Source: Candidatus Accumulibacter cognatus
GTDB lineage: Bacteria; Pseudomonadota; Gammaproteobacteria; Burkholderiales; Rhodocyclaceae
Length of the DNA: 64,000 nucleotides
Direction: 5' to 3'
NCBI GenBank assembly: GCA_013414765.1
Contig: CP058708.1
Span: 62,001-126,000 of the forward strand
The stretch's first letter is position 1. Each line of letters opens with the position of its first letter. Of the stretch, positions 1-64,000 are shown in pieces. The translations under genes were made by a program, and so were the position numbers. The notes under the pieces are model-generated. The model saw nothing but the letters and a program-made list of their open reading frames with translations. It was not told where the DNA came from and made no database searches.

Positions 1-1
1 A

Positions 2-799
2 ACCGGCCGTACCGAGCTGCTCGCACGCATCGCCTTGCTGCTGCCGTTTGGACAGGCACAGGACAAGCTCGGCGAGAGTTCCGGACGCCATCCGGATACC
101 GGGCTGCCAACACGTCAACAGGTCGACATGCAGGCGGCGCAGACCCTGTCGTATGCGCAGCGACACCAGGTACCGGCAAGCCTGCTGGTGATGGCTTTCG
201 ACCGCTTCGACGAACTGCGCGAAGCGCACGGTGATGAAGTAGTCACGGAGATGCAGAAACGTTTCGTGAGCATGCTGGCGAACAAATTGCGAAAGGAAGA
301 CTGCCTGGGCCACTATTCCGACAGCGAGCTGGCGGTGATCTCGGTTGGCACCCCCTACCCGGCCTGCGAAGTCTTTGCCAATCGCCTGCGCGAAGCCTTC
401 GCGGTCGCCAAGATCGCGGTGCACGGGCAACGCCTTGATCTATCGATCAGCATTGGCGTCACCAATACGCCGGTCGACCGGGTGGCCTCCGCAGCCACGC
501 TGCTCAGCCTCGCCGGTGAGCGTCTTAAGATCGCACAACAGGCCGGCGGCAACCGCGTCATCGCCTGTGTCGAGAAACCATTGACCGAGATCCCGGTACC
601 CAGGCTTGGCCATGCCATCGACCTGATCAGGACCGGCCGTGCGAGGGCGGTGATCCCGCATCTCGTCCATCTTGGCAAGGAAGTACTCCCCTTTCTGGAA
701 CTGCTGGAAAGGGAGTGGAAGTTGGGCCTGCCTATGGCAGATATTCGCAGCAGAATCCTTGACCGGGAGCACGAAGTCCAAGACACTCGGCAAGCGTAG
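2..799 (+). CDS. Degenerate GGDEF-domain protein, 3' part only
   Basis: The reading frame is open from the first bases of the window, so the gene begins upstream and only about 265 C-terminal residues are visible. The middle part has the fold-specific sequence of a GGDEF domain, including the closing SISIGVTN strand and the repeated alpha/beta spacing. The active-site loop that should read GGDEF or GGEEF reads YSDSELAVI, so diguanylate cyclase activity is unlikely. About 80 residues follow the domain and match nothing I recognise. The protein may act as a c-di-GMP receptor or a structural signalling module (inference). It lies 44 bases before prpE with no visible terminator between, so co-transcription is possible. 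Confidence 0.75.
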   Translation, partial: TGRTELLARIALLLPFGQAQDKLGESSGRHPDTGLPTRQQVDMQAAQTLSYAQRHQVPASLLVMAFDRFDELREAHGDEVVTEMQKRFVSMLANKLRKEDCLGHYSDSELAVISVGTPYPACEVFANRLREAFAVAKIAVHGQRLDLSISIGVTNTPVDRVASAATLLSLAGERLKIAQQAGGNRVIACVEKPLTEIPVPRLGHAIDLIRTGRARAVIPHLVHLGKEVLPFLELLEREWKLGLPMADIRSRILDREHEVQDTRQA

Positions 800-843
800 T
801 TTCCACCAGTGCAAGTGGTTTACATTTTTGAAGAGGGAGTCTC

Positions 844-2742
844 ATGACGACAATCCAAGAGTTTCATAAAAAATCAATCGAACAACCGGACGCCTTCTGG
901 GGCGAAGAGGCCAAAAGCATCGACTGGCACAAGCCGTTTACTCAGGTCCTCGATTATTCCCGTCCGCCGTTCGCCAAGTGGTTTGTTGGCGGCGAGACCA
1001 ATCTTTGCTATAACGCGGTCGACCGTCATGCCGCCAAGCGCCCGAATGACCGTGCGCTGGTATTCATTTCGACCGAAACCGACCAGGAAATCGTTTATTC
1101 CTTCGCCGACCTGAAGCAGGAAGTCATGCGCATGGCGGCGGTCATGCAGAGCCTCGGCGTCGGCAAGGGCGACCGCGTTCTGGTCTACATGCCGATGATC
1201 GCCGAAGCGATGTTCGCCATGCTGGCCTGCGCACGCATCGGCGCCATCCACTCGGTGGTCTTTGGCGGTTTCGCTTCCGGGTCGCTGGCCACGCGTATCG
1301 ACGATGCGACACCGAAGCTGGTGGTCTCGTCGGACGCCGGCATGCGCGCTGGCAAGGCCGTCCCCTACAAGGACCTGCTCGACGAAGCGATCTCCCTGGC
1401 CGAACACAAGCCGAGCAAAGTGCTGATGGTAGACCGGGGTCTCGACAAGGGTTTCAACAAGGTCGAAGGCCGCGACGTCGACTACGCCACACTACGCGCC
1501 CAGTTCATGGACGCCGACGTACCGGTCACCTGGCTGGAGTCCTCAGAGCCGTCATACATCCTCTACACATCCGGCACCACCGGCAAACCCAAGGGGGTGC
1601 AGCGGGATACCGGCGGCTACGCGGTGGCGCTGGCCTCGACACTGAAGTACATCTTTTGCGGCAACGAGGGCGAGACCTATTTCGCCACTTCCGACATCGG
1701 CTGGGTCGTCGGCCACTCCTACATCATTTATGGCCCGCTGATCGGCGGCATGTGCACGATCATGTACGAAGGCACGCCATTGCGGCCCGATCCTGGCATC
1801 TGGTGGCAGATCGTCGAGAAGTACAAAGTCAACGTGATGTTCTCGGCCCCGACCGCGGCGCGCGTCCTCAAGAAACATGATCCCGCGTACATGCACAAGT
1901 ATGATCTGTCGAGTCTCAAGCACCTGTTCCTCGCCGGAGAACCGCTCGACCAGCCGACGCACGAGTGGATCATGGGGGAACTCGGCCTGCCGGTGATCGA
2001 CAACTACTGGCAGACCGAAACCGGCTGGCCGATTCTGTCGGCAATGCCGGGAGTCGAAAAGACCGAGATCCGCTTTGGCACGCCGAGCTTCCCGGTCTAT
2101 GGTTACAACCTCAGGATCTTCCGCGAGGACGGTACGATCTGCGACCCGGACGAGAAGGGGATCGTCGGCATCGTGCCACCGCTGCCACCGGGTTGCCTGT
2201 CCACCGTCTGGGGCGACGATGCGCGCTTCGTTTCCACCTACTTCTCGCTGTTCCGCGAACCGCAGGTGTACTCCTCGTTCGACTGGGGTATCAAGGACAA
2301 GGACGGATATCACTACATCCTCGGCCGCACCGACGACGTGATCAACGTTGCTGGCCACCGTCTCGGAACTCGTGAAATCGAAGAGGCCATCCAAGGGCAT
2401 TCGGCAATTGCCGAAGTGGCCGTGGTCGGTGTTGCCGACCAGCTCAAGGGTCAAATGCCGATGGCCTTTGCGGTGGTGAAGAACGCCGACCACATCGCCA
2501 CGCCGGAACTGGTGGCCGCGCTCGAGAAAGCGGTCATGAAGAAGGTAGACGAGAGCCTCGGCGCGATCGCTCGACCAAGCCGCGTACACTTCGTGACGGT
2601 GCTGCCGAAAACCCGCTCGGGCAAGCTGCTGCGCCGCTCGATCCAGGCACTTGCCGAAGGCCGCGATCCGGGCGACCTGACGACCATCGAGGATCCCAAG
2701 GCCCTTGAACAGTTGCAGCTTGCGCTGGGCAGCAAGACCTGA
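844..2742 (+). CDS. prpE: Propionyl-CoA synthetase (propionate--CoA ligase)
   Basis: Activates propionate (and less well acetate) with ATP and CoA to propionyl-CoA in the cytoplasm, via an acyl-adenylate. The 632-residue length fits PrpE (about 630). The P-loop-like motif YTSGTTGKPKGVQRDTGGYA is the PrpE version of the acyl-CoA synthetase signature; acetyl-CoA synthetases differ after KGV. The C-terminal PKTRSGKLLRR motif carries the conserved lysine that is acetylated in this family. The ATG is preceded by AGAGGGAGTCTC, a good ribosome binding site. The gene stands alone between signalling genes, not in a prpBCD operon, and ends 41 bases before a strong terminator. Acs is the main alternative call and is less likely from the core motif. 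Confidence 0.93.
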   Translation: MTTIQEFHKKSIEQPDAFWGEEAKSIDWHKPFTQVLDYSRPPFAKWFVGGETNLCYNAVDRHAAKRPNDRALVFISTETDQEIVYSFADLKQEVMRMAAVMQSLGVGKGDRVLVYMPMIAEAMFAMLACARIGAIHSVVFGGFASGSLATRIDDATPKLVVSSDAGMRAGKAVPYKDLLDEAISLAEHKPSKVLMVDRGLDKGFNKVEGRDVDYATLRAQFMDADVPVTWLESSEPSYILYTSGTTGKPKGVQRDTGGYAVALASTLKYIFCGNEGETYFATSDIGWVVGHSYIIYGPLIGGMCTIMYEGTPLRPDPGIWWQIVEKYKVNVMFSAPTAARVLKKHDPAYMHKYDLSSLKHLFLAGEPLDQPTHEWIMGELGLPVIDNYWQTETGWPILSAMPGVEKTEIRFGTPSFPVYGYNLRIFREDGTICDPDEKGIVGIVPPLPPGCLSTVWGDDARFVSTYFSLFREPQVYSSFDWGIKDKDGYHYILGRTDDVINVAGHRLGTREIEEAIQGHSAIAEVAVVGVADQLKGQMPMAFAVVKNADHIATPELVAALEKAVMKKVDESLGAIARPSRVHFVTVLPKTRSGKLLRRSIQALAEGRDPGDLTTIEDPKALEQLQLALGSKT

Positions 2743-2783
2743 TCGGAACCTGCCAGGAGATCGGCAACCAATTGCCAGAATTT

Positions 2784-2815
2784 GCCTGCCGCCTGCAGAG
2801 GCGGCAGGCTTTTTT
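2784..2815 (+). terminator. Rho-independent terminator after prpE
   Basis: A perfect 10-bp GC-rich stem (2784-2793 with 2800-2809), a 6-base loop and then six T residues. It lies 41 bases after the prpE stop codon. Confidence 0.93.
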
Positions 2816-2955
2816 ATTGCAGCCGGCAACTGCCCATCAATAATACGGATCGATCAGGGCAGCCACTGTGCACGAGCCAGCCGTATCTACCCGCGCCGCC
2901 AATGGCCGGGCTTTTTGTAGCATAATCAGGTGGAAACTTTGGACCTGAGGCCTTC

Positions 2956-4878
2956 TTGATCAAATTTGTCGACCCCGACCGCTATCGCTCGATGAAGGCA
3001 ACGGGCAAGTTGCCATCACCGAAGGGCGTTGCCTTTTCGATCATCAAGCTTTTGCAGCGGGATGATTACCGGGTCTCCGAACTGGTGCGGCTGGTTCAGT
3101 CCGATCCCGCCATCGCCGGACGCCTGCTCAAGTTTGCCAATGCCGCTGCCTTCGGCCGTACGCGGCCAATCGTCTCGTTGCAGCGTGCCATCGTCGCCCT
3201 CGGTTCTTTCCGGGTGCGTGACCTGGTGATCGGCCTCTCGGTCATGCATAGCCATGCCAGCGGACAATGCGCCGAATTTGATTACGCAGGTTTCTGGGGA
3301 CATTCCCTGGCCACCGCCATCGCCTGCCAGGAACTCGCGCATTTCGTCCAGATTTCGAGTGAAGAACTGTTCACCATCGGGCTCCTGGCGCGGGTCGGCG
3401 AACTCGCCATGGCTTCGCTGTACCCCAGCGAATACGCCCTCGTGCTGCTCGCAGCCAGGGAAAGGCACAGACAGCTGGCGGACCTCGAACGGGAATCCTT
3501 CAACATGGACCACTATCAACTCGGTGCGACGATGCTCGCCGAGTGGGGCCTGCCCGAAATGCTGATTCAGGCCGCCTACCATCATGAGCAACCGGACCTC
3601 GCCGGTTTTCGTGATGGCTCACGGGTACTGACGCTCACCCACTCGCTGAATTTTGCGCGCTCGCTCTCGGAAGTCTGCATGGCCGAAGAAGAGGCGCGCT
3701 GGAGTCTCCTGCCCGGCCTGCTGACGCGCGCCGCACGCCTGGGCATCAGTGGTGATGCACTCAACGACGTGGTCGATCGGATGGTTCGCCGCTGGCGCGA
3801 ATGGGGTGCGATGCTGCAGGTTCGCACCCAGGAGATGCCCCCCTTCGCCGAGATTCTTGCCGCCAGTCCACCGAGCCTGCGCGTCAGCTCGACTAGCCAG
3901 GAGCAGAACAGCAAGCTCGCTTCGCCGCGCCTGCAAGTGCAGCTGGTCGGCATTCCGCAAGCGGAACTGCCCACCCTGATCCAACAGATCGAAACCCTGG
4001 GTCATCAGCCGACACCGGTCGATCACAGCCCCGAGGGGCTCAAGCGCGCCTTGCGCCAGCCGGCCCAGATCGTGATCGCCGACATGGCCATGCCGGGGCT
4101 GAAACCGGCAGCATTCTGCCGCCTGCTGCGCCAGACCTCGGCCGGCAAGGAGAGCTACGCGCTGCTGCTGGCGTTGCCAGGAAGCGAGCGGCTGATTCTC
4201 GAAGCCATTGATGCCGGTGCCGACGACGTGCTCGTCAAACCGCTGAGCATCCAGACCCTGCGCGTCCGCCTCAATACTGCAACGCGGATGCTGCTGCTGC
4301 GCGAAGAAATCCAGCGCGAACGCCGCGGCATCATGCGCTCGACCGATGAATTTGCGGTCACCCACAAGCGCCTGCTGCAGGAAGCCCTGACCGACCCGCT
4401 GACACAGCTGCCGAACCGCCGCCACGGCCTCGATTTCCTCGCCTCGGAGTGGGCCTTTGCCCAGTCCAACGGCCTGCCGATGGCCTGCCTGCTGCTCGAC
4501 ATCGACCACTTCAAACGCATCAACGACACGCACGGTCATGCCGCGGGCGATGCTGTCCTGCGCCAGCTCGCAGACCTTCTCAAACGCACCTCACGTGTCG
4601 AAGATCTGGTCTTTCGCTATGGTGGCGAGGAATTTGCCGCCGTTCTGCCCAATGCCAGTGCCCGTGCCGCGGCCCAGATCGCCGACCGGATCCGCAGCGT
4701 CGTCGAGAAATACAGCTTTCTCTGGGAGAATCAAACGATTCCGGTCACCCTGAGCATCGGCGTCGCCAACCTCAATGGCGCAGAAAAAGACAGTCAGGCG
4801 CTGATCGAGAGCGCCGACGCCGCACTCTACCAGGCCAAGAAAAGCGGCCGCAACCGCGTCGTCGTCGCTGCCGGTTGA
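2956..4878 (+). CDS. HDOD / receiver / GGDEF signalling protein (putative diguanylate cyclase)
   Basis: A 640-residue cytoplasmic signalling protein. Residues about 15-215 form an HDOD domain (SELVRLVQSDPAIAGRLLKFAN and GLLARVGELAM). Residues about 325-450 look like a response-regulator receiver with the phospho-acceptor region IVIADMAMPG and a KPLS-type conserved lysine. Residues about 470-640 are a GGDEF domain with an intact RYGGEEF loop and the DPLTQLPNRR entry, so c-di-GMP synthesis is expected. The order HDOD-REC-GGDEF is less common than single-domain versions. The chosen TTG start gives the sequence MIKFVDPDRY and has TGAGG five bases upstream; no better ATG lies nearby. The gene follows the prpE terminator and is probably transcribed separately. 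Confidence 0.88.
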   Translation: MIKFVDPDRYRSMKATGKLPSPKGVAFSIIKLLQRDDYRVSELVRLVQSDPAIAGRLLKFANAAAFGRTRPIVSLQRAIVALGSFRVRDLVIGLSVMHSHASGQCAEFDYAGFWGHSLATAIACQELAHFVQISSEELFTIGLLARVGELAMASLYPSEYALVLLAARERHRQLADLERESFNMDHYQLGATMLAEWGLPEMLIQAAYHHEQPDLAGFRDGSRVLTLTHSLNFARSLSEVCMAEEEARWSLLPGLLTRAARLGISGDALNDVVDRMVRRWREWGAMLQVRTQEMPPFAEILAASPPSLRVSSTSQEQNSKLASPRLQVQLVGIPQAELPTLIQQIETLGHQPTPVDHSPEGLKRALRQPAQIVIADMAMPGLKPAAFCRLLRQTSAGKESYALLLALPGSERLILEAIDAGADDVLVKPLSIQTLRVRLNTATRMLLLREEIQRERRGIMRSTDEFAVTHKRLLQEALTDPLTQLPNRRHGLDFLASEWAFAQSNGLPMACLLLDIDHFKRINDTHGHAAGDAVLRQLADLLKRTSRVEDLVFRYGGEEFAAVLPNASARAAAQIADRIRSVVEKYSFLWENQTIPVTLSIGVANLNGAEKDSQALIESADAALYQAKKSGRNRVVVAAG

Positions 4879-4975
4879 CGAGAGGTCGATCGCCAACACC
4901 AGTAGCTTAGATCGCATTTTCCGAAGAGTGCCGCCCCGTGATGACGGAGGCGATGAAGTAATCGCTGCCGCCCGC

Positions 4976-6091
<1,116 letters not shown>

Positions 6092-6106
6092 TCACTCTCC
6101 TTGAAC

Positions 6107-6556
6107 TCAGTGAAAATCCCCTGGCTTCAGACGGGCCAGGCGGAACACCTCGATCCCCTCTTCCAGCAGCGCTTCGACCTCTTCGGTGCTGGCCTCACCG
6201 CGAATCGAGCGCGCCGGCGCCTCGACATAGTGAATTCGTCTGGCCTCGTTGGCAAAGTCAGCGCCGACATCCTCGCAATCGGCGAGCAGCATTTCGCTCA
6301 ATTGCCGGAAGGCGGCGAGCGCACCAACGCGCATGTCGGTCGTTAAGTCTGGTGTCGATGGCTGCTTTACAGGAACTGCCGCGGGTTCTTTGGGTAAGGT
6401 CAGATGCACCGCGGAAGGCACCCGGCGAATCTCTAGCGAAGCGCAGTGCGGGCAGGCGATCAGGCCATTGACGAGTTGACTGTCGAAATCCTCTCGCGAC
6501 TGAAACCAGCCTTCGAATTGATGGTCGTGCTGGCAGGCAAGGTCAAAAATGATCAT
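6107..6556 (-). CDS. DUF1178 family protein
   Basis: A 149-residue protein that begins MIIFDLACQHDHQFEGWF, the characteristic start of DUF1178, with a zinc-ribbon-like pair of cysteines in IACPHCAS. The C-terminal half contains the conserved acidic HYVEAPARSIRGEAS stretch. The family is widespread in proteobacteria and has no settled function; the N-terminal part resembles the small putative regulatory-protein zinc ribbon. It lies directly upstream of the formaldehyde dehydrogenase gene on the same strand. The ATG start is the only plausible one. Confidence 0.9.
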   Translation of the reverse strand: MIIFDLACQHDHQFEGWFQSREDFDSQLVNGLIACPHCASLEIRRVPSAVHLTLPKEPAAVPVKQPSTPDLTTDMRVGALAAFRQLSEMLLADCEDVGADFANEARRIHYVEAPARSIRGEASTEEVEALLEEGIEVFRLARLKPGDFH

Positions 6557-6596
6557 CGGGAACCAAGGCAGAAAGCACTCAGCGAAAGACAGAGGG

Positions 6597-6683
6597 TGGT
6601 GCCCGGAGCCGGGGTCGAACCGGCACGGCCGCCAGGCCGAGGGATTTTAAGTCCCTTGTGTCTACCTATTCCACCATCCGGGC
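6597..6683 (-). tRNA. tRNA-Leu(UAA)
   Basis: Read on the minus strand, a 7-bp acceptor stem GCCCGGA pairs with TCCGGGC, followed by A and an encoded CCA. The anticodon loop CTTAAAA gives anticodon UAA. The long variable arm (CTCGGCCTGGCGGCCG region) and GGTTCGACCCC T-arm are typical of leucine tRNA. Total length is 87 bases including CCA. Confidence 0.97.
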
Positions 6684-7122
6684 AGCAATTTTTCAAGCAG
6701 TGACAACCATTCCGCAGACCAACGGAAGCCGGCAATCCGCGCCATTTAACAGTGCGGCGAGTCAAAATCTGTGCACCTCTTACGGGCTTTCCGAGAACAT
6801 GATAGCAGACGAGAGGGTATCCTGATGGAGCTATTGCAGCAGTTGGGTGCAACTACCCGGTGAAGGCGCCCTGCAGAAAAGCAGGAAACCGCGAAGAAGA
6901 TGCCGAGGCGTCCCGGGTGTATGATGTCGCCTTTAGCGTTGGCTCGATTCGGGATGCATGCTCTTACAGCGATTTGTCAGCAGCGGCCCGACTGCGCCGC
7001 CACCGCTCCATCCCGGCAATGGCCTCCGGCTGCATCTGGCAATCGCCTATCGTTCCAACCGTTAATGTTAGTTAATGTCTGCAATTCATGACTGACTCCA
7101 CCTTTTAGAAAGGAATCGCGCC
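6684..7122. other. Intergenic region between tRNA-Leu and the DJ-1-like gene
   Basis: About 440 bases without a supportable gene. Short frames here have no ribosome binding site or recognisable product. The last 30 bases hold the GAAAGGA ribosome binding site of the next gene. A TATCAT element on the minus strand near 6798-6803 might belong to the tRNA promoter, but it has no convincing -35 partner. Confidence 0.6.
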
Positions 7123-7767
7123 ATGACCGAAAACTCCTCTCCCATACCACTGCGGGGTATTGTTGGTGAACCGCGCAAGGGCAAGATCGGTGTTCTGATC
7201 GAAGAACACTTCGACATGACCGAGTTTCGCCTCTTCAACGAATCGTTCCCGAAGCACGGCTATCAGGTGGTTTATCTCTCCCACTTGTGGGGCAATCCTT
7301 CCCTCACCTTTGGTTCCAATCCCGACGCTGGCTGGGTGGAAGAGCATGTGCTGGTGGAGACCGAAATCACTGCCGCGGACCCGGCGGATTACAAGGGAAT
7401 CATCGTCATCGGGGCTTATGCCAGTGACCGCCTGCGTTACCAGGTCACTCCCCGCCAGGGAGAACCGAACCAGGCCCCGGCGGTAGCCTTCATCCGCCGG
7501 GCGCTCGCTGATCGCCATCTGAAGATCGGCACGATCTGCCACAGCTTGTGGCTGCTTTGCGCCGACCGCGCACTGCTGCAGGGCCGCCGGGTCACTTGCG
7601 CCCACAACATCGTCTGTGACGTCGAGAATGCTGGCGCGGAAGTGGTCTATGGTCCAGAAGGCACCGTTGATCTGGTCGTTGATGGCAACCTGATTACCGG
7701 TAAACATCCTGGGATCACCGACAAGTTCATCACCACCTTCCTGTCCGAAATCGAAAATGGGGACTGA
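7123..7767 (+). CDS. DJ-1/PfpI family protein
   Basis: A 214-residue single-domain protein of the DJ-1/PfpI superfamily. The nucleophile elbow is visible as KIGTICHSLWLLC, giving a candidate catalytic Cys139-His140 pair, and a conserved acidic residue in VLIEEHFDMTE. The GKHPG sequence near the C-terminus is also typical of PfpI-type members. Family members include deglycases, chaperones, glyoxalases and amidase-like enzymes; the substrate cannot be assigned here. The ribosome binding site AAAGGAATCGCGCC fits the ATG. The gene is about 100 bases from the following methyltransferase and may be separate from that operon. Confidence 0.85.
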   Translation: MTENSSPIPLRGIVGEPRKGKIGVLIEEHFDMTEFRLFNESFPKHGYQVVYLSHLWGNPSLTFGSNPDAGWVEEHVLVETEITAADPADYKGIIVIGAYASDRLRYQVTPRQGEPNQAPAVAFIRRALADRHLKIGTICHSLWLLCADRALLQGRRVTCAHNIVCDVENAGAEVVYGPEGTVDLVVDGNLITGKHPGITDKFITTFLSEIENGD

Positions 7768-7873
7768 GACTGTGCGGCTACCCCAATCTAGCGCACTTTT
7801 TCATCGGCGGTGGCCGAGACGGCTCTGACAACAGGCGGGCTCTCCCCGTCGATGGTCTCAGCGAAGGTAATGA

Positions 7874-8719
7874 ATGATTCCGCCAATCTCGGTTGCAGAG
7901 AACTACGACCAGTATTTTTCCAGCCGGCTTTATGAGCAGCGCTACCCGCGGCCAAACCCGTCGAGCCTGGCCATCATCATCGGCGAGATCGACGCGCTGG
8001 GTAAGCGGGTTCTCGACGTCGGCTGCGGCAATGGCCGCTATGCCGAAACCCTGCTCGAAAGCACGGACGCAACGATCGTCGCCTGCGACATCAGCAAGGA
8101 GGCGATTGACGGCTTGTCTTCCCGATGTTCCGGATACGTCGCGTCAGGCCGCTTGCGTCCCTTGCTTGGCGATCCGACGGTGGTCGCCGACAGCATCGGC
8201 GAGAACGAGAAGTTCGACCTAGTGATCATGGTGTTTGGCGTACTCGGCCACATCTATCCCCGATCACTACGTCGGGCAACGCTTGCGGCCATCCACGCAC
8301 TGCTCCGACCTGGAGGACGGATCGTCGTCACAGTACCCAACGCCGCGCGCCGATTTGCCAAGCAACAGGCGTCTTCGCAACACTTGGTAGCGCAGGGACA
8401 TCTCGAGGCCGGCGACGTTCTTTACGAACGCACTTCCCATGACCTGGCAGTAAAGATGTACTACCACCTGTACACTCTCCAGGAGTTCGAGCAGGAACTC
8501 GAACAGCAGGGTTTCCGCCTGATCCGCCTGACTGCCGAGAGCATTCTGCCGGAGAGCGGCATCGTCAAGTCGCGCTTGCTGCGCGCGATCGACTGGTTTC
8601 TGGCAAAGATCCTGCCGCTGCGCTGCGCTTACGGTTTTCTCGCGGTGGCCGAGGTGGTCAGCGCGTCGGATCAGCACACGGATTTGCCTCACCCGTTCGC
8701 TCCCAGCCAACCGGTGTAG
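7874..8719 (+). CDS. Class I SAM-dependent methyltransferase
   Basis: A 281-residue protein with the SAM-binding motif I VLDVGCGNGRYAETLL, an acidic motif II in TIVACDISKEA, and the post-motif sequence FDLVIMVFGVLGHIYP. This is the methyltransferase type 11/12 fold. The substrate is unknown. A GAAGG ribosome binding site precedes the ATG by about 7 bases. The stop codon is 8 bases from the start of the solute-binding/permease fusion, so the gene appears to be the first member of a five-gene operon ending with the SpoIIE phosphatase. A methyltransferase at the head of a sensory operon suggests a role in signalling or in modifying the sensed ligand; this is only inference. Confidence 0.85.
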   Translation: MIPPISVAENYDQYFSSRLYEQRYPRPNPSSLAIIIGEIDALGKRVLDVGCGNGRYAETLLESTDATIVACDISKEAIDGLSSRCSGYVASGRLRPLLGDPTVVADSIGENEKFDLVIMVFGVLGHIYPRSLRRATLAAIHALLRPGGRIVVTVPNAARRFAKQQASSQHLVAQGHLEAGDVLYERTSHDLAVKMYYHLYTLQEFEQELEQQGFRLIRLTAESILPESGIVKSRLLRAIDWFLAKILPLRCAYGFLAVAEVVSASDQHTDLPHPFAPSQPV

Positions 8720-8727
8720 GCCAGAAG

Positions 8728-10332
8728 ATGGGCCGCTGTCCGGGGTTTCTTGCCGCCTGCTTACTGGTGCTGATCGTCAGCATGGTTGGCCGGGAAGCAC
8801 AGGCCGACCGGCTCGATTTGATCCAGAAGCGCGGCACCTTGATCGTCGGCGTCAAATCCGATTATCCGCCTTTCGGCATGCTGGACGCGCATGGCCGCTT
8901 GATCGGTTTCGAGCCCGATCTGGCGGCTGAACTTGCCCGCCGCCTGGGCGTCGGCCTGCAGCTGCTTGCGGTCACTTCGACCAATCGCCTGCAGAAGCTC
9001 GAGGAAGGCGCCGTTGACGTGGTCATCGCCACCCTGGGCGACAGCCCGCAGCGCAGACAGATTGCCACCCTGATCGAACCCGGTTACTACGCCAGTGGCG
9101 CGACGGCAGTCGCGCCGCCCACTCCCCGGCTGTCGAGCTGGACGGACCTGCGTGGCAAAAAAGTATGCGCCACCCAGGGAGCATACTTCAACCGGCCGAT
9201 GGCCCAGCGCTTCCTGCTCGATCTGCAGATCTTCAACGGCACCCGCGACGCCCGTTTGGCACTGCGCGATGGGCGCTGCGTCGCCTGGCTGTACGATGAT
9301 ACCAGCTTCGCCGGTTTGCTCGCCGATCCGGAGTGGGAGAACTACGAGACGCCGCTACCGTCGATGATGATCTCGCCATGGGCCATCGCCCTGTCTGCCA
9401 AAGAGCAAGGATCCCGACTCGAGCAGAGAATCTCCGAAGCTGTCGCCGACTGGCACCGCAGCGCTTGGCTGATCGACGTGGAGAAGCGCTGGGGAATCAG
9501 GCCAAGTCAATATCTGGTGGAGATGCGCGCCCTCTGGACGAGACGCCAAGCCGACGGAAGCCTGCTTTGTGCCCGGCTGGAAAATGGCAACTGGCCAGCG
9601 GAGTGCCGCAACAAATGGCTACTGAAATCTGCTGACGTCGGTGGCATCCAGCATTTCGGTCTGCTCCTCAAAGAGCAGACCGGGCTCAATATGACCATCA
9701 TTTACGACGCCTACGATCGCCTCCTATTCCTGCGCGGCCTCTGGATAACGCTGCAACTGATGGCCGCGTGCATTGCCGGTAGCCTGATCGTGGGCTGCCT
9801 CGGCGCGTTGGTGGCAGAATCGGGCTTCCCCGGCATGCGCGCCGGCGTGCAGATGTCCGCCGCCCTCGGCAGAATGACGCCACCGCTGTTGCTGATCTAC
9901 CTGGTCTTTTTCGGCGTCGGTCATATCATCGTCAGTCGTTTCGGCTGGACTTTCGACGGCGCCTCGATCGTCATCGTCTGTCTCTCGACCTATACCGGCT
10001 GCGCCATCGTATCCGCCCTGCTTGAAGCCGTCTCCGTACTCAAGGAGCAGAAACCAGGTTTCCGGCTCGGCTGGCGGGAGCTGCCGCAGGCGCTACGCCT
10101 GTCCTATGCAGCAGTGGTCGCTTCGCTGGTGAACGTCGTGAAAGCGACCGGCATGGCGAGCGTCATCGCCGTACCGGAGCTCGTTTCGGCCGCCACCGCC
10201 ATCGTTGCCGAACAGGGCAACCCCGAGGTGATGATGAATGTGCTGATGATCACCTACTTCCTGTTGGTGACCACCGTCGTCCAGATCTTCAACTACCTGG
10301 CACGAAGGATTCCTGAACTTGGCTGCCGCTGA
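8728..10332 (+). CDS. Fused periplasmic solute-binding protein and ABC-type permease domain (ATPase-less)
   Basis: A 534-residue fusion. Residues 1-26 form a signal sequence or anchor. Residues about 30-270 are a family 3 amino-acid-binding domain (RGTLIVGVKSDYPPFGM, DVVIATLGDSPQRR). Residues about 325-525 are a polar amino-acid ABC permease domain (FLRGLWITLQLMAAC and the terminal TGMASVIAVPEL). The cytoplasmic EAA loop that docks the ATPase is shortened by roughly ten residues and reads EQKPGFRLGWRELPQAL in place of the usual GQWEAARALG pattern. No ABC ATPase gene lies anywhere in the window. The next permease gene overlaps this one by 14 bases. A sensory rather than transport role is my inference; a remote ATPase could still exist. 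Confidence 0.8.
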   Translation: MGRCPGFLAACLLVLIVSMVGREAQADRLDLIQKRGTLIVGVKSDYPPFGMLDAHGRLIGFEPDLAAELARRLGVGLQLLAVTSTNRLQKLEEGAVDVVIATLGDSPQRRQIATLIEPGYYASGATAVAPPTPRLSSWTDLRGKKVCATQGAYFNRPMAQRFLLDLQIFNGTRDARLALRDGRCVAWLYDDTSFAGLLADPEWENYETPLPSMMISPWAIALSAKEQGSRLEQRISEAVADWHRSAWLIDVEKRWGIRPSQYLVEMRALWTRRQADGSLLCARLENGNWPAECRNKWLLKSADVGGIQHFGLLLKEQTGLNMTIIYDAYDRLLFLRGLWITLQLMAACIAGSLIVGCLGALVAESGFPGMRAGVQMSAALGRMTPPLLLIYLVFFGVGHIIVSRFGWTFDGASIVIVCLSTYTGCAIVSALLEAVSVLKEQKPGFRLGWRELPQALRLSYAAVVASLVNVVKATGMASVIAVPELVSAATAIVAEQGNPEVMMNVLMITYFLLVTTVVQIFNYLARRIPELGCR

Positions 10333-10963
10333 AATCGCTGCCCTGTTGCTGACGTGGACACCGTTCCTGGCCGGCGGCTTCGCCTGGAACATCCTGATCT
10401 CGCTGGTGGCGATGGTCATCGGTACGCTCTTCGGAGCGCTCCTGGCATGGCTGCGCCTATCCGGGCCCACGCCGCTGGCGCACGCGAGCCTCGTCGCCAC
10501 CGAACTGACACGCAACATCCCGACTTTTGTCTTCCTCTTCTACCTGGCATTCCTGATCCCGACAGAGTTCGAATTTTCCGGACGGATCTATGCCTTTCCC
10601 GTGTGGCTCAAGGCATCGCTGGCGCTCTCCGTGGCGGTCATCGGATTCGTCTCGGACAACCTGCTCGTGGCCCTGCAGCACAGGAAGCGTCACCATCATG
10701 CGGCTGCATTGCTGTTCATTCCGAGCTGGACCACTTACCTGCTGATCATCGTCATGGCATCAAGCACTGCCTCGGTGATTGGCGTCGGAGAAATCGTCTC
10801 ACGCTGCAACATTGTCATCGCCGCGGTCGGCGGCAATGAAACGATGCTCTGGGTTTATACTTACGCCATCTGCTACTTCCTGGTCTTTTGCTTTCCACTC
10901 AACTGGGCAATGGGTTGCGCAAGAAGACGCTTGTTGGCCCGCGTCGGCGTGCCCGCGCCGTAA
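10319..10963 (+). CDS. ABC-type amino-acid permease homologue lacking the EAA loop
   Basis: A 214-residue integral membrane protein, with TM segments at FAWNILISLVAMVIGTLFGA, NIPTFVFLFYLAFLIP and YAICYFLVFCFPLNWAM. The terminal permease signature STASVIGVGEIV is present. Between the conserved TM regions the standard loop (GGxxxxPxGQxEAAxALG) is missing and replaced by a short basic stretch HRKRHHHAA. By comparison with typical HisM/GlnP-type permeases about 20 residues are absent. The TTG start is supported by AAGGA nine bases upstream, and it overlaps the preceding fusion gene, implying translational coupling. It is probably the partner of the permease half of the fusion protein. Confidence 0.78.
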   Translation: MAAAEIAALLLTWTPFLAGGFAWNILISLVAMVIGTLFGALLAWLRLSGPTPLAHASLVATELTRNIPTFVFLFYLAFLIPTEFEFSGRIYAFPVWLKASLALSVAVIGFVSDNLLVALQHRKRHHHAAALLFIPSWTTYLLIIVMASSTASVIGVGEIVSRCNIVIAAVGGNETMLWVYTYAICYFLVFCFPLNWAMGCARRRLLARVGVPAP

Positions 10964-10988
10964 GCGGTCGGCGACTTAGGGGAAACCA

Positions 10989-11903
10989 TTGATACAGATC
11001 ATCGCAATCCTTCGCCGCCTCCTGCCGGGCATGGCCGCGGCAGTGCTGCTGGCTTCCGCTCTGCAAGGATCGGCATGGGCCGAGTCGGCTCTCGACCGCA
11101 TCAGGAACACCGGCGTTCTCAACGCCGGAACCCGTGCCGATTCCATGCCGTTCGCTTACCGCTTGCAGCAGGCGGGAGACAAGGAGGCAAGGCTGGCCGG
11201 TTTCTCGGTTGACCTGATCGAACAGATCCGCAAGAAGCTCACGGAGAAGCTTGGCCGCGAAATCGAGACCCGGCTGCATATCACCACGGCCAGCGACCGC
11301 CTGGCATTGGTTGCCAGCCACACCATCGACATCGAATGCGGCATTACGACGCCCACCTGGGAGCGCCAGAAACTGGTCGATTTCTCGATCCCGTTCTTCG
11401 GCAACGGCACCCGCCTCATGGTCCTGCGCAAAACGGCCAAAGGGTTCGACGATCTGCGCGGCAAACGTATTGGTGTCGCCGCCGGCACGACGACCTCGGC
11501 CATTCTCAAACAGCACGTGCCGGATGCAATTGTGGTCGAAGTACCCGACATGGCGACCGGCTTCAAGATGTTCTCCAGTGGAGAACTCGACGGATTGTCC
11601 AACGTCGGCATCGTACTCCGTGCGCTGGTCGAGAAGAGTCCGCTCAAGAGCAAGGTCATCCTGCTGCCGCGTACCGATGCGCTGTCCTACGAATCGATGG
11701 CCTGCAGCCTGCCTCTCGACGACTCGAAATGGCGCGCCTTCGTGAATGAGGTACTGGCCGAACTCCTGGATGGTATTGACCAGTATCGGGGAGGTTATTT
11801 CGAAATCTACGACAAATGGTTCGGACCACGCGGGATCGTCTATTTCCCGCTCGACTATATAGTCGCCCAGAAACTGTCCTCCTCGATCATCTGGCTGAAG
11901 TAG
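10989..11903 (+). CDS. Periplasmic amino-acid-type solute-binding protein (family 3)
   Basis: A 304-residue exported protein. A signal peptide is visible (LLPGMAAAVLLASALQGSAWA, cleavage expected after AWA). The mature part begins ALDRIRNTGVLNAGTRADSMPFAY, a standard family 3 solute-binding start, and contains DIECGITTPTWERQKLVDFS, the usual ligand-pocket region of glutamate/aspartate-type binders. The TTG start follows AGGGGAAACC. It lies between a permease homologue and the SpoIIE phosphatase, with gaps of 25 and 10 bases. It is a plausible diffusible ligand receptor for the membrane components of the operon. Ligand identity (an amino acid such as glutamate or aspartate) is inferred from the family only. 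Confidence 0.88.
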   Translation: MIQIIAILRRLLPGMAAAVLLASALQGSAWAESALDRIRNTGVLNAGTRADSMPFAYRLQQAGDKEARLAGFSVDLIEQIRKKLTEKLGREIETRLHITTASDRLALVASHTIDIECGITTPTWERQKLVDFSIPFFGNGTRLMVLRKTAKGFDDLRGKRIGVAAGTTTSAILKQHVPDAIVVEVPDMATGFKMFSSGELDGLSNVGIVLRALVEKSPLKSKVILLPRTDALSYESMACSLPLDDSKWRAFVNEVLAELLDGIDQYRGGYFEIYDKWFGPRGIVYFPLDYIVAQKLSSSIIWLK

Positions 11904-11913
11904 GGTCGTCACG

Positions 11914-13896
11914 ATGACGCTGCGCCGCAGGCTTTTCCTCTTTGTCAGCACCCTCATCGCCATAGGCCTGCCGAGTGCCGGCTTGGTGTTCGCCTATGTC
12001 TCCTGGCTCTCCGTGCTGGAACGAACCGAGCGCGATGGCATCCTGATCGCCCAGACCCTTGCCCAGTCCGTCACTTTCATCCAGCAGGTGCCAACTGCCC
12101 TGGAACAGATCATTGACCAGAACGTGCGCACCCAGGCAGATATCGTTGCGCAACTGACCCACCTGGCGCAGCGGCAGAAGATTTCTGCGCTGGAAATCAA
12201 TCGGGCGCTGCGGACCATCGCCGTTCGCAACGGGATTCCGGAGGTCTGGGTAACCGATGCCAGCGGTCAACCGCTCTTCTGGTCGCTCGACGACATCGAC
12301 GCGTCTATTGCCCTCGACTCGGGGCTGACTCTGCAACCGAAATTCAAGCCGCTACTGCAGGGGCAGCAGTACAGCCTATCCACCGAACTGATGTACCGCT
12401 CGATTGACCACAGTCAATTGTACTACGGCGCGGTAACCATGCCGGAGCGGAGCGGCGGCATGACCCTGATCGCCCATCGGCCCAACCTCGCCAACAGCAG
12501 CATTCAGAATGTCGGCCTGAAGAGGATGGTGGACAGCGTTCTGTCGGGAGCGCTGATCGACGCCATCTGGATATTCGATGAAAACCTTCAAGCATTGGCC
12601 GTCAGTTCCGTCGCCAGCAACGACGGAACTGCCACACTAAGCGATGAACAGCGCACCTTCATCGAAACGGTAATCAGTACCAGCACCCCTGCTTCCTATT
12701 TTGCAGACAAGGTGCTGTTCCGGCATGCGTTCCTGTACGTTGCTGCGCCAACCTTTGGCGCGGACGGTTTGCCAAACGGGGCAGCACTGATGCGTCTGCC
12801 GGTCAACATGGATGCGGAGCTTCATTCACTCCTGACCATCGGTGGCGGGGTGACCGTGATCATGCTGTTGCTGGGAATGGCTCTGGCCCTGCCCTTTCTC
12901 AACCGCATCGTCCGGCCGCTGGCGCGCCTGACCGTACAAACCCATCGCCTGGTTGCGCATCACTTCGACCCGGATCAGGAAATGCATGCGGAACTGCTCA
13001 AAGTGTCGGAGAACCGCAAGGATGAAGTCGGATACCTGGGGAACGCCCTGTACTCGATGGTCACCACGCTCAAAGCTCATATCGCGGACCTCAAGGCAAC
13101 GACTGCCGCCAAGGAGCGGATCGAGGGCGAGATGTCTGCCGCCCGCGCCATCCAGATGGGCATGCTGCCGCACAATTTCGGGGAACCGGCACCCGGCGCC
13201 CGCTTCGACCTGCACGCCGTACTCGAACCGGCCAAAGCGGTCGGCGGCGATCTGTTCGATTTCTTTCCGCTCGACGAACACCGGCTGTTCTTTCTGATCG
13301 GGGACGTGTCGGACAAGGGGGTGGCCGCCGCGCTGTTCATGGCAGTGACCAAGACGCTGTTCGCTGTCGAGGCGAAGCGCGACTCGGCATCGGTTGGCGG
13401 CATCATGGAACGGGTCAACCACAGCCTCTGCGAGAATAATCCCGAAGGCATGTTCGTCACCGTCTTTGCCGGCATCCTCGACCTGCGGACCGGGGAGATC
13501 AGCTTTAGCGACGGCGGCCACGAACTGCCTTTCCTGTTGCGCCACGACGGCGGTGCGGCAATGATCGAGAAGAAGAAGGGGGGGCTGGTCCTGGGCTTCG
13601 TCGCTGAATCAGTCTACCGCAATGACCTCATCCAGTTGCAGCCTGGCGAAGGACTGGTGATCTACACCGACGGCGTCACCGAAGCGATGAACGGCGATCA
13701 CGAGCTGTTCAACGCGACACGTCTGGGCGACAGCCTGGCCGCGATCTCGCCAGACTGTTCTGCACGCACGGTCATCGACAGGGTGATGAACTCGGTTCGT
13801 GCTTTCGTCGGCGAGCATCCGCAAAGCGATGACATTACCCTGCTGGCACTACGCTGGCACGGCCCTTCCGGCAACGGGCCTCCCGCAGCGAATTAG
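11914..13896 (+). CDS. Membrane HAMP-SpoIIE (PP2C-type) serine phosphatase
   Basis: A 660-residue sensor phosphatase. An N-terminal TM segment (about 8-30) and a second (about 308-332, VTVIMLLLGMALALPFL) enclose a ~275-residue periplasmic domain. A HAMP domain follows (PLARLTVQTHRLVAHHF), then a coiled coil and a SpoIIE/RsbU-type phosphatase domain from about 420 to the end. Metal-binding aspartates appear in VGGDLFDFF, LIGDVSDKG, YTDGVTEAM and SDDITLLAL. Such enzymes dephosphorylate STAS-domain anti-anti-sigma factors, and two STAS proteins and a matching kinase are encoded 3-6 kb downstream. It is the last gene of the solute-binding/permease operon, 10 bases after the previous stop, so the periplasmic proteins are likely its input (inference). 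Confidence 0.92.
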   Translation: MTLRRRLFLFVSTLIAIGLPSAGLVFAYVSWLSVLERTERDGILIAQTLAQSVTFIQQVPTALEQIIDQNVRTQADIVAQLTHLAQRQKISALEINRALRTIAVRNGIPEVWVTDASGQPLFWSLDDIDASIALDSGLTLQPKFKPLLQGQQYSLSTELMYRSIDHSQLYYGAVTMPERSGGMTLIAHRPNLANSSIQNVGLKRMVDSVLSGALIDAIWIFDENLQALAVSSVASNDGTATLSDEQRTFIETVISTSTPASYFADKVLFRHAFLYVAAPTFGADGLPNGAALMRLPVNMDAELHSLLTIGGGVTVIMLLLGMALALPFLNRIVRPLARLTVQTHRLVAHHFDPDQEMHAELLKVSENRKDEVGYLGNALYSMVTTLKAHIADLKATTAAKERIEGEMSAARAIQMGMLPHNFGEPAPGARFDLHAVLEPAKAVGGDLFDFFPLDEHRLFFLIGDVSDKGVAAALFMAVTKTLFAVEAKRDSASVGGIMERVNHSLCENNPEGMFVTVFAGILDLRTGEISFSDGGHELPFLLRHDGGAAMIEKKKGGLVLGFVAESVYRNDLIQLQPGEGLVIYTDGVTEAMNGDHELFNATRLGDSLAAISPDCSARTVIDRVMNSVRAFVGEHPQSDDITLLALRWHGPSGNGPPAAN

Positions 13897-13941
13897 GGCG
13901 TGTCCTCAATTAACGGCAATCGCCGCGCCTGATTACTCCGG

Positions 13942-14454
13942 CTAATTGCTCGCCATCCTCTGGGGCAGATCGATAATGCGTGGCGGGTGTCCGATCCGAT
14001 CGAGAAATCGCAGCAGATCGTGCGTGGCGATCGCGGTAGTGCGGTCATTTCGCAACGGGTGACAGTTGAGGACATCGCTGTCCAGCAGCCGCTGCTCAAG
14101 GACAACGCAGACGCGACCATGCACGTCGTTGATCGCGGCGAAAGGCGAGACGGCTCCCGGAACGACGCCAAGGATGCTGCCCAATTCCTCCTCGCTGGCG
14201 AACGAGAGGCGCGATGCCTGCAACAGGCTTGCGGCAACCCGCAGATCTACGCGGGTCTGTTCCAGCGCCACTAACAACCAGTACCCGGACTTCTTGTCCC
14301 TCAGGAAAAGGCTCTTGGCGTGCCCTCCCGCGAGGTCTCCGCGCAGGCGCTTGCTATCTTCCACCGTGCGCAGCGGCGGATGCTCGACGGTCGTGGTGAC
14401 GATGTCCAACTCGGCAAGCATCGACATCAGATGCTGGTTATCGGCAAGAAGCAT
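13942..14454 (-). CDS. Prolyl-tRNA editing protein ProX/PrdX (YbaK-like deacylase)
   Basis: A 170-residue member of the YbaK/ProX family that hydrolyses mischarged Ala- or Cys-tRNA(Pro) in trans. The conserved elements TVEHPPLRTVED, GGHAKSLFLRDKK, a lysine in the active region and the GAVSPFAAINDV segment match freestanding PrdX proteins in length and order. It is transcribed opposite to its neighbours and sits between the two operons of the putative signalling system; there is no sign that it belongs to that system. The ATG start matches the usual beginning of the family. Confidence 0.9.
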   Translation of the reverse strand: MLLADNQHLMSMLAELDIVTTTVEHPPLRTVEDSKRLRGDLAGGHAKSLFLRDKKSGYWLLVALEQTRVDLRVAASLLQASRLSFASEEELGSILGVVPGAVSPFAAINDVHGRVCVVLEQRLLDSDVLNCHPLRNDRTTAIATHDLLRFLDRIGHPPRIIDLPQRMASN

Positions 14455-14696
14455 TGCGAGTCCTCATACCCTCTGGTTATCGTCGCCATGAGGCTGTTCA
14501 CCCACCAGACCGGATCGAGCCAGATCATGATTTATGGGATTAAACTTATGCTGAAGAAAATGGACAAGTAGCAGTTGACCGCCTCTCAAGATTGCAGCTA
14601 ACCTAGGCGCCATGGTCCGGATTGAACAACAACCGGCAGGCTCGAACAACAACCAACAAGCAATATAACCAACACCCAATATCGCGAGGAACAGTC

Positions 14697-16526
14697 ATGA
14701 AGACGCAAGCCTATTCTTATTCGGACACGATTACCGGTTACGTCACGCAGGTTGATCGTGCAGCACGCAGCTTTACTCTCAGGACCAATAGCGGCCAGGA
14801 TTTTCAAGTGTATCTCACGCCGACCACTTACGCTCGAATTGCAGAGAACCTCGAGGACAGTTACCAGGATTGCACCTCGCGCATCCGCGAAATGCTGCAA
14901 CCCGGCCAGCAGGTTTACGCGTACTGCATCTTCTATCCACAAGCGGGAGAGTTGCGTGCCGAGGTCAAATCGATGGTCTTCCCGGGCGAGGGACCCGGCG
15001 TCTATCGCCACGAGGAACCCGACTGGTGGATCAAACAGATCCGTTCCATCGCCAACAGCTACCTGCGCTGGCAGTTCAACTACCCCAATCAGTCGATCGA
15101 CTATCGAAATTATCGCACGATCCTGCACCTGGCCGGCGGCAAGAAAGGCGACTACCTGCAGGAAACCGACACCATTTCCCGGATGGTTTACGGCATGGCA
15201 TCGGCCTACATGCTGACCGGTGAGGAAAGCTTCCTCGAGGCCGCAGAGAAAGGAACAGAGTACCTGCGTGCCCACATGCGCTTCATGGATGCGGACGAGG
15301 ATCTGATCTACTGGTACCACGGGGTCCAGGTTTCCGGAGACCGCGAGCACAAGCTGCTGACCTCGGAGTTCGGCGACGACTACGACTCGCTGCCGATGTA
15401 CGAGCAGATCTACGCCCTCGCCGGACCAACCCAGACCTATCGTCTCACCGGCGACCCGCGCATTCTCTACGATATCGAGAAAACGATCGAACTGTTCGAC
15501 AAATACTACAAGGACAACGATCAGGGCGGCTACTTCTCGCACATCGATCCGATCGGCCTGGATCCGCGCTCGCCACTGCTCGACAAAGGCAACAATCGCG
15601 CCCGCAAAAACTGGAATTCGGTCGGCGATCACGCCCCGGCCTACCTGATCAACCTCTGGCTGGCAACCGGTGAGGACAAGTACGCCGATTTCCTGGCTGA
15701 CACCGCCGATACCATCGTCAAGCACTTCCCCGACTACGAGCATTCGCCATTTGTCCAGGAGCGCTTCCATGAAGACTGGAGTCACGACAGCGCCTGGAAC
15801 TGGCAGCAGGACCGTGCGGTGGTTGGCCACAATCTCAAGATTGCCTGGAACCTGATGCGAATCCACAGCATTCGTCCGAGTGCAGGTTACCTCGAACTGG
15901 CCGAGAAGATTGCCCAGTTGATGCCCAAGGTCGGTTCCGACCAGATCCGCGGCGGCTGGTACGACGTGGTCGAACGGGCACTGGCTCCGGGCGAGGAAAT
16001 GCATCGTTTTGTCTGGCATGATCGCAAGGCTTGGTGGCAGCAGGAGCAGGCGATCCTCGCCTACCTGATTTTGCAGGGCTGCCTGGACAAAGCGGACTAC
16101 CAGAAACACGGCCGCGAAGCAGCAGCCTTCTACAACGCCTTCTTCCTGGATCACGACGATGGCGGTGTCTATTTCAACGTTCTCGCCAATGGGCTGCCTT
16201 ATCTGCTGGGTAACGAAAGGCTCAAGGGCAGCCACTCGATGAGTGCCTATCACTCCACCGAGTTGTGCTTCCTGTCGGCGACCTATATCAACCTGCTGAT
16301 CAACAAGCAGCCAATGTGTTTGTACTTCAAGCCACGGCCCGACGGTTTTCCGGGCCGGATCCTGCGGGTATCTCCGGACATCCTGCCCAAGGGCAGTATC
16401 CGCCTGACCGCGGTCGAGATTGACGGCAAACCTTACTCCGCCTTCGATGCTGAAGCCCTGACGGTGCAACTACCCGATTCCCGCCAGGATGTGCGGGTCA
16501 AGGTCACCCTGACACCGGTCAAGTAG
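14697..16526 (+). CDS. AGE-family (N-acylglucosamine 2-epimerase-like) protein with N-terminal extra domain
   Basis: 609 residues. The first ~95 residues form a small beta-rich domain (TGYVTQVDRAARSFTLRTNS), possibly an OB-like fold. Residues about 105-520 resemble the (alpha/alpha)6 barrel of the N-acylglucosamine/cellobiose 2-epimerase family, with ETDTISRMVYGMASAYMLTG, HEDWSHDSAWNWQQDRAVVG and the WHDRKAWWQQEQAILAYL helix carrying candidate catalytic histidines. A beta-rich tail of ~80 residues follows. The start at 14697 has GAGGAAC upstream; an in-frame TTG at 14622 lacks one. It is the first gene of a five-gene operon with STAS, GlgX-like, STAS and kinase genes. Activity on glucose-containing oligosaccharides would suit a glycogen setting, but the substrate is not known. 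Confidence 0.75.
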   Translation: MKTQAYSYSDTITGYVTQVDRAARSFTLRTNSGQDFQVYLTPTTYARIAENLEDSYQDCTSRIREMLQPGQQVYAYCIFYPQAGELRAEVKSMVFPGEGPGVYRHEEPDWWIKQIRSIANSYLRWQFNYPNQSIDYRNYRTILHLAGGKKGDYLQETDTISRMVYGMASAYMLTGEESFLEAAEKGTEYLRAHMRFMDADEDLIYWYHGVQVSGDREHKLLTSEFGDDYDSLPMYEQIYALAGPTQTYRLTGDPRILYDIEKTIELFDKYYKDNDQGGYFSHIDPIGLDPRSPLLDKGNNRARKNWNSVGDHAPAYLINLWLATGEDKYADFLADTADTIVKHFPDYEHSPFVQERFHEDWSHDSAWNWQQDRAVVGHNLKIAWNLMRIHSIRPSAGYLELAEKIAQLMPKVGSDQIRGGWYDVVERALAPGEEMHRFVWHDRKAWWQQEQAILAYLILQGCLDKADYQKHGREAAAFYNAFFLDHDDGGVYFNVLANGLPYLLGNERLKGSHSMSAYHSTELCFLSATYINLLINKQPMCLYFKPRPDGFPGRILRVSPDILPKGSIRLTAVEIDGKPYSAFDAEALTVQLPDSRQDVRVKVTLTPVK

Positions 16527-16559
16527 CTCCGCACCCATCGCAGCGAAGGATTCAAGCAT

Positions 16560-16913
16560 ATGTCGATCGAGGTTGAAGCTTTCCCCCGCGACGGGATGAC
16601 AGTCGTGGCCGTTGCTGGCGAGATTGACGGCAGTTCCGCGCCCAGTTTGCAGAGCAAGATCCTGCCCCTGTTGCAGGAAAACGATTCGCTGATCCTGGAC
16701 CTTAACCGCGTCACTTATATGTCCAGCGCCGGTCTGCGGATGCTGCTCCTGCTCTACCGCCAGGCGGCGGCGCACAATGGCCGGGTCGCTCTGGCCGGTT
16801 TGGCGGAATCGATCAGGGACACCATGGAGATTACCGGTTTTCTCAAGTTCTTTACCGTTGCAAACAGCGTCGACGCGGCGCTGACGGCCCTCAAGCAGGT
16901 GAGACATGGATAG
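16560..16913 (+). CDS. STAS-domain protein (anti-sigma factor antagonist type)
   Basis: A 117-residue single STAS domain of the RsbV/SpoIIAA class. The phospho-acceptor region reads YMSSAGLRMLL, with Ser56 aligning to the phosphorylated serine of RsbV. Its coding sequence overlaps the start of the glycogen debranching gene by 8 bases, so translation is probably coupled. In known systems such a protein is phosphorylated by an RsbW-like kinase and dephosphorylated by a SpoIIE phosphatase; both are encoded nearby. The usual final target, a sigma factor, is not encoded in this window. Confidence 0.92.
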   Translation: MSIEVEAFPRDGMTVVAVAGEIDGSSAPSLQSKILPLLQENDSLILDLNRVTYMSSAGLRMLLLLYRQAAAHNGRVALAGLAESIRDTMEITGFLKFFTVANSVDAALTALKQVRHG

Positions 16914-19041
16914 CCGCATCGATTTCTACCCGACTCACCAGCACGAAGGCTACAAGTTCCGACTAGGGCGTGTATTTCCATTCGGCAGCACCCTGGTACC
17001 GGGCGGCGTCAACTTCGCCATCAGCTCTGGCCACGCCACCTCCTGTACCTTGGTACTCTTCGAGAAGGGTGCGCCCGAGCCTCTGGTGGAGATTCCGTTC
17101 CCGGACTCCTTCCGCATCGGCAATGCCTGGTGCATGGTGGTCTTCGATCTCGACTACGAGCGCATTGAGTATGGCTATCGCATGGACGGCCCCTGGGATC
17201 CGGTGGCAGGACATCGCTTCGATCGGAGCAAAATCCTTCTCGATCCGTACGCCAAGGCAATTAGCGGCCGCACGGTCTGGGGAAAACTACCCGACTGGAA
17301 CGACTGCTACCCCCACCGTGCCCGACTGATCTTCGAGGATTTCGATTGGGAAGACGACCGCCCCCTGGAAACACCGCTCGCTGACCTGGTGATCTACGAA
17401 CTGCACACGCGCAGCTTCACTGCTCATCCCTCGGCAGGCGTCAAGCACCCCGGTACCTATGCGGGAATCATGGCCAAGATCCCCTATCTGAAAGAACTGG
17501 GGGTGAACTGTGTCGAGCTGATGCCGATCTTCGAGTTCGACGAGTTCGAAAACAGCCGTCCCAACCCGCTCACCGGTGAGATGATGTACAACTACTGGGG
17601 CTACAGCACGGTCGGTTTCTTTGCTCCCAAGGCCGGCTTTGCAGCCTCCGGGCCCTTTGGCATGGAGGTGGACGAGTTCAAGAACCTGGTCAAGGAGCTT
17701 CACCGCAACGGCATCGAAGTCATTCTCGACGTGGTTTTCAACCATACCGCCGAGGGTAACGAGCAGGGTCCGACACTTTCCTTCCGGGGGATCGACAACC
17801 AGACCTATTACATGCTGACTCCCGAGGGCTACTACTATAACTTCAGCGGCTGCGGCAACACACTCAACTGTAACAGCCCGGTAGTCCGAAACATGGTTCT
17901 CGACTCCCTGCGATACTGGGCAGCGGAATATCATATCGACGGTTTCCGCTTCGATCTGGCCTCAATCCTGGGACGTGCTCCCAGCGGCGCCCCCTTACCC
18001 AACCCGCCCTTGCTCGAAAGTCTGGCGTTTGACCCCATACTGGCCAAATGCAAGCTGATCGCCGAAGCCTGGGACGCTGGCGGCCTGTATCAGGTCGGGT
18101 CGTTCCCGGCGTATGGACGGTGGGCCGAGTGGAACGGCAAGTACCGCGACGACATCCGACGCTTCCTCAAGGGAGACGAGGGAATGGTCCCGGTGATGGC
18201 CGAGCGTATCCAGGGCTCGCCTGACCTCTACGGTTGGAACCAACGCGGTCCAACTGCATCGATCAATTTCATCACCTGCCACGACGGCTTCACCCTCTAC
18301 GACCTGTTCGCCTATAACGACAAGCACAACGAAGCCAACGGCGAACAGAACCGTGACGGCGGCAACGACAACCATAGCTGGAACTGTGGCGTCGAGGGCG
18401 AAACCAGCGATCCTGGGGTCAATGACCTGCGCCAGCGGATGATCAAGAACGCACTGGCAATTCTGCTGATGAGCCACGGCGTCCCGATGATCCTGATGGG
18501 TGATGAGATGGGGCGAACCCAGCGCGGCAACAACAACACCTACTGCCATGATAATGACCTGAACTGGCTCGACTGGAGATTGCACGAACGGCACGGCAAT
18601 CTATTCAACTTCGCCCGCCAGATGATTGCCTTGCGCAAGGCACACCCGCTCTTGCGCGCCCGCGAGTTCTTCGGAAGCAGTCCCACTCAGGCCGACATCA
18701 TCTGGCACGGCACACAAGCCTGGCGAGCCGACTGGTCGCCAGGTGCACGGACCCTGGCCTTCATGCTCCGCGAGCGGCAGGCAGGACAAGGGGGAAATGT
18801 CAGTCCGGTGCTGTACATGGCCATCAACTGTTATTGGGATGCCCTCCCCTTCGAATTACCGGAACTGCCCGCCAACTATCACTGGTATCTGTTCGCCAAT
18901 ACCGGCTTGCCAGCCCCCGATGACATCCGGGAGCCCGGCCAGGAAGTCAAACTGGAAGAGAATCTGCTCAGTTTTCTGGTCGGTGGGCGAGCGCTGGTGA
19001 TACTGATCGGGCGCCCACGGCTGCATGACCAGACAACTTGA
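16906..19041 (+). CDS. glgX: Glycogen debranching enzyme (GlgX / isoamylase type, GH13)
   Basis: A 711-residue GH13_11-type enzyme that hydrolyses alpha-1,6 branches of (limit-dextrin) glycogen. An N-terminal CBM48-like domain (about 15-150) is followed by the (beta/alpha)8 barrel. Visible catalytic residues: nucleophile Asp350 in HIDGFRFDLA, general acid Glu387 in LIAEAWDAGG, and His459-Asp460 in FITCHDGFTL. The YNYWGYST and VVFNHTAEGN motifs are typical of GlgX and TreX. Unlike most glgX genes it is not beside glgA, glgB, glgC or glgP but is sandwiched between two STAS genes, which suggests dedicated regulation. The ATG lies within the end of the preceding STAS gene. Confidence 0.92.
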   Translation: MDSRIDFYPTHQHEGYKFRLGRVFPFGSTLVPGGVNFAISSGHATSCTLVLFEKGAPEPLVEIPFPDSFRIGNAWCMVVFDLDYERIEYGYRMDGPWDPVAGHRFDRSKILLDPYAKAISGRTVWGKLPDWNDCYPHRARLIFEDFDWEDDRPLETPLADLVIYELHTRSFTAHPSAGVKHPGTYAGIMAKIPYLKELGVNCVELMPIFEFDEFENSRPNPLTGEMMYNYWGYSTVGFFAPKAGFAASGPFGMEVDEFKNLVKELHRNGIEVILDVVFNHTAEGNEQGPTLSFRGIDNQTYYMLTPEGYYYNFSGCGNTLNCNSPVVRNMVLDSLRYWAAEYHIDGFRFDLASILGRAPSGAPLPNPPLLESLAFDPILAKCKLIAEAWDAGGLYQVGSFPAYGRWAEWNGKYRDDIRRFLKGDEGMVPVMAERIQGSPDLYGWNQRGPTASINFITCHDGFTLYDLFAYNDKHNEANGEQNRDGGNDNHSWNCGVEGETSDPGVNDLRQRMIKNALAILLMSHGVPMILMGDEMGRTQRGNNNTYCHDNDLNWLDWRLHERHGNLFNFARQMIALRKAHPLLRAREFFGSSPTQADIIWHGTQAWRADWSPGARTLAFMLRERQAGQGGNVSPVLYMAINCYWDALPFELPELPANYHWYLFANTGLPAPDDIREPGQEVKLEENLLSFLVGGRALVILIGRPRLHDQTT

Positions 19042-19062
19042 TCATTCTTTGGAGACAGGAAC

Positions 19063-19380
19063 ATGACATTCAGTACCACAGTGGAAACCAGAGGCCGCGA
19101 GGCATGGATCACGCTCGACGGCGAACTCGACGCCGCAGTGGCCGGAGAATTCCGTACGGCAATCGAACGGCTCGCCCAGGAAAAACCCGAGAAGCTCGTG
19201 CTCTTCGTGAACAAGCTGCAATTCATGGCCAGCGCTGGCCTGCGCGTGCTGGTGTTCGCCAAGCAACGGATGGGCAGCGAGGTCAGCATACATGTCGTCG
19301 GAGCCACGGGCCCAGTCCTCAACACCTTGCAAATGAGCGGCTTCGACCAGTCGGTTTACCTTCAGGAAAGCTATCCCTGA
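19063..19380 (+). CDS. STAS-domain protein (anti-sigma factor antagonist type), second copy
   Basis: A 105-residue single STAS domain. It contains ELDAAVAGEFRTAIERL and the acceptor region FMASAGLRVLVFAK, with Ser57 at the RsbV phosphorylation position. It is distinct from the STAS protein at 16560-16913, with clear divergence across the whole length, so the two may serve different partners. A GGAGACAGG ribosome binding site precedes the ATG. The kinase gene begins 19 bases after its stop codon. Confidence 0.92.
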   Translation: MTFSTTVETRGREAWITLDGELDAAVAGEFRTAIERLAQEKPEKLVLFVNKLQFMASAGLRVLVFAKQRMGSEVSIHVVGATGPVLNTLQMSGFDQSVYLQESYP

Positions 19381-19399
19381 GCCTGGCGCCCACCAGGTC

Positions 19400-19822
19400 A
19401 TGGCAAGCCACAGCATTCCGGCCAATCTGGCAGCGCTCTCGGCAATTCGTCATCTGGTCACTGAGGCGTGCATCGAGGCAGGACTGGACGGTTCAGCGAC
19501 CTATCGTCTGACCCTGGCCGTGGATGAGATCGCCACCAACATCATCACCCACGGCTACCAGGAACAAGGCATGACGGGCGACATCGTGATTTCGATTGAG
19601 AAAATGGACGATAAGCTGACCGTCATCCTCGAGGACACAGGCGTCGCTTACGACCCTCGTGCGCGCAACATGCCGACTGCAGAAGACCTCGACAAACCGT
19701 TATCGGAACGTGATATCGGCGGGCTTGGAATCTACCTTGCGCTGCAAGGCGTCGATCGCTTCGATTATCAGCGTTGCGAGCAGGTCAACCGCAACATTCT
19801 CGAAGTCGAACGGCCCCGCTGA
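19400..19822 (+). CDS. RsbW-like anti-sigma serine kinase (HATPase_c_2)
   Basis: A 140-residue GHKL-fold ATPase. The N-box is AVDEIATNIITHGY, the G1-type box is LEDTGVAYDP and the G2-type box is ERDIGGLGIYLAL. In characterised partner switches this protein binds a sigma factor or another target and is released when it binds an unphosphorylated STAS protein. It is the last gene of the epimerase/STAS/GlgX/STAS operon. The associated phosphatase is encoded in the upstream operon. No sigma factor gene is next to it, which is unusual for RsbW and common for BtrW/HtsT-like systems with other outputs. Confidence 0.92.
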   Translation: MASHSIPANLAALSAIRHLVTEACIEAGLDGSATYRLTLAVDEIATNIITHGYQEQGMTGDIVISIEKMDDKLTVILEDTGVAYDPRARNMPTAEDLDKPLSERDIGGLGIYLALQGVDRFDYQRCEQVNRNILEVERPR

Positions 19823-19870
19823 CCCCTGGCTTGTCTGGCAAAATTGCCTGCTCACCGGCACAAATAAAAG

Positions 19871-19960
19871 TGGTCCTAGAACAGTCTTCCGACAATCCAG
19901 CAGCGATCCGGGGGAGGAATTCAGCCCTCTGAATGTCTGAGAACTTATCTGAAACCGCTT
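19871..19960 (+). repeat. Imperfect ~90-bp direct repeat, copy A
   Basis: This segment, 48 bases before the first RTX-type gene, matches a second copy at 22151-22239 in the same orientation with roughly four of five positions identical. The shared core includes CTTCCGACA, GCGATCCG, GGAGGAATTCAGCCC and GAGAACTTATCTGA.ACCGCTT. It is not a coding sequence I recognise. Confidence 0.85.
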
Positions 19961-20008
19961 ATCAGCGGATTTCTTATCCTTTTAAAAATACTCATTTGGA
20001 CGACACTC

Positions 20009-22114
20009 GTGGCAACATTCCTGTTCAGTGCTCTTAGCAATGGTACGACCATCACGTTTAACCCTGTCAACGATATCCTCAAGTTCGACTCATCGACGAT
20101 TGCGGCCGCAAGTGTCGCTGTAAGCTCGCCAAATACATCCAGCGTGTTATTCAGCGCAGCAGGCAAAGTCGTTCGGGTGGATGGCCTTTCACTTACTCAA
20201 GTCTCTGTTACAAACGTGACATTTGCCGACGGCAGCAGGATGTTAGTCGGTGATGGCAGCGTTGCCACTTCGTCCGACGAACTAGGCACGACAATTTCTG
20301 GTACAAAGTTCGGCGATCTGGCTCTGGGATTAGGAGGTAATGACTCGATAATCGGCGGTATGGGGAGCGATGTGCTCATCGGTGGAGGTGGAAATGACAC
20401 TCTGGATGGTGGACGATGGTCTATCATCGGCACTACCGACGCCATTGGGGGGCAGCCATATTTTCTGACTGGCATTTCGTCGCCTGAACTGTCGCAGGAC
20501 GGGCACTATCTAGTCTGGAAGGGATTGGCGTCTGTTCAAGAGGTGGAGTTTCGCAAGGATCTTGTTACGGGACAAGTGGACTTGATACAGGCTAACGCTA
20601 ACCTCCAGACTGTTTCTGTCTCGGCGGACGGTCGATTTGTCGCCATGAGTTCTTTCGCTCAGCTTGTTCCGGGTGGATCTGGAACCTCGACCGATGTCTA
20701 CGTCAAGGATTTTCAAACGGGTGGGATAGTGAGGGCCTCGACGACTGCAGCCGGACTGACGGGCCGCTTCACTGTATTTGGGGCAGAGATTACCGATGAC
20801 GGACGCCATGTTGGATTCCGTACCGGTTCCCCCCTCCCAGGGTTCACGGATTCACTTGGCCCAGGCTTGGACAACCAACTTGTCGTGAAGAACCTGGACA
20901 CGGGTGCCATCAATGCCGTCACGGTCGATGGACTTTACGGGGGCGCAGCCTTTAGCGATTATCAAATGTCCGCCGATGCGCGTTTCGTCGCTTTCTCCAG
21001 TAGGGGCGCTCTTGTGGCGAATGATGCCGACGACTCGTTTGACGTCTATGTCAAAGACATGCAGACGGGCATTCTCACCCTTGCTTCGGTAGCGCAGAAC
21101 GAATCGAACCTGAATGGCGCCTTCAATGTGGATATGAGCCCAGACGGGCGATTTGTAGCCTTCCTTAGCGGTACTGATATTCAGCAGCCCCTCAGCCTCT
21201 ATTGGCGCAACATGGAGACGGCAGAAGTCCGGCTAGTGAGCCTTTCGGCGACGAACAGCCCATTTGGTGGGCTGCAGCAGAGCTCTGGGCCTGCAATCTC
21301 CGATGACGGTCGGTTCATAGTTTTTCAGGGGCTGCGGGCGGCTTCTGCAAGTTCTTTCGTAGACGATGGCATTCGAGTTTGGGATCGTGACACTGGACAG
21401 ATTGCGTTAGTGTCGAAAGCAATAGATGGATCGCTTGCCAAGGGCGTGGAACCAGCGATTTCCGGTGATGGGCGATTCATCACTTTTCGGAGCGGGGCGT
21501 CAAATATTGTTTCGGGAGATGCAAATGGATCTGACGATATCTTTGTAGTCGGCAATCCGTTTTACAGCGATTCACAGCCTGGTGGAGCTGGAGATATTGA
21601 CGTCGCAGTCTTCAGCGGTAAACTCACCGACTACGCGCTTACAAAAACTAACAGCGGTTATACTGTCCGGGCTCTGACCGGTACCGACGGGACAGACACG
21701 ATATCAAATGTCGAACGGCTTAAATTTGCCGATGTCAGCCTTGCACTCGATATCGATGGGAACGCTGGTAAAGTAGCCAAGATACTTGGTGCCGTCTTCG
21801 GCAAGGCATCCGTATCCAACAAGGAGTATGTCGGTATAGGATTAAAGTTGCTCGACGATGGAATGACCTACGAAGCATTGGCTGGTTTGGCCATTGGCGT
21901 TACCGGGAAAACAGCGCCAGTCGACGTTGTCGACCTACTCTGGACTAATGTGGTCGGAAGTCACCCAAGCCCCGGTCAGGCTCAGCCACTTATCGATATG
22001 TTGAACAGTGGAATGACTACAGCCGCCTTGGTAGTTTTAGCCAGTGACACCGCTTTAAACCAAATAAATGTCAACTTAGTTGGCCTGCAGCACACTGGGG
22101 TAGAGTATATGTAG
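20009..22114 (+). CDS. RTX-type secreted protein with beta-propeller repeats and DUF4214-like C-terminus
   Basis: A 701-residue protein without a Sec signal, expected to leave by a type I secretion system. Residues about 95-140 contain RTX calcium-binding nonapeptides (GLGGNDSIIG, GGMGSDVLIG, GGGGNDTLDGG). Residues about 145-520 contain several TolB/WD40-like blades, each with an S.DGRFVAF..S motif. The C-terminal ~130 residues (DIDGNAGKVAKILGAVFGK, KEYVGIGLKLLDDGM) resemble the DUF4214-associated end domain common in type I substrates. The GTG start has only a weak GGA upstream. Base composition is visibly lower in GC than in flanking operons, suggesting transfer or a fast-evolving surface gene. 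No secretion apparatus is encoded nearby. Confidence 0.82.
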   Translation: MATFLFSALSNGTTITFNPVNDILKFDSSTIAAASVAVSSPNTSSVLFSAAGKVVRVDGLSLTQVSVTNVTFADGSRMLVGDGSVATSSDELGTTISGTKFGDLALGLGGNDSIIGGMGSDVLIGGGGNDTLDGGRWSIIGTTDAIGGQPYFLTGISSPELSQDGHYLVWKGLASVQEVEFRKDLVTGQVDLIQANANLQTVSVSADGRFVAMSSFAQLVPGGSGTSTDVYVKDFQTGGIVRASTTAAGLTGRFTVFGAEITDDGRHVGFRTGSPLPGFTDSLGPGLDNQLVVKNLDTGAINAVTVDGLYGGAAFSDYQMSADARFVAFSSRGALVANDADDSFDVYVKDMQTGILTLASVAQNESNLNGAFNVDMSPDGRFVAFLSGTDIQQPLSLYWRNMETAEVRLVSLSATNSPFGGLQQSSGPAISDDGRFIVFQGLRAASASSFVDDGIRVWDRDTGQIALVSKAIDGSLAKGVEPAISGDGRFITFRSGASNIVSGDANGSDDIFVVGNPFYSDSQPGGAGDIDVAVFSGKLTDYALTKTNSGYTVRALTGTDGTDTISNVERLKFADVSLALDIDGNAGKVAKILGAVFGKASVSNKEYVGIGLKLLDDGMTYEALAGLAIGVTGKTAPVDVVDLLWTNVVGSHPSPGQAQPLIDMLNSGMTTAALVVLASDTALNQINVNLVGLQHTGVEYM

Positions 22115-22150
22115 GAACCCCTCTGATTTAATAGCCAGATATGGATAAGC

Positions 22151-22239
22151 AGTTCTAAGAAAGGTCTTCCGACATTCCAGTAGCGATCCGAGGAGGAATT
22201 CAGCCCTGTGATTGCCCGAGAACTTATCTGAGACCGCTT
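22151..22239 (+). repeat. Imperfect ~90-bp direct repeat, copy B
   Basis: Second copy of the repeat at 19871-19960, beginning 36 bases after the first RTX-type gene. With copy A it brackets that gene, which could reflect duplication or a mobile cassette boundary. Confidence 0.85.
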
Positions 22240-22338
22240 ACCGAGCAGGTTGAATGTACTATTGTCAAAATGGCCCCCTATTGAAATGAACGACAGGCCA
22301 ATACTGCGATTCGCTTATCAAATTTGAAGGAGATACTC

Positions 22339-22908
22339 ATGACACAACACAAGGCAAGCTATTACGAAAAATTATCCGCGGACTATTCCCGACCCAATCT
22401 GGTCCCCCCCGCATTGCAGGCTGAGCTTATCGAGTTCGGCGAGAGAATCGTCGCCATGAAAGAAGAGGAATTACCCACAATCGATTCCAATTATACCCTG
22501 GCACAAATTGAAAAAGAAAATAGGGAGTGGTGGCCCACCCATTGCGAGGCTTTGAGGCAAGGTCGCGGCGACATCTTGACAGGTGAATATAGAAATGATC
22601 TCGTCTATTTTTGTCAGGATGGGCCCTATCAGGGAGTGGAGCAACAGAAGGAACGCGAAAAGCATTGGTGGGCATTAATCGCCCAGCCCGGAGTCACCAT
22701 GTGCTGGCCGATCGTGATGTTCTATGGGGAGCATACCTACTTTGAATGGAAGTGCGTGGATGACATTACCAATGAGACCCTTGCCAAAGGCAATGTCACC
22801 TGGGTTCGTCGTGGTCACCGGGGAGGCTGTTACCTCAAGACCGAGCAACTGACGTTCTATCGGGATGTATTTGCCGAGGAAAGGTTGCTGAAGTTGATTC
22901 AGACATAG
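22339..22908 (+). CDS. NTF2/SnoaL-like protein of unknown function
   Basis: A 189-residue soluble protein. The region YRNDLVYFCQDGPYQGVEQQ, followed by a tryptophan-rich strand and EWKCVDDITNETLAKGNVTW, resembles the curved sheet of the NTF2/SnoaL-like superfamily, but I cannot assign a subfamily or substrate. The ATG at 22339 has a strong AAGGAG ribosome binding site. An in-frame TTG lies 15 bases upstream and is not preferred. It sits between two RTX-type genes in the AT-richer island. A weak 8-bp AT-rich hairpin (22910-22917 with 22932-22939) follows the stop codon. Confidence 0.6.
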   Translation: MTQHKASYYEKLSADYSRPNLVPPALQAELIEFGERIVAMKEEELPTIDSNYTLAQIEKENREWWPTHCEALRQGRGDILTGEYRNDLVYFCQDGPYQGVEQQKEREKHWWALIAQPGVTMCWPIVMFYGEHTYFEWKCVDDITNETLAKGNVTWVRRGHRGGCYLKTEQLTFYRDVFAEERLLKLIQT

Positions 22909-23043
22909 AAAATCATGCAGCGGGGTTGATTCATGATTTGCTTGTCGCATATCATTTTTGTTTCGGTCCACCACCCGGACTTGCTGGCTACTGCTCGCGC
23001 AGTTCGGAGAATTTTCACACCAAGCAATTGAGGAGAAATAGAA

Positions 23044-24222
23044 ATGCCGGTCATCAGTCTTGACATCATTGGAGTCAGAAGCGGAATCGCCTTTTATCCA
23101 ACAGCGGCAGAAGTTGCCACTATTCAGAACAATATCACCAGTGCTCAACTAGGGGTACTGTCCTCCAATTTCCCGAATCAGTTGGGTTTCGTTAGCCATG
23201 TGGATCCTAAAACGGGGCTCAATCAATATGATATAGCGAGGCAAGCGGTCCATGATGCTTTCCCTGGTTATATCGTTGTTGCTGCAGATCAGTCAGCCTA
23301 TCCGACTACCGCGTATACCGCAAACCTGAACAATGGGATCACCGTCTTGGCAGACATTCGCATTGTCGAACTGGCCTTGAATGAAACCATTCAGGATGCG
23401 ATGCTCAGAAGCCTAACGACAACCATTCAATCTTCCTTGAGCACGAGTTACCCGGATCTCAGGATCAATGTCGCCTCGACGATGATCACGGGCAATGTCG
23501 ACATCTCCCTCCCTGGCACATTGAATGTTGCCGGAGGGGCCGTGGATGGGGTAATCAGCGCGACGGAAAGAACTTCGGCAGATGGTACGCAGAACGCCAG
23601 TTTTCATCAGTTCCTGTGGGACCGTATTCTGACCGCAACCGATGCCAGGAATATGGATTTACATTTGCTCAACCAACTGGAGAATATTGACGGTCTCCGC
23701 GGCGGTGCGGGCAATGACATCATCGAAGGAGGCGATGTCGGTGACTTTTTGCTATCCGGCGGTGCGGGCAATGATTTTATTTTCGGTGGAGGTTATGCTG
23801 ACATAGGGACCAATGTAATGGATGGCGGCGCTGGCAATGACATTCTGGTTGCTGGTGGCCATAAAACCGGCCAGTTGTCTCAATATCTGGCCAGCAACCC
23901 TTTCACGCCCAGTACGCCAATAAATGCCTTCACATCCATCACACAAAGCGTTGCCGACAATTCTGTCGGTCGATCATATAATGTTTTTGCATTTCATAAC
24001 AATAGCGGAAACGATAGGATTTTCAATTTTCATGTTTCGACTGATAAAATACAGATCGACGTCGGGATTAATGGCTCCAACATTACCAACCTGAGCACTC
24101 TCATTCAGCATACAACTATTTCAGGAGACAACCTGAGCATCGACTTGGGAAATAATAATACCGTCACCCTGGTCGGGGTTGATATTGCAGGATTGAGTGC
24201 AGGAAATATCGTGTTTGTTTAA
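23044..24222 (+). CDS. RTX-type calcium-binding secreted protein
   Basis: A 392-residue protein. Residues 1-215 form a domain I do not recognise (SGIAFYPTAAEVATIQNNIT, PDLRINVASTMITGNVDISL). Residues about 220-275 carry three RTX repeats (GGAGNDIIEGG, GGAGNDFIFGG, GGAGNDILVAGG). The C-terminal ~90 residues (DRIFNFHVSTDKIQID, NNNTVTLVGVDIAGL, ending NIVFV) look like the uncleaved type I secretion signal region. The start codon has GAGGAGAAA upstream. The protein is likely exported and calcium-folded outside the cell. The gene ends just before a bidirectional terminator shared with tRNA-Gly. Confidence 0.85.
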   Translation: MPVISLDIIGVRSGIAFYPTAAEVATIQNNITSAQLGVLSSNFPNQLGFVSHVDPKTGLNQYDIARQAVHDAFPGYIVVAADQSAYPTTAYTANLNNGITVLADIRIVELALNETIQDAMLRSLTTTIQSSLSTSYPDLRINVASTMITGNVDISLPGTLNVAGGAVDGVISATERTSADGTQNASFHQFLWDRILTATDARNMDLHLLNQLENIDGLRGGAGNDIIEGGDVGDFLLSGGAGNDFIFGGGYADIGTNVMDGGAGNDILVAGGHKTGQLSQYLASNPFTPSTPINAFTSITQSVADNSVGRSYNVFAFHNNSGNDRIFNFHVSTDKIQIDVGINGSNITNLSTLIQHTTISGDNLSIDLGNNNTVTLVGVDIAGLSAGNIVFV

Positions 24223-24248
24223 CGCTCGTTGAGCGCCGTTAAAATTAA

Positions 24249-24280
24249 AAAGGGAAAGCGCAAAATGCACTTTCCCTTTC
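24249..24280. terminator. Bidirectional rho-independent terminator
   Basis: The arms AAAGGGAAAG and CTTTCCCTTT pair around a loop that can add two more GC pairs. T-runs follow on the minus strand (after the tRNA-Gly transcript) and short T-runs on the plus strand (after the RTX gene). It lies between two convergent transcripts. Confidence 0.88.
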
Positions 24281-24286
24281 TGAACC

Positions 24287-24367
<81 letters not shown>

Positions 24368-24439
24368 AACTTTCGCGAAAAATGTCGCGAAGCATGTCAT
24401 CCGGACTGATCCATCTTGTCCCAAGCAGCAGCGGAAACA

Positions 24440-24468
24440 ATTATCCGTAGGCTGGCGGATGCTGTCAA
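24440..24468 (-). promoter_or_regulatory. Sigma70-type promoter of tRNA-Gly
   Basis: On the minus strand a perfect TTGACA (24468-24463) is followed after exactly 17 bases by GATAAT (24445-24440). It is about 78 bases upstream of the mature tRNA 5' end. The insertion element begins 18 bases beyond the -35 box, so the promoter is intact. Confidence 0.82.
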
Positions 24469-24476
24469 GCAAAAGT

Positions 24477-24486
24477 CGCACGCCAC
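24477..24486 (+). repeat. Target-site duplication, left copy
   Basis: The 10-base sequence CGCACGCCAC is repeated exactly at 25675-25684, immediately outside the right inverted repeat of the insertion element. Confidence 0.9.
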
Positions 24487-25674
24487 CTTACCACCTATCA
24501 GGTTTCGGCCCCCTGGAAGAACTTGGGCAGAGGCAGTGCGCTGACAGCGCGCCTCAACAGGAGACGGAGGCCGCGTTTGAACCAGGATAGCGCGCTGCGA
24601 TAGGCTTTGCGGACGCTCCAGTGGTTTGGATCGGTCTGCTCACGGGCTTTCTTTTCAGTGGCAGTGGGGTTGCATCGGGCGTCCTCTTGGCCGGATTGAA
24701 CACACCAGTACATGGCCAGCGCCATGATCAAAATCAGGCAATCGAGACGCTTGGGTGCTTCGAGCTTGGTATCCTCCAAACGAAAGCCGCGGCTCTTGAA
24801 GTCCGAGAACATGGGTTCGATGGCCCAGCGCGAGCCGTAGTCCCGGACCGCAGCCCGGTTGGGCGGACAATCCATGGCGATTATCCAGGGCTCGGGGTGT
24901 TCAGGCTCATGCAGCACCCCAATGGCCGTTGGGATACCCGCTTCGAACAGACGCGCATTCCCCTCATAGCGCTCTCGCACACCGGCGGCTAGCTCGCCGG
25001 TGGTCCCGATGTCAGCGCAACCGATATCGACCAACAGGTTCCCCTTCAGGCGCAGCCGATACTGCCAGCCCGCCGCGATGAGCCACTCGAACAGGGCCAC
25101 AGAGGGGTAAAATCGATCCGCCAGCAGCATCACCGCCACGCCTTCCGACAACCCGGCCCGTACCTGCTCCAGCAGCACCTGCTGCCCGGCAAAGCCAATA
25201 TTGGCCTCGCCTTCCTCGATCCGCCACACCAACGGCAGAGAGCGATCACCGCAGCGCACACTGATCGTCAGCACCGCGAAACGATCGCCCAAGTCGGTCT
25301 GATCCATCGACAGCAGAATCGTCTGCCCTCCCGCCGCCGCTTGCTCAAGCGCTCGACGACCGAAGGGTTCGAGCACCTCACCACTGTCGATCAGCCGGTT
25401 CGTCAGCAACCTACGCAGCCACTGCTCGCGCATGTCCGCACGTTCCGTCTCGAGCGGCAGCAGCGTCGACAACTCCATCGTGTTCGGCGTGCGCGCCTCG
25501 ATCATCGCAGCCACCGCCAACGGCAACTTTTTCAGGATCGTCTTGCGCATCCCAGGGAGGGCCTCTTCCAGACCAAGCCGTACCTCGTCTGCTAATTTGT
25601 TCGTCTTGCCCATCGTCTCTCAATGTGTTGGCCCATAGTAGTCAGAGATTACATTAAAAGTGATGGGTGGTAAG
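24487..25674 (-). mobile_element. Complete IS4-family insertion sequence (1188 bp)
   Basis: The element is bounded by 14-bp terminal inverted repeats (24487-24500 and 25661-25674) that match at 13 of 14 positions, and flanked by an exact 10-bp direct repeat, CGCACGCCAC. It carries one transposase gene whose stop codon lies inside the left inverted repeat. Target duplications of 9-12 bp are usual for IS4. The intact ends and duplication show that the copy inserted here recently and has not rearranged. It landed upstream of the tRNA-Gly promoter. Confidence 0.92.
24498..25613 (-). CDS. IS4-family transposase
   Basis: A 371-residue DDE transposase, apparently full length. The first two catalytic aspartates are in LLSMDQTDLGD and MLLADRFYPS. 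The family signature Y-(2)-R-(3)-E-(6)-K is visible in YGSRWAIEPMFSDFK, giving the catalytic glutamate. The C-terminal part is basic and helical. No frameshift or internal stop is seen, so the element may be active. The reading frame fills almost all of the insertion sequence. Confidence 0.95.
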   Translation of the reverse strand: MGKTNKLADEVRLGLEEALPGMRKTILKKLPLAVAAMIEARTPNTMELSTLLPLETERADMREQWLRRLLTNRLIDSGEVLEPFGRRALEQAAAGGQTILLSMDQTDLGDRFAVLTISVRCGDRSLPLVWRIEEGEANIGFAGQQVLLEQVRAGLSEGVAVMLLADRFYPSVALFEWLIAAGWQYRLRLKGNLLVDIGCADIGTTGELAAGVRERYEGNARLFEAGIPTAIGVLHEPEHPEPWIIAMDCPPNRAAVRDYGSRWAIEPMFSDFKSRGFRLEDTKLEAPKRLDCLILIMALAMYWCVQSGQEDARCNPTATEKKAREQTDPNHWSVRKAYRSALSWFKRGLRLLLRRAVSALPLPKFFQGAET

Positions 25675-25684
25675 CGCACGCCAC
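25675..25684 (+). repeat. Target-site duplication, right copy
   Basis: Exact copy of the 10 bases CGCACGCCAC found at 24477-24486. It abuts the right end of the insertion element. Confidence 0.9.
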
Positions 25685-26616
25685 TCCATGCCAAAGATCG
25701 AACAAGCCATGCTCCAGTGGGGCGAGGCGCGCCCGTCGTTCTGGCTATGGCAGCCATGGACATTGCAAAGCCAGTAGGCCATTGCGGCCCTCCCTCCATT
25801 CCGGAGCGCCTGCGCTGGATGCAATCGGCTCCGTCGCCGGCCACCTGTTCAGTTGCGCATTCGGCGAGCGGCAAGGCTGGGACCGGAAGCATGCGGCGGC
25901 GCAGCGGCTCAAGCCACTGGCAGCTCAACGCGTGCTGCGCAGTCGGTGACGCGACTCGGCGAGGGTGCTGCGCGCTGCAACTCGCTTCAGAGACAGGGCG
26001 GAAATCCGTGGTTTGACGACGATGTGCTCCTGGTGGAGTGGCAGCAAGAGGGCCTCTACCTGCCGCCGGGTGGCGAAGAAAAGGGAGCGTGGCCACCGGC
26101 AGTGGGGTGGTCAGACGCTACGCACTGACCAGATGTTCACGGGTGTGAGATTTCGTTGGGGCATGTCCCGCGCCAGCGCCGCGCGCTGCTATGCGCGACG
26201 GTGAACGGCGCCTCCGTCAGGGCTCTGCATTGAGATCCTGGTGGGGGCCGTAGCTGGCGCCGACGAATGCCGACAATCCACCCAGCAACTCAAGGAATGC
26301 TCCCGCAGGACTTTCACTAAGCGCAGCACTCGACCTTGGCCGGAATGATGATCAATGCCGTTGCCGTCATTAAAGCAGCGCGACTGCGCGCAAACAAAGC
26401 AGGACATGTAGCTGTCCAAAGGAAGGTAGGTTCACCCCTCTGCTTGTTTCATCTGCTCTGAGGCGAGCTGTTGATTCTTCAAGGAGGAGGTTTTGGGCGA
26501 GAGTCGATGTGTAAACGGTTACGTCCAAAGGTAAAAGAGTCAATTACACCTTCCCTGATAATGTGCCCATCCGATTGCTGTTTTCCTCCGGTTTCTCCGC
26601 TAGGATCCTCATCATC
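25685..26616. other. Gene-poor region, possibly holding decayed coding sequence
   Basis: About 930 bases with no frame that has both a ribosome binding site and a recognisable product. Around 25690-25780 a frame reading KIEQAMLQWGEARPSFWLW looks protein-like but meets a stop, and other frames take over downstream, as in an eroded gene. The last 150 bases hold the leader of the HD-GYP regulator. I could not name the putative remnant. Confidence 0.5.
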
Positions 26617-27735
26617 ATGGCAACCATTCTGATCGTCGACGATGCCCCCGAATGTCTGGCGGTTCTCAGCAGCCTGCTGAGTCCTCTATGTCAAGTGCGC
26701 GCTGTCACTTCCGGACAACTCGCTCTGCAGGCTGCAGCCAGTTCGCCCAGGCCCGATCTGATTCTGCTCGACGTGATGATGCCGGAAATGGACGGTTATA
26801 AAGTAATCAGGCACCTGCTGTCCAATCCGGCCACGTCCGATATCCCGGTCATCTTTGTCAGCGCCCTCGAACAAACCGATGACGAGGAGCATGGTCTGGC
26901 TCTTGGCGCGGTGGACTACATTACCAAACCGATCAAACCGGCAATCGTCATCGCCCGCATCAAGGCTCACCTCGACCTGAAAGCTGCCCGCGACCTGCTG
27001 CAAGATCGAAACCGCAGCCTGGCGGAGGATATGGCCCAGCGCATGGCGGAAAATCTTCTGATCCAGGATATCAGCATCCGCGCGCTCGCCGGTCTGGCCG
27101 AGATCCGCGACCCGGAAACCGGTAATCACCTGCGCCGCACGCAGGGCTACGTGCGCACGCTGGCAATGGAACTGTGTTCGCATCCACGTTTCGCCGATTT
27201 CCTGACGCCACACCATATCGAGGTTCTCGTCAAGTCAGCCCCTTTGCATGACATTGGAAAAATCGGTATCGATGATCACATTCTGCGCAAACGAAGCAAG
27301 CTGACACCGGATGAGTGGGCCATCATGAAGACGCACAGTCAGCTTGGTTACCAGGCGCTCGAACAGGCTGCGCAGGATGCCGAATACTCGATCGACTTTC
27401 TGAGTATGGCCAAGGATATCGCACATTATCACCACGAAAAGTGGGATGGATCCGGCTACCCGGAAGGACTGTCGGGGAACCAGATTCCGATTTCTGCACG
27501 CATCATGGCGCTGGCTGACGTCTTCGATGCCTTGATCACGCAACGGGCCTATAAGAGGGCTTTTACCCTTGAACAAGCACTGCTGATCATCGACGAAGGG
27601 CGGGGAACACATTTCGACCCGGACGTGGTAAATGCCTTTTTCGCCCGTCAGGAAGAATTCATCCGCATCGCCACAAGGAATGCCAACCGCGAGACGGCAG
27701 ATATGCCTATCCAGACCGCCCTGGCAATACCCTAG
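26617..27735 (+). CDS. Response regulator with HD-GYP domain (RpfG-like c-di-GMP phosphodiesterase)
   Basis: 372 residues. A receiver domain (1-120) has the acidic pocket VDDAPE, the phospho-acceptor Asp in LILLDVMMPEMDG and the conserved Lys in YITKPIKP. A linker helix leads to an HD-GYP domain (about 150-350), with HDIGKIGI, the HH pair in AHYHHEKWDGSGYPEGL, and ALADVFDAL. HD-GYP enzymes hydrolyse c-di-GMP. ATG 26617 gives a protein starting MATILIVDDAP, the natural receiver start; a GTG 54 bases upstream only adds a non-conserved tail. No sensor kinase is adjacent. Confidence 0.92.
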   Translation: MATILIVDDAPECLAVLSSLLSPLCQVRAVTSGQLALQAAASSPRPDLILLDVMMPEMDGYKVIRHLLSNPATSDIPVIFVSALEQTDDEEHGLALGAVDYITKPIKPAIVIARIKAHLDLKAARDLLQDRNRSLAEDMAQRMAENLLIQDISIRALAGLAEIRDPETGNHLRRTQGYVRTLAMELCSHPRFADFLTPHHIEVLVKSAPLHDIGKIGIDDHILRKRSKLTPDEWAIMKTHSQLGYQALEQAAQDAEYSIDFLSMAKDIAHYHHEKWDGSGYPEGLSGNQIPISARIMALADVFDALITQRAYKRAFTLEQALLIIDEGRGTHFDPDVVNAFFARQEEFIRIATRNANRETADMPIQTALAIP

Positions 27736-27944
27736 GTACAGCGGCTACCGCCGTGCCCGGCCGTCCGAAAACCCAGAGCGGAAGAAATTTCTGGCTGCCT
27801 GGCGACCCCCCGGCTTGATGCCTTGGCATCACGACCACGGTCAAATACATGCTGCGTCCTGCTGGTGCGGCGCACAATCGATACGGCATTTCCATTAGAA
27901 TCGAGTCCTCGGTCGAACCCGACCAACAGTCTGGAGAAAGTTGC

Positions 27945-29024
27945 ATGACCATGCAGAGCAAGCCCAACACCGACGATGTGCGCATCCGGGAGATCAAGGA
28001 ACTGGTCCCTCCAGCGCACATTTTCCGTGAGTTTCCGGTCGGTGTGCGTTCAGCAACGACAACCTATGAAGCGCGCCAGGGCATCCACCGCATTCTGCAC
28101 GGTGCCGACAACCGTTTATTGGTCGTCCTTGGCCCCTGCTCGATTCACGACGTCGATTCGGCCGTCGAATATGCTCATAGACTGGAGAAGGAAGCTTCCC
28201 GTTTCGCCAACGATCTTCTGATCGTGATGCGTGTGTACTTCGAAAAACCACGCACGACGGTTGGATGGAAGGGTCTGATCAACGATCCGCGTCTCGATAA
28301 CAGCTTCCGGATCAATGAGGGGCTGCGCTTGGCGCGTGGTCTGCTTCTCGAAATCAACGACCTGGGCCTACCCTGTGCAACCGAGTTCCTCGATACGATC
28401 ACCCCGCAATATACGGCTGACCTGATTGCCTGGGGGGCGATCGGTGCGCGTACCACTGAATCACAGGTGCATCGTGAACTGGCTTCCGGCTTGTCCTGCC
28501 CGGTAGGTTTCAAGAACGGCACCGATGGCAACATCCGCATCGCTATCGACGCCATCCGTGCAGCGCAATCACCACACCATTTTCTCTCGGTGACCAAGGC
28601 AGGTCGTTCGGCGATTGTCTCCACATGCGGCAACGAGGATTGCCACGTCATTCTGCGCGGCGGCAAGGAACCGAACTACGATGCCGCACATGTCGACGCC
28701 GCCTGCCGAGAAATCGCCGCCGCCAACCTCGCCGCACGCCTGATGATCGATGCCTCACACGCCAACAGCAACAAGCAATTCAAGCAGCAGATCGAAGTCG
28801 CCAAGGAAACCGCCCGCCAGATTGCCGCTGGCGACCAACGCATCGTCGGCGTGATGCTCGAATCACACCTTGTTGAAGGACGGCAGGATCTCGTTCCTGG
28901 TCAGCCCCTGGAATACGGCAAAAGCATTACAGATGCCTGCCTGGGATGGGAAGACTCGCTGCGGGTGCTGGAAATCCTCGCCCAAGGGGTACGCGCGCGC
29001 CGGCTGGTTGAAGCTGCGCACTAA
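27945..29024 (+). CDS. aroG: 3-deoxy-7-phosphoheptulonate synthase, AroG/AroF/AroH type
   Basis: First enzyme of the shikimate pathway: condenses phosphoenolpyruvate and erythrose 4-phosphate to DAHP. The 359-residue length and motifs LLVVLGPCSIHD, VGWKGLINDPRLD, IGARTTESQVHRELASG and IDASHANSNKQF are those of the class I (type Ia) metal-dependent enzymes. These are usually feedback-inhibited by a single aromatic amino acid; which one cannot be told here. The ATG at 27945 has GGAGAAAG upstream. The gene converges on rpmG with only 27 bases between the stop codons. Confidence 0.95.
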   Translation: MTMQSKPNTDDVRIREIKELVPPAHIFREFPVGVRSATTTYEARQGIHRILHGADNRLLVVLGPCSIHDVDSAVEYAHRLEKEASRFANDLLIVMRVYFEKPRTTVGWKGLINDPRLDNSFRINEGLRLARGLLLEINDLGLPCATEFLDTITPQYTADLIAWGAIGARTTESQVHRELASGLSCPVGFKNGTDGNIRIAIDAIRAAQSPHHFLSVTKAGRSAIVSTCGNEDCHVILRGGKEPNYDAAHVDAACREIAAANLAARLMIDASHANSNKQFKQQIEVAKETARQIAAGDQRIVGVMLESHLVEGRQDLVPGQPLEYGKSITDACLGWEDSLRVLEILAQGVRARRLVEAAH

Positions 29025-29051
29025 CGGCCATGATTTCTCCGCAAGCACTGC

Positions 29052-29207
29052 TTAACGCAGCTTGATTTCCTTGTAGATCACGTGCTTGCGAGCTTTTGGA
29101 TCGTATTTCTTGATCTCCATCTTGCCGGGCATCGTGCGCTTGTTCTTGGTCGTGGTGTAAAAGTGGCCTGTACCCGCGGTCGACTCAAGCTTGATCTTGT
29201 CACGCAT
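29052..29207 (-). CDS. rpmG: 50S ribosomal protein L33
   Basis: A 51-residue protein starting [20 protein letters not shown] and ending YKEIKLR, the standard proteobacterial L33 without the zinc-binding cysteines (C-minus form). It follows rpmB by 14 bases in the same direction and has AAGGAGAGCAGCC upstream. The order radC-rpmB-rpmG is conserved in beta- and gammaproteobacteria. Confidence 0.97.
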
Positions 29208-29221
29208 GGCTGCTCTCCTTG

Positions 29222-29455
29222 TCAGATCTCGCCGCGAGCGCGCAAGTCGGCGATCACGGCTTCGATGCCATTTTTGTCAATCGTGCGCAAACCGGCGTTG
29301 GATACGCGCAAGCGCAGCCAGCGGTTCTCGCTCTCGATCCAGAACCGGCGATACTGTAAGTTCGGAAGGAAGCGGCGCTTCGTTCTATTGTTGGCATGGG
29401 AAACATTGTTCCCTGCCATCGGGCCCTTGCCCGTAACCTGGCAAACACGCGCCAT
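29222..29455 (-). CDS. rpmB: 50S ribosomal protein L28
   Basis: A 77-residue protein beginning [20 protein letters not shown] and containing [18 protein letters not shown], as in L28. The open frame extends upstream, but this ATG matches the family start exactly. It is probably co-transcribed with rpmG and separated from radC by about 150 bases. It makes the large ribosomal subunit together with L33. Confidence 0.97.
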
Positions 29456-29606
29456 GATGTGGCTCCAATTGAATTTTGGGAAGAAAGCCCGCGATTCTAG
29501 CCCATGCAGGTGGTCGATTTCAAGCAATTTTCTGCCGAAGCCCCAAACGCTGATCACAATATCCCCACCTTTATTCTTGTGCAGGGTTTTACTAGCTCGC
29601 AAGCGC

Positions 29607-30284
29607 CTACAGCAATCCCCGTTCAGCGAAAGACAAGGGGGGTGACTGCTGGGCGACGATGAAATGATCGAGCACCCGCACTTCCACCAAGGCCAGCACC
29701 TGCTTGAGTTCACTGGTCAGCAGTTCATCGGCGCGTGACGGTTCGGCCACCCCGGAGGGGTGATTGTGTGCCAGCACCACTGCCGCAGCGTTGTGCCGCA
29801 GCGCCCGCTTGACGACCTCCCGCGGATAGACGCTAGTCTGCGTCAGCGTACCGCGAAACAGTTCTTCAGCAGCAATCAGGCGATTCTGTGCATCCAGCCA
29901 CAAAGCAAAAAAAACTTCGTGCTCCAGGCCCGCGAGATGCAGCCGCAGGTAATCGCGCACCGCGCCGGGTGAGGCAAAGGCCATACCCTGGCGCATTTCC
30001 TCGCTGAGCGCACGCCGGGCCATTTCCAGGACTGCCTGCAACTGCGCGTACTTTGCCGGCCCCATGCCGGGCAGTGCCGAAAACTCCGCCTGGCTTGCCG
30101 AAAACATGCGGTTCAGGCCACGGAAGCGGCTAATCAGATCACGCCCCAGATCCACAGCGCTTTTTCCCTTGACGCCGACGCGCAGGAAAATTGCCAGCAA
30201 TTCGGCATCCGACAAGGATGCTGCGCCATGGGCGAGCAAGCGCTCACGTGGTCGTTCATCCTCCGGCCAGTCGCTAATCGCCAT
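29607..30284 (-). CDS. radC: RadC family protein (JAMM/MPN+ domain)
   Basis: A 225-residue protein with an N-terminal helix-hairpin-helix-like part ([21 protein letters not shown]) and a C-terminal JAMM domain with the metal-binding motif [15 protein letters not shown]. Its historic link to DNA repair is not well supported, and its biochemical role is unsettled. The start [17 protein letters not shown] is the conserved beginning of RadC and has GGGGTGAC upstream; longer in-frame starts lack conservation. It lies beside rpmB-rpmG as in related genomes. Confidence 0.94.
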
Positions 30285-30508
30285 CTTGTCACCCCCCAGC
30301 AATATGCTGCCATGCATTCTAACGGTGATGACTTTTCCAGGCACCCCCAATCATGAAAGTCCAGGGTGTAGAGTGGAGGAAGGTGGGCCAGCGCCGCCTG
30401 CCGCAGGCGCGGGCCGCGTGTTGCATTCAATCACCCGCTTCACGCTCCTCCTTTTGCTGCCAAAGCGAGAGCAGTCCCCGCAGCCGCCCTCTCCTTGTGA
30501 GAATCTCC

Positions 30509-31819
30509 TTACAGCAGTTCTTCCAGCCGCAAGCGGATGATCCGGCCCTTGACCGCCGGCAGCGCCTCGATGCCTGCAATCGCGGCATCGATGTTGCGTT
30601 CGACCGTCTTGTGCGTGAGCATGATGATGTCGGTCTGCTCCTCGCCTTCGCCGGGCTCGCGCTGGATCATCGCAACGATCGAGATGCCGTCGTCGGCAAG
30701 AATGCGCGTCACGTCGGCAAGCACCCCGGGGCGGTCTTCGACGCGCAGGCGCAGATAGTAGCTGCTGACCACCTCCGAGATCGGCAGAATCGCGAGATCG
30801 ACCATGGCGTCGGGCTGGAAGGCCAGATGCGGAACGCGGTGCTCGGGGTCGGCGGTATGCATGCGCGTGACATCGACAAGATCGGCGATCACCGCCGAGG
30901 CAGTGGGTTCGGCGCCGGCGCCCTTGCCGTAGTAAAGCGTCGCGCCGACGGCGTCGCCCTTGACCAGCACCGCGTTCATCGCCCCCTCGACGTTGGCGAT
31001 CAGCCTTTTGGCGGGAATCAGCGTCGGATGCACGCGCAACTCGACGCCCTCGAGGGTACGTTTGGTGATGCCGAGCAGCTTGATGCGGTAGCCTAGCTGT
31101 TCAGCGTATCGGATGTCGGCCGGGTCGAGCTGGCTGATGCCTTCGATGTGCGCCTGCTCGAAGCTCATCGAGTTACCGAAAGCAATCGCCGACATGATGC
31201 TGAGCTTGTGCGCGGCGTCCACGCCCTCGACATCGAAGGTTGGATCGGCTTCAGCGTAGCCGAGGCGCTGCGCTTCCTGGAGCACCGTGGCAAAGGACAG
31301 GCCCTTGTCGCGCATCCCGGAGAGAATGAAGTTGGTGGTGCCGTTGATGATGCCGGCGATCCACTCGATGCGGTTGGCGGTGAGACCTTCGCGCAGCGCC
31401 TTGATGATCGGGATACCGCCAGCGACGGCGGCCTCGAAAGCGACCATCACGCCTTGTTCCTGGGCTGCGGCGAAGATCTCGTTGCCGTGCCTGGCGAGCA
31501 AGGCCTTGTTGGCCGTGACCACGTGCTTGCCGTTGGCGATGGCCTGCAGGACGAGTTCCCTGGCAATGCCGTAGCCACCAATCAGTTCGACGATGATGTC
31601 CACCTCCGGGTCGCTGACCACTGCAAAGGCGTCGTCGGTCATCCGGCAGCTTCCTCCGGTGATCTGCCGAATCCGTTCACAGTCCTTGTCGGCAACAATA
31701 CTGATCTGAATGGGGCGGCCGGCGCGGCGGGTGATTTCTTCAGCGTTACGCTGAAGTACGGCGTAAGTGCCGCCACCGACAGTGCCGATCCCGAGAAGTC
31801 CAACGTGGATAGGTTTCAT
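30509..31819 (-). CDS. hom: Homoserine dehydrogenase
   Basis: Reduces aspartate semialdehyde to homoserine for threonine and methionine synthesis. The 436 residues comprise an N-terminal Rossmann domain (GLLGIGTVGGGTYAVL), a catalytic domain with GIINGTTNFILSGM and EADPTFDVEGVDAAHK, and a C-terminal ACT domain (YYLRLRVEDRPGVLADV) that usually mediates threonine inhibition. It follows alaA by 65 bases in the order alaC-alaA-hom. The thrC gene that often follows hom in related bacteria is absent; radC comes next after a 220-base spacer. Confidence 0.96.
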   Translation of the reverse strand: MKPIHVGLLGIGTVGGGTYAVLQRNAEEITRRAGRPIQISIVADKDCERIRQITGGSCRMTDDAFAVVSDPEVDIIVELIGGYGIARELVLQAIANGKHVVTANKALLARHGNEIFAAAQEQGVMVAFEAAVAGGIPIIKALREGLTANRIEWIAGIINGTTNFILSGMRDKGLSFATVLQEAQRLGYAEADPTFDVEGVDAAHKLSIMSAIAFGNSMSFEQAHIEGISQLDPADIRYAEQLGYRIKLLGITKRTLEGVELRVHPTLIPAKRLIANVEGAMNAVLVKGDAVGATLYYGKGAGAEPTASAVIADLVDVTRMHTADPEHRVPHLAFQPDAMVDLAILPISEVVSSYYLRLRVEDRPGVLADVTRILADDGISIVAMIQREPGEGEEQTDIIMLTHKTVERNIDAAIAGIEALPAVKGRIIRLRLEELL

Positions 31820-31884
31820 AGCGCAGTCACGAGTGAGGGTTATGGAAAAAGCGAGCGAGGCGGCTGAGGGGCTGACAGGGACGC

Positions 31885-33111
31885 CTACGTTCCGGCACGC
31901 TGGCGATAAGCGGCGAGGAAGCGCGCGATGCGGGCAATCGCGTCGCGCAGATCGTCCTCATATGGCAGGAAGACGAGGCGGAAGTGATCGGGTGCCGGCC
32001 AGTTGAAGCCACTGCCCTGGACCAGCAGCACGCGCTCTTCCTGCAGCAGTTCGGCGATGAACTCCTGGTCGTTGTCGATCGGATAGATCTGCGGATCGAG
32101 GCGCGGGAACATGTACAGAGCCGCCTTGGGCTTGACACAACTGACGCCGGGTATCGCCGTGATCAGTTGGTACGCGAGGTCGCGCTGGCGATACATGCGG
32201 CCGCCCGGCGCAACCAGATCGTCGATGCTCTGATAGCCGCCGAGAGCGGTCTGGATCGCATGCTGTGCCGGCACGTTAGCGCAGAGACGCATCGAGGCGA
32301 GCATGTCGAGTCCTTCGATGTAGTCGCGCGCTGCGCGCAAGTCACCGGAAACCACCATCCAGCCGGCACGATAGCCGCAGGAACGGTAGTTCTTCGACAG
32401 GCCGTTGAAGGTCACCGTCAGCACATCCTGAGACAGTGAGGCAATCGCCGTGTGCTGGGCACCGTCGTAGAGCACCTTGTCGTACACTTCATCGGCGTAG
32501 ATGATCAGGCCGTGCGTGCGTGCGAGGTCAACCAGCTCGCGCAGCACGTTGTCCGGATACAGCGCGCCGGTCGGATTGTTGGGGTTGATCACCACCAGCG
32601 CGCGCGTCTTCGGCGTGATCCTGGCGCGCAGGTCGTCGAGATCGGGCAGCCAATCGTTCGCTTCATCGCAGAGATAATGGCATGGCGTACCGCTCGACAG
32701 GCTCACAGCGGCCGTCCACAGAGGGTAATCGGGCGCCGGCACCAGCACCTCGTCGCCGGTATTGAGCAAGGCATTCATCGCCATCACGATCAGCTCGGAA
32801 ACGCCATTGCCAATGTAGATGTCTTCGAGCACGACTCCCTTGATGTGCTTCTGCTGGGTGTAGTGCATGATCGCCTTGCGCGCTGAGAAAATTCCTTTCG
32901 AATCCGCATAGCCGGCCGCATTCGGCAGGTTGCGGATCATGTCGAGCTGGATTTCCTCGGGCGCTTCGAAGCCGAAAGCAGCGAGGTTGCCGATGTTCAG
33001 CTTGATGATGTGGTGGCCTTCGTCCTCCATCTGCTTGGCTTTCTGCAGCACTGCGCCACGAATGTCGTAGCAGACGTTGTCGAGTTTGCTTGATTTGAGT
33101 ACCGGTCTCAT
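31885..33111 (-). CDS. alaA: Glutamate-pyruvate aminotransferase AlaA type
   Basis: A 408-residue PLP-dependent fold type I aminotransferase. The protein starts MRPVLKSSKLDNVCYDIRG, closely like E. coli AlaA (YfbQ), and contains VINPNNPTGALY, an IIYADEVYDK strand and the PLP-lysine region NGLSKNYRSCGYRAGWM. It makes alanine from pyruvate and glutamate. Only 9 bases separate it from alaC upstream, so the two are co-transcribed. Having alaA and alaC adjacent suggests tandem duplication or joint regulation of alanine supply. Confidence 0.92.
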   Translation of the reverse strand: MRPVLKSSKLDNVCYDIRGAVLQKAKQMEDEGHHIIKLNIGNLAAFGFEAPEEIQLDMIRNLPNAAGYADSKGIFSARKAIMHYTQQKHIKGVVLEDIYIGNGVSELIVMAMNALLNTGDEVLVPAPDYPLWTAAVSLSSGTPCHYLCDEANDWLPDLDDLRARITPKTRALVVINPNNPTGALYPDNVLRELVDLARTHGLIIYADEVYDKVLYDGAQHTAIASLSQDVLTVTFNGLSKNYRSCGYRAGWMVVSGDLRAARDYIEGLDMLASMRLCANVPAQHAIQTALGGYQSIDDLVAPGGRMYRQRDLAYQLITAIPGVSCVKPKAALYMFPRLDPQIYPIDNDQEFIAELLQEERVLLVQGSGFNWPAPDHFRLVFLPYEDDLRDAIARIARFLAAYRQRAGT

Positions 33112-33120
33112 GACTTCGGC

Positions 33121-34305
33121 CTAGAGCAGGCCATCCTTCCTGAACATGTCCTTGATGCCGCGAATGGCCTGGCGAGTACGTTCCTCGTTCTCGATCAGCG
33201 CAAAACGCACGTGGTCGTCGCCGTATTCGCCGAAACCAACACCAGGAGATACCGCCACACGCGCCTCGTTGAGCAGCTTCTTGGCAAACTCGAGCGAGCC
33301 CATCTGTTGATAGACCTCGGGAATTCTCGCCCAGATGTACATCGACGCCTTGGGAACCTCGACCATCCAGCCGGCTTCGTGCAGCCCCTTGGCAAGCACG
33401 TTGCGACGTCCCTGATAGAGTTGGCGAACCTCCTCGACACAGTCCTGAGGACCCTCAAGCGCGATCACCGAGGCAACCTGGATCGGGGTGAACGTGCCGT
33501 AGTCGTGATAGCTCTTGATACGCACCAGCGCATTGCACAGTTCCTGGTTGCCCACCATGTAGCCGACCCGCCAGCCGGCCATGTTGTAGCTCTTCGACAT
33601 GGTGAAGAATTCGACGGCGACCTCACGCGCACCGGGCACCTGCATGATCGACGGCGCCTGGTAGCCGTCGAAGGTGATGTCGGCGTAAGCCAGGTCATGC
33701 ACCACTAGAATATCGTGCTGCCTGGCCAGAGCCACAATGCGCTTGAAGAAATCAAGGTCCACGCAGCGCGCTGTCGGATTGCTCGGAAAGCCGAGGATCA
33801 TCATTTTCGGCTTGGGAATCGACTCGCGGATGGCGCGCTGCACTTCCTCGATGAAGTCGACATCCGGCGTCATGCGTACCGAACGAATGTCGGCGCCGGC
33901 GATGATCGCCCCATAGATATGAATCGGGTAGGACGGGTTGGGCACCAAAACGGTATCGCCGCGATCCAGGGTGGCAAGCATCAGATGCGCGAGGCCTTCC
34001 TTCGAACCGATGGTCACCACGGCTTCGCTGTCCGGATCAAAACCGATCTCGTAGCGCCGCTGATACCAGTCGCAAATTGCTCGACGCAGGCGTGGAATCC
34101 CCTTGGAAATCGAATAGCCGTGCGTGTTTTCGCGCTGCGCCGCTTCGACCAGCTTGTCGGTGATGTGCTGTGGCGTCGAGCCGTCCGGGTTGCCCATGCT
34201 CATATCGATGATGTCCTCGCCACGCCGGCGGGCGGCCATCTTCAGCTCGGCGGTGATGCTGAACACGTAGGGGGGCAAACGTTTGATGCGCGAAAACTCT
34301 CTCAT
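33121..34305 (-). CDS. alaC: Alanine aminotransferase AlaC type
   Basis: A PLP-dependent aminotransferase of 394 residues. The stretches [34 protein letters not shown] and the lysine region [18 protein letters not shown] match AlaC (YfdZ). It transfers an amino group from glutamate to pyruvate. I chose ATG 34305 because the protein then begins [15 protein letters not shown] as in homologues; an ATG 48 bases upstream is possible. First gene of alaC-alaA-hom. Confidence 0.92.
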
Positions 34306-34386
34306 GATCCAGGCTCGGGAAATGTTCGGTGTCGTTGACGACCCGATCAGCATGCGGCATGAGCAGTGATTGCGCGCTGCCGCCGT

Positions 34387-34415
34387 CTGAACAGGCTCGG
34401 CAAAAAAGCTATAAT
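34387..34415 (+). promoter_or_regulatory. Putative sigma70 promoter for the Mth938-type gene
   Basis: A perfect TATAAT at 34410-34415 has a weak -35 (CTGAAC) 17 bases upstream. The gene start is 33 bases downstream. It sits in the divergent region between alaC and the Mth938-type gene. Confidence 0.6.
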
Positions 34416-34447
34416 CCTACTTTAACGTATTGCTCACCGCAATTTTC

Positions 34448-34819
34448 ATGAAACTGCAACTCGAAAACACCTCTGGCCTGAACACCGTTACCGCTTATGG
34501 AGAAGACTACGTCAGCGTGAATGGCATCCGTCACCACTGCAATCTGGTGGTTCTGCCTGACCGCCTGCTGCCCAACTGGACGCAGGCAACCTTCGCAACG
34601 CTAAGCGTCGCCGATATCGAACTGCTCGCCGCACTGGATTCCGAAGTCGTTCTGCTGGGAACCGGCCAGCAGCTGCGCTTTCCGAGCCCTGAACTGATGC
34701 GACCCCTGCAGCGAGCGCAAAAGGGAATCGAAGTGATGGATGTTCCGGCCGCGTGTCGTACCTACAACATCCTGATTGGTGAAGGGCGCAAGGTCGCCGT
34801 CGGTCTGCTCCTTGTCTGA
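34448..34819 (+). CDS. Mth938-like domain protein (DUF498 family)
   Basis: A 123-residue protein of the Mth938/NDUFAF3 family (VTAYGEDYVSVNGIRH, VVLLGTGQQLRFPSPEL, IEVMDVPAACRTYNIL, ending EGRKVAVGLLLV). In eukaryotes the family helps assemble respiratory complex I; in bacteria the function is not established, although genes are often near protein-export or respiratory loci. The preceding TATAAT box and the ATG position fit a short leader. The next gene follows after 63 bases in the same direction. Confidence 0.88.
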   Translation: MKLQLENTSGLNTVTAYGEDYVSVNGIRHHCNLVVLPDRLLPNWTQATFATLSVADIELLAALDSEVVLLGTGQQLRFPSPELMRPLQRAQKGIEVMDVPAACRTYNILIGEGRKVAVGLLLV

Positions 34820-34882
34820 GCGCGTCCTGCAGTCACCATTGGCTGCCAGAATACCGTCAAGATACTCACCCATCCCGTTCCG

Positions 34883-35758
34883 ATGAAGCGCATCGCCCTG
34901 AAAATCGACGTCGACACCTGCCGCGGCACGCTGGTCGGTGTGCCGGCATTGGTCGAGTTGTTGCAGCGGCACGATGCTGCCGGGAGTTTCTTCTTCTCGC
35001 TGGGTCCGGACTGCAGCGGGCGGGAAGCGCGCCTGGCCTCGCCAAGCCGTTACTACGATCTCCTCACCCGCCTCTACGGACTGCTTCTACCGGCACCGGA
35101 TATCGGCAGGCGCGGCGCCGAGAGCATGCGGCAGGCGCGCGCTGCCGGATTTGAAGTCGCCATCCACGCCTGGCATCGCGTGCGCTGGGAAAGCCGGGTC
35201 TACACTGCCGACAATGCTTGGATCGAAGCTGAAATGGCGCAGGCCTACCGGCGTTTCGAAGCGCTTTTCGGTGAGCCGCCGCAAGCGCACGGCGCTGCCG
35301 CTTGGCGGATGAATCGCCATGCCCTGCGCCTGACGCAACGCCTGGGCTTTGCTTACGCCAGCGATTGTCGGGGGAAATTCCCGTTCATCCCGGTCATTGA
35401 TGGCGAACTCGTGCACTGCCCGCAGCTTCCGACGACGCTACCCACCTTGGACGAACTGCTGCTCCCGGCAGGCGCGTCTGCGGATCGGGCCGTCGAGCAG
35501 ATTCTCGATGAGACGGGCAGTACCGGCGGCGAGCACGTGTTCACTTTGCGCGCCGAACTGGAGGGGATGATATACAGCAACGCTTTCGAGCGTCTGCTCG
35601 TCGAGTGGAAGAACCAGGGTTATCAACTGCTTGCCCTGCGCGACCTGCTGACCTCGCACAGGCTCGCGACCTTGCCGCGCCACACCGTCATCTTTTCCGA
35701 AATCCCGGGTCGCGCCGGAACGTACATGCTGCAGGGCAGCGTATTCCCTGCCGCATGA
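34883..35758 (+). CDS. ArnD-like polysaccharide deacetylase family protein
   Basis: A 291-residue NodB-fold deacetylase with an unmistakable ArnD-like start: LKIDVDTCRGTLVGVPALVE, then SFFFSLGPDCSGR and VAIHAWHRVRWE (metal-binding Asp and His residues). ArnD removes a formyl group from undecaprenyl-phosphate-linked 4-formamido-arabinose in lipid A modification. The other arn genes are missing here, so the protein may be a stand-alone homologue with a related lipid-linked sugar substrate. The start is the only ATG with the conserved N-terminus. A strong terminator follows directly. Confidence 0.85.
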   Translation: MKRIALKIDVDTCRGTLVGVPALVELLQRHDAAGSFFFSLGPDCSGREARLASPSRYYDLLTRLYGLLLPAPDIGRRGAESMRQARAAGFEVAIHAWHRVRWESRVYTADNAWIEAEMAQAYRRFEALFGEPPQAHGAAAWRMNRHALRLTQRLGFAYASDCRGKFPFIPVIDGELVHCPQLPTTLPTLDELLLPAGASADRAVEQILDETGSTGGEHVFTLRAELEGMIYSNAFERLLVEWKNQGYQLLALRDLLTSHRLATLPRHTVIFSEIPGRAGTYMLQGSVFPAA

Positions 35759-35792
35759 ATGAAAAGGGCAGCCCTGGCCGCCCTTTTCATTC
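35757..35792. terminator. Bidirectional rho-independent terminator
   Basis: A perfect 13-bp stem (35757-35769 with 35780-35792) ending in TTTTCATTC on one strand and TTTTCATTC on the other. It separates the convergent ArnD-like and Bax-inhibitor genes; its left arm overlaps the end of the first stop codon. Confidence 0.9.
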
Positions 35793-35806
35793 AGGACACG
35801 ATCCGA

Positions 35807-36499
35807 TCAGTCGCGATCGCCGCTGAAGACCATCAGCAGGTTCAGCAGGCTGACGAAAACGTTGTAGATGTCGAGATACACCGCCAGCGTCGCCGAAATG
35901 TAATTGTCTTCGCCGCCGGTAACGATCCGGCTGATGTCATAGAGAATGTAGGCGGAGAAGACCATCACTGCGATCGCCGAGATGGTCAGTGACAGGGCCG
36001 GTATCTGAAAGAAGATGTTGGCCAAGGCCGCCAGCAGGACGACGATCATGCCGATGAACAGAAATTTGCCGAGGAAACTGAAATCCTTTTTGGTTACCGT
36101 GGCCACCCCGGCGAGCGAGAAAAAGATCACCCCCGTCCCACCCGCGGCCATGGCGATCAGCGAACCGCCGTTGCTGAAGCCGAGCGCCACCTGCAGGATG
36201 CGTGAGAGCATCAGACCCATGAAGAAGGTAAACGCGAGTAAGAGAAGCACGCCCACGCCGCTGTCCTTGGTACGCTCGATGCCCCACATGAAACCGAAGG
36301 CGATCCCGAGGAAGAGCAGGAAAGACATCATCGGGCTGCCGGACAGGAACGAGAAGCGCATCTGTACGCCAACCAGCGCGCCGATGACGGTTGGAATCAT
36401 GGTCAAGGCGAGCATCATGAAGGTATTGCGCAGGACCTGGTTCTGCTGTAACGCGAGTTCGCCGCTAGCCTGGCTGGTCATCTGAAATTGGGGTTGCAT
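35807..36499 (-). CDS. Bax inhibitor-1 / YccA family membrane protein
   Basis: A 230-residue inner-membrane protein with about seven hydrophobic segments (TFMMLALTMIPTVIGALVG, MSFLLFLGIAFGFMWGIE, VLLLLAFTFFMGLMLSRIL and others) and the BI-1 C-terminal pattern YDISRIVTGGEDNYISATLA. In E. coli YccA binds the FtsH protease complex and moderates it; the same role is plausible. The ATG is preceded by AGGAGGAATACC, a very strong ribosome binding site. Single-gene transcript, ending at the shared terminator. Confidence 0.92.
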   Translation of the reverse strand: MQPQFQMTSQASGELALQQNQVLRNTFMMLALTMIPTVIGALVGVQMRFSFLSGSPMMSFLLFLGIAFGFMWGIERTKDSGVGVLLLLAFTFFMGLMLSRILQVALGFSNGGSLIAMAAGGTGVIFFSLAGVATVTKKDFSFLGKFLFIGMIVVLLAALANIFFQIPALSLTISAIAVMVFSAYILYDISRIVTGGEDNYISATLAVYLDIYNVFVSLLNLLMVFSGDRD

Positions 36500-36969
36500 G
36501 GTATTCCTCCTGGATATGGAAATGCTATTACGGGCCTAAGACTAGCCAATTAGCGAAAAAGTTTCAAGGCGCGATAGACTCCTCAATGTAAAAGTTGCGT
36601 CAGCGACTCATGTCTCTCTTCCCTTCTCGTGAGAGCGAAAGCGGGGTTTCAGGAAGCGGCGCGCCGCTGCAGCCGGCCCGCGATGTTGCGCGCGCCGTGG
36701 GAAGGGTGCGGGGGCGAGAGGGAAAATTCGCGGAGCCTGTTCTGTGCCCGTCGAGCGATTCCGGCTTGCCAGCCGGAATGCACCCGTTAAGAGAGGAAAA
36801 CGGTCATGACGTCCATGATCGGATCTGCCTGGAAAAAAGTCATGACCGTTAGCGGCGTGCCGACGGCCCTGGCAGGGGTCTGCCGTGCTATCATTGGCAC
36901 GTCGCGGTAGACACCGTATGGCTTTCACTCAGCAAGAGCCCAAACACTCCGTCTCTACAGCGTCGAACA
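36500..36969. other. Intergenic region with two hairpins before tRNA-Ser
   Basis: About 470 bases without a supportable protein. Two perfect inverted repeats are visible: ATTCCGGCT (36758-36766) with AGCCGGAAT (36771-36779), and AACGGTCATGAC (36799-36810) with GTCATGACCGTT (36839-36850). They could mark an untranslated RNA, operator sites or a decayed element. The tRNA-Ser promoter must lie in the last 100 bases; a TATCAT near 36889 is a candidate -10. Confidence 0.6.
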
Positions 36970-37057
36970 GGAAGCGTGGCAGAGTGGCCGATTGCACCGG
37001 TCTTGAAAACCGGCAACGGGCAACCGTTCGTGAGTTCGAATCTCACCGCTTCCGCCA
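36970..37057 (+). tRNA. tRNA-Ser(UGA)
   Basis: Acceptor GGAAGCG pairs with CGCTTCC, discriminator G and encoded CCA. The anticodon loop CTTGAAA gives UGA, the long variable arm (CAACGGGCAACCGTT) and GAGTTCGAATCTC T-arm are typical of serine tRNA. Length 88 bases. Confidence 0.97.
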
Positions 37058-37166
37058 GCAGATTATCTGGTTTGAATATGAGGGAATTCGACAAGCTCAG
37101 GCCGATCGATCCGATATTTACGACCTAACCGGATCACTGTACCGGTCTGAGGGGGGAAGGTCGACA

Positions 37167-37979
37167 ATGCGGCATCCAACCATCACGGGATACATGGGGG
37201 CTGCGGACAAACAGCTCTTCTTCTGTTTTGACGCCCCACAGGGAGCCACGACACGCCCCTTCGGTTTCGTTCTCTGCCCGCCTTTCGGGCGCGAGTATGT
37301 CTCTACCCACCGCGTCTTTCGACAGTTCGCCAGCCGCTTGGCGCGAGCCGGCTTCCCGGTGCTGCGCTTCGACTACTTTGCAACGGGCGATTCTGCCGGC
37401 GAGGACAGCGAGGGCAGCCTGGAGCAATGGCTCGAGGACGTCGCTACCGCGGTGAATACCCTCCGCGACCATACGGCCGGCATGCCGGTCTGGCTTGCCG
37501 GCCTGCGTGTCGGTGCCAGTCTGGCTGCCCTGTATGCGGCACAGCACCAGGACGTCGCTGGCCTGATCCTGTGGGATGCAGTAGTGGACGGCAAGCGCTA
37601 CGTGGATAAACTGCACGAAGCGCACCAACAGCGCTTCCGCCAAACGACCGGGCAAGGTCAGCCCCTCCCGTCGACAGATGGAGTGCGCGAGATTTTCGGT
37701 GCCCTCCTTTCCCCCCGTCTGGCAAGTGGCCTGCGTGCCATCGACCTCGCCACCCTGCCGCGTGCCCCTGCTCTACAGATACTGCTGATGAGCAGCAGCC
37801 CGCAAGCCGACCCGGATGCGCTGGGCAACCGGCTCGCTGCGCTTGGCGCAAGCGTCGATCGGAAACACGTGCCGTGGCCCGAACTATGGGCCGAGGGTGC
37901 CGAAATGAACGACGTTCTGATGCCGCCGGCGCGCGTCCTGCAGGCCATGGTCGAATCGGCACAGGGAGAGCGGCGATGA
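37167..37979 (+). CDS. Alpha/beta-hydrolase-fold protein lacking the serine nucleophile
   Basis: A 270-residue serine-aminopeptidase-like (S33) fold. Landmarks are VLCPPFGREYVSTHRVFR (oxyanion region) and FPVLRFDYFATGDSAG. The nucleophile elbow reads LAGLRVGASLA, with Arg114 where a Ser or Cys is expected in GxSxG, so ordinary hydrolysis is doubtful. The ATG has GGGGGGAAGG upstream. The next hydrolase gene begins with a 4-base ATGA overlap, and a phosphopantetheinyl transferase follows, so all three form one operon. Paired hydrolases of this kind also occur with exosortase A/exopolysaccharide loci. Here a role with the adjacent NRPS-PKS, perhaps as an acyl carrier or structural partner, is inference. 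Confidence 0.75.
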   Translation: MRHPTITGYMGAADKQLFFCFDAPQGATTRPFGFVLCPPFGREYVSTHRVFRQFASRLARAGFPVLRFDYFATGDSAGEDSEGSLEQWLEDVATAVNTLRDHTAGMPVWLAGLRVGASLAALYAAQHQDVAGLILWDAVVDGKRYVDKLHEAHQQRFRQTTGQGQPLPSTDGVREIFGALLSPRLASGLRAIDLATLPRAPALQILLMSSSPQADPDALGNRLAALGASVDRKHVPWPELWAEGAEMNDVLMPPARVLQAMVESAQGERR

Positions 37980-38863
37980 ACGAGCGCGTTCTCCACTTTG
38001 GCGACAGCGACGGCCTGATCGGCATTCATACCCCCAGCGCCGCACCCGGCAAACGTCCCGGCATTGTGCTGGTGAACGCCGGGGTCGTTCATCGTGCCGG
38101 TCCCAATCGCCTGTACGTGAACATTGCCCGGCAACTCGCTGCCACCGGCTACCCGGTGCTGCGCTTCGACCTCTCGGGAATTGGTGACAGCCGCCCACGC
38201 AGTGACGCGCTGAGCTTCGAGAAGAGCGCCATCGCTGAAACCTCAGCAGCAATGGCCGCGCTCGGTGCCGAGAGCGACTGCAGCGGCTTCATCCTGTGCG
38301 GGATTTGCTCGGGGGCTGACATTTCGTTTCTCACCTGCCGCGACAACCCGGCGGTGCTGGGCGCGGTGCTGATCAACGGGCGCGGCCTGCATGGCGTCAC
38401 CGACGACTCTGGTGATGCGATTGATGCTGGCATCAACAGTACCCTGCGCGCCGGCGAATCGGCGCGCTACCTCTGGAAGCGCGCCCTCTTCAACCCGGCG
38501 AGCTGGCGCAAGCTGCTGAGCGGACAGAGCAATTCCATCGAGTTGCTGCGTGTCGTCGGCCGGCAATTCCTGCAACGCTTCATCGGCAGCGAGCAGGTCC
38601 CGGAAAATGCACCGGAACTGCGCGCCGCCTTCCACGGCATCCTCGACCGTGGCACCGCCCTGCTGATGGTGTACTCCGAAGATGACCCTGCCCTCCACTA
38701 CATGCAACTGATGCTGGGCAAGGAAATGGAGAAGATCGCCGGCTACCCGAACTTCGCCGAGATCCGCATGCCGGGAGCCGATCACACCTTCACCACGCGC
38801 CATCACCGCGACGAACTGATCGCCGCCCTGCGCCGTTGGGCCGATGCCCACTTCGCCGCCTGA
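37976..38863 (+). CDS. Alpha/beta hydrolase with a cysteine nucleophile
   Basis: A 295-residue alpha/beta hydrolase. The elbow FILCGICSGADI places Cys111 in the nucleophile position; the strand before it and PVLRFDLSGIGDS are typical, and a candidate catalytic His lies in PGADHTFTTRHH near the C-terminus. Cys in this position is known from exosortase-A-associated hydrolase 1 proteins. It overlaps the previous gene by 4 bases and the following PPTase gene by 20 bases. It could be the missing release enzyme (thioesterase or acyltransferase) for the NRPS-PKS line, which has no TE domain (inference). Confidence 0.78.
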   Translation: MNERVLHFGDSDGLIGIHTPSAAPGKRPGIVLVNAGVVHRAGPNRLYVNIARQLAATGYPVLRFDLSGIGDSRPRSDALSFEKSAIAETSAAMAALGAESDCSGFILCGICSGADISFLTCRDNPAVLGAVLINGRGLHGVTDDSGDAIDAGINSTLRAGESARYLWKRALFNPASWRKLLSGQSNSIELLRVVGRQFLQRFIGSEQVPENAPELRAAFHGILDRGTALLMVYSEDDPALHYMQLMLGKEMEKIAGYPNFAEIRMPGADHTFTTRHHRDELIAALRRWADAHFAA

Positions 38864-39632
38864 AACGCGCGCGCCGATCACTCCGGCACACATCGCCGAA
38901 CTGCTCGACAAGACGCCGGTCCCGCGACTGTCAGGAGACGACCTCCATCTCTGGCTGCTGCCTTTCCCGATTGGCCACGAAGCCCTGCGGCAAACGATCG
39001 AAAGGCTCCCCGATGCCGGCGAGCGTGCCAGCGCCGCCCGCCGGGTGTTCGCAGCAGACCGGTTGCGCCAGATGCACGCTCGCGGCCTGCTGCGATACCT
39101 GCTCGGACATTACCTCGCACGCGACCCGCAAGGCCTCGACTTCATCACCAACGACTACGGCAAACCAGCGTTGAGTACGGCCGACAGGTTGCAGTTCAAC
39201 GTTTCCCACTGCCAGGATCACATCCTCATCGGGCTGACCCTCCGGGTTCCGGTCGGCGTAGACCTTGAGCGCATCCGTCCCCTGCCAAACTGGTACGCGC
39301 TTGCCGCCCACTGTTGCAGCGCCCAAGAATTGAACTGGCTGGCCGGCAGGCCGGCAAACGACCAGGAGCGAGATTTCTTCCGCCTCTGGACCGCCAAGGA
39401 AGCCGTTCTCAAAGCCCTCGGTACAGGCCTCGCCAGCCCGCCCGAGCGGGTCACGATCAGTCTTCCCGATACCGACTCCGGCTTTGCCGGGGTGGCCGGC
39501 ACGAGTTCGCCCTGGACGCTCTTCTCCACCTGCCCCGACGCCGACCACACCATCGCTGCGGCTATCCGGACAGTCATCAACCGTCGGCAAATCCGTTGCT
39601 TCCACGTCGCCGGCAGGCACCTTGATCAGTAG
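38844..39632 (+). CDS. 4'-phosphopantetheinyl transferase, Sfp type
   Basis: A 262-residue PPTase that converts apo carrier proteins to holo forms using CoA. The signatures PVGVDLERIRPL and FFRLWTAKEAVLKALGTGL are the Mg2+- and CoA-binding motifs of the Sfp/AcpT-like group. Two domains of ~110 residues each are visible, as in Sfp. The coding sequence overlaps the Cys-hydrolase gene by 20 bases. It lies directly before an NRPS and a PKS that each end in a carrier protein domain, which makes those the likely clients. Confidence 0.92.
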   Translation: MPTSPPETRAPITPAHIAELLDKTPVPRLSGDDLHLWLLPFPIGHEALRQTIERLPDAGERASAARRVFAADRLRQMHARGLLRYLLGHYLARDPQGLDFITNDYGKPALSTADRLQFNVSHCQDHILIGLTLRVPVGVDLERIRPLPNWYALAAHCCSAQELNWLAGRPANDQERDFFRLWTAKEAVLKALGTGLASPPERVTISLPDTDSGFAGVAGTSSPWTLFSTCPDADHTIAAAIRTVINRRQIRCFHVAGRHLDQ

Positions 39633-39828
39633 CCGGAGTTGGCAGGAATCAATGAATTTGAAGTATCCACTTCAGTGAACTAATCTGTATAAGATGAGAT
39701 ATTTGATTCGATCTCCCTGCTGGCGGGTGCAATGCCAGCAAAAGGTCGAGCGTAGGGGCTGGCCGGAACGGCAGCAGCGGGCGGCAAGCCTATAAGAGCA
39801 AAACAATCTACAGGGTCAGGGAGTGATC

Positions 39829-42800
39829 ATGTCTTGCCAAGTGAACGATGCCGCCTGTTGGGAACAGGCCGCGCGGTTGCTACCCACACGTCATCATGAA
39901 TGCCCCATTCCTCGCCGGACGCCGGCCCAGGAACGAATCTGGTTCCTGGAGCAAGCCTATCCTGGCCACGCCCGCCTCCGCGTCGCCAGCGGCGCGCGCA
40001 TCGTCGGGCCTCTCTGCACACACGCCCTGCAGAACGCCATTGACCGGGTCTTCGCCCGTCACGACGTGCTCCGGAGCAGTTTCGGAGCACCACCACAAAC
40101 ACTCTCCGCCACCCGCCCTGAACTGACCGTCGACAGCCTCTCGGAAGCGCCCGGCAGCGCTGCCCAAGCACTTGCGTGCCAGCGCTGGATCGCCGTCAAC
40201 GCCGGCACGCCGCAGGATCTCGGCCAGCCGCCGCTGCTTCGGGCACACCTGCTGCGCCTCGCCGATACCGAGCACCTGCTGCTGCTGTGCGCCCACCGCT
40301 ACATCTGTGACGAGGAGGCCCTCGACCTGCTGCTTGGCGAGATCGCCAACAGCCTCGACGGCAGCCTGCCAGACGGCCCGTCGATACCGACCTTCGCCGA
40401 TTTCGTCGCCTGGCAAGAGGCGCAGCAGACCACCCTCCTCACCCACTGGAGAGAACGCCTTGTGGGCGCGACAGAAGTGCTTGAGCTGCCGACCGACCGT
40501 GCCCGTCCAGCGATCCAGGGCCACCAGGGCGCCAGCCTGCCGCTGCCGCTGCCAGGACCGCTCGTAGACCGTTTGCGCGCGCTCGCGGCAAGGCACGCGC
40601 TGGACCTGCCAGGGGTATTCCTGGCGGCCTTTGCCGCCCTGCTGCAGCGCTACAGTGGCCAGAACGACCTGGTGATCGGACTGCGCAGCAGCTACCGGGC
40701 GCAAGCACCCTTTTCCCGGCTTGTCGGCCCGCTCGACAACATCCTCGTGCTACGCCTGCCGATTTCGGCTGACGCCGGCACCGATACCCTGCTGCAGCGC
40801 TGTGGCGAAGCCCTCGCGGATGCCCGCGCACACGCCGGACTGCCCTTCGAGCGCCTCATCGAAGCCCTGCAGCCCAGCCGCACACTGGGTTACGCACCGA
40901 TCTGCCAGATGCTCTTCGACTACCGCACGGCGTCCGCCGCGACGCTGCCAGCCGGTGCCGTCACGCTGCACCCCTTCGCCGTCGATCTCGGCAGCGCCGA
41001 CCATGACCTGAGCCTGCGTGTCGACGATGATGGCGATCATCTCGTCGCCCGCCTGATCTATGATCCGGCATTGTTCGACGAAACCACCCTGCAGCGAATA
41101 GCTGGCCACTATCTGAACCTGCTCGACGATCTCGCCGCCGACACCCGCAAACCAGCGGCCACGCTGCACCTGCTTGGCGACAGCGAATGGCGGCAGCTTG
41201 TCGACGAGTGGAACGCCACCGACGGCGACTACCCGGCCGATTCGTCGCTAGCGCGCCTTTTCGAGATACAGGCAGATCGCAGTCCTGACGCGCCGGCCAT
41301 TCTCGGCGTCGACACGGGCCTGAGCTACCGGGAACTCGACCAACGTTCCAGCCAGCTTGCGCACCACCTGCGTCAGATCGGCGTCGGACATGAAACCCTG
41401 GTCGGCGTCTCGATGGAACGTTCCCCCGAGTTGTTCGTCTCCGTCCTGGCGATACTCAAGGCTGGTGGCTGCTACGTGCCGATCGACCCCGGCTACCCTC
41501 GTCAGCGCGTCTCCGCCATGCTCGAAGACAGCGCCGTCGCACTGCTTCTCACCAAGACACGCTGGCTGGCAGTACTGCCCCCCCACCACGCCGAGGTGCT
41601 GTGTCTCGACCGCGACTGGCCGGCAATCGCCCGCCAGGCATCCACTCGCCCGCTCAGCCCGGCTGGCGCCGCCAGCCTGTGCTACGTGGTGTTCACCTCG
41701 GGTTCGACCGGGCGACCAAAGGGCGTCCTGGTCGAGCAGCGCCAACTTCTCAACCGCCTGGCCTGGATGTGGCGGGAATATCCCTTCGTTGCCGGCGATG
41801 TCTCCGCCTGCAAGACTGCCCTCAACTTCGTCGATTCGCTGTGGGAACTGCTCGGCCCCTTGCTGCACGGCGTGCCGAGCGTGCTCATCCCGCAACAGGC
41901 GCTCCTCGACCCGCAGAACCTGGTCGCCCTGCTCGCCGAATACCGCGTCACCCGGATGATGCTGGTCCCGTCGCTGCTGCGCATGCTGCTCGACGCGCAC
42001 GAAGTGAGCAATGCTCCCAACCAGCTCGCCGCCCGCCTACCGCTGTTGCGCGAATGGTGCATCGGCGGCGAACCTCTCAGCACCGAACTCGCCCGGCGCT
42101 TCGCACGGGCACTGCCGGGACGACTGCTGCTCAACCTCTACGGCCTCTCGGAAGCCTTCGATGCCTGCTTCTTCGACGCCGGCCAGCTTGCCGACAGGGA
42201 TACCCTGGTACCGATCGGCCGCCCGCTGGCCAACGTTCAGGCCTATATCCTCGACGCCCACCGCCAACCGGTACCCGTCGGCGTCATTGGCGAACTCTAT
42301 GTAGGCGGCGCCGGACTCGCCCGCGGCTACCTCGGCAGCCCCGAATTGAGCACCGAGAAATTCATTCCCAACCCATTCCGCAAGGAAGCCGGCGCCCGCA
42401 TCTACCGCACCGGCGATCTGGCCCGCTACCGCGCCAACGGGCTCATCGATTATCTGGGCCGTAGCGACCATCAGGTCAAGATCCGCGGCTTCCGTATCGA
42501 AACCGACGACGTTGGCAGCGTCCTTTGCAGTCACCCGGACATCCTGGAAGCGGTGATCGTCGCCCGTCCCGACGCCCACGGCGAACTCGCCCTTGCCGCC
42601 TACTATGTTGCCCGCACAGCCAGCGCCCTGGCAGCCGGCACGCTGCAGCCCTGGCTGCGCGAACGCCTGCCCGAGTACATGGTGCCCAGCAGCTACACGG
42701 CGCTGGCCGCTTTGCCGCTGACACCCAGCGGCAAAGTCGACCGCCTGTCGCTGCCCGCGCCCGACAACCGTCCGCCAGCGCCGGCCGCGCCCTATCTGTC

Positions 42801-43137
42801 CCCGGACGACGCGACCGAGCAAGCCATTGCGGCCATCTGGCAGGCGGTGCTGATGGTCGAGCGAGTCGGCAGCACCGACAACTTCTTCGAACTGGGCGGC
42901 ACCTCGCTGCGCATGGTCGAGGTCAATCGCCGCTTGTGCGAGCACCTGCATCGCGCCATCCCGGTGCTGCAGATGTACCAGTACCCGACCGTACAGAGCC
43001 TGGCGCGCTCCCTCAACGCGGCAAGCGGCCTGTCGCCAGCCAGCCCGCCAGCCATCCAGGCCGGTCGGGACCGCGCCGTGCAACGCCGGGAAATGCAGAA
43101 TCGCCGCCAGACCGCCGGCAGACGATCGCCCTCCTGA
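39829..43137 (+). CDS. Nonribosomal peptide synthetase module C-A-T
   Basis: 1102 residues: condensation-like domain (about 20-440), adenylation (about 455-955) and thiolation (about 970-1045). The C domain starts PAQERIWFLEQAYPG but its HHxxxDG motif reads HRYICDE: the catalytic second His is Arg157. The A domain has FTSGSTGRPKGV and a C-terminal Lys (SGKVDR). At the pocket the usual Phe-Asp of the alpha-amino-acid code is F-V668-D669-S, like beta-alanine-type codes (V-D-W start). The carrier Ser is in LGGTSL (Ser1026). The C-terminal tail RDRAVQRREMQNRR may dock onto the PKS. The start ATG 39829 follows AGGGAG; a GTG 6 bases earlier is also possible. No TE or epimerase domain. Confidence 0.9.
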   Translation: MSCQVNDAACWEQAARLLPTRHHECPIPRRTPAQERIWFLEQAYPGHARLRVASGARIVGPLCTHALQNAIDRVFARHDVLRSSFGAPPQTLSATRPELTVDSLSEAPGSAAQALACQRWIAVNAGTPQDLGQPPLLRAHLLRLADTEHLLLLCAHRYICDEEALDLLLGEIANSLDGSLPDGPSIPTFADFVAWQEAQQTTLLTHWRERLVGATEVLELPTDRARPAIQGHQGASLPLPLPGPLVDRLRALAARHALDLPGVFLAAFAALLQRYSGQNDLVIGLRSSYRAQAPFSRLVGPLDNILVLRLPISADAGTDTLLQRCGEALADARAHAGLPFERLIEALQPSRTLGYAPICQMLFDYRTASAATLPAGAVTLHPFAVDLGSADHDLSLRVDDDGDHLVARLIYDPALFDETTLQRIAGHYLNLLDDLAADTRKPAATLHLLGDSEWRQLVDEWNATDGDYPADSSLARLFEIQADRSPDAPAILGVDTGLSYRELDQRSSQLAHHLRQIGVGHETLVGVSMERSPELFVSVLAILKAGGCYVPIDPGYPRQRVSAMLEDSAVALLLTKTRWLAVLPPHHAEVLCLDRDWPAIARQASTRPLSPAGAASLCYVVFTSGSTGRPKGVLVEQRQLLNRLAWMWREYPFVAGDVSACKTALNFVDSLWELLGPLLHGVPSVLIPQQALLDPQNLVALLAEYRVTRMMLVPSLLRMLLDAHEVSNAPNQLAARLPLLREWCIGGEPLSTELARRFARALPGRLLLNLYGLSEAFDACFFDAGQLADRDTLVPIGRPLANVQAYILDAHRQPVPVGVIGELYVGGAGLARGYLGSPELSTEKFIPNPFRKEAGARIYRTGDLARYRANGLIDYLGRSDHQVKIRGFRIETDDVGSVLCSHPDILEAVIVARPDAHGELALAAYYVARTASALAAGTLQPWLRERLPEYMVPSSYTALAALPLTPSGKVDRLSLPAPDNRPPAPAAPYLSPDDATEQAIAAIWQAVLMVERVGSTDNFFELGGTSLRMVEVNRRLCEHLHRAIPVLQMYQYPTVQSLARSLNAASGLSPASPPAIQAGRDRAVQRREMQNRRQTAGRRSPS

Positions 43138-43222
43138 GCCACGGCAGTCGCGCAGCCCCCTTGAAGCAGGACTCAAACCGGACCTTCGCATCCCAGCAGC
43201 CAGTCAGAACCGAGTCACGACC

Positions 43223-46200
43223 ATGAACCAGCCCGCTTCCATCCCCCACCCCAACGACATTGCAATCGTCGGCATGAGTTGCCGCTTTCCCGACGCCAAT
43301 GACGTTTCCGTTTTCTGGCGCAACCTGGAACAGGGCGTCGAATCGATCAGCTTCTTTTCCGAAGCCGAACTGCTCGCCGCAGGCGTCGACCCCGCTCTCC
43401 TCGCCGACCCGGCCTACGTTCGCGCCGGTGCGGTGATCAACGACATCGACTGCTTTGACGCTGCCTTTTTCGGCTACAGCCCGCGCGAGGCCAGCCTGAT
43501 CGAACCGCAGCAGCGGATCTTCCTCGAATGCGCCTGGGAAGCCCTCGAACGCGCCGGCTACACCCCCGCTTCGCATGGTCGTGCCATTGGCGTTTTCGCC
43601 GGCTCGGCGATGAACGGCTACCTGATCTACCACCTCGCCACCCGCCCGGACGTGGCGCCGTCGTTGTTCGACTTCCAGATCCAGATCGGCAACGACAAGG
43701 ACTACCTGACCACCCGCGTCTCCTACAAGCTCAACCTCACCGGCCCGAGCATCAACATCCAGTCCGCTTGCTCGACCTCGCTGGTAGCGGTGCATGTCGC
43801 CTGCCAGAGCCTGCTCAACGGCGAGTGCAATCTGGCGCTGGCCGGCGGCATCTCGGTAGCCATTCCGCACCGGATCGGCTACCTCTACCAGGAAGGCGGC
43901 GTCAATTCCGCCGACGGCCATTGCCGGGCCTTCGACGCTGCTGCCCGCGGCACGGTGCTCGGCAGCGGTGTCGGCGTCGTCGCGCTCAAGCGCCTCGCCG
44001 ATGCTCTCGCCGACGGCGACCACATCCACGCCGTGATCAAGGGCTCGGCGGTGAACAACGACGGCAATGCCAAGGTCGGCTACACCGCCCCCAGCGTCAG
44101 CGGCCAGGCGGCCGTGGTCACCGAAGCGCTGGCCATGGCCGGACTGACGGCCGACACCATCGGTTACATCGAAACGCACGGCACCGGCACGCCAATGGGC
44201 GACCCGATCGAGATACAAGCGCTCACCCAGGCCTTTCGCGAAAGCGGCACGCGCCAGGGTAACTGCGCGATTGGCTCGGTGAAGACCAACATCGGCCACA
44301 TGGACGTCGCCTCAGGCGTGGCCGGGCTGATCAAGACCGCGCTGATGCTCGAGCACCGGCGCATTCCCGCGTCGCTGCACTACCGCCGGCCGAACCCGGG
44401 AATCGACTTTGCCAGCAGCCCGTTCTACGTGAACAGCACGCTTGCCGAGTGGACACAGCCGGTCTGCCGCGCGGGTGTCAGTTCCTTCGGTCTCGGCGGA
44501 ACCAATGCGCACGTGGTACTCGAGGAGGCTCCCACGCGTGCCGCCGCCAGTGCGTCGCGCGCCTGGCAGTTGATCCTCCTGTCGGCACGCACGCCCGCTG
44601 CACTCGACCGCATGACTGAACGTCTTGCCGATCATCTGCGCACAGCTCCGGTGCAGCCCCTTGCCGACATCGCCTTCACCCTGCAGACCGGCCGCGAATG
44701 CTTCGCGCACCGGCGCATGCTGGTCTGCCGCGACCACGACGGACTCGCCCAGGCGCTACTCGCGGGCGACCGCCAGCGCGGTGCCGAAGCGGTCTGCGAA
44801 CGGCAGGATCGGCCCGTGGTATTCATGTTTCCCGGCCAGGGCGCCCAGTATCTGGGAATGGGGCGCGAGTTATACGACGCCGAGCCGCTGTTCCGCGCGG
44901 AAGTCGACCGCTGCGCCGAAATCCTGCTCCCCCAACTTGGCCAGGATCTGCGCCGCCTGATCTGGCCAGATCCCGAGGCCGGTGCGGCAGCGCTGCAGCA
45001 GACCTGGATCGTCCAGCCGGCGCTGTTTGTCATCGAATACGCACTGGCGCGCCTGTGGATCAGTTGGGGTGTCCGCCCGGTGGCGATGATCGGCCACAGC
45101 ATCGGCGAGTACGCCGCGCTCTGCCTGGCCGATGTGATGACCCTGGCCGATGCCCTCAAGCTGGTGGCCGCGCGCGGCCGCCTGATGCAGGAAATGCCGG
45201 CCGGCAGCATGCTCGCCGTCGACCTGCCGGAAAGTGCCCTCGTCGATCTCGAAGCCCGCGGCCTGGCACTGGCCGGGGTCAACGCACCCGACCGCTGCGT
45301 GCTTTCCGGACCGACTGAGGCCATCGCCGCCTGCCAGCAACAGCTCGACGCCAGCGGCCAGCAGAGCCGCCTGCTGCATACCTCGCACGCCTTCCATTCG
45401 GCCATGATGGACCCGATCCTCGAGCGTTTCACCGCCGTGGTTGCAACGATCCCGCTACAGGCGCCGCGCCTGCCGGTGGTCTCCAACCTCAGCGGCACCT
45501 GGCTCAGCGCCGCGCAGGCCTGCGACCCGGCGTATTACGCCAGACACCTGCGGCACACCGTGCGCTTTGCCGAGGGCATCGGCTGTGCCGCCGGCAACGG
45601 CGACCCGCTGTTTCTGGAAGTCGGTCCCGGCCGCACTCTCGGCACGCTCGCCCAGCAATGCATGGCAAACTCCGACGCCCAGGGCGCGCTATGGTCGATG
45701 CGCCACCCGCAGCAGCAGGAACCCGACCAGACGATGCTGCTCGCCACCCTCGGCAAACTCTGGCTGGCCGGCGCCAGCGTCGATTGGGCCGGCTTCCATG
45801 CCAATGAAACGCGTCGCCGCGTGCCCTTGCCGGGCTACCCCTTCGAACGTCAACGCCACTGGATCGAACCCGGTCGACGGGTAGTGCAGACTGCGGCAGA
45901 CGATCGCCCCTCAACACGGGCAACGCCCGGCAGGCGCCCTCTCGCCGACTGGTTCTACCTGCCTGCCTGGAAACAGTGTCCCCTCCCCGCCGGCAGCACG
46001 CCGGCCCGTGGACCGTGGCTGCTCTTCACCACCGGTGAAGGTTTCAGCGAACATCTCGCCGGACAACTACAAGCGGACGGACAGGCAGTGATCCGGGTTC
46101 TCCCCGGCACCCAGGCGGGCTGGAGTGGCGAGCGGCGCTACACCCTCGACCCGGCACGGCGCGCCGACTACGACAGCCTGCTGGCGGCATTGTCCAGCGC

Positions 46201-47833
46201 CGGCCAACTGCCGAAGACCGTCCTGCACGCCTGGAACCTGGCGCCGGCTGCCGGCGCCCCCGACCGGGAAAGCTTCGCCCGCGCCCAGGACCTCGGTTTC
46301 AACAGCCTGCTCTACCTGGCGCAGGCGCTGGGCGAGCGCGACTACACCGAAGCGCTCAGGATCGGCGTCCTCGGAACCGGCATCCAGGCCCTGACACCGG
46401 GCGAACAGCCCACTCCCGAACGCGCCGGCGTGCTTGCCGCCTGCATCGTCATCGCCCAGGAATACGCCAGTGTCGACAGCCGCTGCTACGACCTGCTTCC
46501 CCCGGCCGTCGGTTCCGCCGCCGAGCAGGCACTCGGCCGTCAAATCCTGCGCGAAATCGGCAGCGACGCACCGGATGCCATCGTCGCCTACCGCGACGGC
46601 GTGCGCTGGGTGCAGCACTACCAACCGCGGCATCTGGAACCCGTCAGCGGCCCGCCGGCCCGCTTGCGCCCGCAGGGCGTTTACCTGATCAGCGGCGGGC
46701 TCGGCGCAATCGGCTACGCACTCGCCGAGGAACTCGTACGCAGCGTGCAGGCGCGTCTGATCCTGACGGGTCGCAGCGCTCTGCCACCAGCCGCCGAGTG
46801 GGATACCTGGAGCGCCACGCACGGAACCGAACACCCGGACAACCAGCGCATCGCGCGCGTGCGCGCCCTCGAAAGGCTCGGCGCCGAAGTGCTCGTCGTC
46901 AGCGCCGATGTCGCCGACGACGACGCCATGACGCGCGCGCTGGCGCAGGCCAGGAGCCGCTTCGGACATATCGACGGCGTCATTCACGGCGCCGGCATCG
47001 TCGCCGAGCAGGCCTTCCTGGCCGTACAGGACACCCGGCCGGAGCACTGCGCCGAACACTTCCGCCCCAAGGTGGACGGCCTGCTGGTGCTGCACCGTCT
47101 GCTGCGCGACGACCCGCCAGATTTCTATATCCTGCTCTCGTCGATCTCGGCGGTGCTCGGTGGCCTCGGTTATGCTGCCTACGCTGCTGCCAACGCTTAT
47201 CTCGACGCCTACGCTGCGCACGCATCGCGACAGTCTGGTCCAGCCTGGCTGTCCATCGGCTGGGATGCCTGGCTCTCCGCTGCCAGCACGGGCAGGCACG
47301 GCATGGGCGCGGTCGTCAATACCCTGGCGATGTCCACCGCAGAGGGGGTGGATGCCTTCCGCCGTATCCTCGCCGCCGACCTCGGCGCACAGGTGCTGGT
47401 ATCCACCAGCGATCTCTCGACGCGCGTCGAGCAATGGGTCAAACGCAAGCCGCGCGCTGCCGCCACCCCGATGGCCGACGCCACACCGAGCATCACCTAC
47501 GCCACTGCCATGCAGACGGCGATTGCCCGCATCTGGGAAAGCGTCCTCGGCGTCAGCCAGATTGCCGCGCAGGATAACTTCTTCGACCTGGGTGGCGATT
47601 CCCTGCTCCTGATGGACGTCATCGCCCGCCTCAAGGCCGGCTACGGAATCGTCCTCAATCCACGCGAGATCATGTTCCAGACCCTCGCTCAGCTCGCCGC
47701 CCAATGCGAGGCACGACAAGCCGCGCAACAGCCCGCCGCAGCGGCAGGCGTGGCCACGCCGGCCGCCCCCCCTGAGCCGCAGCGTAAGGGTGGCCTGTTC
47801 GGGGCCTTGAAGCGGAAGATTCGTGCCGGATAG
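43223..47833 (+). CDS. Type I polyketide synthase KS-AT-KR-ACP
   Basis: 1536 residues. Ketosynthase (about 10-440): active Cys183 in SACSTSL, with ETHGTGTPMGD and KTNIGHMD. Acyltransferase (about 530-840): Ser626 in GHSIGEY, and H722-A-F-H, the malonyl-CoA type. Ketoreductase (about 1150-1370): Rossmann motif SGGLGAIGYALAEEL and catalytic region SSISAVLGGLGYAAYAAAN. ACP: LGGDSL with Ser1460. No dehydratase, enoylreductase or thioesterase is present. One extension of an NRPS-loaded starter with malonyl-CoA and beta-ketone reduction is predicted, giving a 3-hydroxyacyl product. It follows the NRPS by 85 bases. Release must come from another protein. Confidence 0.93.
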   Translation: MNQPASIPHPNDIAIVGMSCRFPDANDVSVFWRNLEQGVESISFFSEAELLAAGVDPALLADPAYVRAGAVINDIDCFDAAFFGYSPREASLIEPQQRIFLECAWEALERAGYTPASHGRAIGVFAGSAMNGYLIYHLATRPDVAPSLFDFQIQIGNDKDYLTTRVSYKLNLTGPSINIQSACSTSLVAVHVACQSLLNGECNLALAGGISVAIPHRIGYLYQEGGVNSADGHCRAFDAAARGTVLGSGVGVVALKRLADALADGDHIHAVIKGSAVNNDGNAKVGYTAPSVSGQAAVVTEALAMAGLTADTIGYIETHGTGTPMGDPIEIQALTQAFRESGTRQGNCAIGSVKTNIGHMDVASGVAGLIKTALMLEHRRIPASLHYRRPNPGIDFASSPFYVNSTLAEWTQPVCRAGVSSFGLGGTNAHVVLEEAPTRAAASASRAWQLILLSARTPAALDRMTERLADHLRTAPVQPLADIAFTLQTGRECFAHRRMLVCRDHDGLAQALLAGDRQRGAEAVCERQDRPVVFMFPGQGAQYLGMGRELYDAEPLFRAEVDRCAEILLPQLGQDLRRLIWPDPEAGAAALQQTWIVQPALFVIEYALARLWISWGVRPVAMIGHSIGEYAALCLADVMTLADALKLVAARGRLMQEMPAGSMLAVDLPESALVDLEARGLALAGVNAPDRCVLSGPTEAIAACQQQLDASGQQSRLLHTSHAFHSAMMDPILERFTAVVATIPLQAPRLPVVSNLSGTWLSAAQACDPAYYARHLRHTVRFAEGIGCAAGNGDPLFLEVGPGRTLGTLAQQCMANSDAQGALWSMRHPQQQEPDQTMLLATLGKLWLAGASVDWAGFHANETRRRVPLPGYPFERQRHWIEPGRRVVQTAADDRPSTRATPGRRPLADWFYLPAWKQCPLPAGSTPARGPWLLFTTGEGFSEHLAGQLQADGQAVIRVLPGTQAGWSGERRYTLDPARRADYDSLLAALSSAGQLPKTVLHAWNLAPAAGAPDRESFARAQDLGFNSLLYLAQALGERDYTEALRIGVLGTGIQALTPGEQPTPERAGVLAACIVIAQEYASVDSRCYDLLPPAVGSAAEQALGRQILREIGSDAPDAIVAYRDGVRWVQHYQPRHLEPVSGPPARLRPQGVYLISGGLGAIGYALAEELVRSVQARLILTGRSALPPAAEWDTWSATHGTEHPDNQRIARVRALERLGAEVLVVSADVADDDAMTRALAQARSRFGHIDGVIHGAGIVAEQAFLAVQDTRPEHCAEHFRPKVDGLLVLHRLLRDDPPDFYILLSSISAVLGGLGYAAYAAANAYLDAYAAHASRQSGPAWLSIGWDAWLSAASTGRHGMGAVVNTLAMSTAEGVDAFRRILAADLGAQVLVSTSDLSTRVEQWVKRKPRAAATPMADATPSITYATAMQTAIARIWESVLGVSQIAAQDNFFDLGGDSLLLMDVIARLKAGYGIVLNPREIMFQTLAQLAAQCEARQAAQQPAAAAGVATPAAPPEPQRKGGLFGALKRKIRAG

Positions 47834-47955
47834 ACGAACCACCTATCGAACACCCGTCCGCCGACGCACGCATTTGGCGCGATCTGCTGCGCCCCCGAGG
47901 GCTTCCAGGCCGGGTGCAAGCACAGCGCCGCCCTGATTTCCGAGAAATCGCCCTC

Positions 47956-49296
47956 TTACTGCAACGCGCCCGGCGACAGTGGCTTGCCGACCAAGAGCGG
48001 ATGCTTGCCGGCGGGCAAGTGGAATTCCGCGCTCGGCGCCAGACTCTGCTCACGAACAAACCCGGGGTGCCTGGCTGTTCCGCGCAGCGGCGAGTTGCTA
48101 GGCAAACCGTACGCCAGCGCAGGTGCACCGACCAGCATCGATCGTTCAACGACCCGGTTGCCGTCATAGCGACCCGGCGCTTGTGGCGTGAAGTTGCTGC
48201 GCCCGACGAGCAGGTTGTTGATCGCCCAGACCTCGGTTTCCGGCGGCATGCGATCGATCCAGATGCGCAGGAAGCGGCCATCCGGCTTGTCGTCGATCAG
48301 CGTGTTGTGCGCCAGATACAGCGCGTTGTCTGGCCAGCGCTGACCCTCGGCGCCATAGGAGATCAGTTCCGGATTGTCTGTCGTCGCACTCTGCCCGATG
48401 ACGTTGCCGATCACCCAGGCCACGCCGCCATTCGGGAACTCGAGTTCGTACGATGCGCTGCCACCGGCACCGTCGACGATCAGGTTGTACATGATCGCGC
48501 TTTCGCGCGCGCGCGACTTGATCAGGTGCCCACGATAGCCTTGCTGGAAACGGCTGCCGCTGACGCTCAGACGGGCGATGGCTCCGGCGTAGAGGAGGTG
48601 GTGCAGCATACCTGCATGCTTCGGCGCTTCGCCAAACTCGCTGTCTTCAACCTCGAGGACCATGTCCCCGAAATTGCTGGTCAGGATGCCCATCTCGTTG
48701 TCGAAAAACGCGCAACGAACCACTTTCAGATGGCCTTTTTCAAAGCGTATCCCGGCGCCGTTGCCACTCGGGACGCGCGCTCCTCGGAACTCGATGTTCT
48801 CGATCGACATCTCGGCGTTGCGTACCACCCATAGTGCCTTGCCTTCCGCACTGTCACCGTCGGCAATCAGCAGCGGACGTTTGCCGGTGCCTCTGATGGT
48901 AAGCCGGTTTTGCGTCCAGACCACCGCCTGTTGCCGGTACTCACCTGAGCGGATCTCGATGGTGTCGCCGTCGCGAGCGATGCGCGCCGCTTCCTTGATG
49001 CTCGTGACCTGTTCGTGTGGGCCGACGACAATGGTCCGGCTGCTCGCCGCCGCATGCGGAGTTTTCTTTTCGGAAACCGGCTCCTGAGCAGCCGGCTTGC
49101 TGGCAGGCAGGCCATCGGTCACCGGCAAGTCACTGCTCTGACTTGTATTAGGGGGTCTGACCACCTCCAGTCGACCCTGCGCATTGCGCCGGATGCTGCC
49201 CAGTTCCTCGGGTGCCGGCGGCAGATTGTCCACCGGCATGGCGCGGGTGGTCACCCCGAGCACCACAAGGGCGGTGCACCATCTTGCGAAGCGCAT
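47956..49296 (-). CDS. Exported right-handed parallel beta-helix protein
   Basis: A 446-residue protein with a signal peptide (MRFARWCTALVVLGVTTRA) if the ATG at 49296 is used; longer in-frame starts upstream would hide it. A proline-rich linker is followed by a beta-helix (about 120-400) typical of pectate-lyase/NosD-type repeats: SIKEAARIARDGDTIEIRSG, SIENIEFRGARVPSGNGAG, MVLEVEDSEFGEAPKHAG, YLAHNTLIDD. Such proteins bind or cleave polysaccharide. No catalytic triad can be assigned. It converges on the PKS gene and lies 84 bases downstream of kup on the same strand. Confidence 0.8.
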   Translation of the reverse strand: MRFARWCTALVVLGVTTRAMPVDNLPPAPEELGSIRRNAQGRLEVVRPPNTSQSSDLPVTDGLPASKPAAQEPVSEKKTPHAAASSRTIVVGPHEQVTSIKEAARIARDGDTIEIRSGEYRQQAVVWTQNRLTIRGTGKRPLLIADGDSAEGKALWVVRNAEMSIENIEFRGARVPSGNGAGIRFEKGHLKVVRCAFFDNEMGILTSNFGDMVLEVEDSEFGEAPKHAGMLHHLLYAGAIARLSVSGSRFQQGYRGHLIKSRARESAIMYNLIVDGAGGSASYELEFPNGGVAWVIGNVIGQSATTDNPELISYGAEGQRWPDNALYLAHNTLIDDKPDGRFLRIWIDRMPPETEVWAINNLLVGRSNFTPQAPGRYDGNRVVERSMLVGAPALAYGLPSNSPLRGTARHPGFVREQSLAPSAEFHLPAGKHPLLVGKPLSPGALQ

Positions 49297-49379
49297 CGCG
49301 TCCTGCACTGGCTGGCAGGCCCTTTGGCGGCCTGACATCTTCGGGTCTGCCGGAGGGTTGGGAATCGTCCTCTCGGGAA

Positions 49380-51284
49380 TCAAGACAGCTCGACCTGTGC
49401 GCCCAGTTCGACGACCCGATTGGGAGGTATCTTGAAGAAGGCCGTGGCCGTATCGGCGTTGCGAAACATCCAGGTAAACAGGATCTGCCGCCATTTTGCC
49501 ATTCGCGAACGCCTGGAAATCGGCATGCTGACGACCGTCTCGCGACCCAGAAAGAACGAGGTCTTCATCATCTCGAAATCCAGTCCCTGCGCTGCACAGA
49601 GTTCCAGGGCACGCGGCAGGTCAGGGTCGTCCTTGAAACCGTAGCGGACATAGACACGATGAAATCCTGCCGTCAGCCCTTCGACGCGCACACGCTCGTT
49701 TTCGGGGACATGCGGTACATCTTCGGTGGTGACATTGAGTAACACCACGCGCTCGTGCAACACCTTGTTATGATAGAGATTATGGAGCAGGGCACGCGGT
49801 ACGCTCTCGGGATCGGCGGTCATGAAGATACCGGTTCCATCGACGCGCAAAGGTCCTCCGGCCGCAAGACTGGCAATGAAGTCCTTGATCGGTATCGAAT
49901 CCTGCTTGAGTTTCTCATAAAGCAGTTTTCGTCCGAGCTTCCAGGTGGAAAGCAGCATGAATACCGAGACCCCAAGCGTCAGCGGGAACCAGCCGCCATC
50001 GAGAACCTTGATCACGTTGGCCGAAAAGAAGGCGAAGTCGACCACCACAAAAAACACCAGAAACAGCGCCGCGCGCGGCCAGCTCCACCGCCACAGGGCG
50101 CGGACGACGGCAAAGGCCAGGATCGTATCGATCATCATCGTCAGCGTCACGGCGATGCCGTAGGCCGAGGCCAGATTCGACGACGACCGAAAACCAAGCA
50201 CAACGATGATCACCGTGATCAACAGCAACCAGTTGATGTTCGGCACGTAGATCTGGCCCTTTTCGCGTTCCGACGTGAACTTGACCCGGATACGCGGACA
50301 ATAGCCAAGCTGCATGGCCTGGCTGGTCAGTGAAAAGGCCCCCGAAATCACCGCCTGCGAAGCGATCACCGTGGCTACCGTGGCCAGCACGATCAACGGG
50401 ATCAGCAGGATTTCGGCCGGAACCATGTTGAAAAACGGATTCTCGATCGCTTTCGGATCGTTGAGGATCAGCGCTCCCTGACCGAGGTAGTTGAGATACA
50501 GCAGCGGGAAAACAAACGAGAACCACGCCCACTTGATGGCGCGGCGACCGAAATGGCCCATGTCGGCGTAGAGAGCCTCGCCGCCGGTAATTGCCAGCAC
50601 CACCGAACCCAATGCCAGAAAGGCGAGACCCTGATGCTCGATGACAAAAACCAGTGCGTACCAGGGATTGATCGCAGCCAGCACCGCAGGATACTGAATC
50701 ACGTTCCACAGGCCGAGAGAACCCAGGGTGGCGAACCAGAACATCATCACCGGGCCAAACAGCGCGCCGACGGCCGCCGTGCCATGCCGTTGAAACAGGA
50801 AAAGCCCGATCAGGATGGCAATCGTGGTCGGCAGGACGTAAGGGGTCAGCAAGGGCGTCGCCACTTCGAGCCCCTCGACCGCCGAGAGCACCGACATTGC
50901 CGGTGTGATCACGGCATCGCCGTAGAACAGTGCGGCGCCGAAAATGCCCAGCGCCGACATCAGCCAGAGAATCCGCGGCGACGCATTCGCCGTCCGCAGC
51001 GCGAGCGCGGTCAGCGCCATGATCCCGCCCTCCCCCCGGTTGTCGGCACGGGTGATGAACAGGACGTACTTCAGCGAAACCGTGACCGTCAAGGCCCAGA
51101 ATACCAGCGAGAGGATACCCAGCACATTGGCTTCGGTGACCGCCAGGGGATGATGGCCGCCGAAGACTTCCTTGACGGTGTACAGCGGACTGGTGCCGAT
51201 GTCGCCAAAAACGACGCCCATGGCCGCCAGTGCGGTAGCTGCCAGACCTGACTTCTCGCCGTGTGGCGCGTTTGTTGCCGTCAC
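49380..51284 (-). CDS. kup: Kup potassium uptake transporter
   Basis: A 634-residue K+:H+ symporter of the HAK/KUP/KT family, with about 12 TM segments. The N-terminal VVFGDIGTSPLYTVKEVFGG motif is diagnostic, followed by NRGEGGIMAL and GDAVITPAMSVLSAVEGL. The C-terminal cytoplasmic part (about 460-634) has FRVYVRYGFKDDPDLPRAL-like family sequence. The ATG and length agree with Kup (622-640 residues). Divergent from the MgtE_N/CorA-like gene, sharing a ~330-base regulatory region. Confidence 0.96.
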   Translation of the reverse strand: MTATNAPHGEKSGLAATALAAMGVVFGDIGTSPLYTVKEVFGGHHPLAVTEANVLGILSLVFWALTVTVSLKYVLFITRADNRGEGGIMALTALALRTANASPRILWLMSALGIFGAALFYGDAVITPAMSVLSAVEGLEVATPLLTPYVLPTTIAILIGLFLFQRHGTAAVGALFGPVMMFWFATLGSLGLWNVIQYPAVLAAINPWYALVFVIEHQGLAFLALGSVVLAITGGEALYADMGHFGRRAIKWAWFSFVFPLLYLNYLGQGALILNDPKAIENPFFNMVPAEILLIPLIVLATVATVIASQAVISGAFSLTSQAMQLGYCPRIRVKFTSEREKGQIYVPNINWLLLITVIIVVLGFRSSSNLASAYGIAVTLTMMIDTILAFAVVRALWRWSWPRAALFLVFFVVVDFAFFSANVIKVLDGGWFPLTLGVSVFMLLSTWKLGRKLLYEKLKQDSIPIKDFIASLAAGGPLRVDGTGIFMTADPESVPRALLHNLYHNKVLHERVVLLNVTTEDVPHVPENERVRVEGLTAGFHRVYVRYGFKDDPDLPRALELCAAQGLDFEMMKTSFFLGRETVVSMPISRRSRMAKWRQILFTWMFRNADTATAFFKIPPNRVVELGAQVELS

Positions 51285-51613
51285 CGTCCCTCCCAGAACC
51301 TCAGTCGCGGGACATTGCCCGCGGTTGTGCCGTCATCGGCCGGCAAATCACTTAGGCTAGGATCGTCCCGGCAACCCTGGCGTTGCTGCGGCGCAGCACG
51401 CAGAGTTCGATTGTAGGACGAATGCGACCTCTCGACAAGGACATCACCGGAGGCGCATGGGGCACGGCCATTCACTGCCCCCTGCCTGCTGGCAAAAAAA
51501 GATTGCAAATTGTTTCCATGGTGAGAATAAGACCTCATTCAGGCGCTGCACATGTTTCAGCGGTGCTACAATCCGCACCCCTTTCTGCATCTGATCATCA
51601 GGGAGTCGAGAAC
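51285..51613. other. Divergent regulatory region between kup and the Mg2+ transporter-like gene
   Basis: About 330 bases. The right part has a candidate -10 TACAAT near 51567, about 45 bases before the rightward start, with no clear -35. The left part contains GC-rich inverted elements (GGACATTGCCCGC). I see no riboswitch fold known to me here. Confidence 0.5.
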
Positions 51614-52996
51614 ATGGGCGAAGAAAGCAAAGGCAATGTCTCTGGCGCAGTCCCGATCAAGGGCATTGCCGATGTACACCTCACCGAGGTGCGCTCCCTG
51701 CTCTCTCTCCAGAAACTGGTTGAAGATCTCGTCCCGGAGCAGGACGGGCAGAACCAGGGGGAACTCGACCCGGAAATTCAGCAACAGTATCGCAAGGAAC
51801 TTCGCGAGAAGCTCCGGCGGATGCCGCCGAAGGAAATCGCCTACATTCTGGAATCGCTGGACCCCAATGAGCGTTTGGTGGTCTGGGACGAAGTCAAGGA
51901 AGGCGCCGACCCGATCCTGGCGCTCCTCTCCGACGATGTCCTCGAAGAGTTGATCGATGACAGCCATTACCGCAATGAAAAAACCACGAGCACGGCCTTC
52001 GAGCTGCGTGATGGCCGCCTGCATCAGATCTCGGTCAGCGGCCCGGAGGATCTGAAGAACGTCCACCCGATCTGGGTGGATCTGGTGGCCCCGACCAAAA
52101 AAATCCGCGGCTGGATTGGCGAAATGTTCGACGTCGAGGTTCCGGACCCAGTTACCCTGACCGACCTCGAAGCGAGTGCGCGCTTCTATGTCGAGGACGA
52201 CGGCGAGGTGCACCTGCACTCCGACTTCCTGCTTGATACCAAGGACGAATCGCGCAACGTTCCGGTTGCCCTGATTCTCCACAACGAAATCTTGTTTACC
52301 GTGCGTACCGAGGAACTGCCGGTGTTCCGCCTGCAGCGCGCGCGCGCTCGTACCCGGCCGGGCTACGTCACCGATGGCAAGGACGTTCTCATCGACCTTT
52401 ACGCTGCAGACGTCGAGTACTCGGCCAACGCGCTGGAGGACGTCTACGGTGAGCTGGAGAAGGCCGGCACACAGGTGCTGCGGTCGCACGTGACCGACGT
52501 CGAGGCTTCGCACATCCTCGCGGCAGTTGCCGAAGCAGAAGATCTCAACGGACGGACGCGCCGCAGCGTACTCGATACCCGGCGTGCCTTGTCCTTCCTG
52601 TTGCGTGGCAAGTTGCTGTCGGACGCCCAGCAACTCGATGTGCGCGAAATTCTGCGCGACATTGAATCTCTCGACGGACACACCGCTTTCCTGTTCAACA
52701 AGATCAACTTCCTGATGGATGCCACGGACAGCGCAATCAACATCAACCAGAACAAGAAAATCGAGCGCCTGACCGTGCTCAGCGTCGTCTTCATGCCGAT
52801 CAACGTTCTCGCCGGTGCCGGCGGCATGTCCGAGTTTTCAGCCATGGCGCAGGCACTCGACTGGCCGATGCCGCTCGCCTACACGGGTTTCTTTCTCGGC
52901 ATGGGCGTAGTCGGATCGATCATGTTCTTCGGCCTGCGGCTCTTCGAAAGGCGACAACCCAAGCGTCCGCGTGCGGAGAACCGCAGAACCTCCTGA
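51614..52996 (+). CDS. MgtE_N / CorA-like magnesium transporter homologue with GMS instead of GMN
   Basis: 460 residues. The first ~125 residues resemble the MgtE N-terminal helical domain (ELREKLRRMPPKEIAYILES, DPNERLVVWDEVKEG). Residues about 150-400 match the CorA cytoplasmic funnel (HPIWVDLVAPTKK, LHSDFLLD). Two C-terminal TM segments follow, with the pore loop INVLAGAGGMSEF: the universally conserved GMN of CorA is GMS here. Mg2+, Co2+ or other cation transport or efflux is possible. ATG 51614 follows GGGAG; earlier in-frame starts lack conservation. A domain fusion of this sort is rare but occurs in related betaproteobacteria by my recollection (not verified). Confidence 0.8.
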   Translation: MGEESKGNVSGAVPIKGIADVHLTEVRSLLSLQKLVEDLVPEQDGQNQGELDPEIQQQYRKELREKLRRMPPKEIAYILESLDPNERLVVWDEVKEGADPILALLSDDVLEELIDDSHYRNEKTTSTAFELRDGRLHQISVSGPEDLKNVHPIWVDLVAPTKKIRGWIGEMFDVEVPDPVTLTDLEASARFYVEDDGEVHLHSDFLLDTKDESRNVPVALILHNEILFTVRTEELPVFRLQRARARTRPGYVTDGKDVLIDLYAADVEYSANALEDVYGELEKAGTQVLRSHVTDVEASHILAAVAEAEDLNGRTRRSVLDTRRALSFLLRGKLLSDAQQLDVREILRDIESLDGHTAFLFNKINFLMDATDSAININQNKKIERLTVLSVVFMPINVLAGAGGMSEFSAMAQALDWPMPLAYTGFFLGMGVVGSIMFFGLRLFERRQPKRPRAENRRTS

Positions 52997-53130
52997 TTAA
53001 ACCCGGCACACCCGTTGTGAGGGCGGGTTCGGATCCAGCCAGCCGTAGCGAGACCCGTTGCAGCAGTCGCAGGCACCGTTGCCACCCAACGACGACGGGT
53101 CGAGATGAGCGTGCAGGCCTGCGGGCTGCC

Positions 53131-53159
53131 TTGACAAGGGATGGCCCGGCGGGTAGATT
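53131..53159 (+). promoter_or_regulatory. Sigma70-type promoter of metH
   Basis: A perfect TTGACA (53131-53136), a 17-base spacer and TAGATT (53154-53159). Transcription is expected from about 53166, giving a leader of about 165 bases that contains the riboswitch and terminator. Confidence 0.8.
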
Positions 53160-53189
53160 CGCACGCCTGCCCTGCTCACCCCCAGGGTT

Positions 53190-53246
53190 GGCGCCGATTT
53201 GACTTGAGCAGATTGCGGGCGCGTTAAAAATGCCGCTAAAGCGAGG
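53190..53246 (+). promoter_or_regulatory. SAM-II-type riboswitch aptamer upstream of metH
   Basis: The sequence has all conserved SAM-II elements in order: P1 5' arm GCGCC (53191-53195), GATTTGA, TTGC (53213-53216), P1 3' arm GGCGC (53218-53222), then GTTAAA and CGCTAAAGC. A pseudoknot between CTTG (53203-53206) and CGAG (53242-53245) can form. SAM-II aptamers bind S-adenosylmethionine and control methionine/SAM genes, best known in Alphaproteobacteria. The aptamer begins about 25 bases after the predicted transcription start and is followed 11 bases later by a terminator hairpin, so SAM could regulate transcription of metH. I could not run a covariance model. Confidence 0.85.
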
Positions 53247-53257
53247 CCCTCATCCAG

Positions 53258-53293
53258 ACCCGTCGAGCTTTGCACCGACGGGTTTTCTGTTTT
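53258..53293 (+). terminator. Intrinsic terminator in the metH leader
   Basis: An 8-bp stem ACCCGTCG (53258-53265) with CGACGGGT (53276-53283), and TTTT followed by CTGTTTT. It lies between the riboswitch-like aptamer and the metH start, where an attenuator is expected. Confidence 0.85.
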
Positions 53294-53331
53294 ACAACCA
53301 CAGACCAGCAAAGAAACCGGGGAATTCACCC

Positions 53332-57048
<3,717 letters not shown>

Positions 57049-57060
57049 GGTGCTCGCCTG

Positions 57061-58098
57061 ATGAGTGACCGGCCACAGCCGGATTTCGTGACGGGTAATG
57101 TCGAACTGGCGACGCGGACAACACTGGCCTTGCCCGGCCGAGCCGCGCTTTATGCCGAGATCACCGCTGCCGCTCAACTGGCGCAACTCGCCGGTAGCGG
57201 CGGGCCACGCCGCTTCGTTCTCGGAGGGGGCAGCAACCTGGTGCTCTCTGGCGACTTTGACGGTTTGCTGCTGCACATGTCGATCGCTGGCCGGCAGTTG
57301 GTCGCCGAGGATGACGATGCCTGGTATGTGCGTGCGGGTGCCGGCGAGAACTGGCATCAACTGGTCGGCTGGACACTCGCGCAAGGCTGGCCGGGCCTCG
57401 AAAATCTGGCACTGATTCCCGGCACGGTCGGCGCAGCACCGATCCAGAACATCGGCGCCTACGGGCTGGAAATCGCCGATCGCCTCCTGTCGCTCGAAGC
57501 CTGCGACATGCAAAGCGGCAAGACGCTGCATTTCGATCGCGCAGCCTGCCGTTTTGCCTACCGCGACAGCGTCTTCAAACAACAGAGCTGGCACCTCGAC
57601 GGTTCTCGGGTAATCACGCACGTGACTCTCCGCCTGCCGAAAGCCTGGCAGCCCCTGACCAGTTATCCCGACCTGGCGGCCGAGTTTGATCAACAACAGA
57701 TCACCCACCCGAATGCCCGGCAAATCGCGGCGGCAGTGATCCAGGTCCGCCGCCGCAAACTGCCCGATCCGGCAGTATTGCCCAACGCCGGCAGCTTCTT
57801 CCACAACCCGCTGGTGGACACGGAAACCGGTGAGCGACTGGCCAGACGGTTTCCGGGTCTGCCGCGTTACCCGCAGGGCGATGGCCGCGTCAAGCTCGCC
57901 GCCGGCTGGTTGATCGAGCAGTGCGGCTGGAAAGGCCGCAACCTCGGCCGAGTGGGAATGTACGAAAAGCAGGCGCTGGTGCTGGTCAATCGCGGCGGCG
58001 CTTCGGGAACCGAGGTGATCGCTCTGGCTACAGCCGTGCAGACCGATGTGCGCGCGCGTTTTGGCATCGAACTGACGCCCGAGCCGGTTTTTCTCTGA
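57061..58098 (+). CDS. murB: UDP-N-acetylenolpyruvoylglucosamine reductase
   Basis: Reduces UDP-GlcNAc-enolpyruvate to UDP-MurNAc with NADPH and FAD, a cytoplasmic step of peptidoglycan synthesis. The 345 residues form a type I MurB, with FVLGGGSNLVLSGDFDGLLL, NLALIPGTVGAAPIQNIGAYG, the substrate-binding serine in PNAGSFFHNP and a complete FAD fold. The start ATG is 12 bases after the metH stop, so expression may follow metH. A cell-wall gene behind a SAM-controlled leader would be an unusual arrangement. Confidence 0.96.
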   Translation: MSDRPQPDFVTGNVELATRTTLALPGRAALYAEITAAAQLAQLAGSGGPRRFVLGGGSNLVLSGDFDGLLLHMSIAGRQLVAEDDDAWYVRAGAGENWHQLVGWTLAQGWPGLENLALIPGTVGAAPIQNIGAYGLEIADRLLSLEACDMQSGKTLHFDRAACRFAYRDSVFKQQSWHLDGSRVITHVTLRLPKAWQPLTSYPDLAAEFDQQQITHPNARQIAAAVIQVRRRKLPDPAVLPNAGSFFHNPLVDTETGERLARRFPGLPRYPQGDGRVKLAAGWLIEQCGWKGRNLGRVGMYEKQALVLVNRGGASGTEVIALATAVQTDVRARFGIELTPEPVFL

Positions 58099-58134
58099 AC
58101 GGTCGGCAAACCGGATGCGCGCCGCCAGGATCCG

Positions 58135-59076
58135 TCAGAACCTTTCGCCGGGGCGCAGGAAGCGCCATTGACCGAGCGGCAGGTCGCCGAGTCTGACGGC
58201 CCCGACGCGCACGCGCTTTAGGCCGGTCACGCGCAACCCGACCAGCTCGCACATCCGCCGGATCTGTCGTTTGCGCCCCTCATGGAGGACGAAGCGAAGC
58301 TGATCGCCGTTGAGCCATGCGACCTGGGCCGGCTTCAGCTTGCGCTCATCCAGGCTGAGCCCGTGCTGCAGCAGGGCCAGGCCCCTGGCGTCGAGATGCC
58401 CTTCGACACGTACCAGATACTCCTTGTCGATCATCGAGTTCTCGCCAATCAACTGGCGCGCCACTCGCCCGTCCTGGGTCAGGACGAGCAGGCCTGTCGA
58501 ATCAATGTCGAGCCGGCCTGCGGGTGCCAGTCCCTTCAGGCAGGACGGATGGAAAGCCGGCGTGTCCGGCGTGCGATACTGTGTCTCTGGTCGAATCAGG
58601 GTCACTGCCGGCTTGCAGCCAGGTTCCGGCTGTCCCGAGACATAGCCTACCGGCTTGTGCAGCAGAATCGTCAATCTGCTTTGCTGATTCGCCTGCGCCT
58701 GCCGGTCGAGGGTAATGACGGCATCCGGATGCGCGCGCGTTCCGAGTTCGCTGACCCGCCGACCATCCACGAAAACCCAGCCTCGCGCGATGTATTCATC
58801 CGCATCGCGGCGCGAGCAAAGACCGCGTTCTGCCATCAGCTTGGCAATGCGTACGCCATCAGGCGGCACCCTGCCCGCCACTTCCGGGACGGACGAGGCG
58901 GGCGATATGCTGGTGCGGGGCAACAACCCGGTCTCTGTCTTGTGCGCTGGCCCGCCGGCCACACGGGCCGCGGGCGGCTTGTACCGGGTCATGCCTGGCA
59001 ATGACCGGCCGATACCCGCCTCGGCCGGCCGTGTCCCGGAGAGCGGGCCTGGCTTCTTGCGTGGCCGGTCGGCCAT
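58135..59076 (-). CDS. rRNA pseudouridine synthase, RluF/RsuA type
   Basis: A 313-residue protein. After a ~70-residue basic, low-complexity N-terminus comes an S4 RNA-binding domain ([20 protein letters not shown]) and a RsuA-family catalytic domain, with the active-site Asp in [20 protein letters not shown] and the [14 protein letters not shown] stretch. The sequence [11 protein letters not shown] and the end [12 protein letters not shown] are closest to RluF (23S rRNA U2604) by memory. RluB/RluE cannot be fully excluded. The ATG is 2 bases downstream of the FKBP stop codon, which supports this long start and implies coupled translation. Confidence 0.88.
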
Positions 59077-59078
59077 CC

Positions 59079-59423
59079 TCAGGCGATGTCGAGCAGCTCG
59101 ATCTCGAATACCAGCTTCGCGTTTGGCGGTATCAATTTTCCGGCGCCACGGGCACCGTAAGCGAGATCGGCGGGAATGGTGAGCTTACGGATGCCGCCGA
59201 CGCTCATCCCCGGCACGCCTTCTTCCCAGCCGGCAATGACGTGTTTCCCGTCGAGCGGAAAACGGAAGGGTTCGTTGCGATCGACGCTCGAATCGAATTT
59301 CTTGCCATCGGCCAGCCAGCCCGTGTAATGCACGATGACGTGCTGACCGGCGCTGGCGGTGGGACCGCTGCCAACAATGATCTCTTCGATCTGTAAGCCA
59401 CTGGGTGTGGTGACAATAGGCAT
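59079..59423 (-). CDS. FKBP-type peptidyl-prolyl cis-trans isomerase
   Basis: A 114-residue single FKBP domain. It begins [20 protein letters not shown] and contains [40 protein letters not shown] and [20 protein letters not shown], which form the prolyl-isomerase pocket. No signal peptide is present, so it is cytoplasmic. Longer upstream frames are not conserved. It is first in a two-gene unit with the pseudouridine synthase. Confidence 0.95.
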
Positions 59424-59732
59424 GTGATGTGAACTCCTGATCAAAAAAACCACAAGTTTAGCCCAGCATGGCATCTTGCGGCCAGTTGCATGCAGACAAT
59501 TACCGCACGGACTGCATGCGGACTGCCGGCGCCCGACTCCTGCCGCGAATGTTGCCGCCTTGCCCTGGGCGGCATGCACTTGCACCCTGGCTTTCGGTTA
59601 CACTCGGCAGCACCCTTTGCCGGAAATACGCCCCATGCACAGCCAGACCCGCAACGCCACCTGCCGACAGCGAGGGAGGCGCGAATCGATCAAGCCATGC
59701 CGGCAGAGCATCCGGCGACCCCCGAAGACTCC
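59424..59732. other. Divergent region between FKBP and TcdA genes
   Basis: About 310 bases without a gene I can support. The rightward gene could start at ATG 59697 instead of 59733. No terminators, repeats or clear promoter pairs are seen. Confidence 0.5.
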
Positions 59733-60533
59733 ATGAGCAAAACGCCTGTCGATCGGTTGCGCCGCTTCGGCGGGATTGCCCGCCTCTATGGCGAGGATGC
59801 CTTGCAGCGCTTCGAAAACGCCCATGTTGCGGTGGTCGGCATCGGTGGCGTCGGTTCATGGGCGGTCGAAGGATTGGCACGTTCGGCGGTCGGCAGGATC
59901 ACCCTGATCGATCTCGACATGATCGCCGAGTCCAACGTCAACCGTCAGGTACACGCGCTCGATGGTGAATTCGGCAAGGCCAAGGTCAGTGCCATGGCGC
60001 AACGGATCCATGCCATCAACCCGGATTGCGTGGTCAGCGAAATCGAGGATTTCGTGACGCCGGAAAACGTTGAAGCGCTGCTTGGCGGAGACTTCGATTA
60101 CCTCATCGACGCCATTGATCAGGTGCGCACCAAGGCGGCGATGATCGCCTGGGCAAAACGTTGTGGAGTGCCGCTGATCACTGCCGGTGGCGCCGGTGGC
60201 CAGATCGATCCAGGATGCATCCGTATTGCCGATCTTGCTTTCACCATCCAGGATCCGTTGCTCGCCAAAGTGCGCTCGCTACTGCGCAAAGACTACGGCT
60301 TCCCTCGCGAGGCGAAGAAGAAATTCGGGGTCCCGGCGGTATTTTCCAGCGAACCCCTCCGCTACCCTGAGCGCGGCAATTCCTGCGAGCAGCCACGGAC
60401 GCTGATTGGCCTGAGCTGTGCCGGCTTCGGTTCGTCGGTTTGCGTGACGGCGCCTTTCGGTCTGCTGGCCGCCGGCGAAGTACTCAAGCACCTGGCCGGC
60501 AACCCATCGCCGCTGGCGGGTGGGCCAAACTGA
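59733..60533 (+). CDS. tcdA: tRNA threonylcarbamoyladenosine dehydratase (TcdA/CsdL, ThiF family)
   Basis: A 266-residue E1-like protein that cyclises N6-threonylcarbamoyladenosine at position 37 of ANN-decoding tRNAs using ATP. The nucleotide-binding motif VAVVGIGGVGSWAVEGLARS, the RVTLIDLD-type strand ITLIDLDMIAESNVNRQ and the cysteine-bearing C-terminal half are typical of TcdA. An ATG 36 bases upstream (MPAEHPATPEDSMSK) is possible but less conserved. It is transcribed alone and converges on the diguanylate cyclase gene with 42 bases between. Confidence 0.92.
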   Translation: MSKTPVDRLRRFGGIARLYGEDALQRFENAHVAVVGIGGVGSWAVEGLARSAVGRITLIDLDMIAESNVNRQVHALDGEFGKAKVSAMAQRIHAINPDCVVSEIEDFVTPENVEALLGGDFDYLIDAIDQVRTKAAMIAWAKRCGVPLITAGGAGGQIDPGCIRIADLAFTIQDPLLAKVRSLLRKDYGFPREAKKKFGVPAVFSSEPLRYPERGNSCEQPRTLIGLSCAGFGSSVCVTAPFGLLAAGEVLKHLAGNPSPLAGGPN

Positions 60534-60575
60534 AAAGTATCTTCCGTGCACCACCGCGCTGCCGGTACCTGCAGA

Positions 60576-62372
60576 TCAGCCGATCATGACCCGGTTCTTC
60601 CCCGCCTGTTTGGCCGCATACATGGCCTCGTCCGCGCGCTTGGTGACCGATCCCTGTGTATCGCCGGGCTGCAGATGGGTCACGCCGGCGCTGAAGGTGA
60701 TCAGTCGTCGGTCGTTGTTGTGCAGGAAAATGCGTCGGGTCAATTCCCGCTGCAGACGGACAATGGCCGTCTGCGCATCCTCGACCGAGGTGTCCGGCAG
60801 GATGATGATGAACTCTTCGCCGCCAAATCGGGCGACCGTGTCTTGCGGCCGCATCGTCTCCCGAATCACGGTCGCCAGGTGTATCAGGGCGGCATCGCCG
60901 GCATCGTGACCGAGCGTGTCGTTGAGTTTCTTGAAATTGTCAATGTCGAGCAGGGCCACGCAGAGGATCGCCTGGCGACGCTGCGCACGTGCGACCTCCT
61001 TATCGAACGCCTCATCAAGCCCGCGACGGTTGAGGGTCCCGGTCAGCTGGTCATGACGAACCAGCATGCTCGCTCGGTCGAGTTCCAGTTCCAGTTCGCC
61101 GATTCTCGTTTCGGCTTCGCTGACGCGCTGTTTCGCGGTGCGCAGGTCGTCACGCGAGCGTTGAGCGTTGAGCTGAATGATGCGTGTCTCATGAATCACA
61201 TCGGCGAGGACATCTTCGAGCTGCGAGATGTCCTCGGCCATGCTGATCCGGTGCGCACAGAGCTCGAGCTTGTCGTGATAGTCGGAGGTCGAGTCGGCGA
61301 ATTCTGCCAGATGATCGACAAAGCCGGCCAGCATCTGCTTGAGGCTTTCCTTGGCTTCGTTGAGGCTGCGTTTGAGCTGGCTCTGCTTGAAGATGACTTC
61401 CTTGAGCCGACTCTCGGCATCACCAATGGCACGGATGCTCAAAGGATTGGAAACGATGTCGCGGACGATTTCAATCTGTCCCGCCAGCCACCGGTCTTCG
61501 GTAACCAGCTCGCCCACGTTCTTGATCAGCAATTGCAGTAGGTTGAGCAAACCCGCGCGCAGTTCGGTACGATCCTCTGCAAGAATCTCCAGACGGAATG
61601 CAAAGCGCTTGACTCCAGCCAGCAGGCCTTGCAGCGCGGCAGACGAAGTGGCGCTGCGGGTCTTGTGCACCAGCATGCGAGCATCGGCGGCAAGCTCCGG
61701 TTCATCCGCAAGTTGTGTCTCGATGATCACTTCGAGGGTGTACGCGAAGATGTCGCGAAGTTCACCCGACAACTCGTTCGTACGCGGCGAACTGTCTGCG
61801 CCGGCCTCAGCCTCAGCGGCGAGCGGCAAGCTGGTCTCGGTCTCTGTATTTGTGCCAGACTCGACCAGAGGGATTTCCCCATCGGCCGGTCCACTGCCCG
61901 ACCACGACCTGACCAGGCCCTGCAGTCGTCCGAACAGCAGCTCACTATTGCCCGCAGCGGCTGCCAGCACTCGCTCGAGTGCTTCACGCTTGCGCGCCAC
62001 GGTCAGTCCGGCGTGCTTGTTTTCCCACTGGCGCAGGAAGTCGCGGAACAACTCGCTCCAGGGCAGCTCGTGCTCATTGGCGAGCTGCTTGACCAGGTCG
62101 GCCACCCCGTCGCGAAATTCATCCCAGTTCTTGCCCTTGAATGCCTGTTCGAATCGCTTCACCAGCTTTTGCTGAACGGCAGTCTCTCTGGGCAGAGCGG
62201 TCTGTAGCGCCTGCAGCTCGCGTTTGGGGAAAGCTTCTGCGAGATTGCCGGAGGTGCCCGCAATCTCGTTATAGATGTCCCGATAGTTCTCGGGAGAGGG
62301 AGAAATGCGCCGGGCAGCCAGCAGACGAAGGGTCTCGCGAGCAATTTCCGAGGGATTCGAAAGGGATGGCAT
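60576..62372 (-). CDS. Cytoplasmic GGDEF diguanylate cyclase with long helical N-terminus
   Basis: 598 residues without TM segments. Residues 1-420 are a largely helical region (ISPSPENYRDIYNEIAGTSG, ELSGELRDIFAYTLEVIIE) with a coiled-coil stretch before the catalytic domain. Residues about 430-598 form a complete GGDEF domain: RHDQLTGTLNRRGLDEAF, DIDNFKKLNDTLGHDAGD, RFGGEEFIIILP. It is expected to make c-di-GMP. The N-terminal domain is shared by GGDEF proteins of related betaproteobacteria, as I recall, but its signal is unknown. Together with the HDOD-GGDEF and HD-GYP genes it shows that c-di-GMP turnover is heavily represented in this window. Confidence 0.92.
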   Translation of the reverse strand: MPSLSNPSEIARETLRLLAARRISPSPENYRDIYNEIAGTSGNLAEAFPKRELQALQTALPRETAVQQKLVKRFEQAFKGKNWDEFRDGVADLVKQLANEHELPWSELFRDFLRQWENKHAGLTVARKREALERVLAAAAGNSELLFGRLQGLVRSWSGSGPADGEIPLVESGTNTETETSLPLAAEAEAGADSSPRTNELSGELRDIFAYTLEVIIETQLADEPELAADARMLVHKTRSATSSAALQGLLAGVKRFAFRLEILAEDRTELRAGLLNLLQLLIKNVGELVTEDRWLAGQIEIVRDIVSNPLSIRAIGDAESRLKEVIFKQSQLKRSLNEAKESLKQMLAGFVDHLAEFADSTSDYHDKLELCAHRISMAEDISQLEDVLADVIHETRIIQLNAQRSRDDLRTAKQRVSEAETRIGELELELDRASMLVRHDQLTGTLNRRGLDEAFDKEVARAQRRQAILCVALLDIDNFKKLNDTLGHDAGDAALIHLATVIRETMRPQDTVARFGGEEFIIILPDTSVEDAQTAIVRLQRELTRRIFLHNNDRRLITFSAGVTHLQPGDTQGSVTKRADEAMYAAKQAGKNRVMIG

Positions 62373-62482
62373 GGGGTTCTACCGGGAAAACAGTCAGGTC
62401 ATTCTAACAGTGGGATCTCGATGCCAGGCTGCTTGCGCCTGGCAAGGAATCCGGAGATGATACAGCAAGCATCAAGGTCGGC

Positions 62483-62488
62483 TATAAT
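62483..62488 (+). promoter_or_regulatory. Putative -10 element for tRNA-Thr
   Basis: A perfect TATAAT 20 bases upstream of the mature tRNA 5' end, with no good -35 visible at 16-18 bases upstream. It is a likely but incomplete promoter. Confidence 0.5.
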
Positions 62489-62508
62489 TCGCTCCAGAGA
62501 TGCCTATT

Positions 62509-62582
62509 GCCCCCGTAGCATGAAGGTCGTGCAGTTGATTTGTAATCATCAGGTGTTGGTTCGATTCCGACCGGGGGCACCA
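62509..62582 (+). tRNA. Atypical tRNA-Thr(UGU)
   Basis: The acceptor stem GCCCCCG pairs perfectly with CGGGGGC, followed by A and encoded CCA. The anticodon loop TTTGTAA gives UGU, and the T-arm is GTTGGTTCGATTCCGAC. The D-arm reads GCATGAAGGTCGTGC with a 7-base loop, unlike the usual AGCTCAGTTGGTAGAGC, and the anticodon stem has a T-T mismatch. Without CCA the molecule is 71 bases, shorter than normal. It may still function, since GG is kept in the D-loop, or it may be a decaying or specialised copy. Confidence 0.75.
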
Positions 62583-62590
62583 GGAAACAA

Positions 62591-62626
62591 GCGCTTGGGC
62601 CAATCCGACGAGATTGGCCCAAGTGC
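62591..62626 (+). terminator. Strong hairpin after tRNA-Thr, possible terminator
   Basis: A 15-bp stem (62591-62605 with 62612-62626, one G-T pair) and 6-base loop. There is no T-run after it, so it may act as a processing or pause hairpin rather than a classical terminator. The ureD start lies 27 bases further on. Confidence 0.6.
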
Positions 62627-62652
62627 GTTCTGGGGCCGGACTTGAACGAATC

Positions 62653-63558
62653 GTGAACGCGCATGGAACAGAATGGGGATCTGGCGGCCCTGTCGGTCTG
62701 ACGGCGGCACTGGCGACGGCCATCGAAGAAGCGGCACGTCCCGGCTGGCAGGCACGGCTGGCGCTCGGTTTCGAGCGTCGTGCAGAGGCCACGCTGCTGG
62801 TAAGGCGCGAGCATTGCGGGCCGTTGCGCGTACAGAAAGCGCTCTATCCGGAGGGTCCGGCGGTCTGTCATGCGATTGTCCTGCATCCGCCCGGGGGCAT
62901 CGCCGGCGGCGACCGACTGGACATCTCGCTGGCCGCGGGAGCCGGTGCGCATGCATTGTTGACCACCCCAGGCGCCGGCAAGTGGTATCGTTCGGGAGGG
63001 CGTCCTGCGCAGCATGTGTTGAACATTAGCATTGGGCGCGCGGCCGTCATCGAGTGGCTGCCACAGGAAACGATCGTCTTCGACGGTGCCGACGCACGGA
63101 TGCATACGCACGTCCAACTGGCCGCCGGTGGCATGTTCTGCGGCTGGGAGATACTCTGCCTGGGTCGCACGGCTGCCGGCGAATGCTTCAGCTACGGGCA
63201 GCTCGACCTGGCGACACGGATCGAAAGCGAAGGACGGCCGCTCTGGGTCGAGCGCGGTCGACTGTCGGGTAGCTCGGCCTGGCTCGACGCGGCTGCCGGT
63301 CTGGCCGGCAGACCGGTCAGCGCAACCCTGCTGCTTGCGGGAACGGTGGTGCAGCGAGAATGGCTCGACGCCTGTCTGGCGGTTCCGACCACCGCAAGCC
63401 TGTTGACCGGGATCACGGCACTGCCCGAGGTGCTGGTGGCGCGTTGCCTGGCGCCCTGTACCGAAGCGGCACGCGCTTGGTTGAGCGAAGTGTGGAAACG
63501 GTTGCGCCCGGCGGCGCTCGGCAAAGCAGCCATCGTGCCACGCATCTGGAGCACTTGA
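62653..63558 (+). CDS. ureD: Urease accessory protein UreD
   Basis: A ~301-residue nickel-urease assembly protein (UreD/UreH). Recognisable features are WQARLALGFERRAEATLLVR, LRVQKALYPEG, LHPPGGIAGGDRLDISL and LTTPGAGKWYRS, all conserved in UreD. It forms the UreDFG chaperone complex with the urease apoprotein. I chose the GTG start because the frame upstream enters the hairpin after tRNA-Thr; ribosome binding is weak (GGGGCCGG), and a GTG at 62623 or a TTG at 62614 are alternatives. ureA follows after 19 bases. Confidence 0.92.
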   Translation: MNAHGTEWGSGGPVGLTAALATAIEEAARPGWQARLALGFERRAEATLLVRREHCGPLRVQKALYPEGPAVCHAIVLHPPGGIAGGDRLDISLAAGAGAHALLTTPGAGKWYRSGGRPAQHVLNISIGRAAVIEWLPQETIVFDGADARMHTHVQLAAGGMFCGWEILCLGRTAAGECFSYGQLDLATRIESEGRPLWVERGRLSGSSAWLDAAAGLAGRPVSATLLLAGTVVQREWLDACLAVPTTASLLTGITALPEVLVARCLAPCTEAARAWLSEVWKRLRPAALGKAAIVPRIWST

Positions 63559-63577
63559 ATCGCTTTGAGGAAGACGC

Positions 63578-63880
63578 ATGGAACTGACCCCGAGAGAAAA
63601 GGACAAGCTGTTGATTTTCACCGCCGCTTTGCTCGCCGAACGACGCCGGGCGCGTGGCCTGAAGCTTAACTACCCGGAAGCGGTGGCCCTGATCAGCGCC
63701 GCGATCGTCGAAGGCGCCCGCGACGGCCGCACGGTCGCCGAGCTGATGAGCTACGGCACAACGCTGTTGCGTCGTGCCGACGTGATGGAAGGCGTGCCGG
63801 AAATGATCCACGATATCCAGGTCGAAGCAAGCTTCCCGGACGGCACCAAGCTGGTGACCGTACATCACCCGATCATTTGA
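63578..63880 (+). CDS. ureA: Urease gamma subunit
   Basis: A 100-residue small structural subunit of urease, beginning [20 protein letters not shown] and containing [20 protein letters not shown] and [20 protein letters not shown]-like sequence. The length is exactly standard. AGGAAGACGC precedes the ATG. It belongs to the ureDAB(C) operon, with ureB starting 11 bases after its stop codon. Confidence 0.97.
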
Positions 63881-63891
63881 GGAACTGAACG

Positions 63892-64000
63892 ATGATTCCC
63901 GGAGAAATGCGGATCGAAGAAGGCGACATCGAACTCAACGCCGGTCGTGCAACGACCCGCCTGAGCGTCGCCAATACCGGCGACCGGCCGATCCAGGTCG
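63892..64000 (+). CDS. ureB: Urease beta subunit, 5' part
   Basis: The window ends after 36 codons. The visible start [19 protein letters not shown] is the standard UreB beginning. GAGGAACTGAACG is a good ribosome binding site. ureC and the remaining accessory genes are expected beyond the window. Confidence 0.95.

Follow-up and report, generated by a model that had tools for sequence, protein, structure and literature searches.

Two neighbouring operons carry what we read tentatively, with a little under even confidence, as a horizontally acquired partner switch of the icfG type that has a new sensory front end and acts on an AGE-family protein and a GlgX-type debranching enzyme. The second operon is of the icfG cluster type and is not new in kind; what differs from icfG is the front end, composed of binding modules, a permease-like pair and a membrane phosphatase. 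The genes concerned lie within the window (the whole 64-kb stretch of DNA that was analysed) as follows.

7123..7767, plus strand: DJ-1/PfpI protein gene, left end of the block (PF01965, E = 9.5e-15)
7874..8719, plus strand: SAM-dependent methyltransferase, likely the first gene of the sensor operon (PF13489, E = 1.1e-15)
8728..10332, plus strand: fusion of a family-3 solute-binding domain and an ABC permease-like domain (PF00497, E = 3.6e-20)
10319..10963, plus strand: ABC permease-like protein (TIGR01726, 44.6 bits, cut-off 42.2)
10989..11903, plus strand: family-3 periplasmic solute-binding protein (PF00497, E = 6.3e-19)
11914..13896, plus strand: membrane HAMP–SpoIIE phosphatase (SpoIIE, E = 1.6e-45)
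13942..14454, minus strand: tRNA-editing-domain (YbaK/ProX-like) gene between the operons (PF04073, E = 4.6e-30)
14694..16526, plus strand: AGE-family protein (epimerase/isomerase fold), extended at the N-terminus by a beta domain
16560..16913, plus strand: STAS1, anti-sigma-antagonist type, predicted phospho-acceptor Ser56 (STAS, E = 8.3e-23)
16906..19041, plus strand: GlgX-type debranching enzyme (TIGR02100, 709 bits, above cut-off)
19063..19380, plus strand: STAS2, predicted phospho-acceptor Ser57 (STAS, E = 1.8e-14)
19400..19822, plus strand: RsbW/SpoIIAB-like kinase (HATPase_c_2, PF13581, E = 1.8e-22)

Profile searches recovered every gene named in the original prediction where it had been placed, in the same order and families, and the spacers of the second operon (33, −8, 21 and 19 bases) span the range of −8 to 33 given for them. 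The operons had been called adjacent: they are separated by 797 bases and so lie within 1 kb of each other, but the minus-strand tRNA-editing-domain gene stands between them. The importer-like start ascribed to the first operon agrees with the binding-protein and permease families found, but no ATPase gene was found with it, and the operon probably begins upstream of position 8728, at the methyltransferase gene, the end of which is 8 bases from the start of the fused gene. A methyltransferase gene adjoins the binding-permease gene in 14/14 loci that carry the latter together with SpoIIE (57–93% identity). The DJ-1/PfpI gene falls within the block common to relatives, the edge of which is near 7076–7110. 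Scanning 7000–20100 gave 1 promoter-like site (4.2 in shuffles) and 10 terminator-like sites (10.0 in shuffles).

In the phosphatase assignment, the HAMP match is weak (20.7 bits against a cut-off of 25). The phosphatase motifs GGDLFD, GDVSDKG, TDGVTEA and SDDITLL are all present; a structure model (9 sequences, pLDDT 44.3) was of poor quality and was left out of fold searches. SiaABCD, one of the Gram-negative SpoIIE/STAS switches, has a HAMP–SpoIIE protein of similar length, but here there is no diguanylate cyclase among the genes and a separate RsbW-like kinase is present; the SiaA model NF038263 scored 63.3 bits over residues 310–647 of the phosphatase, against a cut-off of 700. The kinase is below the NCBIfam RsbW/SpoIIAB equivalog cut-offs (47.3 versus 145, 41.8 versus 155.05 and 25.6 versus 135 bits), and its HATPase_c_2 domain with DEIATN, which we take to be the DE...N box, places it in the HATPase_c_2 kinase superfamily. 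STAS1 has the motif MSSAGLR and STAS2 has MASAGLR; among the best 80 of at least 552 relatives, xSSAGLR occurs in 78/79 loci for STAS1 and the Ser is kept in 63 of 64 for STAS2. Sequence thus supports the presence of the predicted circuit parts, namely a phosphorylatable Ser, a kinase domain and phosphatase motifs.

In the excerpts of two papers that describe it, the slr1852–slr1862 cluster of Synechocystis PCC 6803 encodes the AGE protein Slr1855, the STAS protein Slr1856, the isoamylase/GlgX Slr1857, the STAS protein Slr1859, the phosphatase IcfG (Slr1860) and the RsbW-type kinase Slr1861 (PMC8670252, PMC12329169). The same excerpts have the kinase phosphorylating both STAS proteins and the phosphatase acting on Slr1856 (PMC12329169, PMC8670252), and in one of them the kinase is reported to act on the sigma factor SigC (PMC12329169). 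A new nutrient-to-storage route had been suggested, but novelty of the circuit is not supported: its gene content is that of the icfG operon. With Synechocystis compared by the gene content given in those excerpts, the order AGE–STAS–GlgX–STAS plus RsbW-type kinase recurs here. Unlike IcfG, however, the phosphatase is not inside the same operon but in its own upstream operon, still within 1 kb, and it is a membrane HAMP protein that is accompanied by binding proteins and permease-like subunits and lies upstream of AGE. Four cyanobacterial loci (L037–L040) have the order AGE–STAS–GlgX–STAS–SpoIIE–RsbW, and the AGE of cyanobacterial cassettes other than that of Synechocystis matches at 65–71%.

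To describe the cassette more widely, we used the best 80 of at least 552 relatives, and the counts describe near relatives only. The order AGE–STAS1–GlgX–STAS2–RsbW is found in 59/66 informative loci from several phyla, cyanobacteria among them, 14 of the 80 being omitted as too short downstream. The AGE–STAS–GlgX core is nearly constant in this set (71/72 loci, 8/80 omitted for the same reason), and the 72nd locus has one extra STAS. For 6 of the 66 loci no RsbW was found at distances up to 6 kb, and for 22/56 long-flank loci of the same best 80 (24/80 omitted) no SpoIIE was found near the cassette; the queries of the order survey comprised two sequences for SpoIIE and a few for binding proteins. 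A DJ-1 homologue usually precedes AGE in other phyla; it lies at most 3 kb upstream of AGE in 51/74 of these near relatives (6/80 omitted). A PF04392-type binding protein adjoins the phosphatase of the cassette in L025, L026, L030, L031 and L058; L032, with a weak match (26%) far from the cassette, was not counted. These neighbours speak for a receptor role of the front end. In place of the family-3 modules found here, front ends elsewhere have PF04392 binding proteins, accompanied by carrier-like membrane proteins and by Cache domains.

The AGE protein has an (alpha/alpha)6-barrel fold and lacks the conserved Glu after the GHN motif (GHNLKIAW here versus GHNSEFAW in the Runella glucose-2-epimerase), a residue to which we presume a catalytic role; K382 is invariant in 40 sequences. 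The GlgX gene at 16906–19041 is one of three GlgX copies above cut-off in the genome, and because a separate glk–glgP–glgB–glgX cluster exists elsewhere in the same genome, we did not adopt glycogen as the sole output. A STAS domain is fused to AGE in L013 and, less clearly, in L156–L158. In two genomes with the fused AGE–STAS (G158 and G161), no RsbW match at E ≤ 1e-3 was found, so a STAS domain joined to AGE is not necessarily a substrate of the kinase. The constancy of AGE–STAS–GlgX, the occasional absence of RsbW and the STAS–AGE fusions together point to an output on AGE and GlgX.

Several Ca. Accumulibacter genomes and a single Competibacteraceae genome share one colinear block of 12.8 kb, the flanks of which differ, and AGE is 86–89% identical to the Competibacteraceae copies. 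All 11 genomes with an AGE of 86–100% identity (six from the genus, five from the G150 family; in G160 only these two genes were located) carry AGE and the binding-permease gene on the same contig, at most 9 kb apart. Scattered positions in all close relatives, which would have refuted the original prediction, did not occur. Of 28 genomes of the genus, 7 carry the binding-permease gene, and AGE is present in 6 of those 7 and in no other (Fisher p = 1.9e-5), a co-occurrence inflated by common inheritance as one block; in the seventh genome, G019, the binding-permease frame is split and AGE is missing. Given the second-operon order in 59 of 66 loci and the proximity of AGE to the binding-permease gene in every one of the 11 genomes, the linkage is not chance. 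In L154, from genome G182 of the Competibacteraceae family, the phosphatase operon is followed directly by the minus-strand gene, STAS1 (64%) and RsbW (68%), without AGE, GlgX or STAS2 in between, on a contig that stops 74 bases past RsbW. This arrangement and the common block with differing flanks indicate that the operons belong together and, with the motifs, uphold the view that they form one partner-switching set. Because L154 has STAS1 and RsbW without AGE and GlgX, these enzymes are not the sole possible output; the switch may act through AGE/GlgX, through a sigma factor or through both. A tRNA-editing-domain gene adjoins SpoIIE also in L153, L154 and L155, without AGE and GlgX there.

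The two family-3 binding modules make the proposed periplasmic ligand plausible. The ligand-site Arg of both modules, together with the Asp of the fused one, aligns with HisJ positions that we take to be ligand-site residues. Binding-protein and permease families are those of the amino-acid importers GlnHPQ and HisJQMP, from which the set differs by the absent ATPase gene and a shortened EAA loop, the docking site of the ATPase, in both permeases. In the 64-kb window, no open reading frame of at least 150 amino acids has Walker A plus signature motifs, a test that recognizes GlnQ and HisP as controls, and neither GlnQ nor HisP gave a match at E ≤ 1e-3. The fused gene scores 32.9 bits against TIGR01726, under the cut-off of 42.2, and the permease at 10319–10963 has no Pfam match. 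The EAA loop is 28 residues long in this permease and 38 in the fused permease, compared with 48 in GlnP/HisM/HisQ. In an alignment of 35 rows, which include double fetches and represent 19 genomes (18 for the fused permease), 20 loop residues are absent from the permease in 35/35 rows and 10 from the fused permease in 33/35; the remaining 2 rows stem from G019, where the gene is split. The shortening also occurs in three homologues from other genera within the same taxonomic order (39–48% identity). On account of the missing ATPase and the loop deletions, we read the permease set and binding modules as probably a transport-dead importer that serves as receptor for the HAMP–SpoIIE phosphatase. 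A broader proposal, which we hold slightly more guardedly and would bet somewhat against, is that such a receptor drives a SpoIIE switch and that the icfG-type glucan cassette is a widespread mobile module, its front end being exchanged from lineage to lineage.

In the proposed mechanism, the binding modules and permease-like pair would act as a receptor without transport, and binding of an amino-acid-like periplasmic solute would change phosphatase activity. RsbW would phosphorylate STAS1 (at Ser56) and STAS2 (at Ser57), and the phosphatase would reverse this, at least for STAS1. Unphosphorylated STAS1 would then act on AGE and GlgX, opening or closing a side route of glucan breakdown; a sigma factor that RsbW retains, comparable to SigC in Synechocystis, could be a second output.

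A purely transcriptional switch, in which RsbW is an anti-sigma factor (for example, of the group-2 factor RpoS), the STAS proteins are its antagonists and AGE and GlgX are merely co-expressed, is rather unlikely in our estimate. RpoS was found in all five genomes tested (G000, G001, G150, G151 and G182), but profile searches place no sigma-factor family among the block genes, and such a switch leaves unexplained both the STAS–AGE fusion and the retention of STAS1 with AGE and GlgX where no RsbW was found nearby. It is improbable that the sensor operon and the cassette are independent mobile modules that share an island, with the phosphatase acting on a different STAS protein. The sensor operon does occur without AGE in G159 and G190, lies on a different contig from a fused-type AGE in G162 and G182 and, in the Contendobacter loci L022–L024, runs in the opposite direction at some 4 kb from AGE; however, L154 unites it with STAS1 and RsbW, and the close spacing in all 11 genomes also speaks against independence. 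The arrangements in G159, G190 and G162, the last with the operon apart from its fused-type AGE and elsewhere only a 35% RsbW, suggest that the phosphatase may also serve another switch.

Improbable too, we think, is an ordinary role of the permease set in amino-acid import, with an ATPase encoded elsewhere and with only co-regulation behind its proximity to the phosphatase. Membership of amino-acid permease and binding-protein families fits such an importer, ATPases are known to be shared between importers, and in L132, where the permease pair has a distant homologue, a GlnQ-like ATPase gene (42%) follows roughly 3 kb downstream. Against it stand the EAA loops, shorter by 20 and 10 residues here and in the homologues of other genera, and the lack of any ATPase found in 64 kb, which is why an ordinary importer is not our main reading.

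Our search of the open-licence literature found no paper that joins partner switching, STAS and GlgX, or 2-epimerase, STAS and glgX. In the excerpts available, GlgX and an anti-sigma antagonist are treated as separate matters (PMC6599016), slr1855 is merely listed (PMC8385029), and debranching, epimerase and anti-sigma do not occur in an account of gene transfer in these sludges (PMC4502571).

A switch linked in a single model cyanobacterium to the use of carbon is seen here in many phyla, and STAS1, almost never apart from AGE and GlgX, gives experiments a way into a cluster that is still poorly explained. Should the motor-less importer be a receptor, partner switching would have a kind of input for which we found no report in the open-licence literature. 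Some phosphorus-accumulating Accumulibacter and some of their glycogen-accumulating competitors in wastewater treatment, the Competibacteraceae, carry nearly the same copy. As this version is common to both sludge groups, a solute signal would, if the reading is true, set glucan use in both the polyphosphate-accumulating and the glycogen-accumulating competitors.

Domain and profile searches placed every gene of the original prediction where it had been called, and the genes and their adjacency were described correctly. The genome that carries the window is a single contig of 5.17 Mb. The sensor operon, the gene between both operons and the second operon (hereafter the cassette) comprise, in window positions:

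8728–10332, binding–permease fusion of the sensor operon
10319–10963, permease
10989–11903, binding protein
11914–13896, HAMP–SpoIIE phosphatase
13942–14454, minus strand, tRNA-editing-domain gene between both operons
14694–16526, AGE
16560–16913, STAS1
16906–19041, GlgX
19063–19380, STAS2
19400–19822, RsbW-like kinase

The partner-switching circuit is very likely real. The predicted phospho-acceptor serine is kept in 78 of the 79 loci in which the STAS protein between AGE and GlgX was found and in 63 of 64 for the STAS protein after GlgX, and the one remaining locus of either set departs from the serine pattern; in the window the predicted acceptors are Ser56 (STAS1) and Ser57 (STAS2), and the phosphatase has the SpoIIE motifs. 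That phosphatase, STAS1 and kinase form one circuit is indicated most strongly by a Competibacteraceae genome (G182), in which the sensor operon is followed by the minus-strand gene, STAS1 (64%) and RsbW (68%). No AGE, GlgX or STAS2 lies within that row, the contig of which stops 74 bases after RsbW, and AGE and GlgX therefore need not adjoin the circuit.

Sensor operon and cassette also tend to occur together. AGE is present at ≥90% in 6 of 28 Accumulibacter genomes, and the binding–permease gene in 7, these 6 and G019 (Fisher p = 1.9e-5); among 39 genomes from the G150 family (G150 being the Contendobacter genome of locus L022) both genes occur together in 7 (p = 2.4e-4), and both p values are too small because genomes in which the block was inherited or transferred do not count as independent observations. 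In that family the binding–permease gene was found at ≥67% in 9 genomes, in two of which (G159 and G190) AGE was not found, and AGE in 10, one of them a partial 38% match; G162 and G182 carry AGE (60% identical) on a contig other than that of the binding–permease gene. A genome search of G019 found neither AGE nor RsbW; its binding–permease gene has a split frame, and the contig ends in a DUF6399 ORF adjoining the expected AGE start, which suits decay following cassette loss, or possibly an assembly error in this one draft genome.

An AGE profile search provided 80 named loci, the best 80 of at least 552 relatives. Within this set, AGE is followed by STAS and then GlgX in 71 of the 72 loci with sufficient downstream sequence (the exception, L034, has one additional STAS gene), and the full order AGE–STAS–GlgX–STAS–RsbW occurs in 59 of 66. 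The hosts include Cyanobacteriota, Bacteroidota, Chloroflexota, Thermodesulfobacteriota, Nitrospirota and others, and the cassette, or AGE–STAS–GlgX alone, also occurs on plasmids from Nostoc, Runella, Deinococcus and Streptomyces. Four cyanobacterial loci (L037–L040) have the phosphatase between STAS2 and RsbW, which is also its position in the icfG cluster of Synechocystis. For that cluster (slr1852–1862), passages of PMC8670252 list an N-acetylglucosamine 2-epimerase (Slr1855), an anti-sigma antagonist (Slr1856), a GlgX and IcfG; in passages of PMC12329169, the kinase Slr1861 phosphorylates Slr1856 and Slr1859, IcfG dephosphorylates Slr1856, not Slr1859, and SigC is controlled by Slr1861. 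From the gene order in relatives and these passages, the new nutrient-to-storage route of the original prediction is therefore an icfG-type switch, of a known kind, and the linking of a SpoIIE/STAS/RsbW triad with GlgX is not new.

For the output of the switch, gene arrangement favours an action of STAS1 on AGE and GlgX, because STAS1 stays with both even without a nearby kinase and a STAS domain can be fused to AGE. RsbW was not found within 6 kb in 6 of 66 loci, yet STAS1 is still with AGE and GlgX; in two of the six (L046 and L048) STAS2, RsbW and SpoIIE are encoded at a greater distance, on the opposite strand. The fused STAS domain belongs to a Nostoc plasmid AGE (E = 1.4e-10); STAS-like AGE tails in the G150 family are near or below Pfam cut-offs: that of L158 narrowly passes, and those of L156 and L157 fall short. 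AGE of L014 and L159 had no STAS match. Counting against action on AGE or GlgX, no RsbW match was found in G158 and G161, genomes with long AGE forms, and the Synechocystis results, as given in passages of PMC12329169, would by analogy point to a sigma factor as the target. RpoS is present in all five genomes tested. The cassette GlgX is accessory, because it is one of three GlgX copies in the genome; of the other two, one is in a glk–glgP–glgB–glgX cluster and one is fused to TreZ.

The AGE protein keeps its fold, with an extra N-terminal beta domain. In place of the Glu that comes after the GHN motif in the Runella glucose-2-epimerase it has K382, a Lys invariant in 40 sequences, and it is possibly no epimerase. 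In L156–L159, L013 and L014, AGE belongs to a second class that bears a STAS or STAS-like tail at its C terminus; a more distant GlgX (45–49% identity) adjoins it or is close by, and all of these loci but L013 also have a DJ-1 gene nearby.

The stretch from DJ-1 to RsbW forms a single unit, because a block colinear with Accumulibacter L018–L020 and Competibacteraceae L021 spans from ~7076–7110 to ~19798–19816. Its DJ-1/PfpI gene lies upstream of the methyltransferase gene, and 8 bases separate the latter from the first importer-like gene downstream. The flanks are unlike or rearranged between the window and L018–L021, and one piece (22448–22875) changes sides, being to the right of the block in the window and to its left in L018, L020 and L021. 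A tRNA-Leu gene (6597–6683), ~400 bases left of the block edge, is a possible insertion site; G019 also has tRNA-Leu near the block. Three Contendobacter loci (L022–L024) have the sensor operon inverted, ~4 kb from AGE.

The block DJ-1/PfpI (7123–7767) shares 63–71% identity with cassette-adjoining DJ-1 in many cyanobacteria and only ~30–38% with the corresponding cassette neighbours of other phyla and of some cyanobacteria. Short AACAACAACC-type repeats (~14620–14690) directly upstream of AGE are partly kept in L130. Two proteins with RTX-type repeats (20009–22114 and 23044–24222) follow the block closely on its right; the second resembles a stretch on the same side in L017 and, in inverted orientation, in L020. 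A 194-aa ORF without a Pfam match (22324–22908) is also on the right, whereas the stretch similar to it in L018, L020 and L021 is on the left.

The closest named AGE gene among the best 80 of at least 552 relatives is that of Ca. Accumulibacter vicinus UBA5574 (98% identical). AGE of the window is 86–89% identical to that of five G150-family genomes; RpoB is 62% identical over its full length in one of three genomes of this family and 53–74% in segments in the other two. Between Accumulibacter species the values are 91–92% for RpoB (two genomes) and 90–98% for AGE (five genomes). An AGE tree made with a quick method, its root for drawing only, nests Accumulibacter among Competibacteraceae (support 83–99). 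This nesting is suggestive, though not proof, of transfer from Competibacteraceae to Accumulibacter, for which the pfkA homolog of Accumulibacter, derived from Competibacteraceae according to passages of PMC11131965, is a precedent.

Cassettes elsewhere have sensors different from that of the window. L058 and L064 pair the cassette with a HAMP–SpoIIE phosphatase, L026 has dCache_1–HAMP–SpoIIE and, after it, genes for a PF04392 binding protein and for Mem_trans-like proteins, and L030 has a PF04392–Mem_trans fusion ahead of dCache_2–SpoIIE; PF04392-type binding proteins adjoin the phosphatase in L025, L026, L030, L031 and L058 (in L058 just upstream, E = 2.6e-32). Among the 56 loci with long flanks are 22 (17 of them in Bacteroidota) for which no SpoIIE gene was found near the cassette, so the phosphatase there may be elsewhere or of another sort.

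In the 64-kb window, no ORF of ≥150 aa combines Walker A and the ABC signature, by a motif test that recognises GlnQ and HisP themselves, and E. coli GlnQ and HisP as queries had no match at E ≤ 1e-3. The same tests found two ATPases in 17 related loci: one in L021, which lies >4 kb past RsbW and shares only 26% identity with GlnQ, and a GlnQ-like one (42% identical) in L132, ~3 kb from a distant permease pair. The EAA loop is the site at which the ATPase docks in ABC importers. This region has 28 residues in 35 of 35 rows for the permease and 38 in 33 of 35 for the fused permease domain (the remaining two, from the split gene of G019, gave no residues), versus 48 in GlnP, HisM and HisQ; the rows come from 19 genomes (7 Accumulibacter, 9 of the G150 family and 3 of other genera of the same order, at 39–48% identity). 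The loop is also shortened in L131–L133, distant homologs of the binding–permease pair beside NMT1-like or unknown proteins, not SpoIIE.

Arg and Asp have ligand-site roles in HisJ; the Arg aligned in both binding modules and the Asp in the fused module only, which hints at an amino-acid-like ligand. We infer that the binding–permease set is a receptor that no longer transports. What is unusual here, and new, is this front end, a motor-less importer that would serve as the sensor of the partner switch.
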